Shown piece by piece: positions 1 through 36,739 of a stretch of DNA of 36,739 nt. The DNA lies in contig NZ_LMER01000020.1 in assembly GCF_001426435.1 (NCBI RefSeq), positions 45,815-82,553 on the forward strand, read 5' to 3'. The stretch comes from Angustibacter sp. Root456 (GTDB lineage: Bacteria > Actinomycetota > Actinomycetes > Actinomycetales > Angustibacteraceae). Each line of letters starts with the position of its first letter. Within the stretch, counting starts at the first letter, position 1. The notes beneath the pieces are model-generated. The model saw only the letters and a program-made list of their open reading frames with translations. It did no database searches and was not told the DNA's origin. Made by a program: the position numbers and the translations under genes.

Positions 1-31
1 GGGGTGGGGCGGTCTACTTCATTGCGGGGAG

Positions 32-100
32 GCAACTGGGTGCCCCAGCTGCCTTCCTAGGGCAGCGGGGTGCCCCCGCGCCAACAGACGGGAGAGGTCA
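32..100. repeat. Dispersed ~69-bp intergenic element, copy 1
   Basis: This block lines up without gaps with 12494-12562, at about 55 of 69 identical bases. Both copies carry a CTGGG-N3-CCCAG inverted repeat, a divergent middle of about 13 bases, then a conserved CCGCGCC block and a GGGAGAGGTCA end. The last three bases are the stop codon (on the minus strand) of rlmB, so the element abuts and includes the end of a gene. It may act as a terminator or be a REP-like element. Confidence 0.6.
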
Positions 101-1120
101 GGCGCCGTGGGCGCGGCGCCGCGCGACCTCGTAGAGCGCCACACCGGCCGCGACGCCCGCGTTGAGCGACTCGGTGGCCGCGTGCATGGGGATCGACACG
201 ATGACGTCGCACGTCTCGCGCACCAGCCGCGACAGGCCCTTGCCCTCCGAGCCCACCACGATGACGATCGGGTCGTGCGCCATGGCCAGCTGCGGCAGGT
301 CGACGTCGCCGTCCATGTCGAGCCCGACGACGAAGCAGCCGTCCTTCTGCAGCTGCTCCAGGGCGCGCGTGAGGTTCGTCGCCCGCGCCACCGGCAGCCG
401 CGAAGCCGCACCCGCTGAGGTCTTCCACGCCGACGCCGTCATACCGGCCGCCCGACGCTCGGGCACGATGACGCCGTGCCCACCGAAGGCCGCGGCCGAC
501 CGGACGACGGCGCCGAGGTTGCGCGGGTCGGTGATGCCGTCGAGCGCCACGATCAGCGCGGGCTCGCCCGCCTCGGCGGCGGCCTCGAGCAGGTCGCCGG
601 GGTGGGCGTACTCGTACGGCGGCACCTGCAGCGCCAGGCCCTGGTGGATCGCGCCGTCGGTGAGCCGGTCGAGCTCACCGCGCGGCGTCTCGAGCACCGG
701 GATGCCCAGCTCGCCCGCGGCCTTCAGCGCCTCGCGCACGCGGTCGTCCATGTCGATGCGGCTGGCGACGTACATCGTCGTCACCGGCACCTGCGCGCGC
801 AGCGCCTCGACGACGCTGTTGCGGCCCGCCACCATCTCGCTGCTCGCCTTGCTGCCCTTGCCGCGGGTCTGGCGGCTCGGCGGACGTCCGCCACCACCGC
901 GACCGGACGGCGCCGCGCGCCCACCCTTGGTCAGCGCGGCGTCGCGGCGTTCGGCCGCCTTGCGGCGCTTGGCGGCGACGTGCTTGACGCGGTCCTCCGC
1001 CTTCGGCGTGGGGCCCTTGCCCTGCAGGCCCTTGGGCTTCTGGCCACCGGAGCCGACCAGCGGCCCCTTGCGCGACGCGCCCTTGCGCACCGCACCTCGA
1101 CGTTGGGAGTTGCCGGCCAT
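98..1120 (-). CDS. rlmB: 23S rRNA (guanosine-2'-O-)-methyltransferase, TrmH/SpoU family (RlmB)
   Basis: A 340-aa SPOUT-class RNA 2'-O-methyltransferase that should methylate a guanosine of 23S rRNA using SAM. The start is the ATG of MAGNSQRRG, which shares one base with the cysS stop (TGATG); longer upstream frames run into cysS. About the first 90 residues are a disordered Lys/Arg/Gly-rich extension, common in actinobacterial members. A SpoU substrate-binding domain follows ([12 protein letters not shown]). The catalytic knot has motif 1 ([17 protein letters not shown]), motif 2 ([12 protein letters not shown]) and motif 3 ([17 protein letters not shown]), all intact. It is translationally coupled to cysS, the pairing seen in Mycobacterium. 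Exact target guanosine is inferred from the family. Confidence 0.93.
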
Positions 1121-2586
1121 CAGGAGTCTCCGTCCTCGACGCTCGTGCTCTGACGGCCGACCGTCGACCGCGCGAGCGACCACCGGGCTCCGCTGGGGGT
1201 GTCCTCGACGGCGATGCCCGCCGCCGTGAGTCGGTCGCGGATCGCGTCGGCCGCGGCGAAGTCGCGCGCGGCCCGAGCGGCCTGCCGCGCGTCGAGCTCG
1301 GCGCGCACCAGCGCGTCGAGCGCGGACGCCGCCCGGTCGTCGGCCGCCGAGGCGCCCGACCACACCGGGTCGAGCGGGTTGATTCCCAGCACCGACGTCA
1401 TCGCGACGACTGCGCCCAGGCTCTCGCGCACGGACGCGTCGTCGCCCTCGTCGAGCGCGGTGTTGCCGGCGCGCACCGTCTCGTGCACCACGGCCAGCGC
1501 GCCCGAGACGTTGAGGTCGTCGTCCAGGGCCTCACGGAAGGCCTCGGGCAGCTCGACCTCGAACGGCACCGGAGCGACCGCCGACGCGCGCTGCACGAAG
1601 CCCTCGATGCGCTCGACGGCGCTCTCGGCCTCCGCGAGCGAGTCGGGCGTGTACTCGATCATCGAGCGGTAGTGCGCGGCGCCGAGGTAGTAGCGCAACG
1701 CCAACGGCCGCACCGACTTCAGCACCTCGGACACGATGAGCGAGTTGCCGAGCGACTTGCTCATCTTCTCGCCGCCGACGGTCACCCAGCCGTTGTGCAG
1801 CCAGTAGCGCGCGAAGCCGAACCCGGCCGCACGCGACTGCGCCTGCTCGTTCTCGTGGTGGGGAAAGCGCAGGTCGACGCCACCGCCGTGGATGTCGAAG
1901 GTGTCGCCGAGGTACTTGCGCGCCATCGCCGAGCACTCCAGGTGCCAACCCGGACGTCCCCGCCCGTACGGCGAGGCCCAGCTCGCCGACTCGGGCTCGC
2001 CGGGCTTGTGGCCCTTCCAGAGCGCGAAGTCGCGCGGGTCGCGCTTGCCGCGCGGGTCGGCGTCCTCGGCGGGCGACATGTCGTCGACGCGCTGGTGGGT
2101 GAGCTCGCCGTACTGCGGCCAGGACTTCACCTCGAAGTACACGTCGCCGGCGTTCTCGCCCTCGGCGTCGGCGGCGTAGGCGTGGCCGCGCTCGACGAGC
2201 AGGTCCATGATCTCGACCATCTCCGGGACGTGCCCGGTCGCCCGCGGCTCGTACGTCGCGGGCAGCACACCCAGGGCGTCGAGGGCCGCACCGGTCTGCC
2301 GCTCGTGCTCGTAGGCCCAGGCGTACCACGGCTCACCTGCCGCGGCCGACTTGGTGAGGATCTTGTCGTCGATGTCGGTGACGTTGCGCACGACGTCGAC
2401 CTGGTAGCCGTGCCCGGTCTCGAGCCAGCGCCGCAGGATGTCGAACGCGACGGCGAACCGCACGTGCCCGATGTGCGGCGACCCCTGCACGGTGAGGCCG
2501 CAGATGTACAACCCCACGCGGCCCGGCTGCAGCGGCTCGAAGTCGCGCAGCTCGCGGGTGGCGGTGTCGTACAGGCGCAAGGTCAC
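1120..2586 (-). CDS. cysS: Cysteinyl-tRNA synthetase
   Basis: A 488-aa class I synthetase that charges tRNA-Cys in the cytoplasm. Residue C29 (a zinc ligand) precedes the HIGH motif at 38-41; KMSKS is at 274-278. The usual GPTV before the HIGH motif reads GLTV here. The CP domain contains the expected WHLECSAMA zinc-ligand segment, and the C-terminus has the DALR-like anticodon-binding region. Length is typical. The GTG start is chosen because a TAACCT -10-like box lies six bases upstream, which fits a leaderless transcript, and no Shine-Dalgarno is seen. It is divergent from mscR and its stop overlaps the rlmB start. Confidence 0.96.
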
Positions 2587-2592
2587 CGCCCA

Positions 2593-2598
2593 AGGTTA
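2593..2598 (-). promoter_or_regulatory. Putative leaderless promoter -10 of cysS
   Basis: TAACCT on the minus strand lies six bases before the GTG start of cysS. It fits the actinobacterial TANNNT -10 with transcription starting at or next to the start codon. No convincing -35 is seen. Confidence 0.45.
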
Positions 2599-2641
2599 CC
2601 GGTGGCGCGATGCTCCCCTCGCCGCCGACGAGGCGCCGCCG

Positions 2642-2647
2642 TAGATT
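2642..2647 (+). promoter_or_regulatory. Putative leaderless promoter -10 of mscR
   Basis: TAGATT lies seven bases before the ATG of mscR, with no Shine-Dalgarno. This suggests a leaderless transcript, facing the similar cysS promoter 44 bp away. Confidence 0.45.
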
Positions 2648-2654
2648 CGCTGCC

Positions 2655-3740
2655 ATGCCACAGACCGTGAAGGGTGTCATCGCGCGCTCCAAGGGCGCGC
2701 CCGTCGAGCTGGTCGACGTCGTCGTCCCCGACCCGGGGCCGGGCGAGGCCGTCGTGCAGGTGCAGGCCTGCGGTGTCTGCCACACCGACCTGCACTACCG
2801 CGAGGGCGGGATCAACGACGAGTTCCCGTTCCTGCTCGGCCACGAGGCCGCCGGCGTCGTCGAGGCCGTGGGCGAGGGTGTCACCGACGTCGCGCCCGGC
2901 GACTTCGTCGTCCTCAACTGGCGCGCGGTGTGTGGTGAGTGCCGCGCGTGCCGCCGCGGGCGCCCGTGGTACTGCTTCAACACCCACAACGCCGCCCAGA
3001 AGATGACGCTGGACGACGGCACCGAGCTCACCCCGGCCCTGGGCATCGGCGCGTTCGCCGAGAAGACGCTCGTGCACGCGGGCCAGTGCACGAAGGTCGA
3101 CCCGCAGGCGCCGGCCACGGCGGCGGGCCTGCTCGGCTGCGGCGTGATGGCGGGCTTCGGCGCGGCCGTCAACACCGGCAACGTCCAGCGCGGCGACTCC
3201 GTGGCCGTCATCGGCTGCGGCGGCGTGGGCAACGCGGCGATCGCCGGGGCCGTGCTGGCCGGCGCCACGACCGTGATCGCCGTCGACGTCGACGACCGCA
3301 AGCTCGAGTGGGCGCGCGGGTTCGGCGCCACGCACACGGTGAACAGCCGCGAGCGCAACGCCGTCGAGGCGATCCGCGAGCTCACCGGCGGCTTCGGCGC
3401 CGACGTCGTGGTCGAGGCCGTCGGCCGCCCGGAGACGTACGAGCAGGCGTTCTACGCCCGCGACCTGGCCGGCACGGTGGTGCTGGTGGGCGTCCCGACA
3501 CCGGACCTGAAGATCGAGCTGCCGCTCATCGAGGTGTTCGGCCGCGGCGGGGCGCTGAAGTCGAGCTGGTACGGCGACTGCCTGCCCAGCCGCGACTTCC
3601 CGATGCTCGTCGACCTCTACCGCCAGGGCCGGTTCGACCTCGACGGCTTCGTGTCCGAGACGGTCGGGCTCGGCGACGTCGAGGCCGCGTTCGAGCGGAT
3701 GCACCGCGGCGAGGTGCTGCGCTCGGTGGTGCAGCTGTGA
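2655..3740 (+). CDS. mscR: S-(hydroxymethyl)mycothiol dehydrogenase
   Basis: A 361-aa zinc-dependent medium-chain alcohol dehydrogenase. It is expected to oxidise S-hydroxymethylmycothiol, formed spontaneously from formaldehyde and mycothiol, to S-formylmycothiol with NAD+. The catalytic zinc site is seen in [11 protein letters not shown] and LLGHEAAG, the structural zinc lobe in [15 protein letters not shown], and the Rossmann loop in [14 protein letters not shown]. The NTHNAAQKM segment and overall match are those of mycothiol-dependent rather than simple alcohol dehydrogenases. The ATG is preceded by a TAGATT -10, arguing for a leaderless mRNA. Its stop overlaps the start of the metallo-beta-lactamase gene by four bases, as in the mycobacterial Rv2259-Rv2260 pair. 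A different aldehyde substrate cannot be excluded. Confidence 0.92.
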
Positions 3741-4351
3741 GCGCGCGCATCGACCACGCGGTCACGTCCGGCACGTTCAGCCTCGACGGCCAGACCTTCG
3801 ACGTCGACAACAACGTCTGGGTGCTCGGCGACGACGACGAGTGCGTGGTCTTCGACGCCCCCCACGACCTCGAGGCGATCACCGCCCTCGTCGGCGGACG
3901 TCGCGTGGTGGCCGTGCTCTGCACGCACGCCCACGACGACCACGTGGCCGCCGCCCCGGGCCTCGGCGAGCGGGTGGGCGCCCCGGTGCTGCTGCACGCC
4001 GACGACCTCGGGCTGTGGACGCTCACCCACCCCGACATCGCCCCCAACGGCATGCTGCACGACGGCCAGGTGGTGCGGGTCGCCGGTGTCGACGTCCACG
4101 TGATCCACACGCCGGGGCACTCGCCAGGGTCAGTGTGCTTCCACGTGCCGGCACTGCGCACCGTGTTCACCGGCGACACGCTGTTCCAGGGCGGCCCGGG
4201 CGCCACCGGCCGCAGCTTCAGCGACCGGCCGACGATCCTGCGCTCGATCCGCGAGAGCCTGCTCACGCTGCCCCTGGACACCGTGGTGCGCACCGGCCAC
4301 GGCGAGTCGACGACGATCGGCGACGAGGCCGCCACCCTCCCCTCCTCCTGA
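3737..4351 (+). CDS. Metallo-beta-lactamase-fold hydrolase coupled to mscR
   Basis: A 204-aa MBL-fold protein. The binuclear metal site is complete: THAHDDH (HxHxDH), [16 protein letters not shown] and a C-terminal TGHGEST histidine, the pattern of glyoxalase II-like hydrolases. The GTG start overlaps the mscR stop (GTGA), so the two are translationally coupled. In Actinobacteria this neighbour of MscR is thought to hydrolyse the S-formylmycothiol thioester or a related mycothiol thioester; that role is inferred from context, not proven by sequence. The gene ends five bases before the left arm of a long inverted repeat that separates it from convergent ispF. Confidence 0.88.
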
Positions 4352-4355
4352 CCGG

Positions 4356-4416
4356 CACTTGTGATGAGTTTGCGACCCTTCTCGACCAAAGGAGGGTCGC
4401 AAACGCGTCACAAGTG
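4356..4416. terminator. Long inverted repeat between convergent genes
   Basis: Arms 4356-4379 and 4393-4416 are 24 nt each, with 22 complementary positions, around a 13-nt loop. Both arms begin or end with CACTTGTGA or its complement, and the core is GTTTGCGACCCT. The right arm includes the last two codons and the TGA of ispF (4408-4410), so it is part of the coding sequence. There is no U-tract. Probable bidirectional terminator between the MBL gene and ispF. Confidence 0.7.
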
Positions 4417-4902
4417 GGCGGCGGAGGCCACCACGAGGGCGGTGGCGACGGCGGCGACGCCCTCGCCGCGGCCGGTCAGGCCGAGGCCGTCGGTGGTGGT
4501 GGCACTGAGCGAGACCGGCGCGCCGCACGCCGTGCTGAGGGCCGCCTCGGCCTCGGCCCGGCGCGGGCCGAGGCGCGGCCGGTTGCCGATGAGCTGCACC
4601 GCCACGTTGCCGATCTCGAAGCCGGCCTCGCGCACGCGCCGAGCGGCTTCCTCGAGCAACGCCGCTCCGGGCGCGCCCGCCCACCGGGGGTCGGACGTGC
4701 CGAAGTGCGTCCCGACGTCCCCGATGCCCGCTGCGGAGAAGAGCGCGTCGCAGCAGGCGTGCGCCACGACGTCGGCGTCCGAGTGCCCCTCGAGGCCCCG
4801 CTCGCCGGGCCAGTCGAGGCCGGCGACGCGCAACGGCCGGTCGCTGCCCTCGGCGGCGAAGGCGTGGACGTCGGTGCCGACGCCGACCCTGGGGAGGCTC
4901 AC
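4408..4902 (-). CDS. ispF: 2-C-methyl-D-erythritol 2,4-cyclodiphosphate synthase
   Basis: A 164-aa IspF of the non-mevalonate isoprenoid pathway. It cyclises CDP-methylerythritol 2-phosphate with release of CMP. The metal-binding motif GVGTDVHAF is at the N-terminus, followed by [18 protein letters not shown] and the C-terminal signature [14 protein letters not shown]. Family members form trimers with an active site between subunits. The GTG start overlaps the ispD stop by four bases (GTGA). Its last codons and stop lie in the right arm of a long hairpin. Confidence 0.95.
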
Positions 4903-5600
4903 GGCTCGAGCCTAGCGAGCCAGAACTGCGCCAGCGCCAGGTCGTCCGGCGTCGTGATCTTGAAGGCCATGGCGTCACCCGGCACCACCACGACCGGCTC
5001 CCCCAGCCGCTCCACGAGCGCGGCGTCGTCCGTGGCCGCGGCGTCGGCGGCGGCGTGCGCGCGCTCGAGCACCGCCCGGTCGAAACCCTGCGGGGTCTGG
5101 ACGGCGCGCAGGGGGTCACGAGCCACGGTGCCCACGACGGTGCCGTGCGCGTCGACCTCCTTGAGCGTGTCGACCACTGCCAGCCCGGGGACGACGGCGT
5201 GGTGGCCGCCCTGCACCGCCCGCACCACAGACGCCACGAGAGACGGTGGCGCCAGGCACCGCGCGGCGTCGTGCACGAGCACCACCCGCACGTGCGCCGG
5301 CAGCGCCGCGAGCCCGAGCGCCACCGAGTCCTGCCGCTCAGCGCCGCCGGCCACCACCTCGGCGCGGCCAGCCAGCAGCTGCTGGGTCGGGCCCACGAGC
5401 TCGGCGGGCACGACCGCCACGACGTGGTGCACCCCGGCGTCGAGCACCCGGCTCACCGCGTGCTCGAGCAGCGTCGTGCCGGCCAGCTCGACGAACGCCT
5501 TGGGTCGCCCGGCCGCCAGCCGCGTGCCTTGACCAGCGGCCACGACCACGCAGCCGACACCGTCCAGCACCGGCAGCGCGCTCATCGGGTCCGGGCTCAC
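4899..5600 (-). CDS. ispD: 2-C-methyl-D-erythritol 4-phosphate cytidylyltransferase
   Basis: A 233-aa nucleotidyltransferase that makes CDP-methylerythritol from MEP and CTP. The N-terminal CTP-binding loop is [19 protein letters not shown], and [11 protein letters not shown] carries the conserved Asp-Ala-Ala-Arg segment; RAVQTPQGF and the TDDAALVE region follow as in IspD. The GTG start overlaps the stop of the PIN-TRAM gene by three bases and the stop overlaps ispF, so PIN-TRAM, ispD and ispF form one coupled run downstream of carD. IspD and IspF catalyse separated steps of the same pathway. Confidence 0.95.
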
Positions 5601-6682
5601 GAGACCTGCGGCTTGCTGAAGACCATCCGACCGTTCGCGGTGGTGAGCACGCTCGTGACGGCCAGCGACACCTCCTGGCCGATGCGGTCGCGTGAGCGCT
5701 CCGCGACCACCATCGTGCCGTCGTCGAGGTAGCCGATGGCTTGGCCCGGCTCCTTGCCCGCCTTGATCAAGCTGACCCGCACGACGTCGCCGGCGGTCAC
5801 CGGCGGGCGCAGGGCGAGCGCGAGCGAGTGCAGGTTCATCACCGAGACGCCGGCCAGCGCAGCCGCCTTGGCCAGGTTGGTGTCGAGGGTGAGCAGGTGG
5901 GCGCGCCGTTCGAGGCAGGTGCGCACGAGCTTTGCGTCGACGTCCGGCACCTCGCGCACGGTGTCGGGCACGACCTCGACGTCCACGGCGCGGTGCCGGC
6001 GCAGCGCCTCCAGCGCCTCCAGCCCGCGCCGCCCGCGCGAGCGGCGCGTGTCGTCGCCGGCATCGGCCAGGCCCTGCAGCTCGTCGAGCACCGGCTGCGG
6101 CACCACGAACGTGCCGTGCAGGAAGCCCGCGGTGACGACGTCGACTATGCGCCCGTCGATCGCCACCGAGGTGTCGAGCACGCGCTCACCGGACGGCGCG
6201 TTCGACGTCGCGCTCGACAGGCCCGCCTGCGCACCGAACAGCGCGAGCAGGTCGTGCCGGCGGGCCAGACCCACGCGGTACCCCAGCAGGGCCACGGTGA
6301 CGAGCACGAAGCCGAACAGCGGCAGCATCACGACCTGCGACCCCACCAGCAGCAGCGGCCAGGTGACCGCGGCGGCCACCAGGACGCCGATCGCGGCGCC
6401 GATCATGCCCGAGAGCACCTGCTCGGTGGAGCGCTGGCGCAGGCTCTGCTCGGCGGAGGCCACCGAACGGACGGTGAGCCGGGCGATCACCCCGCCCAGG
6501 ACGTAACCGACGGCGGCGCCCAGCAGCACCGCCGCGCCCGTGGCGTCCAGCGGGCCGAGCCGCAGTGAGACCGGCTCCGCCGCGGCAGCGATCTGGTACC
6601 CCAGCCCGGCGAAGAAGACGACGACGAAGAGCCTGAGCAGCTCGATGACGCCGACTGGCACCCGCACGGGACGAGGGTTCAC
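5597..6682 (-). CDS. Membrane PIN-TRAM domain protein (YacL-like)
   Basis: A 361-aa protein with three or four N-terminal membrane segments (starting at about VIELLRLFVVVFFAGLGYQ and again near LSGMIGAAIGVLVAAAV and VVMLPLFGFVLVTVALL). A PIN nuclease-like domain begins at VLDTSVAIDGRIVDV. The C-terminal TRAM domain is about AGKEPGQAIGYLDDG to the end. PIN acidic residues (first Asp of LDTS, later DVDAK and LDTNL) are present. The family is conserved next to ispD and carD in Actinobacteria and resembles Bacillus YacL; its substrate is unknown. GTG at 6682 is preferred over the longer frame because homologues begin close to the first membrane segment. It is not a VapC toxin: there is no antitoxin and it is membrane-anchored. 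Confidence 0.88.
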   Translation of the reverse strand: MNPRPVRVPVGVIELLRLFVVVFFAGLGYQIAAAAEPVSLRLGPLDATGAAVLLGAAVGYVLGGVIARLTVRSVASAEQSLRQRSTEQVLSGMIGAAIGVLVAAAVTWPLLLVGSQVVMLPLFGFVLVTVALLGYRVGLARRHDLLALFGAQAGLSSATSNAPSGERVLDTSVAIDGRIVDVVTAGFLHGTFVVPQPVLDELQGLADAGDDTRRSRGRRGLEALEALRRHRAVDVEVVPDTVREVPDVDAKLVRTCLERRAHLLTLDTNLAKAAALAGVSVMNLHSLALALRPPVTAGDVVRVSLIKAGKEPGQAIGYLDDGTMVVAERSRDRIGQEVSLAVTSVLTTANGRMVFSKPQVS

Positions 6683-6725
6683 GACGTCAGTGTGACGGAT
6701 GATCGGCGCAGCGTGACAACGCAAA

Positions 6726-6754
6726 CGGCCGGCCCGCGCGTGGCGGGCCGGCCG
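6726..6754 (-). terminator. Intrinsic-type terminator downstream of carD
   Basis: A perfect 12-bp stem (CGGCCGGCCCGC and its complement) with a 5-nt loop. On the minus strand it is followed by TTTGCGTT, making this one of the few hairpins here with a short T-rich tail. It lies just after the carD stop and 5' of the PIN-TRAM start. Confidence 0.7.
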
Positions 6755-6761
6755 GTGAGCG

Positions 6762-7244
6762 TCAGGAGGCGAGAACCTCGTCGAGGATGGCCTCGGCCTT
6801 GTCCTCGTTGGTGTGCTCGGCGAGGGCGAGCTCGCTCACGAGGATCTGGCGGGCCTTGGCCAGCATGCGCTTCTCGCCGGCAGACAGGCCGCGGTCCTTC
6901 TCGCGGCGCCACAGGTCGCGCACGACCTCGGCGACCTTGATGACGTCGCCGGAGGCGAGCTTCTCGAGGTTCGCCTTGTACCGGCGCGACCAGTTGGTCG
7001 GCTCCTCGGCGTGAGCGGTGCGCAGCACCTCGAACACGCGGTCGAGGCCCTCCTGCCCCACGACGTCACGGACGCCGACGAGGTCGCAGTTCTCCGCGGG
7101 AACCTCGATGGTCAGATCCCCCTGGGCCACCTTGAGGACCAGGTACATCTTGTCCTCGCCCTTGATCGTGCGGGTCTTGATCTCTTCGATCAGTGCAGCA
7201 CCGTGATGCGGGTACACGACCGTCTCGCCGACTGTGAAGACCAT
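6762..7244 (-). CDS. carD: CarD family RNA polymerase-binding transcription factor
   Basis: A 160-aa essential-type regulator that binds the RNA polymerase beta subunit and stabilises open complexes, notably at rRNA promoters. The N-terminal RNAP-interaction domain ([18 protein letters not shown], about residues 1-65) is Tudor-like. The helical DNA-binding C-terminus includes the conserved [13 protein letters not shown] segment with the tryptophan thought to wedge into the promoter bubble. Length equals mycobacterial CarD. The ATG has a purine-rich GGGGAAAAG stretch upstream. It heads the carD, PIN-TRAM, ispD, ispF order, and is divergent from an LpqE-like lipoprotein as in Mycobacterium. Confidence 0.96.
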
Positions 7245-7271
7245 GTGCTCTTTTCCCCTTTCGCGACCTCC

Positions 7272-7300
7272 AGGGTACCACGCGGCGCGAGACGGCAGAA
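7272..7300 (-). promoter_or_regulatory. Putative carD promoter
   Basis: On the minus strand TTCTGC (7300-7295) and TACCCT (7277-7272) are separated by 17 bp, giving a 5' leader of about 20 nt before the carD ATG. The -10 fits TANNNT; the -35 is a weak match. Confidence 0.45.
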
Positions 7301-7417
7301 GGGCCGATTTCCGCGTTTGCGCAGGTCAGAGGCATGCAAGGGCCCGGTAGGGGGCTTGACAGGCCCGTTCACGCGTGCTCCACACACGCCCGGGGGCGGT
7401 CAGGACGGGCGGCCCGA

Positions 7418-7423
7418 TAGGCT
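7418..7423 (+). promoter_or_regulatory. Putative -10 box for the lipoprotein gene
   Basis: TAGGCT, preceded by GA, lies about 67 bp before the lipoprotein start. A TTGACA at 7356-7361 is too far away to be its -35 (56 bp). The rest of the 246-bp carD/lipoprotein gap shows no other clear element. Confidence 0.3.
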
Positions 7424-7490
7424 GGTGGGCGCCAGACAGTCCGACCGCCCGGACGCCGCACCGGGCCCCGTCCGCCAGGAGTCCCACGCC

Positions 7491-7967
7491 GTGATGCGCC
7501 TTCGTCGCCAGGGTGTCCGCGCCCTCGCCCTCGCCGCGGCGGTGTCCGCGCTCTCCGCGTGCAGCTTCTTCTCGCAGACCACCACCGATCTCGAGTACGA
7601 CCCCTCCGACGGGATCAGCGCCAGCGTGGGCGACGTCCTCGCGCGCAACCTGCTCGTCGTGGGCCACGAGGGCAGCGAGGGCCTGGTGTCCGGCGCCCTC
7701 GTCAACACCGGCTCGAGCGACGCGACGGTGACGATCTCGGCGCCGGGCTCGCCGCAGCCCGTGCAGATCTCGGTATCGCCGGGCCAGCTGGTCAGCCTCG
7801 GGGCGGACGCCGACCAGCGCAACGTCGTGGTCGGCAACCTCAAGCAGCCCGCCGGCTCGCTGGTGAAGCTCACGCTCTCGAGCCCCCGCGGGGGCGAGGT
7901 CACCGTCAACGTGCCCGTGCTCGCCCCGCAGAACGCCTACGCCACGGTGACCCCGACGGCGAACTGA
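7491..7967 (+). CDS. Secreted lipoprotein, LpqE-like position
   Basis: A 158-aa predicted lipoprotein. An Arg-rich n-region (RLRRQGVR), a hydrophobic Ala/Leu/Val core and the lipobox LSAC (Cys at about residue 24) predict cleavage and lipid attachment outside the membrane. The mature part (GDVLARNLLVVGHE onward) looks like a small beta-rich domain ending in a Pro/Thr-containing tail. GTG at 7491 is chosen because AGGAG lies nine bases upstream; the following ATG would put it 12 away. Divergent position to carD matches lpqE of Mycobacterium, and the segment around VLARNLLVVG is consistent with that family. Function unknown; a copper-chaperone-like fold has been suggested for related lipoproteins, but no metal motif is visible here. 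Confidence 0.82.
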   Translation: MMRLRRQGVRALALAAAVSALSACSFFSQTTTDLEYDPSDGISASVGDVLARNLLVVGHEGSEGLVSGALVNTGSSDATVTISAPGSPQPVQISVSPGQLVSLGADADQRNVVVGNLKQPAGSLVKLTLSSPRGGEVTVNVPVLAPQNAYATVTPTAN

Positions 7968-7971
7968 CGCC

Positions 7972-8652
7972 CTACCCGTCCAGCTTGTAGCCCAGGCCGC
8001 GCACGGTCGTCAGCAGCGTGGGGTTCGCGGGGTCGGCTTCGATCTTCGAACGCAGCCGCTTGACGTGCACGTCGAGCGTCTTGGTGTCCCCGACGTAGTC
8101 GCTGCCCCACACGCGGTCGATGAGCTGCGCGCGGGTGAGCACGCGGCCGGCGTTGCGCAGCAGCAGCTCGAGCAGCTCGAACTCCTTGAGCGGCAGCTGC
8201 ACGGTCTCGCCGTCGACCGTCACGACGTGCCGCTCGACGTCCATGCGCACCGGGCCGGCCTGCAGCGTGCTCGGCAGCAGGTCGTCGGGCTCGCTCAGCC
8301 GGCGCAGCACCGCCTTGATGCGGGCCAGCAGCTCGCGGCTGGAGTACGGCTTGGTCACGTAGTCGTCGGCGCCGAGCTCGAGGCCCACGACCTTGTCGAT
8401 CTCGGAGTCCTTGGCCGTGAGCATGATGATCGGCACCGAGCTCTGGGTACGCAGCTGCCGGCACACCTCCGTGCCCGACAGCCCGGGCAGCATGAGGTCG
8501 AGGAGCACGAGGTCGGCGCCCGAGCGCTCGAAGTCCGCGATGGCCTGATGGCCGTCGGAGGCCACGGCCACCTCGTAGCCCTCGCGGCGCAGCAGGTACG
8601 ACAGGGGGTCGCTGAAGGACTCTTCGTCCTCGACGACGAGGATGCGGGTCAT
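7972..8652 (-). CDS. regX3: Phosphate-responsive response regulator RegX3
   Basis: A 226-aa OmpR/PhoB-family regulator. The receiver domain has the acidic pocket E8-D9, the phospho-acceptor D52 (VLLDLMLPG), a Thr in IIMLTAK and Lys in YVTKPY. The C-terminal winged helix includes LPLKEFELLELLLRNAGRVLTR, WGSDYVGDTKTLDVHVKRLR and TVRGLGYKL. The ATG is taken because it overlaps the senX3 stop by four bases (ATGA); upstream frame extension lies in senX3. Paired with SenX3, divergent phoU and the Pho box, it should control phosphate-starvation genes. It converges tail to tail with the lipoprotein, only four bases apart. Confidence 0.94.
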   Translation of the reverse strand: MTRILVVEDEESFSDPLSYLLRREGYEVAVASDGHQAIADFERSGADLVLLDLMLPGLSGTEVCRQLRTQSSVPIIMLTAKDSEIDKVVGLELGADDYVTKPYSSRELLARIKAVLRRLSEPDDLLPSTLQAGPVRMDVERHVVTVDGETVQLPLKEFELLELLLRNAGRVLTRAQLIDRVWGSDYVGDTKTLDVHVKRLRSKIEADPANPTLLTTVRGLGYKLDG

Positions 8653-9848
8653 CCGCGGACCTCTCCGGTGGTGACGGGGGTGGGGTCGACGTCGTCCTCG
8701 GCGTCGGTGGGCGACGCGGACGGCAGACGCATGGTGAACGTGGCGCCGTGTCCGGGCTGGCTCCAGACGGTGACCTCGCCGCCGTGGTTGGCGCACACGT
8801 GCTTGACGATGGCCAGGCCGAGACCGGTGCCCCCCGTGTCACGCGAGCGGGCCGGGTCGACCCGGTAGAACCGCTCGAAGATCCGCGACTGGTCGGCCTC
8901 GGCGATGCCCACTCCCTGGTCGGTGACGGCGATCTCGACCAGCGCGTCGCGGCGGGTCACGGCCACGGCCACCTTGGTGCCGGCGTCGGAGTAGGCGACG
9001 GCGTTGTCGACCAGGTTGCGGACGGCGGTCATGAGCAGGTCGCGGTCGCCGTACACCTGAGCGTTCGGGTCGCCGGCGACGTGCACCGTGATGTCCTTGG
9101 CCGAGGCCACCAGCCGACAGCGGTCGGCAGCCTCAGCCACCACGGCGTCGACGTCGACGAGCTCCGGCGGGTGCAGCGTGTCGGCCACCTGCAGGCGGCT
9201 GAGGTCGACGATCTCTTGCACCAGGCGGGCCAGGCGGGTCGCCTCGACCCGCATCCGGCCGGCGAAACGCCGCACGGCCTCGGGGTCGTCGCTCGCGTCG
9301 AGCACCGCCTCGGCGAGCAGCGAGATGCCGCCCACGGGCGTCTTGAGCTCGTGGCTCACGTTGGCGACGAAGTCGCGGCGCACCTGCTCGACCCGGTGGG
9401 CCTCGGTGCGGTCCTCGACGAGGACGAGCAGGTGACCGGTGCTCAGCGGCGCCACGCGGGCGCGCACCGTGAGCAGGCCCCGGCCGAGCGGTCCGCGCGC
9501 CAGCTCGAGGTCGTGCTCGCGGATGACCCCGTCGCGACGCACCTGGCGCACCAGGTCGCGCAGCTCGGCGTGAGCGAGGTCGGAGCCGGTGACGATGCCG
9601 TACGCGTACGCCGCGGGGCTGGCCTTCACCACCGCGTCGTCGGCCGAGACGATCACCGCGCTCTCGCGCAGCACCGCCAGCACGTCGGCCACGCCGCGGG
9701 GCAGTGCGGGCTCGGGCTGCACGGGCACCGCGCTCTGCGAGCGCTCCGAGGCGCGGACGGCGAGCAGCGCGACGAGGCCGAGCGCCAGGCCGGCGACACC
9801 GCCCAGGACGGCGGCCGCTGCAGGATCCACGACTCCCAGCGTACGCAC
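8649..9848 (-). CDS. senX3: Phosphate-sensing histidine kinase SenX3
   Basis: A 399-aa membrane kinase expected to phosphorylate RegX3. It has one clear membrane helix near residues 8-32, a PAS-like region (about VLRESAVIVSADDAV to the glutamate-rich linker), the H-box FVANVSHELKTPVGG with H166 as phospho-acceptor, and the ATP-binding N (NLVDNAV), G1 (VTDQGVGIAE), F (FERFYRVD) and G2 (GGTGLGLAIVKH) boxes. Family members sense phosphate through the Pst/PhoU system rather than directly. GTG at 9848 is the longest start; a GTG six codons inside is possible. Its stop overlaps regX3. Confidence 0.93.
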   Translation of the reverse strand: MRTLGVVDPAAAAVLGGVAGLALGLVALLAVRASERSQSAVPVQPEPALPRGVADVLAVLRESAVIVSADDAVVKASPAAYAYGIVTGSDLAHAELRDLVRQVRRDGVIREHDLELARGPLGRGLLTVRARVAPLSTGHLLVLVEDRTEAHRVEQVRRDFVANVSHELKTPVGGISLLAEAVLDASDDPEAVRRFAGRMRVEATRLARLVQEIVDLSRLQVADTLHPPELVDVDAVVAEAADRCRLVASAKDITVHVAGDPNAQVYGDRDLLMTAVRNLVDNAVAYSDAGTKVAVAVTRRDALVEIAVTDQGVGIAEADQSRIFERFYRVDPARSRDTGGTGLGLAIVKHVCANHGGEVTVWSQPGHGATFTMRLPSASPTDAEDDVDPTPVTTGEVRG

Positions 9849-9892
9849 GGCGAGGGAGTGGTCCGGGTCGTCGTCCGGGGTGTGACCTGCGA

Positions 9893-9936
9893 CTTCAACC
9901 AGTGTTCACCTGGGCAGTGGCGACCGTTCACCGCCG
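9893..9936. promoter_or_regulatory. Pho box (11-bp direct repeats) between senX3 and phoU
   Basis: GTTCACC occurs at 9904-9910 and 9926-9932, exactly 22 bp (two 11-bp turns) apart. A weaker unit, CTTCAACC, sits 11 bp before the first. This is the layout of actinobacterial PhoP/RegX3 boxes (repeated GTTCACC-N4 units). It lies in the 105-bp divergent gap, so it could control both phoU and senX3-regX3. Confidence 0.7.
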
Positions 9937-9953
9937 GCTGTCACTCTCCCAGC

Positions 9954-10625
9954 ATGCGCAGCGCGTTCCACGACGACCTCGACCACCTGTCCGACCAGCT
10001 GGTCGAGATGACCCGCCTGGCCGGATCCGGCATGGCTCGGGCCACCACGGCCCTGCTCGACGCCGATCTCGCGATCGCCGAGAGCGTCATCGCCGCCGAC
10101 GAGCAGGTCGACCGCATCCAGCGTGAGCTCGACGAGCTGGCCCTCGACCTGCTGGCCCGCCAGCAACCGGTGGCCACCGACCTGCGCACCATCGTCACCG
10201 CGATGCGGATGAGCGCCGACCTCGAGCGCATGGGCGACCTCGCGCGGCACGTGGCCAAGGTGGCGCGCCGGCGCTACCCGGAGTCCGCCGTCCCGCCGGC
10301 GCTGCGCGCCACCGTGCTGCAGATGGGCCAGGTGGCCGAGCGGATCGTGGCCAAGGCCGGCTCCGTCATCGCGTCGAAGGACGTCGCGATGGCCGTGCAG
10401 CTCGAGCAGGACGACGACGAGATGGACCGCCTGCACCGTGAGCTGTTCGCGCAGCTGCTCGGCGGCACGTGGGAGCACGGCATGGAGGCCGCCGTCGACA
10501 TCACGCTCGTGGGGCGCTACTACGAGCGGTTCGCCGACCACGCCGTCTCGGTGGCGCGACGGGTCGTCTACCTGGCCACGGGTGTGTGGCACGAGTCGTA
10601 CGACCCCACCGCCGCCCGCACCTGA
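9954..10625 (+). CDS. phoU: Phosphate signalling complex protein PhoU
   Basis: A 223-aa all-helical protein made of two PhoU repeats (about 10-100 and 115-210), each with E/DxxxD-rich metal-binding helices: ADLERMGDLARHVA in the first and GRYYERFADHAVSVARRV in the second. PhoU mediates repression of the Pho regulon by linking the Pst transporter to the SenX3 kinase. It is divergent from senX3 across a Pho box, the Streptomyces-like arrangement. The ATG is the first in frame after the Pho box. A 36-nt palindrome begins 25 bases after the stop. Confidence 0.95.
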   Translation: MRSAFHDDLDHLSDQLVEMTRLAGSGMARATTALLDADLAIAESVIAADEQVDRIQRELDELALDLLARQQPVATDLRTIVTAMRMSADLERMGDLARHVAKVARRRYPESAVPPALRATVLQMGQVAERIVAKAGSVIASKDVAMAVQLEQDDDEMDRLHRELFAQLLGGTWEHGMEAAVDITLVGRYYERFADHAVSVARRVVYLATGVWHESYDPTAART

Positions 10626-10650
10626 CCCCTGCGTGGTGGCTCTCGTGAGT

Positions 10651-10686
10651 GCAGCGATTCTGGGGTGATCACCCCGGAGTCGCTGC
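10651..10686. terminator. 36-nt near-perfect palindrome after phoU
   Basis: The arms meet at a central TGATCA and are complementary over 18 positions except for two G-T wobbles. The core is GGGGTGATCACCCC. It sits 25 bp after phoU, so it may be that gene's terminator. It also contains the GTG (10665) that would start the next gene if its frameshift is repaired, so an operator role is possible. Confidence 0.55.
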
Positions 10687-10803
10687 GACCACAGGTGTGC
10701 CCTCCTCGAAGCCCAGCAGGGGCTGGTCAGTCGCGCGCAGCTGCGCCGCCGAGGCGTCACCGTCGAGCAGCTGCGCTGGCGGCTCGGCCGGTCCTGGCGG
10801 CTC
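10665..10803 (+). other. Out-of-frame N-terminal coding segment of the AbiEi-like gene
   Basis: From 10699 the frame of the downstream gene reads ALLEAQQGLVSRAQLRRRG, then VTVEQLRWRLGRSWRLVLP: an AbiEi-type winged-helix N-terminus. No start codon exists in this frame after the TGA at 10666-10668. The other frame opens with GTG at 10665 (VITPESLRPQV) and reaches the join at about 10698, where a one-base change would link the two. Either a real frameshift or a sequence error is likely. Confidence 0.6.
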
Positions 10804-11646
10804 GTGCTCCCGCGGGTCGTCGACCTGCAGGGTGGCGGCTCGCTGACCCCTGCGCGGCGGCTCGTGGCGGCCGTGCTCGAGGCGGGGCCGTCGTCCGTGA
10901 TCAGCGGCCACCACGCCTGCCTGTGGCACGGCCTCGGCAACGCCCACGGCCACGCCCACGTCCTCGCGCTGGTGCCCGGCAGCCAGGCGAGCCGCACCAC
11001 GGGCTTCTTGCGCGTCGCGCGCACGAGCCGGCCGGTGCCCGCGCCGGTGGTGCGCGGGCCGCTGCGGGTGGCCCCACCCGCGCGAGCCGTCGTCGACGCC
11101 GCCCGGGCCACCCGGACGCCACACGAGGCGGCAGCGATCGTCATCGAGGCCGTGCAGCGCGAGCTCGTGACCATGGAACAGGTCGCGCACGAGGTGGAGG
11201 CCGGCGCTCGGCGCGGGAGCGCGCCCGTTCGCCGCGCGGTCGAGCTCGCCGCGGCCGGCGCGTGGTCGGCGCCCGAGGCCGAGCTGCTCGAGCTGTGCGC
11301 CTCGAGTTCGCTGCTGCCGCACGTGTGGCCGAACCCGCGGCTGCGCCGTCCGGACGGCGTCGCCCTGCTCAGCCCGGACGGCTGGCTCGACGACGTGGGT
11401 CTCGCGCTCATGGTGCACTCGAAGGCCTATCACCTGCGCGACGCCGATTGGCAGGCCACCGTCGAGCGCGACGGCGAGCTGCAGGAGGCCGGCGTGGTGG
11501 TGCTGGGCTTCACGCCGGCGTCCGTCGCGAGCCAGCCGGGCGCCGTCCTGGCACGGATCGAGCGCACCTACACGCGCCTGGTGGCATCCCGACACCGACG
11601 CGCGGATGTGGTGATGACGCCGCGCGGACCGGGCCTGCAGCGGTGA
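10804..11646 (+). CDS. AbiEi-antitoxin-like / DUF559-type protein, N-terminus frameshifted
   Basis: A 280-aa frame from GTG 10804; the true protein is probably about 325 aa (see 10665-10803). Homologues in Actinobacteria have an N-terminal AbiEi-type winged helix, a middle domain (VISGHHACLWHGL to about RAVVDAARAT) and a C-terminal VSR/DUF559-like nuclease-fold region; here the middle and C-terminal parts are present (PEAELLELCASS, PDGWLDDVGLALMVHSKAYH), but it is doubtful that all catalytic residues are kept. No AbiEii nucleotidyltransferase toxin is next to it, so it is a solitary member. It lies between phoU and gpmA and converges on gpmA with 24 bp between stops. Function unknown; possibly a pseudogene. 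Confidence 0.65.
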   Translation: MLPRVVDLQGGGSLTPARRLVAAVLEAGPSSVISGHHACLWHGLGNAHGHAHVLALVPGSQASRTTGFLRVARTSRPVPAPVVRGPLRVAPPARAVVDAARATRTPHEAAAIVIEAVQRELVTMEQVAHEVEAGARRGSAPVRRAVELAAAGAWSAPEAELLELCASSSLLPHVWPNPRLRRPDGVALLSPDGWLDDVGLALMVHSKAYHLRDADWQATVERDGELQEAGVVVLGFTPASVASQPGAVLARIERTYTRLVASRHRRADVVMTPRGPGLQR

Positions 11647-11670
11647 GTGCACCCACAGGTGCGACGTCGG

Positions 11671-12441
11671 TCAGCGGCCCTGGTTGGCCACGGCCTCGGC
11701 GGCCTCGCGCGCGGCGTCCGGGTCGAGGTACTCCCCGCCGGCCACCACCGGCGTGAGCTGCCCGTCGAGCCGGTAGACCAGGGGCATGCCCGTGGGGATG
11801 TTGAGGCCGGCGATGGTCTGGTCGTCGATGCCGTCCAGGTGCTTCACCAGCGCGCGCAGCGAGTTGCCGTGCGCGGCCACCAGCACGACCTTGCCGTCCC
11901 GCAGGTCGGGAACGATCGCGTTCTCCCAGTAGGGCAGGAAGCGCTCGAGGACGTCGGCCAGGCACTCCGAGCGCGGCGCGGCGGCACCGAGGTCGGCGTA
12001 GCGGTGGTCGTCGCTCTGCGAGAACTCCGAACCGTCCTCGATGGGCGGCGGCGGGACGTCGTACGAGCGGCGCCAGAGCATGAACTGCTCCTCGCCGAAC
12101 TCCTGGAGCGTCTGCTTCTTGTCCTTGCCCTGCAGGGCGCCGTAGTGCCGCTCGTTGAGCCGCCAGTTGCGGCGCACGGGGATCCAGTGCCGGTCGGCGA
12201 CGTCGAGCGCGATGTTCGCCGTCGTGATGGCGCGGCGCAGCAGCGAGGTGTGGACGACGTCCGGCAGGCGCCCGGACGACGCGAGCAGCTCTCCGCCGTG
12301 CCGGGCCTCGGCCTCGCCCTTCTCCGACAGCGGGACGTCGACCCAGCCGGTGAAGAGGTTCTTGGCGTTCCACTCGCTCTCGCCGTGGCGGAGCAGGATC
12401 AGCGTGTACGGCGCGGCGCCGTCAGCGGGCGGAGTGCTCAT
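11671..12441 (-). CDS. gpmA: 2,3-bisphosphoglycerate-dependent phosphoglycerate mutase
   Basis: A 256-aa glycolytic enzyme interconverting 3- and 2-phosphoglycerate. The phospho-histidine motif is [10 protein letters not shown] (H19), followed by [27 protein letters not shown] and the second catalytic histidine in [13 protein letters not shown]. Length and motifs fit GpmA. In Mycobacterium gpm1 lies between Rv0487/Rv0488 and senX3; the same order is kept here, with phoU and the AbiEi-like gene inserted. A TAGGCT box six bases before the ATG and no Shine-Dalgarno suggest a leaderless mRNA. Confidence 0.96.
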
Positions 12442-12447
12442 GAGGCG

Positions 12448-12453
12448 AGCCTA
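12448..12453 (-). promoter_or_regulatory. Putative leaderless promoter -10 of gpmA
   Basis: TAGGCT on the minus strand, six bases before the gpmA ATG. The remaining 139-bp gap up to 12580 holds the dispersed element and a tandem duplication. Confidence 0.45.
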
Positions 12454-12493
12454 GCGGCGCCGCGACTGGGGAGGATCACTGCACTCAGCGGTG

Positions 12494-12562
12494 GCGACTG
12501 GGGGCCCCAGCTGCCATAGGTTGGCCGCAGGGTGCCACCGCGCCAAACAACGGGAGAGGTCA
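12494..12562. repeat. Dispersed ~69-bp intergenic element, copy 2
   Basis: Second copy of the element at 32-100, about 80% identical. The first arm is a perfect palindrome here (CTGGGG-G-CCCCAG). As in copy 1, it ends in GGGAGAGGTCA, whose TCA is an in-frame TGA on the minus strand; a 21-bp duplication places the actual stop of the neighbouring gene one unit further in. Confidence 0.6.
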
Positions 12563-12589
12563 CGCGTCCAACGGGAGAGGTCACGCGTC
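12548..12589. repeat. Perfect 21-bp tandem duplication at a gene end
   Basis: Positions 12548-12568 and 12569-12589 are identical (CAACGGGAGAGGTCACGCGT plus C). Each copy holds the last two codons (GAC GCG) and TGA of the YbjN gene on the minus strand, in the same frame. The gene therefore has a duplicated stop context, probably from replication slippage. Confidence 0.85.
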
Positions 12590-13102
12590 GGGGGTGAGCA
12601 GGTGCTTGAACGCCTCGAGGTTGCGGGTCGACTCACCGCGCGAGGTGCGCCAGGCCCACTCGCGCTTCATCGACGACAGGAAGCCGAGGGCGAGCAGGGT
12701 GTCGAACGAGCCGTCGGCGGTGTCGAGGATCGCGCCGAGCAGCCCGTCGAGCGCGGCCTCGGTGACCGCCGCGAGCGGCAGCCGCCCGACGAGGTAGACG
12801 TCGCCGTCGTCGTCCGTGGCGAAGGCGATGCCCTGCAGGCGGGCGTTGCGCCGCAGCAGCCAGCGGTGGAACGCGTCGGCGTTCTCGTCGGGGTGCCGGA
12901 TCACGAACGCCGACGCCGACAGCGAGTGGTCGCCGACCAGCAACGACACCGTGGTGCGCAGCTTGTGCTCACCCGGCAGCGTCGCCACGACCTCGCCCGG
13001 ACGCCCTCCGCGCTCGTGCTCGACGCCCGCTTCGGTGAGGTGCGCGACCACCAGCTGCTCGACGTCGGCTCGGCTCGTCGGCGTGGTGGGCTGCACGTTC
13101 AC
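12581..13102 (-). CDS. YbjN domain-containing protein
   Basis: A 173-aa soluble protein of the actinobacterial YbjN/type III secretion chaperone-like fold, equivalent in position to mycobacterial Rv0487. The recognisable part is the central domain from about [20 protein letters not shown] to [19 protein letters not shown]. The GTG start at 13102 overlaps the mshA stop (GTGA), so it is translationally coupled to mshA; a longer frame would run inside mshA. Function unknown; YbjN has been tied to stress and motility in enterobacteria, which may not transfer. Its stop lies in a tandemly duplicated 21-bp unit. Confidence 0.85.
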
Positions 13103-14421
13103 GACCCTACTGCGACCGCCACACCGTCGCCCCCGAGCGCGCCACCGGACGCCACCCGCCGCGCGTGGCCGATGCGAGCCGCCCGGTAGGCACCCAGCAG
13201 GCCGTCGACCGTGGCGTCCCAGCCGTACCCGGCGGCGTGCTCGACGGCGCCGGCGGCGAGGGCCGTGCGCCGCTCGTCGTCGCGCAGCATCAGCGCCAGC
13301 CGGTCGGCCCAGGCACCGGCCTCGTGGCCGGGCACCAGCAGGCCGCTGCGCCCGTCGGCGACGGCGTCGCGCAGGCCGCTGACGTCGGCCGCCACCACCG
13401 GCGTGCCGCACGCCTGCGCCTCGAGCGCGACCAGCCCGAACGACTCGCTGTACGACGGCACCGCGACGACGTCGGCGGCGCGGTACCACGACACCAGCCG
13501 GTCGGCGGTGGCCGGCGGCTCGAACCGCACGACGTCCGAGATCCCCAGCTCGCGGGCGAGCCGCACGAGCGACTCGGGCTCGCGCAGCCCCGACCCGCTC
13601 GGGCCACCCACGATCGCGACGACCACCCTCGAGCGAAGCGCCGGCTCGCGCTCGAGCAGGACGGCGGTGGCGCGCAGCAGCACGTCCGGGGCCTTGAGCG
13701 GCTGGATCCGCCCGACGAAGAGCAGCAGCTGGGCGTCGGGCGGCACGTCGAGCTCGGCGCGGGCCGTCGCCCGGGCCCCGAGGCCACCCGGGGTGAAGCG
13801 CTCGAGGTCGACGCCGGGGTGCACGACGCTGATCTGGTCGCTGCGCGCGCCGTAGAGGCTCATCAGCTGGTCGGCCTCGGCGGCGGTGTTGGCGAGCACC
13901 CGGTCGGCGGCGTCGACCACCTGCTGCTCGCCGATCTCGCGACCGGACGGCTCGGGGGTGTCGCCGTCGGCGAGCGCGAGGTTCTTCACCCGCGCCATGG
14001 TGTGCATGGTGTGCACGAGCGGCACCTGCCAGCGGTCGGCGGCGAGCCAGCCAACCTGCCCGCTCAGCCAGTAGTGCGAGTGCACGAGGTCGTAGTGCCC
14101 GGCCGGGCGGGCGGCCGCGGTGCGCATGACGCCGGAGGCGAAGGCGCACAGCTGGCCGGGCAGGTCCTCCTTGTCGAGACCCTCGAACGGCCCGGCGGTG
14201 ACGTGCCGCACGAGCACCCCGGGCGCCAGCTCGACCGTGGGCGGCAGGGTGCTGCTGGTGGCGCGCGTGAAGACCTCGACGTCGACCCCGCGCTCGGCGA
14301 GGCGGCGCGCGGTCTCGACGACGTAGACGTTGAGGCCACCGGCGTCACCGGTGCCAGGCTGGGCCAGTGGCGAGGTGTGCACCGCGAGCATGGCGACGCG
14401 GGAGGGCAACAGGCGGGTCAC
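13099..14421 (-). CDS. mshA: D-inositol-3-phosphate glycosyltransferase (mycothiol biosynthesis)
   Basis: A 440-aa GT-B retaining glycosyltransferase (family GT4). It transfers GlcNAc from UDP-GlcNAc to 1-L-inositol 3-phosphate, the first step of mycothiol synthesis. The N-terminal acceptor domain contains [20 protein letters not shown], typical of MshA. The C-terminal donor domain has [15 protein letters not shown] and the E-x7-E motif in [19 protein letters not shown]. The GTG start gives the usual N-terminus. Its stop overlaps the YbjN gene. The 93-bp upstream gap to the GH31-like gene holds no clear promoter that I can identify. Confidence 0.95.
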
Positions 14422-14514
14422 AACCGGGCAACACCGCGGCGACGGCGCAGTGTTCCCGCCCGGGCCGGCCGGCGCGAAAGCGCATCCGTGCAGGCAGCGA
14501 GACCACCGAGGGGC

Positions 14515-16815
14515 TCACGGCCGAGCCGGCTCGCCCCCCGGCAGCAGGCCGGACGTCACGAGCGCGGCCCGCACCCGCGCGCCGTTCCGGTCGTTCGCCC
14601 GGTAGAGGACGACGGGCTGGCCGAGCGGTGCGTCGATCCGCACGTTCTGCGGTGCGGCGAGCGTCGTCTCGGGGTCGGGTGCCTCGCCCGACCCCGGCTG
14701 CCCGGGCTCGCGCGAGCGCGCCGGACCGATGTCGTGCACCACGCCGGTGAACAGCTCGACCCAGCGCCCCGGCGGTAGCGCGACGTCCACCGATCGCTGC
14801 CCCTTCGTGAGCACCGGTGCGACGACGAAGGTGTCTCCGAACAGGAACTGCGAGCCGGTGGACGCCTGGGTGAGGCCCGGCTCCGCGAGCCATAGCGGGC
14901 GCACGACCGGCAGGCCGTCGCGACTGGCCTGCAGCACCGTCGAACGCCGGTAGGCGGCCAGCGTCGCGAAGACCCGGCTCATGCGCGCGAAGGCCACGAG
15001 CCGGTCGGGTGAGTTCCACACCTGGGGCAGGTCGGCCGGGTGGTCGCCGTCGGCGGTGACGAGCAGCGGCCCGAACACCTCCAGCTCGGTCCAGCGCTCG
15101 AGCAGCTCGTCCGAGCGCCCACCGCCCTTCCACCACCCGGTCGGCTCGTGCGAGCCGCCCACGGCCGAGTGCGTGATGGTGAGGCCCGAGATCCCGGCGT
15201 TCACCGTGGCGGCGAGCGCGCCCCCGAGCCCGCGTTGCGACCAGTCGGCCTCCTGCCGGCCGATGCCGAACGAGCCCACCGACGCCGGTGTGCGCTCGTC
15301 GGCGGTCACCTGCAGCAGCAGGCAGTCCGGACGCCCGGACTGCACGCACGCCTGTCGAACGATCGCGGCCCACCGGCGCGGCCACGCGTTGTGCTCGGTC
15401 AGGGGGTCACCGCGCGCCAGCCGGGCGTCGTCCGGGAGCTCGTCGCCGCCCAGCACGGCCCAGCCCGAGAGCCGCTCGGTGCGCATCCGCCGGGTGAGCA
15501 CCTCGGTGTACCAGCGCACTGCGTCGGGGTTCGTGAGGTCGATGAGCTCGCCGCGCACCGACCCGACGTCAGCGTCGGGCGTGCGCACGGTGATCGGCCC
15601 GCCGGCACGCCCCGTCACGAGGTAGCCGCGGTCGCGGGCGGTGGCCAGCAGCTGCGGCTCGTCGTCCGGGCCGCCCGCGCGAGGGGCCACCGCCAGGCTG
15701 GGTGCCACGGACGTGAGCACGCGGACGTCCTTGGCCGCGAGCCGGTCGACGAGGCGGTGCCAGTCCGGGTACCGGCGTCGTTCACCGCCGTCGCGGATGA
15801 GGACGGCGGCGAGCGCGGCGTCGGCGCCCACGAGCTTCAGGGCGGTGTCGAGCACGCGCTGGGGGCCGCCTCGCACGCTGACGACCGCGCCGCTGGTCGC
15901 CCACCCGGGCAGCTGGTGCATCAGCGCGGCGTCGGAGGCGTGCTGCGTGACCAGCTGCACCGGCGTGCCGTCGTAGAGCCGGGCCTGCAGTCGGCTCTGC
16001 CACAGCGTGGCGTCGACGCGGCCACCGTGGCGCAGGTCGAGCACCGCGTACGCGCGTGAGTCGAGGGCGAAGCCGGTCGAGGCGCTGGAGAAGATCACCG
16101 GCACCGGTGCGAGGGACGCCGTGAGGTCGGCGCCGACGTCCGTGCCGCGCGTGAGGATCGGGTACCTGCCCTGGCGCAGCAGCAGCTCACCACGCTGCGC
16201 ACCGGCACCGCGGAAGACGTACCCGTTGCGGCGGAACGAGTGCAGCGCCACCGCGTCGACACCGGGGACGTCGATGTCGAGCAGGACGCGCGAGTCGCGG
16301 GCACGGCGGGTGACGGTGAGGCTGAAGGCCCGTGCGAGGGGCCCGTCGGGTGCGTCGGCGAAGACGTGGCCGGTGTACCGCACCGACGCCGCCCGCAGGT
16401 CGCGGCCGGTGACGGTGACGTTGCCGAGTGCGTGGTCGACCACCTCGCGCACGTGCCAGCGCGGGCCGTCGTGGGCCGCCCATCCGGCGCCCGGGCCGGT
16501 GGTGTCGTCGTCTGCGCGCCACTCCAGGTGGCCCAGCGCCGCAGTGAACGGCGCGCCGTGGACGACGCTGCGGAACACCGTGGCCGACTGGCGCGTGACG
16601 AGCAGGCCGTCTGAGGTGAGCTGGACGTAGACGCCGTTGCCAAGTGACACCGAGCCCTGCAGGCCCGGCTGCACCCGCAGCAGGCCGGGCACGAGGTCGC
16701 TGGCGTCGCGCCAGTCGCGCCAGTCGCGCAGCAGCGGCGCCCGGAACGACGTCACTCCGACCACTGCCGCGAGCACGAGGACGGTCGCGAGGACGACCCG
16801 CACCGCACGCTGCAC
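14515..16815 (-). CDS. Membrane-anchored GH31-like protein with altered catalytic residues
   Basis: A 766-aa protein with an uncleaved N-terminal signal-anchor (VRVVLATVLVLAAVVGV), so the bulk is extracytoplasmic. From about residue 50 it follows GH31 architecture: N-terminal beta-sandwich, TIM barrel (about 330-600) and C-terminal beta domains (QFLFGDTFVVAPVLTKGQRSVDVALPPGRWVELFTG). In sulfoquinovosidase/alpha-glucosidase relatives the nucleophile sits in ADFGEYLP; here the aligned segment is VLGGDELP with Leu at 455. The acid/base segment (GDQxxDWS type) reads GRQEADWS with Arg at 520, and HSDIGG reads HSAVGG at 549-554. It is therefore probably a non-hydrolytic carbohydrate-binding or scaffold homologue. 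Alignment was by eye. It is divergent from the methyltransferase with nine bases between starts. Confidence 0.8.
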   Translation of the reverse strand: MQRAVRVVLATVLVLAAVVGVTSFRAPLLRDWRDWRDASDLVPGLLRVQPGLQGSVSLGNGVYVQLTSDGLLVTRQSATVFRSVVHGAPFTAALGHLEWRADDDTTGPGAGWAAHDGPRWHVREVVDHALGNVTVTGRDLRAASVRYTGHVFADAPDGPLARAFSLTVTRRARDSRVLLDIDVPGVDAVALHSFRRNGYVFRGAGAQRGELLLRQGRYPILTRGTDVGADLTASLAPVPVIFSSASTGFALDSRAYAVLDLRHGGRVDATLWQSRLQARLYDGTPVQLVTQHASDAALMHQLPGWATSGAVVSVRGGPQRVLDTALKLVGADAALAAVLIRDGGERRRYPDWHRLVDRLAAKDVRVLTSVAPSLAVAPRAGGPDDEPQLLATARDRGYLVTGRAGGPITVRTPDADVGSVRGELIDLTNPDAVRWYTEVLTRRMRTERLSGWAVLGGDELPDDARLARGDPLTEHNAWPRRWAAIVRQACVQSGRPDCLLLQVTADERTPASVGSFGIGRQEADWSQRGLGGALAATVNAGISGLTITHSAVGGSHEPTGWWKGGGRSDELLERWTELEVFGPLLVTADGDHPADLPQVWNSPDRLVAFARMSRVFATLAAYRRSTVLQASRDGLPVVRPLWLAEPGLTQASTGSQFLFGDTFVVAPVLTKGQRSVDVALPPGRWVELFTGVVHDIGPARSREPGQPGSGEAPDPETTLAAPQNVRIDAPLGQPVVLYRANDRNGARVRAALVTSGLLPGGEPARP

Positions 16816-16824
16816 CGACCGAGC

Positions 16825-17661
16825 ATGTCACCCTCGTGCCTCGTGGGACCACGCACGCAGCGCCCGGTGGGCACGATCACCCGCGGGACGACCAACCCCA
16901 ACCGGCTGCGGCGTGTCGACCGCTGGGTCGCCGGGCCGGCCGCCTGGCGGTGGAGGTCGGCTGCGGCTCCGCTCGTGGTCGACCTCGGCTACGGCGCGAC
17001 GCCGGTCACCGCCGTCGAGCTGCACGACCGGCTGCGCCGGGTGCGTGCCGACGTCGAGGTGGTGGGCCTCGAGATCGATCCAGCGCGCGTGGACGCGGCG
17101 CAGCCGCTGGCCCGGCCCGGACTGTCGTTCGCGCTCGGCGGCTTCGAGGTGCCCCTGCCGGGTGGCCGCCGTCCGCACGTCGTCCGCGCCTTCAACGTGT
17201 TGCGGCAGTATGACGAGAGCGAGGTCGCGAGCGCCTGGCAGACCGTGCGCGACCGGCTCGCGCCGGGCGGCGTGCTGGTTGACGGCACCTGCGACGAGGT
17301 GGGACGCCGGGCCGCGTGGGTCGCGGTGACCCGCGAGGACGGCCCGGTGTCGCTGACGCTGTCACTGCGGCTGCGCGGCCTCGACTCGCCGTCGCAGGTG
17401 GCTGAGCGCCTGCCCAAGGCGTTGATCCACCGCAACGTGCCGGGCGAGCGCGTGCACGACTTCTTGGGTGCCCTCGACGGCGCTTGGGCGCGACACTCGC
17501 CGTTGGCAAGCTACGGTGTGCGCCAACGGTTTCTGGCCACGGTGGAATCGGTGCGTCAACAGGGGTGGCCAGTGCTCGACGGTCCGACGCGCTGGCGTCT
17601 CGGCGAGGTGGGTGTCGCCTGGGACGCTGTGGCGCCGGGTGATCAGGCGTCCGGTCAGTAG
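16825..17661 (+). CDS. Class I SAM-dependent methyltransferase, actinobacterial family
   Basis: A 278-aa protein with SAM-binding motif I in VVDLGYGATPVTAVEL, an acidic motif II (VVGLEIDPARVDAA) and the post-motif segment LAPGGVLVDGTCDEVGRR. The N-terminus RGTTNPNRLRRVDRW is a hallmark of a conserved actinobacterial family of unknown substrate. The ATG at 16825 is only nine bases from the divergent GH31-like start and has no Shine-Dalgarno; GTG at 16843 or 16867 fits homologue N-termini better and would leave room for promoters. The stop overlaps that of convergent dacB by seven bases, leaving no space for a terminator. Confidence 0.82.
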   Translation: MSPSCLVGPRTQRPVGTITRGTTNPNRLRRVDRWVAGPAAWRWRSAAAPLVVDLGYGATPVTAVELHDRLRRVRADVEVVGLEIDPARVDAAQPLARPGLSFALGGFEVPLPGGRRPHVVRAFNVLRQYDESEVASAWQTVRDRLAPGGVLVDGTCDEVGRRAAWVAVTREDGPVSLTLSLRLRGLDSPSQVAERLPKALIHRNVPGERVHDFLGALDGAWARHSPLASYGVRQRFLATVESVRQQGWPVLDGPTRWRLGEVGVAWDAVAPGDQASGQ

Positions 17662-18986
17662 CAGCCGTTGACGGTTGCAGCGAGCGCGTCGAGGTTGCGG
17701 CGCAGCAGGCTGTCGACCCGCCGGTGGTTCACGATGAACGCGAACGCCTTGAGCCGGCCGTCTTTGCCGACCGTGTAGCCGGCGAGGCTCGACGCGTCGC
17801 TCAGCGAACCGGTCTTGGCCGCCACCTTGCCGATGGCGCACCTCACCGGCGGCGCGGCGAAGCGGTGCTTCAGCGTGCCGGTGCGACCGGCGACGGGCAG
17901 CGCGCCCGTGCGCAGCACCGCGAGGTCGTCCTGGCCCGGCTCGAAGGCGTTGGCCACCACCCTCGCGAGCTGGGTCGTGGTGAGCCGGTCGGAGCGCGAG
18001 AGGCCGCTGCCGTCCTTCATCGCGGTGCTGGGCAGCAGGATGCCCTCACGAGCCAGGACCGCCCGCTGGGCGATGCGGGCGCCGGTCCACGTGCCGTGCT
18101 GCCCGACGGCGCGCGCCACCATGCGGTGCAGCGCCTCGGCGTGGTCGTTGTCGCTCACCAGCAGCATCTGCCGCACGATCGCGTCGAGCCGGTCGCCCTT
18201 CACCGAGGCGATCACCGGCGCCGGTGCCACCGCCTTGCTGCGGTAGACCGAGCTGACCTTGACGCCTTCGACGGCGAGGTACCGGGCGAAGACCTGAGCG
18301 GCGTCGCGAGAGGTGTCGGACACGTGGTGCCCGTCGACCACCAGTGCGCGGACCCATCGCACGTCGGTCGGCACGTAGCTGGACTTCCACCCGCTGGCCA
18401 GGGTGGGACGCGCGAAGCGGTAGTCGTCGAACCTGACCCGCACCCACGACAGGCCCCGCGCCCGGGAGTCGGCGGCGGTCTGGCGGGCCAGGGCCTGCAG
18501 GTCGGCGCTCGACAGGCTCGGGTCTCCGACCCCGACCAGCGTGACCGTGCGCGGGTCGCTCGTCGCGCGGCGCACCGTCGTCATGAACTGGTACGCGGGG
18601 CCGAAGACGGTCAGGGCGTTCGTGGCCGTCACGAGCTTGGCCGTGGACGCCGGCATGCGGCCGGTGCCGCCGTTCCTCGCCCAGACCACGCGGCCGCTCG
18701 CGACGTCGACCACCGTGCCGCTGAAGTACCGCCCGAAGTTCCGCGTCGTCGCACGGGAGCCGAGCCGCTGCGCGATGCGGCGGTCGGCCGACGTCGGCTG
18801 GTACGTGGTGGCCAGGGCCGTCGTCCGCACGGTGGTGGCGGCCGCCGGGCGCACGGCACCGGATGATGGCGCGGCGACGGCTAGCGGCGCGACGCAGCCG
18901 GCGGCGGCAAGCGCCACGACGGTGCGGCGGCTCAGGCGGCCCAGCGGACGGCGAGTCGGGCGGGCAGGTGGCGTCGACAGGGGCAT
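17655..18986 (-). CDS. dacB: D-alanyl-D-alanine carboxypeptidase/endopeptidase (DacB/PBP4 family)
   Basis: A 443-aa exported penicillin-binding protein. It should trim or hydrolyse peptidoglycan cross-links outside the membrane. The signal region (RLSRRTVVALAAAGCVAPLAVAA) is preceded by a basic stretch. Catalytic motifs are SxxK in ASTAK (S114-K117), SxN in SDNDHAE, and KTG in AAKTGSLSD. The insert between SxxK and SxN is long, as in class C PBP4. The ATG at 18986 is preferred; the longer frame adds 50 residues that do not fit. No Shine-Dalgarno is visible. It is divergent from the TPR-GGDEF gene with 101 bp between. Confidence 0.92.
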   Translation of the reverse strand: MPLSTPPARPTRRPLGRLSRRTVVALAAAGCVAPLAVAAPSSGAVRPAAATTVRTTALATTYQPTSADRRIAQRLGSRATTRNFGRYFSGTVVDVASGRVVWARNGGTGRMPASTAKLVTATNALTVFGPAYQFMTTVRRATSDPRTVTLVGVGDPSLSSADLQALARQTAADSRARGLSWVRVRFDDYRFARPTLASGWKSSYVPTDVRWVRALVVDGHHVSDTSRDAAQVFARYLAVEGVKVSSVYRSKAVAPAPVIASVKGDRLDAIVRQMLLVSDNDHAEALHRMVARAVGQHGTWTGARIAQRAVLAREGILLPSTAMKDGSGLSRSDRLTTTQLARVVANAFEPGQDDLAVLRTGALPVAGRTGTLKHRFAAPPVRCAIGKVAAKTGSLSDASSLAGYTVGKDGRLKAFAFIVNHRRVDSLLRRNLDALAATVNGCY

Positions 18987-19087
18987 ATGAGCTGTTTCGA
19001 CCGTCGATCTTGGAACCTGAACTCTTGGCTGCACCCAGGGGGGTGGTATTGCTCGGGTCGGGGCCAGCGTCTGCCGATAGGGCTTGC

Positions 19088-20668
19088 ATGGGGCACGTCG
19101 CGCAACCCGCCTCCGGGACGGAGGCTGACCTGGCACGCCAGGCGATCTCGCGTGCCCTCGACGCCCTCGAGCTGGTGCCGTACGACGATCCCGCCGCCGC
19201 GGCAGCGCCCGCGCTCGAGCTCGCTCAACGTGCGGACGCCCTCGGGCTCCTCGACCTCGTGCACCGCGCGCGCCTCGTGCACGCCGACGTCATCGGCCGC
19301 GAGGGCGACACCGCCGGCGCCGGCAGCATCGCCCGCCAGGTCAACGAGTGGGCGGCCGAGAAGGCCGACGAGCACCTGCTCGCGCGCAGCGAGCGGCTGC
19401 TGTCGGCGTTCTACTCGCGCATCGGCGACATGCCCACGGCGCTCGAGCACGCCGTGCGCGCCGTCGAGCTGCTCGGCGCCACGGCGCGACCCCGGCTCGT
19501 GGCCGACCACCTCATGGGCCTGGCGCTCGCGTACGCGCGCACGAGCTCGTTCGACGCCGCACGCGACCGCTTCGCCACCGTGCTCGAGATCGCCGACGAG
19601 CTCGACGACGCCAGCCTGCGCATCGCCGCGCTCAACAACCTCGCGTACGTCGAGTACTGGGCTGGCGAGCCGGAGGCGTCGATGCGCGTCGCGCTGGAGA
19701 TGCAGCGCGTCAGCGAGGCGCACGCGCTCGCGCTCGACGCGTCGTTCCTCGACACGGTGGCCCGCGCTCAGATGCTCATGGGCGACTACGAGGCCGCCGA
19801 GCGCACGCTCGCCCCCGTGCTGGGCGAGGACGGCGAGGGCCTGTCGCGCGAGTCCGACAGCCTCCCCGAGGTGCTGCTCACGCTGGCCGAGTGCCAGCGG
19901 ATGATCGGGGCGACCGACCGCGCGTCCGCCAGCCTCGCCCGCTCCGCCGAGCTGTGCGAGCAGCGCAACCTCGAGGAGGTGCGCGTGCGCGTGATGGAGG
20001 AGCAGGCCAGAGTGCTTGCGGCACAGGGCGACTACCGTGCGGCGTACGAGCAGCACCGCGAGTTTCATGCCGCCAGCCAGGCGATCTTCTCGTCCGAGCG
20101 CGATGCGCGGGCGCGCATCCTCGCGACGGTGTTCGAGACCGAGGAGGCCGTGCGCAGCAGTAAGCGGTTCCGCGAGATGTCGCTGCGGGACCCGCTCACC
20201 GGGCTGTACAACCGGCGCTACGTCGACGACCGCGTGCCGTCGGTGCTCAGCCGCTCGCGCACCCACGCCACGTACGTGTCGGTCGCGATCCTCGACCTCG
20301 ACCACTTCAAGGCCGTCAACGACCAGCTCTCGCACGACACCGGTGACGAGGTGCTGCGCCGCCTCGCGCCGCTGCTGCAGAGCGGGGCCGGTGACGACGG
20401 TTTCGCCGCGCGCCTGGGCGGTGAGGAGTTCCTCGTCGTGCTCCCCGGGTTCGACACCGAGCAGGCGGCGCGCCGCTGCGAGACCCTGCGGCGCGTCGTC
20501 CGAGAGCACGGTTGGCGCGAGGTCGTCGGCGACCTGCCGGTCACCGTGAGCATCGGCGTCGCGACGACGTTCGCCGGCGCGCAGACGTACACGGCGCTGC
20601 TCGCGGAGGCCGACCGGTGCCTCTACGCCGCCAAGCGCGCCGGCCGCGACCGCGTCGTCTCCTCCTGA
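19088..20668 (+). CDS. TPR-GGDEF diguanylate cyclase
   Basis: A 526-aa soluble protein. Residues about 20-330 are helical repeats of TPR type (for example LARTSSFDAARDRFATVLEI-like and YEAAERTLAPVL segments). A coiled linker (SSERDARARILATVFETEEA) leads into a GGDEF domain beginning at DPLTGLYNRRYVDD, with LDLDHFKAVND and the active-site GGEEF at 444-448. No RxxD inhibitory site is present (GDDG at the expected place). It should make c-di-GMP from two GTP, with TPRs as partner or signal input. The ATG at 19088 fits homologues; upstream reading frame overlaps the dacB promoter region. It is followed by a long inverted repeat and convergent dtd. Confidence 0.9.
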   Translation: MGHVAQPASGTEADLARQAISRALDALELVPYDDPAAAAAPALELAQRADALGLLDLVHRARLVHADVIGREGDTAGAGSIARQVNEWAAEKADEHLLARSERLLSAFYSRIGDMPTALEHAVRAVELLGATARPRLVADHLMGLALAYARTSSFDAARDRFATVLEIADELDDASLRIAALNNLAYVEYWAGEPEASMRVALEMQRVSEAHALALDASFLDTVARAQMLMGDYEAAERTLAPVLGEDGEGLSRESDSLPEVLLTLAECQRMIGATDRASASLARSAELCEQRNLEEVRVRVMEEQARVLAAQGDYRAAYEQHREFHAASQAIFSSERDARARILATVFETEEAVRSSKRFREMSLRDPLTGLYNRRYVDDRVPSVLSRSRTHATYVSVAILDLDHFKAVNDQLSHDTGDEVLRRLAPLLQSGAGDDGFAARLGGEEFLVVLPGFDTEQAARRCETLRRVVREHGWREVVGDLPVTVSIGVATTFAGAQTYTALLAEADRCLYAAKRAGRDRVVSS

Positions 20669-20716
20669 CCCCCGCCTGACCCCGGCCGACCCCGCCCCCC
20701 TCGCGCTACCGGCCCT

Positions 20717-20784
20717 CCGGCAAATTCCCCGGAATTTGTACGCCTAGGTGGTCGCAGCCGTACAAGTTCCGGGGAATTTGCCGG
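20717..20784. terminator. 26-bp-arm inverted repeat between convergent genes
   Basis: Arms 20717-20742 and 20759-20784 are complementary at 25 of 26 positions around a 16-nt loop. The arms are unusually A/T-rich for this genome (AAATTCCCCGGAATTTG core), and each arm is itself almost palindromic. It lies between the stops of the TPR-GGDEF gene and dtd, so it is a probable bidirectional terminator. It has no T-tract. Confidence 0.72.
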
Positions 20785-20796
20785 GGCGGGGAGAGG

Positions 20797-21222
20797 TCAG
20801 GCCTCGAGGAGGATCGTGACCGGGCCGTCGTTCACCAGCTCGACCTGCATGTGCGCTCCGAACCGCCCGGTGCTCACCTCGAGGCCGCGTTCGCGCAGGG
20901 CCGCGACGACGTCGTCGACGATCGGCTCGGCCACCGGCCCGGGCGCCGCCGCCGACCACGACGGACGCCGTCCCTTGCGCGTGTCGGCGTAGAGCGTGAA
21001 CTGACTGACCACGAGCAGGGGCGCGCCGAGGTCGAGGGCCGAGCGCTCGTCGTCCATGATCCGCAGGTCGGCGATCTTGTTGGCGATGGCAGCCACCTGA
21101 GCCGGGCCGTCGCCGTGCGTCACGCCGACGAACACGAGCAGCCCCGGCCGGTCGAAGGCACCGACCACCTCGCCGTCGACCCGCACGCCGGCCCGGCTCA
21201 CCCGCTGCACGACCGCTCTCAC
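20797..21222 (-). CDS. dtd: D-aminoacyl-tRNA deacylase
   Basis: A 141-aa proofreading enzyme that removes D-amino acids (and glycine from tRNA-Ala) after mischarging. Two family signatures are complete: [17 protein letters not shown] and the C-terminal [11 protein letters not shown] with the cross-subunit Gly-Pro motif. The GTG at 21222 starts the canonical [12 protein letters not shown]-terminus and overlaps the stop of the histidine phosphatase gene by three bases. It is the last gene of a minus-strand run and ends 12 bp from the long inverted repeat; its stop region, TGACCTCTCCC, matches the end of the dispersed element. Confidence 0.95.
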
Positions 21223-21772
21223 ACCGGCTCCTTCGTCGACCCGATCCGGTACTCCCAACCGTCCTGCCAGCGGAAGTCCTCGTGCGCCAGGCTCTCCAGG
21301 GCCATCCCGTGCACGAGGTGCTCGAAGGCCCACCGAGTGGCGATGTGCCCGATCACGAGCACCCGCCGGCCCTCCCAGCGCAGGGCCAGGTCGTCGAGGA
21401 ACCGGCCGACGCGCGTGACGGCCTGGCGCCAGCTCTCGCCGTGCGGGTAGGGCGAGTCGAGGTGGTCGGCGCGCGCGGCATGCAGCTCGGCCGCGGGCAT
21501 GCCGTTGCGCGTCCCGTAGTCGCACTCCCGCAGCCGCCAGTCGAGCAGCACGGGCACCGGCGCGGCCGCGAACGCGAGGGACGCGGTCTCGACCGCGCGG
21601 GCGAGGTCCGAGCTGAAGACCGCGACGATCCCGTCGTCCGCCCGGCGGCGGCCGAGCTCGCGCGCCTGCTCGCGGCCCTGCTCCGACAGCTCTCCCGGGC
21701 CCGGCCGGTGGCGCGCCCCCGCTCGTTGTCGACGGTCGTGGCGTGGGTCTCGAACACCACCTCGACAGCCAC
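21219..21772 (-). pseudogene. Histidine phosphatase family protein, frameshifted
   Basis: Two adjacent frames encode one typical actinobacterial histidine phosphatase of about 184 aa. The 5' frame starts at GTG 21772 with GAGGGAGG at a good distance and reads [19 protein letters not shown] then RATG. The 3' frame continues [50 protein letters not shown] and [11 protein letters not shown] to the TGA. They join at about 21699-21703, where five bases replace an expected six, a one-base deletion in a G/C run. The catalytic His is in THAT rather than RHG, as in this subfamily. It is either a young pseudogene or a sequencing error; the intact rest of both halves favours a recent event or error. Confidence 0.78.
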
Positions 21773-21785
21773 GGCGTGCCCTCCC

Positions 21786-22733
21786 TCAGCCCAGCGGAAG
21801 GGCGCGGACGGCGCCCACGGGCTCACCGTGCCCGAACACCGGAGCCTCGCCGAGGAACTCGATCGCCGAAGGCTCGATCCCCAGCGCCAGCAGCGCCTGC
21901 TGCATCACCACCGGCCGGGCCCGCTCGCCGCCGTCCCCGATCTTGATGGCCGCGGAGTGCCCGGACGGCAGCGCCGCCGCGTACACCGCCTCGGCGCCGT
22001 CCTTGGCGATGAGGCCGGGCACCGACTGCATGAGCCGCGTGACGTCGCGCCGCGTGCCGCCGACGTACTCGGGGTGCGCCCGGACGGCGGAGCCCACCTT
22101 CCCCTCCGGCGTGTCGCCCGGCGCCACGGCCAGCGCCGCGAACGAGCGCGCGAGGGCCGTCAGCGAGATCGCCATGACCGGCGCCCCACAGCCGTCGACG
22201 CCCGTGGCGCTGACGGGCTCGCCGCCCAGCCGCCCGAGGGTCGCGGCGATGGCGACCTGCAGCGGGTGGTCGGGGTCGCGGTAGGTGTGGAGGTCCCAGC
22301 CGGCCACCACGCACGTGGCGAGCATCGCCGCGTGCTTACCTGAGCAGTTCTGCGCGAGCGATGACTTGTCGCGTCCGGCCGCGATCCACGCGGTGCGCTC
22401 CTGCGCGTCGTACGGCAGGTCAGGGGTGTTCTGCAGGACGCTGTCGTCGAGCCCAGCGTGCGCCAGCACCCGTTGCACCGCCTCGAGGTGGAACGCCTCG
22501 CCCGAGTGGCTGGCGGCCGCGAGCGCCAGCAGCTCGCCGTCGAGGTCGAGGCCAGCGCTCACCATGGCGGCGGCCTGGGCCAGCTTGTTCGACGACCGGG
22601 CGAACATCGGCGCGTCGACGTCGCCGACCGCGACGATCACGTGCCCGTCCGGGTCGAGCACGACGGCGCTGCCGTGGTGCACCGACTCGACGAAGCCTGA
22701 CCGGACCACCTCAGCGACGGGCACGACAGCCAT
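21786..22733 (-). CDS. Asparaginase, Rhizobium etli-type (asparaginase_II family)
   Basis: A 315-aa protein of the asparaginase_II family, unrelated to E. coli AnsA/AnsB. It should hydrolyse asparagine to aspartate and ammonia. Family signatures are [23 protein letters not shown], the CSGKHAAM motif and VDGCGAP, which carry the Ser-Lys pair and Cys residues described for the R. etli class as nucleophile and zinc ligands. Length is close to the family norm. The ATG start has TAGGGT seven bases upstream, overlapping the stop of the GGDEF-EAL gene ten bases away, so it may have its own leaderless promoter. Confidence 0.88.
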
Positions 22734-22740
22734 GCCCTGG

Positions 22741-22746
22741 ACCCTA
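22741..22746 (-). promoter_or_regulatory. Putative leaderless promoter -10 of the asparaginase gene
   Basis: TAGGGT on the minus strand, seven bases before the ATG. Its first three bases are the TAG stop of the GGDEF-EAL gene. Confidence 0.4.
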
Positions 22747-25053
22747 GTGGGACGCTCCGGGTGCAGCGAGCTCGGCCTCGGTGACCACGTCGAACACCCT
22801 GCCCGACAGCAGCATCCGGCTGATCTCGTCGGCCTCGACAGGACGGCTGAAGAGGTAACCCTGCCCGAGCTCGGCGCCCTGCTGCTGGCAGGCCCGCAGC
22901 TGCTCGACGGTCTCGATGCCCTCGGCGATGGTCTGCAGGTCGAGCCCCGCGGCGACGTCGATCACCGAGCGCACGAGCACTGCGGTCCGGGCGTCGCCGA
23001 CCAGCGCGCCCACGAACTCGCGGTCGATCTTGAGGACGTCGGCGTCGAAGCGCCGCAGGTAGCGCAGTGACGAGTAGCCGGTTCCGTAGTCGTCGATCGC
23101 GACGGAGATGCCTTCGGCGCGCAGCTTCTCGACCAGACCGGCCGCCGTCTCGAGGTCTTCCATCAGCGCGCTCTCGGTGATCTCGAGCACGAGCTGGTCG
23201 GGCGAGATCGCGTTGCGCCGCAACGCCTCCTGCACGATGACGGGCAGCGTGGGGTCGCCCAGCTGCCGGGCCGAGAGGTTGACGCCGAGTCCGAGCCGGA
23301 CGTCGGGGGCCAGCTCGGCCCAGGCCGCCAGCTGGGCCAGCGACGTGTGCAGCACGTGCGTGCCGAGGCGACCCATGGCCCCGACCTGCTCGGCCATGGG
23401 GATGAACTGCACGGGGCTGATCTCGCCGAGGTCGGGGTGGCGCCAACGCAGCAGGGCCTCCACGCCGCGCAGCACACCGGTGCTCAGGTCGACGACCGGC
23501 TGGTAGAGCAGGTGGAACTCGGCGAGGTCGCGCGTCGCGATCTCCTCGCGCAGCCGGATCACCGACGCGGCGCGGGTGCGCTCGACGCCGGTGAGGACGA
23601 CGGCGGGCGCGTGCTGCACGTCCTTGTCGGCCTTGGCCTGGTACATCGCGACGTCGGCGTGGGCGAGCAGGTGCTCGGAGTCGCGTGCCTCGGCGCGCCC
23701 GGGTGCCCGCTCGTCGAGCACCACGCCGACGCTCGGGCGCACGCTGAACTCGCGGCTGCCGATCACGAACGACCCGTCGAAGGCGTCGACGACCCGCTGC
23801 GCGAGCGGTTGGCCGCCGCCGCGCACGGCCTTCTGGCAGATGGCGAACTCGTCGCCGCCGAGCCGCGCCACGAGGCCGTCGGCCGGCATGGCGGCGAGCA
23901 GCCGGCGCGCGCACTCCTGCAGCAGGCGGTCGCCGGTCTCGTGGCCGTGGGTGTCGTTGACGTCCTTGAAGTCGTTGAGGTCGACCATCGCCACGCCGAC
24001 GGGGTGGGCGGTGACGTCGGCGAGGGCCTGGCCGAGGAACTGCAGGAAGCCGCGCCGGTTGGCCAGACCGGTGAGCGGGTCGAGCAGCGTCTCGGCCCGC
24101 GCGGTGCGCTCACGCGCCTCCAGCTCGGCGACGAGCTCGTGATGGTCGTGGGCGGCCGCCGCCTGCCGGGCGAGCATCCCAAGGCCGGCCAGCAGGATGG
24201 GCAGCATGTCGGCGCGGCGGAAGTCCCCGCCGTTGACGAAGGTCCATCCGGCGACGAGCAGAGCCACCGCGAGCGGGCCGTAGGGCACGACGAGCTCACT
24301 GAGCACCGTGCCGTTGGCGAGGGACTCGGGGGGTTCGGTCGGGCTGTCGCGAGCGCCCCGGGCGAAGGCGGTGCCGAGCACGGCCACGAGGCCGACCTGG
24401 TAGAGCTGGGCGATCCAGCCGGTGTTGTCGTAGGTGCCACCTGCGACGGCGACGGCGTACGCGGAGTCCGAGACCAGCAGCAGCGCCAGCCCGAGGCCAC
24501 CGCGGCGCAGGAAGGCGCGGGCGTGGGGCACCGCGCGCGGATACACCGACACGATCGCGGCGAGCGTGAAGGCACCGATGATCGCGTACGACGCCCCGAC
24601 GAGGTCGCCGCCGCCGCCGCCGGCGTGGACGCGTAGCTGCAGCGAGAGGTACCACAAGGCGGCGGCTGCCGTGACGCCCTCGGCCAGCGCCCCCACGCGC
24701 AGCCCGCGGTAGGTGGGGACGAGCACGACGCAGGCCACGGCGAACGGCGCGTACGACAGGCCGAGCAGCTGCATCGGGCTGCTCGGGTCGGCGGGGTGCC
24801 CGGTGAGCACCACGGGCAGCGTCGCCGCCACGCCCGCCAGGAGCAGGCCGGCGCCCAGCAACCGCTTGGAGGCGGTGAGCCCGTCGCGCCGCTGGGCCAG
24901 GACGAGCAGCGCCACCGCCGCGGCCAGGGCGGTGCCGGCCCGCACCACGACGGAGAACACGGGACCCCACGAGACGGCGAGCACGCTGAGCGTCGCCAGC
25001 ACGGCGCCGGTCAGCGCGATGAGGGGCCGCCGCGCGCGGCTCATGGCTGGCAC
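22744..25053 (-). CDS. Membrane GGDEF-EAL c-di-GMP turnover protein
   Basis: A 769-aa protein. The first ~300 residues hold about eight to nine hydrophobic segments (a MASE-like sensor). A short helix precedes DPLTGLANRRGFLQF. The GGDEF motif is at 399-403 (RLGGDEFAI) and the RxxD inhibitory site is absent (PADG). The EAL domain has EALLRW at 532-537, DDYGTGYSSLRYL and LKIDREFV, so phosphodiesterase residues look intact. Either or both activities are possible; the EAL side looks sound. It is the third gene of the minus-strand c-di-GMP run. Start is GTG at 25053 or ATG at 25044; neither has a clear Shine-Dalgarno. Confidence 0.92.
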   Translation of the reverse strand: MPAMSRARRPLIALTGAVLATLSVLAVSWGPVFSVVVRAGTALAAAVALLVLAQRRDGLTASKRLLGAGLLLAGVAATLPVVLTGHPADPSSPMQLLGLSYAPFAVACVVLVPTYRGLRVGALAEGVTAAAALWYLSLQLRVHAGGGGGDLVGASYAIIGAFTLAAIVSVYPRAVPHARAFLRRGGLGLALLLVSDSAYAVAVAGGTYDNTGWIAQLYQVGLVAVLGTAFARGARDSPTEPPESLANGTVLSELVVPYGPLAVALLVAGWTFVNGGDFRRADMLPILLAGLGMLARQAAAAHDHHELVAELEARERTARAETLLDPLTGLANRRGFLQFLGQALADVTAHPVGVAMVDLNDFKDVNDTHGHETGDRLLQECARRLLAAMPADGLVARLGGDEFAICQKAVRGGGQPLAQRVVDAFDGSFVIGSREFSVRPSVGVVLDERAPGRAEARDSEHLLAHADVAMYQAKADKDVQHAPAVVLTGVERTRAASVIRLREEIATRDLAEFHLLYQPVVDLSTGVLRGVEALLRWRHPDLGEISPVQFIPMAEQVGAMGRLGTHVLHTSLAQLAAWAELAPDVRLGLGVNLSARQLGDPTLPVIVQEALRRNAISPDQLVLEITESALMEDLETAAGLVEKLRAEGISVAIDDYGTGYSSLRYLRRFDADVLKIDREFVGALVGDARTAVLVRSVIDVAAGLDLQTIAEGIETVEQLRACQQQGAELGQGYLFSRPVEADEISRMLLSGRVFDVVTEAELAAPGASH

Positions 25054-25065
25054 ATCAGATGTATC

Positions 25066-25084
25066 GGCACAGAGGAGCTGTGCC
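25066..25084 (-). terminator. Small hairpin at the end of the second cyclase gene
   Basis: A perfect 7-bp stem (GGCACAG/CTGTGCC) with a 5-nt loop, beginning at the last base of the TAG stop at 25084-25086. It lies in the 30-bp gap before the GGDEF-EAL gene, so it may attenuate or stabilise message between the two genes. Confidence 0.45.
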
Positions 25085-26127
25085 TACAGGGCTCTGGCGT
25101 GGGCAGGTTGCAGGCCGTGGAGCACGTCGTCGAAGCCGTTGGTGAGCACGCGGTCGCGCCCGGCCTCCTTGGCCCGGTAGAGCGCGCGGTCGGCGTCGCG
25201 GAGCGTGAGGTGGGGGTCGGCTCCCGCCTGGTGGCAGCTGGCGCCGCCCGACCACGTGATGTGCGGGTAGTGCTCGGCCCAACGTTGGCGCAGCCGGGCG
25301 GTGACCGACGCGGCGCCGAGGCCAAGGCCGTTGTCTTGCGGCAGCACGAGCACGAACTCCTCGCCGCCGTAGCGCGCGACCTGGTCGCGTCCCCGGACGA
25401 CGGCGAGCAGCGTGGTGGCGAAGTCGACGAGCACCTGGTCGCCGTAGTCGTGCCCCCCGCTGTCGTTGACCTGCTTGAAGTGGTCGAGGTCGAGCACCAG
25501 CACGACGTCGCCGGGGCTCAAGGTCGCGAGCGTCGTCTCGAGCGCGCGCCGGTTGGGCAGGCCGGTGAGCGCGTCCGTCTCGGCCTGCTGCTGCAGGTCG
25601 TTGGCGCGGTCGAGGTTGGCGGCCGCGCGCAGCGCGAGCACGTCGGCGAGCACCGCCCAGATCAGTGCGGCCAGGACGAGCCGCACGACCTGCTCGGGGC
25701 CGACGTGCCGCTGCATCGCCACGAACGTGACGACGGCGGCGGGCAGGGTCCGCAGCCCGGTGTGCACGGGCGCCACGACGCCGACGTACATGAACCACAG
25801 GGTCAACAGGGCGACGTACGCGGGCGCGGCTGAAGGGGCCCCGACGCCGAGCGCCACGAGCACGACCATGGCGGCGTGGGGGTAGGCCGCGGTGGTCCAG
25901 CGGTCCCAGCGGCGCCAAGGTAGGGCGGCGCTGATCAGCCCGACCAGCACCATCGCGGTGGCGGCCCCGAAGACCACCCAGGGGACGCCGTCCTCCTCGC
26001 TCACCCACCAGCCCGACAGGCCGATGGTGAGGCCCTGGAAGACCATCAGCCAGCGGCCGAGCCGGGCGGCGTCACTGGTGGAACGCACGTCGACGACTGT
26101 GGCGACCCGCTGCCTGAACCTGCTCAC
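25084..26127 (-). CDS. Six-TM membrane diguanylate cyclase, paralogue B
   Basis: A 347-aa protein with six predicted membrane helices (about 23-42, 50-71, 81-97, 102-120, 125-138, 146-166) and a GGDEF domain. DALTGLPNRRALE opens the domain; LDLDHFKQVND binds metal and GTP; GGEEF is at 254-258 and an RxxD inhibitory site (RGRD) at 245-248, five residues before it. It should be an active cyclase under product inhibition. GTG at 26127 overlaps the preceding gene's TGA by three bases; a longer frame runs into that gene. It is a clear paralogue of the neighbour, with motif positions identical to the residue. Confidence 0.92.
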   Translation of the reverse strand: MSRFRQRVATVVDVRSTSDAARLGRWLMVFQGLTIGLSGWWVSEEDGVPWVVFGAATAMVLVGLISAALPWRRWDRWTTAAYPHAAMVVLVALGVGAPSAAPAYVALLTLWFMYVGVVAPVHTGLRTLPAAVVTFVAMQRHVGPEQVVRLVLAALIWAVLADVLALRAAANLDRANDLQQQAETDALTGLPNRRALETTLATLSPGDVVLVLDLDHFKQVNDSGGHDYGDQVLVDFATTLLAVVRGRDQVARYGGEEFVLVLPQDNGLGLGAASVTARLRQRWAEHYPHITWSGGASCHQAGADPHLTLRDADRALYRAKEAGRDRVLTNGFDDVLHGLQPAHARAL

Positions 26128-27200
26128 GACCAAGTTGTCGTCGCAACGGCCTGCGGGCTTGAGCCCACGATCTGCTGGGCTGGCGGCGGCGCGCCGAACT
26201 CGTCCGGCGCGGTGGCGGTGACGACGCGGTTGCGCCCGGCGGCCTTGGCGGCGTAGAGGGCGCCGTCGGCGCGACGCAGCGTGGCGTAGGGGTCTTCGGA
26301 CGGCGCGACGTCGGCCGCTCCCGCGGACCACGTGACGTCGTGGCCCAGGCGGTGCCACGACTCGCGGACCCGGTGCAGCACGGCCGTCACCACCGCTGGC
26401 GACGCCGCCTGGTGGAGCACCAGCACGAATTCCTCGCCGCCGAGCCGGGCGACGACGTCGCTGGCCCGCACGGCCTCACGCAGCACGCGGGCGAAGTCGA
26501 CCAGCACGGCGTCGCCGTACGCGTGGCCGTGCCGGTCGTTGACGAGCTTGAAGTGGTCGAGGTCGAGCACGACGACCGCGTCGCCGGGCGCGGCGCCGAC
26601 GAGGGCCGTGTCGAGGCCGCGCCGGTTGAGCACACTGGTGAGGGCGTCGGTCGCGGCCTGGCGCTCGAGGGCGGCGGTGCGTCCGCTGCTGAATGCGGCG
26701 CGAGCGGCCATGGCCTCGGCGATCACGACCCAGGTGCAGCCCGCGAGCACGCCACGCACGAGGTGGCGTGCGTCGAACTCGCCCAGCATGAGCAGGTAGA
26801 CCGACACCGCAGGCATCAAGAGCGTCAGCGACGTACCCGCCGGGGCAGCGAGGCCCGCGAAGAGGAACCACAGCGCGAGCAGGCCGGCGTACGGCGCCGC
26901 CGCACGCGGCGGCCCCAACGCCAGACAGCCGAGCACGCCGATGGCGACGACGGGCAGCGTGGCGACGCTGCGGCGAGGCCAGCGCTGCCAGGGCAGAGCC
27001 GCAGCACTCAGCCCCGCGACGATCAGCCCGACTCCGACGGCGAGCGGGACGCCGGCCGCACCGGCCGAGGCGTGCAGCCACACGCCGGTGCTCGCGACGA
27101 CCGCGCCCTCGAAGACGACGAGCACGATGCCCAGCCGCGCGGCAGCGGCGGTGTCGGTGACGTCCAACACCGCGGCCAACCGGCGCACGAGGCCCTGCAC
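26124..27200 (-). CDS. Six-TM membrane diguanylate cyclase, paralogue A
   Basis: A 358-aa paralogue of the next gene. The shared N-terminus reads VLDVTDTAAAARLG (VVDVRSTSDAARLG in the partner), both have AALPW at 67-71, and GGEEF falls at 254-258 in both. The RxxD site is RASD at 245-248. The first cyclase motif is DALTSVLNRRG, slightly altered from DALTG. It ends in an extra Pro/Ala-rich tail. The six-TM region has no known sensor name that I recognise. GTG at 27200 has a GAAGAT -10-like box six bases upstream. It is probably first in the run of three c-di-GMP genes. Confidence 0.92.
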   Translation of the reverse strand: MQGLVRRLAAVLDVTDTAAAARLGIVLVVFEGAVVASTGVWLHASAGAAGVPLAVGVGLIVAGLSAAALPWQRWPRRSVATLPVVAIGVLGCLALGPPRAAAPYAGLLALWFLFAGLAAPAGTSLTLLMPAVSVYLLMLGEFDARHLVRGVLAGCTWVVIAEAMAARAAFSSGRTAALERQAATDALTSVLNRRGLDTALVGAAPGDAVVVLDLDHFKLVNDRHGHAYGDAVLVDFARVLREAVRASDVVARLGGEEFVLVLHQAASPAVVTAVLHRVRESWHRLGHDVTWSAGAADVAPSEDPYATLRRADGALYAAKAAGRNRVVTATAPDEFGAPPPAQQIVGSSPQAVATTTWS

Positions 27201-27260
27201 GAGGTGATCTTCGACTCGTGGCGGCCGGCGCTTGAGGATTCGCGCAGGCGTGCCGCGCCG

Positions 27261-27650
27261 TCAGCGGGTGTAGTCGTCCTCGAGCCGCTCGATGTCGGAC
27301 TCGTTGAAGTCACCGAACGCGATCTCGAGCAGCCGGCCGGCGCGGTCGCTCTTGTTGGCCATGCGGTGGACGGCGCCACAGGGCACCCACACGTCGTCGC
27401 CCGGCTGCGCCGTCCACGAGCGGTCGTCGACGGTGACGTCGATCGGCACGTCGAGCACGTGCCAGAACTCGCCGCGGTGGCCGTGCTTCTGCAGGCTCAG
27501 CCGGTGGCCGGGCTCGACGGTGATGATCTTGACCGTGACGCGCTCGTTCGACACGAACTGCTGGAACTGACCCCAGGGGCGCTCGGCGACGAAGAACGCC
27601 TCGCGCGGGTCGGCGACCTGCGGCTGCGCGTCGTCCGGCCGGCTCACCAT
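27261..27650 (-). CDS. Stand-alone type II phosphomannose isomerase (cupin)
   Basis: A 129-aa single cupin matching the C-terminal isomerase half of bifunctional mannose-6-phosphate isomerase/GDP-mannose pyrophosphorylase proteins. Markers are ERPWGQFQQF, VEPGHRLSLQKHGHRGEFWHVL (cupin motif 1 with metal-binding His and Glu) and QPGDDVWVPCGAVHRMANK (motif 2). It should interconvert mannose-6-P and fructose-6-P. The ATG at 27650 overlaps the DUF2516 stop by seven bases, suggesting coupling. A 60-bp gap separates it from the first cyclase gene, so read-through is possible. Confidence 0.85.
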   Translation of the reverse strand: MVSRPDDAQPQVADPREAFFVAERPWGQFQQFVSNERVTVKIITVEPGHRLSLQKHGHRGEFWHVLDVPIDVTVDDRSWTAQPGDDVWVPCGAVHRMANKSDRAGRLLEIAFGDFNESDIERLEDDYTR

Positions 27651-27982
27651 GGACCGTAGGGGCCGGCTGACCCGCCGCGGCCGCCGCCTTGCACTTGGTT
27701 CAAGGCCGGCCGCACGTCGACGAGGTAGACGGCCGCTGCGACGAAGGCCGCGAGGTTCAGGAAGTTCAACGGGCTGAGGAAGGCGCCGTTGAACGAGATG
27801 AAGCCGATCGCGACCGCTACGCCGAGGATGATCATCCACCGCTGCTTGGTCATCTTGCCCGCGGCGACATAGGCGTCGGTACGGCGCCGGGCGCCGTCGA
27901 CGAGGGCGACCAGCTGGACGATGAAGGCCAGCACACCCAGCGCGAAGAAGACGAGGGCCTGCGCGGACCCGAGAGCGAACAT
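27644..27982 (-). CDS. DUF2516 family membrane protein
   Basis: A 112-aa protein with three membrane segments (about LVFFALGVLAFIVQLVALV, MIILGVAVAIGFISF and LNLAAFVAAAVYLV) and the family end VDVRPALNQVQ, then a Gly-rich tail. DUF2516 is restricted to Actinobacteria and sits next to HbhA-like genes in Mycobacterium (Rv0476). Function unknown. The ATG has TAGACT six bases upstream, a likely leaderless start. Its stop overlaps the cupin gene. Confidence 0.88.
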   Translation of the reverse strand: MFALGSAQALVFFALGVLAFIVQLVALVDGARRRTDAYVAAGKMTKQRWMIILGVAVAIGFISFNGAFLSPLNFLNLAAFVAAAVYLVDVRPALNQVQGGGRGGSAGPYGPW

Positions 27983-27988
27983 GAGAGG

Positions 27989-27994
27989 AGTCTA
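27989..27994 (-). promoter_or_regulatory. Putative leaderless promoter -10 of the DUF2516 gene
   Basis: TAGACT on the minus strand, six bases before the ATG, located between the terminator of the upstream gene and the start. Confidence 0.5.
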
Positions 27995-28007
27995 GGCGAG
28001 GACGTGA

Positions 28008-28038
28008 AGGGGACGGGCCGGCGCGCGGCCCGTCCCCT
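28008..28038 (-). terminator. Terminator after the HbhA-like gene
   Basis: A perfect 12-bp stem (GGGGACGGGCC core) around a 7-nt loop, 15 bp after the stop of the HbhA-like gene. No T-tract follows. Confidence 0.7.
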
Positions 28039-28053
28039 CCGACGCTCGATGCG

Positions 28054-28689
28054 TCAGTCGCCGACCTTGCTCGCGCTGGCCTCGGTCGCCTTCGCGGCAG
28101 CCGCAGCGGTCTTGCGAGCGCTGGTGACGGTGGCCTTCGCGGTGCTCTTCGCCCGCGTGGTGCGCTTCTTGGCGGTCGTGGTGGTGCGCTTGGCGGCCGA
28201 CTTGGTGCCGGTCGTGCGCTTGGCCACGGACTTCTGCGTGTCGGCCACGACCTCGCTGCCCTCGCGCTTCGCCGTGGTCACCGTGGCCTTGGCCGCGGTG
28301 CGGGTGTCAACGGCCGCGTGGCGGACGGTGGTGACGGCGGCCTTGCCGCGCGAGAGCGTGACCTTGCCCTGGGCGATGAGGTCCTGCGTCGCCTTCTGGC
28401 GCTTGATGCGGGCGACGAGCTTCTCACCGCGCGCCGCGAGGTCCTCGTACGCCTCCTCGGCCTTGCCGGCCAGCTCGATCGACTTGTTGAGGGCCACGAC
28501 CGGCACCTGCTGGGCCTGGCCGGGCAGCGCCTTGACGTCGAGGTTGAGGCGGGCGACCTCGACGCGCAGCTGCGCGCCACGAGCCCGAGCGTCGCGAGCC
28601 TTCTCGACCACGAGGTCGGTGGCGCCCACGAGGGCCAGCACCGGCGTCCGGTCGGTGACCGTCTTGCGGATGTCGTTCACGAGAGTCAT
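28054..28689 (-). CDS. HbhA-like helical protein with Lys/Ala/Thr-rich tail
   Basis: A 211-aa protein. Residues 1-105 form a helical region (PVLALVGATDLVVEKARDAR through EEAYEDLAARGEKLVARI), like mycobacterial heparin-binding haemagglutinin. From about 135 the sequence becomes a basic KRTTGTKSAAKRTTTTAKK-type tail, resembling histone H1 or HbhA's repeats. There is no signal peptide, as in HbhA. AAGGAG seven bases upstream is a good Shine-Dalgarno; the ATG overlaps the XRE regulator stop (ATGA). Synteny XRE-HbhA-DUF2516 matches Rv0474-Rv0476. Role may be surface, nucleoid or lipid-body binding; this is inference. Confidence 0.82.
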   Translation of the reverse strand: MTLVNDIRKTVTDRTPVLALVGATDLVVEKARDARARGAQLRVEVARLNLDVKALPGQAQQVPVVALNKSIELAGKAEEAYEDLAARGEKLVARIKRQKATQDLIAQGKVTLSRGKAAVTTVRHAAVDTRTAAKATVTTAKREGSEVVADTQKSVAKRTTGTKSAAKRTTTTAKKRTTRAKSTAKATVTSARKTAAAAAKATEASASKVGD

Positions 28690-29243
28690 GAGGTGCTCCT
28701 TCGGTCGCTGCTTCGGGTGGTCCGTGCGGTCGACGCCGCCGTCGACCGAGTCGTCGGGGCCGGCTTGCGCGCGGCTTTCTTCGCCGTCTTCGTGGCGGCC
28801 TTCTTGGCGGCCTTCTTCGTGGCCTTCGCAGTGGCCTTCGAAGTGGCCTTGGTGGCCGCGCGGGGCGCCGGCCGGGCGGCCGGCTCCTCGACGCGGGCGT
28901 TCTCAGCGCAGAACGACTCGTAGATGTCGAGCAGCACGCGCTTCTGCCGCTCGCTCAGGCCGGCGTCGCCGAGGATCGCGGCCTTCACCTCGACCTGACC
29001 GGCGTCCTGCTCCTCGAGGATCCCGGCCCGCACGTACAGCGACTCCGCACTGATCCGCAGGCCCTTGGCCAGCGACTGCAAGATCTCGGCGCTCGGCTTC
29101 TTCAGACCGCGCTCGATCTGGCTGAGGTAGGGGTTGCTGACGCCCGCCACCTCGGCGAGCTGGCGCAACGACAGCTTGGCGCTGTGCCGCTGCTCCTTGA
29201 GGAAGCCGCCGAGGTCAGCCAGGTCGTCCTTGATCGAACTCAC
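28686..29243 (-). CDS. XRE-family regulator with Lys/Ala-rich tail
   Basis: A 185-aa protein. A Cro/C1-type helix-turn-helix covers about residues 7-62 (LGGFLKEQRHS, LRQLAEVAGVSNPYLSQIERG, SAEILQSLAKGL). A middle helical part ends in VLLDIYESFCAEN. The last 60 residues are Lys/Ala/Thr-rich (AKATKKAAKKAATKTAKKAA), echoing the tail of the adjacent HbhA-like protein. This matches Rv0474 in position. GTG at 29243 is chosen because the HTH begins soon after; a longer frame adds 12 residues. Upstream it carries a GCTTGC-N14-GCAAGC inverted repeat that could be an operator. Confidence 0.87.
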   Translation of the reverse strand: MSSIKDDLADLGGFLKEQRHSAKLSLRQLAEVAGVSNPYLSQIERGLKKPSAEILQSLAKGLRISAESLYVRAGILEEQDAGQVEVKAAILGDAGLSERQKRVLLDIYESFCAENARVEEPAARPAPRAATKATSKATAKATKKAAKKAATKTAKKAARKPAPTTRSTAASTARTTRSSDRRSTS

Positions 29244-29328
29244 GCTTACTACTGTGCTTGCTGCAGTTAGCAGATGCAAGCGAGCAGGCCGTGAGCCCCC
29301 TCACACGCCCAGGGCTGATCATCCGCTG

Positions 29329-29359
29329 GGTGGTACACGAGTACTACCCCAGGTAGCAT
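29329..29359 (+). promoter_or_regulatory. Promoter/operator of the MazEF-type pair
   Basis: GGTGGTAC-ACGA-GTACTACC (29329-29348) is an inverted repeat with one mismatch, overlapping a TGGTAC -35-like box. After 17 bp comes TAGCAT (29354-29359), six bases before the antitoxin ATG. A third half-site GGTAG follows. The layout fits autorepression by the antitoxin and a leaderless mRNA. Confidence 0.55.
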
Positions 29360-29365
29360 CCCGGT

Positions 29366-29590
29366 ATGAAGGTCAGCATCAGCCTGCCTCGCGAGGACAT
29401 CGAGTTCCTCGACTCCTACGTCCACGAGCAGCGTCGCCCGTCACGCTCCGCTGCCATCCACGACGCCATCGCTGTCTTGCGGGCGGCTCGCCTACAGAGT
29501 GACTACGCGGCTGCGTTCGACGAGTGGGAGCACAGCGGCGAGGCCGCCGCATGGGAGGCAGTCACGGGCGACGGTCTCGGCGCTCGATGA
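29366..29590 (+). CDS. Ribbon-helix-helix antitoxin of a MazEF-type pair
   Basis: A 74-aa protein. The N-terminal MKVSISLPREDIEFLDSYV is a typical RHH (MetJ/Arc) strand and first helix; RPSRSAAIHDAIAVLR forms the second helix. The C-terminal half (YAAAFDEWEHSGEAAAWE) is acidic and Trp-containing, as toxin-binding tails of MazE-type antitoxins are. Its stop overlaps the toxin start (ATGA). No Shine-Dalgarno; a TAGCAT -10 six bases upstream suggests a leaderless mRNA. It should bind both the operator and the toxin. Resembles mycobacterial MazE antitoxins. Confidence 0.88.
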   Translation: MKVSISLPREDIEFLDSYVHEQRRPSRSAAIHDAIAVLRAARLQSDYAAAFDEWEHSGEAAAWEAVTGDGLGAR

Positions 29591-29934
29591 GGCGCGGCGA
29601 GATTCGGTATGCCGATCTCGAACCAGCTCGGGGATCAGAGGCAGGCAAGGTCCGACCGGTCGTCGTCGTGAGCAACAACGGGGCGAACGCCGCCGCAGCC
29701 GCTCGGGGACGAGGCGTCGTGACGATCGTGCCTCTCACGTCGAACGTCGACCGGGTGTTCGACTTCCAGGTGCTCGTGCCAGCGGTGGCATCCGGACTGC
29801 CGAGGGACTCCAAAGCACAGACCGAGCAGGTGCGAAGCATCGACGTCCGTCGACTTGGACCATCCGTCGGCGCGTTGCCGTCCCAGCTCGTCGTCGAGCT
29901 AGGGCACGCCTTGCGGCTTCATCTCGGTCTGTGA
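29587..29934 (+). CDS. mazF: MazF-type mRNA interferase toxin
   Basis: A 115-aa PemK/MazF toxin. RRGEIRYADLEPARGSEAGK carries the N-terminal core and active-site Arg loop; VRPVVVVSNNGAN is the signature strand; VVTIVPLTSNV includes the catalytic Thr/Ser region. It should cleave single-stranded RNA at a short motif that cannot be predicted here. The ATG overlaps the antitoxin stop, giving translational coupling. The pair interrupts the region between the XRE-HbhA block and RsiG and converges on rsiG seven bases later, so it looks like a separate cassette. Confidence 0.9.
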   Translation: MRRGEIRYADLEPARGSEAGKVRPVVVVSNNGANAAAAARGRGVVTIVPLTSNVDRVFDFQVLVPAVASGLPRDSKAQTEQVRSIDVRRLGPSVGALPSQLVVELGHALRLHLGL

Positions 29935-29941
29935 CCGAGGG

Positions 29942-30514
29942 TCACTCGGCGGCGAGGACGTCCTCGACGCTCGTCTCGCCCTCGCGGTAGCGGCGGCCGA
30001 CCTCGGTAGTGAGCAGGTCCATCACACCCTGCACCCGGTGGCGCGACTCGCTCACCGACGACTCCAGCGCCGCCAAGTGCTCGAGGGCGTGGGTCAGCTC
30101 GGCGTCGCTGAGGGACGACGGGTCGCTGGCTCGGACGTCGTCCACGGCGCTCTCGGCCGCCCGGCGGTGCTCACCCACCCGGCTCGGCTCGGCGGTGAGG
30201 TGCCGCCCGAGGCCGTGGTCGCTGCGCGGGCCGTCGGCGAGCACGCTGGCCAGGTCACGCGCCAGCTCTTGGTCGGAGCGGCTGCCGGCCGGAACGGCGC
30301 CGTCACCGGCGCGGCTGCGCTGCTCGGCGCGCAGCAGGTCCATGCGCCCCTGCAGCAGGCGGCGGGCGTAGCTGAGGTCGGCCTCCTCCTGCTCGGCGAG
30401 GTGCCGCCGCTCGCGCAGCTCGTCGATCGGCAGGTCCGCCAGACCCTGGGCGAAGGACGGTGCGAGGACGCGGTCGATCGGTCGGCGTCCACCCTCGTGC
30501 GGCTGCGTCGTCAT
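29942..30514 (-). CDS. rsiG: RsiG-type c-di-GMP-binding anti-sigma factor
   Basis: A 190-aa helical protein, often named 'aerial mycelium formation protein'. It contains two exact copies of the RsiG c-di-GMP signature E(X)3S(X)2R(X)3Q(X)3D: E44-S48-R51-Q55-D59 (EADLSYARRLLQGRMD) and E151-S155-R158-Q162-D166 (ESSVSESRHRVQGVMD). In Streptomyces RsiG binds a c-di-GMP dimer through both motifs and then sequesters the flagellar-type sigma WhiG. The ATG has GAGGA upstream and the gene sits seven bases after the BKACE stop, last in a minus-strand operon. No WhiG gene is in the window. Confidence 0.93.
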   Translation of the reverse strand: MTTQPHEGGRRPIDRVLAPSFAQGLADLPIDELRERRHLAEQEEADLSYARRLLQGRMDLLRAEQRSRAGDGAVPAGSRSDQELARDLASVLADGPRSDHGLGRHLTAEPSRVGEHRRAAESAVDDVRASDPSSLSDAELTHALEHLAALESSVSESRHRVQGVMDLLTTEVGRRYREGETSVEDVLAAE

Positions 30515-30520
30515 GGATCC

Positions 30521-31378
30521 TCAGCTCGACTGGCTCGGTGCGCGGCGGTCGCGCACAGCGAGCAGGCTACGCGCTTCGTCGGTGGACAGGGGCGGTCTCT
30601 GCATCACGGTCGCGAGGTGCGCTGCGCGCTCGACGAGCTCGGCGTTGTCGCGCACCGGGCGGCCCTTGGCGAAGACGAGGTTGTCCTCCATACCCACTCG
30701 CAGGTGGCCACCCATCGCGAGCGCCGCGGCGGCGATCGGCAGGTGCGTGCGCCCGATGCCGGTGGCCGACCACGACGTCACCTCGGCGGGCAGCATCTGC
30801 ACCCCGGCCACCAGCGCCTCGACCGTGCCCGGCATGCCACCCGGCACGCCGGTGACGAAGTCGACGTGCACCTTGCCGCCGTAGGGCAGGCCGTAGGTGT
30901 CGATGAGCCGGCGCAGCGCCGCGACGTGGCCGAGGTCGAACAGCTCGAACTCCGGCACCACCTCGCGCTCCTGCGCCTGCTGGTAGAGCTGGCCCATGAA
31001 CGGGTAGGGGTTGAGGAACACGTCGTCGCCGAAGTTCGTGGTGCCGCAGGTGAGCGAGCACGAGTCCGGCTCGGCGTCGAGCACGTTCAGGCGCGACTCG
31101 AGCGGGTCGTGCACGCTGCCGCCGGTCGACAGCTGCACGACCAGGTCGGTCTGCTCGCGCAGTGCCTGCACGGTGTCGCGCAGCCGCTGGGGGTCGAGCG
31201 TGGGCTGGTGCTCGTCGTCGCGGATGTGCACGTGGATGAGCGACGCACCGGCCGCTTCGCAGGCCTTGGCCTCGGCCACCAGCTCGTCGAGCGTGGTGGG
31301 CAGCTGCGGGACGTCGGACTTCGCGGTCTCGGCGCCAGTGGGGGCGACGGTGATCATGGTGCCGGGCATGGCCGACAT
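30521..31378 (-). CDS. BKACE / 3-keto-5-aminohexanoate cleavage family enzyme
   Basis: A 285-aa DUF849/BKACE enzyme. These zinc-dependent TIM-barrel enzymes condense a beta-keto acid with acetyl-CoA. The zinc site is in AGASLIHVHIRDD; other family segments are VVQLSTGGS, GGMPGTVEALVAGVQMLP, GGHLRVGMEDN and GRPVRDNAELVER. Specific substrate cannot be told. It lies eight bases after the YgfZ gene and before rsiG in the same strand. The start could also be the internal ATG of MPGTMITVAPTG. Confidence 0.88.
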   Translation of the reverse strand: MSAMPGTMITVAPTGAETAKSDVPQLPTTLDELVAEAKACEAAGASLIHVHIRDDEHQPTLDPQRLRDTVQALREQTDLVVQLSTGGSVHDPLESRLNVLDAEPDSCSLTCGTTNFGDDVFLNPYPFMGQLYQQAQEREVVPEFELFDLGHVAALRRLIDTYGLPYGGKVHVDFVTGVPGGMPGTVEALVAGVQMLPAEVTSWSATGIGRTHLPIAAAALAMGGHLRVGMEDNLVFAKGRPVRDNAELVERAAHLATVMQRPPLSTDEARSLLAVRDRRAPSQSS

Positions 31379-31385
31379 CCTGCCA

Positions 31386-32417
31386 TCAGGGCGCGACGAC
31401 GAGCTCCTGGGCGGCGCTCACGCCGTCGACGATCAGGACGGCGTCGGGGGCCGTGTTGCGCTTCACCAGGGCCAGGGCCACCGGACCGAGCTCGTGGTGG
31501 CGGGCCGCGGTGGTGACGTGACCGATGCGCCGCCCGTCCAGCTCGACGTCCGTGTTCGAGGTGGGCAGGTGGTGGGAGGAGCCGTCGAGGTGCAGCATCA
31601 CCAGGCGCCGCGGGGGGCGGCCGAGGTTGTGGACGCGGGCGATCGTCTCCTGGCCGCGGTAGCAGCCCTTGCGCAGGTGCACCGCGGTGCGCAGCCAGTC
31701 GACCTCGTGCGGGATCGTGCGGTGGTCGGTCTCGAAGCCGAGCCGGGGCCGCCAGGCCACGACCCGCAGCGCCTCGGCGGCCCACGTGCCGGCCAGGGGG
31801 CGCTCACCGACGACCTCCGCCAGCTGCCGGCGCGGGACGAGCAGCTCGCGCCAGGCACGGCCGTTCGCCGGGTGGTCGGCCTCGTCGACCGCCGCGTACG
31901 ACACGCTGCCCGGCGCCACGTGCGGCCACGGATCGCGCCAGGCCAGCGGCTCGCCGTCCGCGCTCTCGCGACCGACGGGCTCACCGAGCACGGCGAACTC
32001 GGCCGAGCGGTCGGTGACCTCGACCCGGAGCATGAACTGCATGCTGCGCAGCCACGCGATGAGCGCCTCGGCGGTGCCCGGCTCGGCCGTGATCCAGGCG
32101 CTCTCGCCGTCGTCCACGACGTGCAGCGCGTGCTCGACGTGTCCCTTGGGGCTGAGGATCAGGGCCTCGGTGGAGGTGCGCGGTGCCAGGTCGGTGAGGT
32201 GCTGGCTGGTGATGGAGTGCAGCCAGGAGAGGCGGTCGGGGCCGGTGACCGTGACCACCGCGCGGTGCGAGAGGTCGACGACGGCCACCCCCTCCTCGAG
32301 CAGCCGCTGCTCGCGGGTGGGGTCGCCGTAGTGCCAGGCGACACCGGCGTCGACACCGTCGGCCGCCACCGCACCGGGTCGGGTCAGCAGCGGGCTCGTG
32401 AGGGTGTCGAGGCTCAT
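31386..32417 (-). CDS. ygfZ: Folate-binding protein YgfZ (iron-sulfur cluster factor)
   Basis: A 343-aa GcvT-like protein. The signature KGCYRGQETIARVHNLGRPP contains the conserved Cys of the KGCYxGQE motif. The N-terminus (VAVVDLSHRAVVTVTGPDRLSWLHSI) is the GcvT-type folate domain. YgfZ uses tetrahydrofolate in repairing or maintaining Fe-S enzymes. It is co-directional with, and downstream of, the nitrobindin-like gene, with a 28-bp gap without obvious signals. Confidence 0.93.
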   Translation of the reverse strand: MSLDTLTSPLLTRPGAVAADGVDAGVAWHYGDPTREQRLLEEGVAVVDLSHRAVVTVTGPDRLSWLHSITSQHLTDLAPRTSTEALILSPKGHVEHALHVVDDGESAWITAEPGTAEALIAWLRSMQFMLRVEVTDRSAEFAVLGEPVGRESADGEPLAWRDPWPHVAPGSVSYAAVDEADHPANGRAWRELLVPRRQLAEVVGERPLAGTWAAEALRVVAWRPRLGFETDHRTIPHEVDWLRTAVHLRKGCYRGQETIARVHNLGRPPRRLVMLHLDGSSHHLPTSNTDVELDGRRIGHVTTAARHHELGPVALALVKRNTAPDAVLIVDGVSAAQELVVAP

Positions 32418-32445
32418 GCCTGGGTCAGCGTCCGTGGCGCGTCAC

Positions 32446-32937
32446 TCATTCCACGCGCTTGAGCTGGGCCGACGCGTGGGACTGCATCGGCTGGCCGACA
32501 GCGGCCATGTCCATCACCCACATGAGGTCGCTCTCGACCAGGCCGTACATGCGCTGCGCGGCCGTGTACTCCTTGGCGGTGGGCGTGCGGGCCACCATGT
32601 CGGTGTGCAGGTTGACGCGCGGGCCCTCGACCGACCCGACGTAGATCTCGACGTAGCCCGTCGGGTGGGTGAGCAGCACCTCGAGGTCGCCGTTCTCCCC
32701 CGGACGCCAGAAGCCGGTCTCGCTGGCGAGCGGGCGCACCCGGTTTCCGGCGCCGTCCAGCTCCCACGCCTGGCTGCGGTAGTGCAGGAACGGCCGGCCG
32801 TCGTGACGGAACTCGACCTCCTGGCCGAAGTTCGCCGACTCGATCGTCGGGTAGCCGACGACGCCCGCACCCTCCCAGCGGCCGATCAGCCAGGCGAGCG
32901 GCATGAGCGGGGCGGGCAGGTCAGGGGTGATCTCCAC
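32446..32937 (-). CDS. Nitrobindin-like FABP family heme protein
   Basis: A 163-aa beta-barrel protein. GRWEGAG at 19-25 is the GxWxGxG motif of nitrobindins (THAP4/Rv2717c type). H154 in MQSHASAQLKRV matches the C-terminal proximal heme histidine. It may bind heme and nitric oxide or isomerise peroxynitrite. It starts three bases after the stop of the small membrane gene, so they are a pair. GTG start without clear Shine-Dalgarno fits coupling. Confidence 0.9.
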   Translation of the reverse strand: MEITPDLPAPLMPLAWLIGRWEGAGVVGYPTIESANFGQEVEFRHDGRPFLHYRSQAWELDGAGNRVRPLASETGFWRPGENGDLEVLLTHPTGYVEIYVGSVEGPRVNLHTDMVARTPTAKEYTAAQRMYGLVESDLMWVMDMAAVGQPMQSHASAQLKRVE

Positions 32938-32940
32938 GGC

Positions 32941-33048
32941 TCAGCGCTGGCCGCGGAACAGGCGGTAGACCACGAACACCGCGAACCAGCCGATCACCAC
33001 GGACGTGGCGACCAGCACGGACGTGTAGACGATCTCCAGAGCACTCAC
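32941..33048 (-). CDS. Small single-pass membrane protein (35 aa)
   Basis: GTG-initiated reading frame VSALEIVYTSVLVATSVVIG then a hydrophobic end and a basic tail (YRLFRGQR). One membrane helix with a positively charged C-terminus suggests the C-terminus in the cytoplasm. TAGCAT lies seven bases before GTG, a leaderless signature, and the stop is three bases before the nitrobindin-like gene. That context supports translation. Function unknown. Confidence 0.6.
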   Translation of the reverse strand: MSALEIVYTSVLVATSVVIGWFAVFVVYRLFRGQR

Positions 33049-33055
33049 GGCCCCG

Positions 33056-33061
33056 ATGCTA
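33056..33061 (-). promoter_or_regulatory. Putative leaderless promoter -10 of the small membrane gene
   Basis: TAGCAT on the minus strand, seven bases before the GTG. This may drive the five-gene run ending with rsiG. Confidence 0.5.
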
Positions 33062-33072
33062 TCGGCCGCCGC

Positions 33073-33078
33073 TACGGT
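33073..33078 (+). promoter_or_regulatory. Putative leaderless promoter -10 of the DsrE gene
   Basis: TACGGT seven bases before the ATG, facing the TAGCAT box on the other strand 11 bp away. Confidence 0.4.
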
Positions 33079-33085
33079 GGCCACC

Positions 33086-33448
33086 ATGGCACGTTCTCTC
33101 GTGGTCAAGGTCACGGCCGGCGCCGACGACGCCGAGCGCTGCACGCAAGGCTTCACCGTCGCGGCGACCGCCCTGGCCGCGGGAGCGCAGGTGAGCCTGT
33201 GGCTGACCGGCGAGGCGACCTGGCTCGCGCTCCCCGGCCGGGCCGAGCAGCTCGAGCTGCCGCACAGCGCTCCCCTCGGCGACCTGCTGGGCGCGCTGCT
33301 CGCGGGTGGCCAGGTCACGGTGTGCAGCCAGTGCGCCGTCCGGCGCGACCTCGTGGTCGACGACCTGCTGAACGGCGTCCGGGTGGCGGGGGCCGCCGTG
33401 TTCGTCGAGGAGGTGCTCAGCGAGGGCGCGCAGGCTCTCGTGTACTGA
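33086..33448 (+). CDS. DsrE family protein
   Basis: A 120-aa DsrE/DsrF-like protein. LVVKVTAGADDAERCTQGFT and the flavodoxin-like pattern are typical. VTVCSQCAVRRDL holds a CxxC pair near the usual active-site Cys position, so it may take part in sulfur or redox transfer. The rest (AGAAVFVEEVLSEGAQALVY) matches the family C-terminus. No Shine-Dalgarno is seen; a TACGGT box suggests a leaderless mRNA. It is divergent from the small membrane gene with 37 bp between. Confidence 0.85.
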   Translation: MARSLVVKVTAGADDAERCTQGFTVAATALAAGAQVSLWLTGEATWLALPGRAEQLELPHSAPLGDLLGALLAGGQVTVCSQCAVRRDLVVDDLLNGVRVAGAAVFVEEVLSEGAQALVY

Positions 33449-33507
33449 TCCTGTGAAGAGGTTCGTCCCGTTACGCGCGGAAGGGCCGCTCACACCGCGT
33501 GACGACC

Positions 33508-33513
33508 TATCCT
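33508..33513 (+). promoter_or_regulatory. Putative leaderless promoter -10 of the LCP gene
   Basis: TATCCT six bases before GTG 33520. If used, it rules out the alternative GTG start at 33499, which lies upstream of it. Confidence 0.45.
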
Positions 33514-33519
33514 CAGTGG

Positions 33520-34572
33520 GTGTCCGCGACCCAGACCGAGCCGGTGCCGAACGACGTCGGCTCCCGCACGCCCCGTCACCGCACGCCCCGTCACCGCACG
33601 CTGCGCATCGCGCTCATCAGCATCGGGGTGGTGCTGCTGCTCATCGTCGTCGCCGTGGCCGGCTACCTCTTCATGCTCGACCGCGCGGTGGCCTCGAACC
33701 TCCACCGCGACACCTCGCTGATGCAGGGCCTGACCGACAGGCCGGCCAAGCCGCAGGACGGCCCGGGCGCCGGCGCGCTCAACTACCTGCTCATCGGGTC
33801 CGACAGCCGCGCGGGCGAGGGGCCGTCGAAGATCACCGGCCAGCGGTCGGACACGATCATGGTCGCCCACGTGACCGCCAAGCGCGACAAGATCTACTTG
33901 ATCGCCTTCCCCCGCGACCTCTACGTCGACATCCCCGGCCACGGCAAGAACAAGATCAACGCCGCGTTCACCTTCGGCGGCACGCCGCTGCTCGTCTCGA
34001 CGCTGGAGCAGCTCACCGACACGCGGATCGACCACGTCGCGGTGATCGACTTCGAGGGCATGCGTCAGCTCACGAACCTGGTGGGCGGGGTCAGCGTCGA
34101 CAACCGGTACGCCTCCACCGTGCCGCCGTACACGTTCCCCGAGGGCCGCATCACGGTGCAGGGCGATGAGGCCCTCGCCTTCGTGCGTCAGCGCCACGGC
34201 CTGCCCGGCGGTGACCTCGACCGCGTCGAGCGCCAGCAGCAGGTGGTGAAGGGCATCCTGCTCAAGGGCGTCAGCAAGGACGTCGCCACCAACCCCGGCA
34301 AGCTCATGGACCTGATGAAGGCGGGTGCGAGCAGCCTCACGGTTGACGGCGCGCTCGACCAGGGCGAGCTGCGCTCCACCGCGGTCTCCATGCGCAACCT
34401 GCGCGGCGACGACATCGTCTTCGTGCAGGCGCCGATCACCGGGTTCGGCCGCAGCCCTGCCGGCGCCTCGATCGACGTCCTCGACACCGGGCGCATGCAG
34501 GAGCTGTCGAAGGCGCTGCACGACGACGACCTTCCCGGCTACCTGGCCGACAACCCCGCCCGCACGAAGTAG
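33520..34572 (+). CDS. LytR-CpsA-Psr family cell-wall ligase
   Basis: A 350-aa LCP protein. After a basic Pro/His/Arg stretch comes a membrane anchor (IALISIGVVLLLIVVAVAGY); the rest is outside. LCP motifs present: YLLIGSDSR, QRSDTIMVAHV, AFPRDLYVDIPG, KINAAFTFGG, HVAVIDFEGM and VRQRHG with the DLDRVERQQQ segment. These Asp and Arg residues bind the pyrophosphate and lipid. It should attach polysaccharides (such as arabinogalactan or teichoic acid-like polymers) to peptidoglycan. The start is placed at 33520 since TATCCT precedes it by six bases. Confidence 0.9.
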   Translation: MSATQTEPVPNDVGSRTPRHRTPRHRTLRIALISIGVVLLLIVVAVAGYLFMLDRAVASNLHRDTSLMQGLTDRPAKPQDGPGAGALNYLLIGSDSRAGEGPSKITGQRSDTIMVAHVTAKRDKIYLIAFPRDLYVDIPGHGKNKINAAFTFGGTPLLVSTLEQLTDTRIDHVAVIDFEGMRQLTNLVGGVSVDNRYASTVPPYTFPEGRITVQGDEALAFVRQRHGLPGGDLDRVERQQQVVKGILLKGVSKDVATNPGKLMDLMKAGASSLTVDGALDQGELRSTAVSMRNLRGDDIVFVQAPITGFGRSPAGASIDVLDTGRMQELSKALHDDDLPGYLADNPARTK

Positions 34573-34586
34573 CGCGGCGCCGAGCC

Positions 34587-35408
34587 TCAGCCCACCAGCA
34601 GGCGCAGCAGGACGTAGGCCACGGCGCCGGACGACGCCAGAGGGGCCACCGCCAGCGCGACCCAACCCGGGGCGCGGGCCGACGCGGGCAGCACCGCGAG
34701 CATGCGGTGCAGGACCAGCGCGGTGGTGGCGCAGACCAGTCCGGTGAGCAAACCGACCACCACCGTCTCCTGCGCGAACAGACCACCGAGCAGCGCCGCC
34801 ACCAGCCCACCGCACACGACGGCCACCGGGTACGACAGCCGCCCGGGCCAGGGCAGCAGGACGCCGGCCAGCGCCGTGACGACACCGGCGCCCCAGACGA
34901 CGACCCCGGTCGCGCTCACCGCGGTGGCGGGCAGGGCCACGAGCGCGCTCAACGACGCCAGCACCGCGATACCCATCACGGAGCCGGTCACGGACTCGAC
35001 CAGTCGCGGGCGCGCGTCGCGGCGAGCCAGCTGGTGCACGAACTCGGCGAGCACCCCCAGAGCCACGGCCAGGGCCAGCCACCGCAGGCGCGGCTCGTCC
35101 GGCGTGGCCGCCACCGCGAGAGCGCAGCCGGCACCGGCGAGCGCGACCACGGCGCGCGTGCCGCGGGGGCTCGGCAGGTCGAGCAGGTCGGGCCAGCCCC
35201 ACGCCATGGCCAGCGCGGTGAGCGCCACCGCCGCCGCGGCGAGCACCGGTCCGGCGAACGAGCCCAGCACGATCACCGCAGCGAGCGCCGCGCTCAGCCC
35301 CACCGTCCAGTACGCGACCGCGCCGCGGGGCGCACCGAGCAGGGCCGGAACGACCGTCGCGTCACCCGCGGCCCGCGGGGGCTCGGAGGCGGTGGGTGCG
35401 TCGCTCAC
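34587..35408 (-). CDS. Conserved multi-pass membrane protein of unknown function
   Basis: A 273-aa Ala/Val/Leu-rich protein with about seven or eight hydrophobic segments. A charged loop (DEPRLRWLAL and HQLARRDARPRLVES) is conserved-looking. I do not recognise a family with known function. It is co-directional with the MoaD-like gene 66 bp upstream, and converges on the LCP gene with 14 bp between stops. CAAGAT lies six bases before its GTG. Possible actinobacterial permease-like protein. Confidence 0.75.
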   Translation of the reverse strand: MSDAPTASEPPRAAGDATVVPALLGAPRGAVAYWTVGLSAALAAVIVLGSFAGPVLAAAAVALTALAMAWGWPDLLDLPSPRGTRAVVALAGAGCALAVAATPDEPRLRWLALAVALGVLAEFVHQLARRDARPRLVESVTGSVMGIAVLASLSALVALPATAVSATGVVVWGAGVVTALAGVLLPWPGRLSYPVAVVCGGLVAALLGGLFAQETVVVGLLTGLVCATTALVLHRMLAVLPASARAPGWVALAVAPLASSGAVAYVLLRLLVG

Positions 35409-35474
35409 CCCGTCATCTTGCCAGGTGCGGTTGCTCGCGACGGAGCGGTCAGCGACCGCCGCCGGAGTTGGCGC

Positions 35475-35723
35475 TCAGCCCCCGGCGAAGGGTGGGAGCA
35501 CCTCGACCGTCTGGCCGTCGGCCAGCCGCAGGTCGGTCGCGTCGTCACGCACCACCCGGCCGTCGACGAGCACCGAGCTGCGGCCGAGTACCTCGGCAAG
35601 GCGGCCGCCGCGGGCAGCGAGCGCCTGCAGCACCTCCACGACGGTGTCGGCGGCGAGGCGCTCCTCGTCGACACCCGCCGCCTCGCGGGCGCCGGCCCAG
35701 TAGCGCACGGTCACTTCGGCCAC
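35475..35723 (-). CDS. MoaD/ThiS family sulfur carrier protein
   Basis: An 82-aa beta-grasp protein ending in Gly-Gly (VEVLPPFAGG), the tail that is adenylated and thiocarboxylated. VTVRYWAGAREAAGVDEE is the MoaD-like first strand and helix. It likely supplies sulfur for molybdopterin or another sulfur compound; no partner E1 or MoaE gene is in the window. GAGGGAGC upstream of the GTG is a good Shine-Dalgarno. Divergent from the GlnR-like gene. Confidence 0.87.
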   Translation of the reverse strand: MAEVTVRYWAGAREAAGVDEERLAADTVVEVLQALAARGGRLAEVLGRSSVLVDGRVVRDDATDLRLADGQTVEVLPPFAGG

Positions 35724-35752
35724 GGGCGCTCCCTCGTGCTCTGCGGCGGCAT

Positions 35753-35812
35753 CTCAGGCTGCGGGACATCGCGCCACGGCCTGAGACGGTCCGTGGCGCC
35801 GTGCCCTATTCT
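35753..35812 (+). promoter_or_regulatory. Overlapping inverted repeats and -10 upstream of the GlnR-like gene
   Basis: CTCAGGC (35753-35759) pairs with GCCTGAG (35779-35785). GCGCCACGG (35771-35779) pairs perfectly with CCGTGGCGC (35791-35799). The two stems share bases and exclude each other. TATTCT at 35807-35812 is a likely -10, so the second repeat overlaps the -35 area and looks like an operator. The leader to the GTG at 35914 is about 95 nt. Confidence 0.5.
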
Positions 35813-35913
35813 GCCGGAGTCGGCCAGCGGCGTCCGACCCGATGGGTCAGCCAACGCGCCGACGTACCGCCTGCGCCTCCCGGCCCGTCCCGCACCGGAA
35901 GGAGGGCCCGCCC

Positions 35914-36636
35914 GTGGCGAGACTGCTGCTGCTCACCAACGACCTCGCCCCGAGCAGCGAGGTCGTGCCGGCACTCGCGCTGCTGGCCCACCAGGTGCGC
36001 GTGCTGCCGGCCGAGGCGTCCGCGCTCGTCGAGACCCCGCCCGCCGACGTCGTGCTCGTCGACGGCCGACGCGAGCTGGCCCACGCCCGCTCCCTGTGCC
36101 GGCTCATGCGCACCACCGGCGTCTCGGTGCCGGTGGTGCTCGTGCTCACCGAGGGCGGTCTCGCGGCCGTTAGCGCCGACTGGGGGGTCGACGACGTGCT
36201 GCTCAGCACGTGCGGGCCCGCTGAGGTCGAGGCCCGCGTGCGGCTCGCCATGGGGCGGGCGCTGCTGGGCGCGGACGACGAGGCGCTGGCCCCCGAGATC
36301 GTCGCCGGCGACGTCGTCATCGACGAGACCAGCTACACCGCCCGCGTGCGTGGGCGGGCGCTCGACCTCACGTACAAGGAGTTCGAGCTGCTGAAGTACC
36401 TCGCGCAGCACCCCGGGCGGGTCTTCACCCGCGCCCAGCTGCTGCAGGAGGTCTGGGGCTACGACTACTACGGCGGCACCCGCACCGTGGACGTCCACGT
36501 CCGACGGCTGCGGGCCAAGCTCGGGCCCGAGTTCGAGCACCAGATCGGCACGGTACGCAACGTGGGCTACCGGTTCGTGCCGCCGGGGCGCGAGGGGTCG
36601 TCGTCCGAGGTGGCCCAGCCCTCCGACGTCCACTGA
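35914..36636 (+). CDS. glnR: GlnR-like OmpR-family orphan response regulator
   Basis: A 240-aa regulator. The receiver-like domain lacks the usual acidic pair and the conserved Lys ([18 protein letters not shown]) but keeps D50 (VLVDGR), as in actinobacterial GlnR, which acts without a paired kinase. The winged helix includes [52 protein letters not shown] and [19 protein letters not shown] ends eight bases before the GTG and fixes the start. GlnR controls nitrogen and other nutrient genes. In several Actinobacteria this regulator lies beside mshD, which may be just outside the window. Position relative to that gene cannot be checked here. Confidence 0.85.
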
Positions 36637-36676
36637 AGGCTCCTCCCCCACCCCCACTCGGCCGCCCCACCCCGCC

Positions 36677-36739
36677 CGCCCGTGATCATGCACGCCAGCC
36701 CACCCCCCGGTCGCCCGTGATCATGCACGCCAGCCCACC
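36677..36739. repeat. Direct repeat with 35-bp period at the window edge
   Basis: A 28-bp unit with the core CGTGATCATGCACGCCAGCC starts at 36677 and 36712, separated by a 7-bp spacer. The two units are identical as far as the window goes. It follows a C-rich, G-poor stretch from 36641. More copies may lie beyond the window. Confidence 0.7.

Follow-up and report, generated by a model that had tools for sequence, protein, structure and literature searches.

Does the close company of rsiG and four genes for cyclic di-GMP (c-di-GMP) enzymes mean that these enzymes feed RsiG, or that RsiG governs them? The RsiG-WhiG switch is known from sporulation in Streptomyces, and the locus considered here lies in a window of 36,739 nucleotides from Angustibacter sp. 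Root456. A sequence-only reading had placed four GGDEF proteins (one of them GGDEF-EAL) and a twin-motif RsiG in this window, which Pfam domains and exact motif matches confirm (Table 1). It had also proposed that some of the enzymes supply RsiG locally. Our analysis points to possible feedback across the genome and not only at this locus: the direction is probably the reverse, with an RsiG-controlled sigma factor transcribing these four enzymes.

Both c-di-GMP motifs of RsiG, E(X)3S(X)2R(X)3[Q/H](X)3D, are exact (EADLSYARRLLQGRMD and ESSVSESRHRVQGVMD), and both are intact in 81 of the 99 RsiG rows that we examined (5 rows being duplicates). Streptomyces RsiG of PDB 6pfj (6pfj_T) aligned to residues 19-188 of the protein (phmmer, 92.6 bits, 3.9e-25). 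None of 14 control genomes gave an RsiG match. The genome also encodes a canonical WhiG at C18:230468 (279 bits to TIGR02479; 384 bits to Streptomyces WhiG, 6pfj_A) and a separate FliA-type sigma factor at C1:22967, beside flagellin. The WhiG- or FliA-type sigma factor and the flagellar genes that the earlier reading had advised seeking genome-wide are thus both present. Among 59 genomes, RsiG was found in 19 (in 18 over the family cut-off) and WhiG of at least 274 bits in 19, with 18 genomes having both; three more genomes lack RsiG and have a sigma factor that scores 241-247 bits, above the cut-off. As for the BKACE, YgfZ and nitrobindin genes, which had been noted as a context to compare for RsiG in other genomes, this neighbourhood is widely shared among relatives (47 of 80 named loci also have an L-asparaginase II homologue no more than 3 kb from rsiG), but by itself it provides no functional clue.

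Table 1. Features of the window, with the promoter-like sites preceding the four c-di-GMP enzyme genes
Feature	Coordinates	Strand	Details
dgcA site	19053..19080	+	TCGGG-N15-GCCGATAG, 7 nt, then ATG; 8/12 to published consensus; -35 TCGG
dgcA, TPR-GGDEF protein	19088..20668	+	GGDEF 131.9 bits; GGEEF signature
L-asparaginase II family protein	21786..22733	-	PF06089 352 bits; ends dgcC-dgcB-pde run
pde, membrane GGDEF-EAL protein	22744..25053	-	GGDEF 118.7 bits, EAL (PF00563) 239.7 bits; GGDEF signature
pde site	25061..25088	-	TGTAG-N15-GCCGATAC, 7 nt, then GTG; 9/12; -35 TGTA
dgcB, membrane-GGDEF protein	25084..26127	-	GGDEF 113.6 bits; GGEEF; RxxD present
dgcB site	26135..26162	-	TCAAG-N15-GACGACAA, 7 nt, then GTG; 9/12; -35 TCAA
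dgcC, membrane-GGDEF protein	26124..27200	-	GGDEF 107.8 bits; GGEEF; RxxD present; dgcB tandem partner
dgcC site	27208..27235	-	TCAAG-N15-GTCGAAGA, 7 nt, then GTG; 8/12; -35 TCAA
rsiG	29942..30514	-	PF22802 96.9 bits vs cut-off 27, two stretches; both motifs exact
BKACE family enzyme	30521..31378	-	PF05853 310 bits; directly upstream of rsiG; adjoins rsiG in many relatives
YgfZ/GcvT-type folate protein (GCV_T)	31386..32417	-	Pfam; member of shared rsiG neighbourhood
Nitrobindin-like (THAP4 heme-binding) protein	32446..32937	-	PF08768 189.5 bits; shared rsiG neighbourhood

The products of dgcA, dgcB and dgcC are putative diguanylate cyclases, assigned at the level of domain and signature. No RxxD is seen in DgcA at what we take to be the inhibitory-site position, and the EAL residues of pde, inspected by eye against what we take to be the family signature, look intact; a simple scan gave seven hydrophobic segments in the same protein. 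Since dgcB and dgcC have a single common match in a same-genus species, they look like a tandem duplication, and dgcB is 59% identical to that species' sole GGDEF gene adjoining rsiG. With 37 GGDEF domains in a genome of 3.84 Mb (9.6 per Mb), it is unusual to find four within ~8 kb.

Each of the four genes is preceded by a WhiG/FliA-type site (about TCAAG-N15-GCCGAYAR) whose -10 octamer is separated from the start codon by exactly 7 nt, and dgcB of the same-genus species has CTCAAG-N15-GACGATGG, 7 nt, then GTG. This spacing suggests that the mRNAs are leaderless or nearly so. In front of rsiG itself, no WhiG/FliA-type site was present over the ~45 nt inspected. Sites were scored, anchored to the start codon, against the consensus TAAA-N16-GCCGATAA of Rubrobacter WhiG-type promoters (PMC8325347), with a threshold of at least 8 of 12 matches that was picked after the first matches were known and that dgcA and dgcC barely pass. 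An unanchored scan of the window with TAAA-N14/15/16-GCCGATAA at up to three mismatches returned four 3-mismatch matches relative to 1.7 expected; the pattern emerged only after anchoring to start codons.

When the anchored test was extended to the whole genome, the promoter pair was found at spacer 7 in 15 of the 37 GGDEF genes and at spacer 6 in 4 more, leaving 18 with no such site at either spacer. All four window genes belong to these 19, and nearly half of the remaining GGDEF genes also have a site. At other in-phase spacers up to 60, a mean of 2.05 and a maximum of 5 GGDEF genes scored; the commonest -35/-10 distance is 16. Only 4 of 167 non-GGDEF, non-EAL genes from stretches of the genome not selected for the motif scored, one of them fliA (Fisher P = 4e-13), although the spacer scan makes for a fairer comparison because more start codons were allowed for the GGDEF genes than for these 167. 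A looser screen, TCAAG-N15-GCCGA-N10-RTG at two mismatches, was too noisy to use (822 matches versus 329 controls). Its exact form occurs 12 times: 3 matches precede GGDEF genes, 6 precede pilT, an EAL-HDOD gene, an M41 peptidase gene, genes for two M23-fn3 proteins and a gene whose product has no Pfam match, and the others lie at C16:147438 (within a gene), C16:166961 and C14:161546.

Sites of this kind recur in relatives. In the same-genus species, 9 of 32 GGDEF genes have one, dgcB among them, as do 6 of 30 in a genome of another family (G043), one of the six being a GGDEF match under the Pfam cut-off; the latter genome retains these promoters even though motif residues are missing from its RsiG. 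By comparison, a site precedes 1 of the 16 GGDEF genes fetched from a genome that has a 241-bit sigma factor of the family and no RsiG, and 0 of 19 in a genome with neither RsiG nor a sigma factor over the cut-off. The raw count of CTCAAG-N15-GCCGAY proved too weak as a marker of RsiG, separating the 19 RsiG-bearing genomes (234 sites versus 99 reversed-pattern controls) poorly from the other 40 (209 versus 113). Many of these sites read as coding sequence, Leu-Lys...Ala-Asp.

We lean toward a model in which c-di-GMP, acting through RsiG, gates a sigma factor on which many c-di-GMP enzyme genes and type IV pilus genes depend for transcription; we judge it somewhat probable. The four window enzymes would then belong to a larger set of genes, scattered over the genome, that have WhiG/FliA-type promoters, most of which WhiG would read. 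If c-di-GMP-loaded RsiG sequesters WhiG, a high level of the messenger would turn off transcription of many of its own synthases and phosphodiesterases as well as the type IV pilus genes, and a low level would release the WhiG-dependent genes. RsiG would be the sensor that closes the loop, with feedback acting on the entire c-di-GMP pool, and its proximity to three candidate cyclases and one candidate phosphodiesterase would be mostly incidental.

Such a loop would resemble the Streptomyces switch in that the twin-motif RsiG aligns over most of its length and a canonical WhiG is encoded. It would differ in that flagellar genes served by a separate FliA-type sigma factor are present here as well, and in that the candidate regulon comprises about half of the GGDEF genes plus pilus genes. 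In E. coli, the FliA promoters of flagellar class genes include those of c-di-GMP genes, and a FliA-family sigma factor transcribes c-di-GMP turnover genes there, albeit on a different scale and without the fixed start spacing seen here. A closer parallel is found in Rubrobacter, where 5 of 12 mapped WhiG-type promoters precede diguanylate cyclase or phosphodiesterase genes and three lie in a pilus cluster; the (RsiG)2-WhiG switch is thought to govern type IV pili and these enzymes, and a feedback loop was proposed (PMC8325347). WhiG-type promoters, predicted from sequence here and with mapped starts in Rubrobacter, stand before c-di-GMP enzyme and pilus genes in both organisms. The Angustibacter RsiG, however, carries two motifs, TCAA predominates over TAAA in the -35 element, the start codon follows the -10 box by 6-7 nt, and the sites extend to 19 of 37 GGDEF genes. 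In the open-access literature, we found no paper joining RsiG with Kineococcus and none joining a flagellar sigma factor, leaderless mRNAs and diguanylate cyclases; the accessible part of one paper on Actinoplanes contained no FliA consensus.

WhiG is the candidate reader of most sites, but FliA may serve some or even all of them. If the reader were the flagellar FliA at C1:22967, the enzymes would be flagellar-class genes and RsiG would control another set. Consistent with this possibility, which we consider real but doubtful, fliM is preceded by GTAAAG-N15-GCCGATAG, 7 nt, then ATG, CTCAG-N15-GCCGA, a closely related form, precedes the flagellin gene and a flgN-like gene, and flagellin also occurs in 17 of the 19 RsiG-bearing genomes. 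The sites of the flagellin and flgN-like genes nevertheless differ in the -35 element (CTCAG versus TCAAG) at an equal distance to GCCGA. Similar sites also precede the EAL-HDOD gene, pilB (T2SSE plus MshEN) and pilT, and the latter two have the TCAAG form, which argues for WhiG given the WhiG-type promoters of the Rubrobacter pilus genes described above. A further argument against FliA comes from a genome that has RsiG and WhiG but, among the matches listed, neither flagellin nor a second FliA-type sigma factor (G018): a site lies at 7 nt in 1 of its 10 GGDEF genes and an exact CTCAAG-N15-GCCGA lies upstream of another, in a sample of only 10 such genes from a genome that is 92% complete.

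Alternatively, a small cluster in a GGDEF-rich genome may simply have landed in the shared rsiG neighbourhood with no regulatory link. The 37 GGDEF genes, a second cluster of three at C1:146-155 kb and the dgcB/dgcC tandem pair are all compatible with such a coincidence. This explanation nonetheless strikes us as improbable, as it accounts for the location of the genes but leaves unexplained the start-anchored sites, which all four of them and about half of the genome's GGDEF genes carry.

The neighbouring enzymes could also supply or remove c-di-GMP for RsiG, or contact WhiG or RsiG as RmdB does. RmdB of Streptomyces venezuelae, an 8 TM-GGDEF-EAL protein, binds WhiG and displaces RsiG; the accessible part of that report makes no mention of rmdB adjoining rsiG (PMC13232838). 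In the window pde, an N-terminal hydrophobic region is likewise followed by GGDEF and then EAL, a likeness of architecture only. A GGDEF-EAL gene also lies close to rsiG in the Quadrisphaera family, but pde is not its counterpart: all 8 such proteins compared are only 31-35% identical to pde, and 6 of the 8 match another gene of our genome better, in a comparison that favours pde because those other genes were entered without most of their EAL part. Five of the eight are 70-95% alike, with L147 42-44% and L085 34-35% identical to them. Among the pde relatives listed for 28 other genomes, identity is at most 44%, and the same-genus species keeps only dgcB beside rsiG. Enrichment of c-di-GMP genes around rsiG likewise failed as a general rule, since a GGDEF/EAL gene lies no more than 10 kb from rsiG at just 7 of 80 named loci (~11 genes over 986 kb in total, or about 11 per Mb, close to the 9.6 per Mb of this genome), in a survey that used home-made profiles from few sequences and many loci from metagenome-assembled genomes, whose GGDEF density may differ. 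Within the order, however, 7 of the 19 RsiG-bearing genomes, our own included, have nearby GGDEF/EAL genes (11 in ~312 kb, or 35 per Mb), about three times denser than average, a figure that comes from three families and still permits a local link, one worth following up in them. Local feeding of RsiG is in sum weakly supported, and we regard it as the least probable of these explanations.

Beyond this genome, we tentatively suggest a broader picture, whose two halves together we consider possible rather than probable. In flagellated actinobacteria, RsiG-WhiG would be a whole-pool controller, with WhiG directly transcribing about half of the GGDEF genes, many of them leaderless (6-7 nt), and type IV pilus genes, and with c-di-GMP shutting this transcription off through RsiG. 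In Quadrisphaera and its relatives, where GGDEF-EAL genes lie beside rsiG and RsiG is losing its c-di-GMP residues, a protein partner may replace the ligand.

If the loop proposed here is correct, a switch that controls sporulation in Streptomyces and, it has been suggested, pili in Rubrobacter would become a controller of much of the c-di-GMP machinery. It would operate in flagellated actinobacteria and extend the loop proposed for Rubrobacter, and a simple sequence signature would allow candidate targets to be listed in other genomes. The loop would bear on how a cell that encodes dozens of GGDEF proteins holds the messenger in range, and on how closely similar promoters are divided between WhiG and FliA in one cell.

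Pfam domain matches and a motif check bore out the sequence-only reading of the window, namely four GGDEF proteins and an RsiG with both exact c-di-GMP motifs. The dgcA gene encodes a TPR-GGDEF protein, and pde a membrane protein with GGDEF and EAL; the tandem genes dgcB and dgcC encode short membrane-GGDEF proteins, which match the single GGDEF copy of G001, a species of the same genus, at 59% and 45%, respectively. All four retain the GGDEF/GGEEF signature. Read by eye, RxxD occupies the inhibitory-site position in dgcB and dgcC, and the EAL residues of pde appear intact. Streptomyces RsiG of known structure aligns with the window RsiG at 92.6 bits, and named relatives of this protein include those of Kineococcus, Kineosporia, and Quadrisphaera. 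On the plus strand, a 75-amino-acid protein with the look, by eye, of a ribbon-helix-helix antitoxin and a 163-amino-acid frame without a Pfam match, which overlaps the end of rsiG, are possibly a toxin-antitoxin pair.

Coordinates of the genes and sites discussed (L, fetched loci; C, contigs of the Root456 genome)
Feature	Location	Remark
dgcA	window 19088-20668, +	
pde	window 22744-25053, -	
dgcB	window 25084-26127, -	
dgcC	window 26124-27200, -	
75-aa protein plus 163-aa frame	window 29366-29990, +	
163-aa frame	window 29499-29990, +	
rsiG	window 29942-30514, -	
dgcC-like gene	L089:9700-10689	C20:44714
whiG	C18:230468	contig 18, position 230468
FliA-type sigma gene	C1:22967	
PilB-type ATPase	L394:3341-5005	C14; MshEN domain
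Second pilus-cluster site	C14:367196	
pilB		T2SSE with MshEN domain; promoter-like site, then 44-nt leader
pilT		promoter-like site
fliM		promoter-like site
EAL-HDOD protein gene		promoter-like site
M41 peptidase gene		promoter-like site
Two M23-fn3 protein genes		promoter-like site
RsiG	L083:9080-9610	G027
RsiG	L084:9591-10133	G043
RsiG	L085:9460-10002	G058
Second RsiG	L077:8750-9343	G004
Third RsiG-like gene	L076:8974-9456	G004

RsiG had been proposed to set a flagellar or developmental sigma factor, and the genome (3.84 Mb in 20 contigs, 73% G+C, with the window in contig 20) carries both a WhiG-type sigma factor and flagellar genes. The WhiG (279 bits; 384 bits against Streptomyces WhiG) is encoded next to genes whose predicted proteins read as xerC, frr, and pyrH homologues. 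A second, FliA-type sigma factor, scoring 189.7 bits against the family and 137 bits against the WhiG of 6pfv, adjoins flagellin, and further genes nearby read as flagellar, FliM being confirmed by Pfam. Among 59 genomes of the order, RsiG occurs in 19 (18 over the cutoff), WhiG of at least 274 bits in 19, and the two together in 18; the exceptions are G003 (62% complete), with just a weak RsiG, and G002 (73% complete), which has WhiG with RsiG not found. Three genomes of one genus (G011, G029, and G045) carry a sigma factor of 241 to 247 bits, above the family cutoff, without RsiG. Of the 19 RsiG genomes, 17 have flagellin, as do 5 genomes lacking RsiG. GGDEF matches number 10 to 52 per genome with RsiG, where a scoring cap may make some counts minimums, and 0 to 21 without. 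G004 has three RsiG-like genes: the second, with both motifs, lies at the edge of an apparent flagellar gene cluster, ~8 kb from a FliA-type sigma gene and flagellin, and the third has degenerate motifs.

Searching the genome with the published WhiG/flagellar consensus, TAAA-N16-GCCGATAA, at up to 2 mismatches returned 32 sites versus 7 for the reversed pattern, several of them immediately 5' of GGDEF genes. The four GGDEF genes of the window share one plan: a -35 of approximately TCAAG, 15 nt, and a -10 octamer resembling GCCGATAR, which ends exactly 7 nt before the start codon. When all 37 GGDEF genes were scored with the published consensus, not with a pattern derived from these genes (threshold of 8/12 matches, fixed after the first matches had been seen), spacer 7 yielded sites for 15 genes and spacer 6 for another 4, against a mean of 2.05 and a maximum of 5 genes at other spacers in the same reading-frame phase; the dgcA and dgcC sites barely reach the threshold, at 8/12. 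The -35/-10 distance peaked at 16 (15 genes), with 9 genes at 15 and at most 7 at any other distance from 8 to 26. Four of 167 control genes (without GGDEF or EAL, from stretches not picked by motif) had a site, fliA among them. Start codons were predicted and every upstream in-frame start was allowed (median, 21 per GGDEF gene); since GGDEF genes had more allowed starts than controls, as far as the script limit of ~190 codons implies, the spacer scan makes a better control. Judged by frame length, GGDEF is the last domain in 12 of the 19 genes with a site, and the other 7 extend far enough beyond it to hold an EAL domain; for the 18 without, the figures are 11 and 7, so the set is not biased toward likely makers or breakers. 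About 20 kb upstream of dgcA, a further gene (34% identity to dgcC) likewise has a site, at spacer 6.

Sites also precede pilus, flagellar, and other genes (see table), and CTCAG-N15-GCCGA stands before the flagellin gene and a flgN-like gene. For a second site inside the pilus cluster, no long reading frame starting within ~50 nt was found. The chief alternative to WhiG as reader of the sites is FliA. In G018, 1 of 10 GGDEF genes has a site at spacer 6 or 7, and one more exact upstream site lies 39 nt from a start; since flagellin had no match there and a FliA-type second sigma factor was absent among the matches listed, these sites favor WhiG as predicted reader of at least some, albeit on small numbers. 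The same scoring elsewhere put sites before 9 of the 32 G001 GGDEF genes, one of them the dgcB counterpart near its rsiG (CTCAAG-N15-GACGATGG, 7 nt, GTG), 6 of 30 in G043 (one a match below the Pfam cutoff), and, at spacer 6 or 7, 4 of the 11 genes fetched, of 21, in G002. G045, without RsiG, had one among 16 genes fetched, of 18, and G035, with neither RsiG nor a sigma factor over the cutoff, had none among 19. Counting against a clean story, a plain genome-wide motif count sets RsiG-bearing and RsiG-less genomes apart only poorly.

Across the order, many genomes have the BKACE, YgfZ, nitrobindin-like, and asparaginase genes near rsiG; among 80 named loci, many of them short contigs and 5 sharing an identical rsiG with the order set, BKACE was near rsiG in 36, ygfZ in 39, and asparaginase in 52. 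In Root456, the dgcC-dgcB-pde-asparaginase run adjoins this common neighborhood. Beside G001 rsiG lie asparaginase and one GGDEF gene, the dgcB counterpart; counterparts of pde and dgcA were not found within the stretch fetched. The suggested clustering of c-di-GMP genes at rsiG proved not to be general, yet not unique to this genome: GGDEF/EAL genes occurred within 10 kb in 7 of the 80 named loci (~11 per Mb, close to the Root456 genome's 9.6 per Mb), whereas 7 of the 19 RsiG-bearing genomes, Root456 included, had at least one, for 11 genes in ~312 kb (35 per Mb). These genomes belong to three families, and 4 of the 11 genes are the window's own.

Of 99 RsiG rows, which include five duplicates, 81 keep all ten motif residues. 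At all 9 loci with an EAL center within 1.6 kb of rsiG, from Quadrisphaera and relatives, the motif is broken (six have lost the motif 2 Asp, and three several residues of each motif), versus 9 of the 90 other rows; in a Frankiaceae metagenome-assembled genome (L128), a GGDEF-EAL gene lies 2.9 kb from an intact RsiG. This association, within one clade, bears on the switch as a lead, not a test. In L083, L084, and L085, neither RsiG motif still has its Ser, Gln, and Asp, although Glu and Arg persist, and an EAL gene whose GGDEF is weak or not found lies ~1.2 to 1.5 kb away on the same strand. In L116, L120, L124, L133, L147, and L079 (Quadrisphaera and relatives), GGDEF-EAL genes adjoin rsiG on the opposite strand and motif 2 Asp is lost in 6/6; five of the proteins form one family (70 to 95% alike), that of L147 being more distant. 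In addition, L120 and L124 each carry a different GGDEF-EAL gene closer to rsiG. The PDE beside rsiG in L133 (NZ_VDMJ01000057.1) shares 72 to 85% identity with its counterparts in Quadrisphaera and relatives, and the record's name, Streptomyces sp. NP160, may be wrong.

MshEN is the c-di-GMP-binding domain of MshE, so its presence in a PilB-type ATPase suggests that pili may answer to c-di-GMP in both transcription and activity. PMC8325347 describes binding of c-di-GMP-loaded RsiG to WhiG in Streptomyces and Rubrobacter, and its authors proposed feedback for Rubrobacter, where DGC/PDE genes follow 5 of the 12 mapped promoters. The window pde may also act directly as a protein, as PMC13232838 describes for RmdB on WhiG; the one point in favor of this is architecture, with GGDEF and EAL in the order seen in RmdB. 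WhiG probably reads most of the promoter-like sites, so that high c-di-GMP would, through RsiG, lower transcription of many DGC, PDE, and pilus genes. Relative to Rubrobacter, the present case concerns a flagellated relative whose RsiG has twin motifs, and it extends the feedback idea, as a prediction from sequence, to roughly half of its GGDEF genes.
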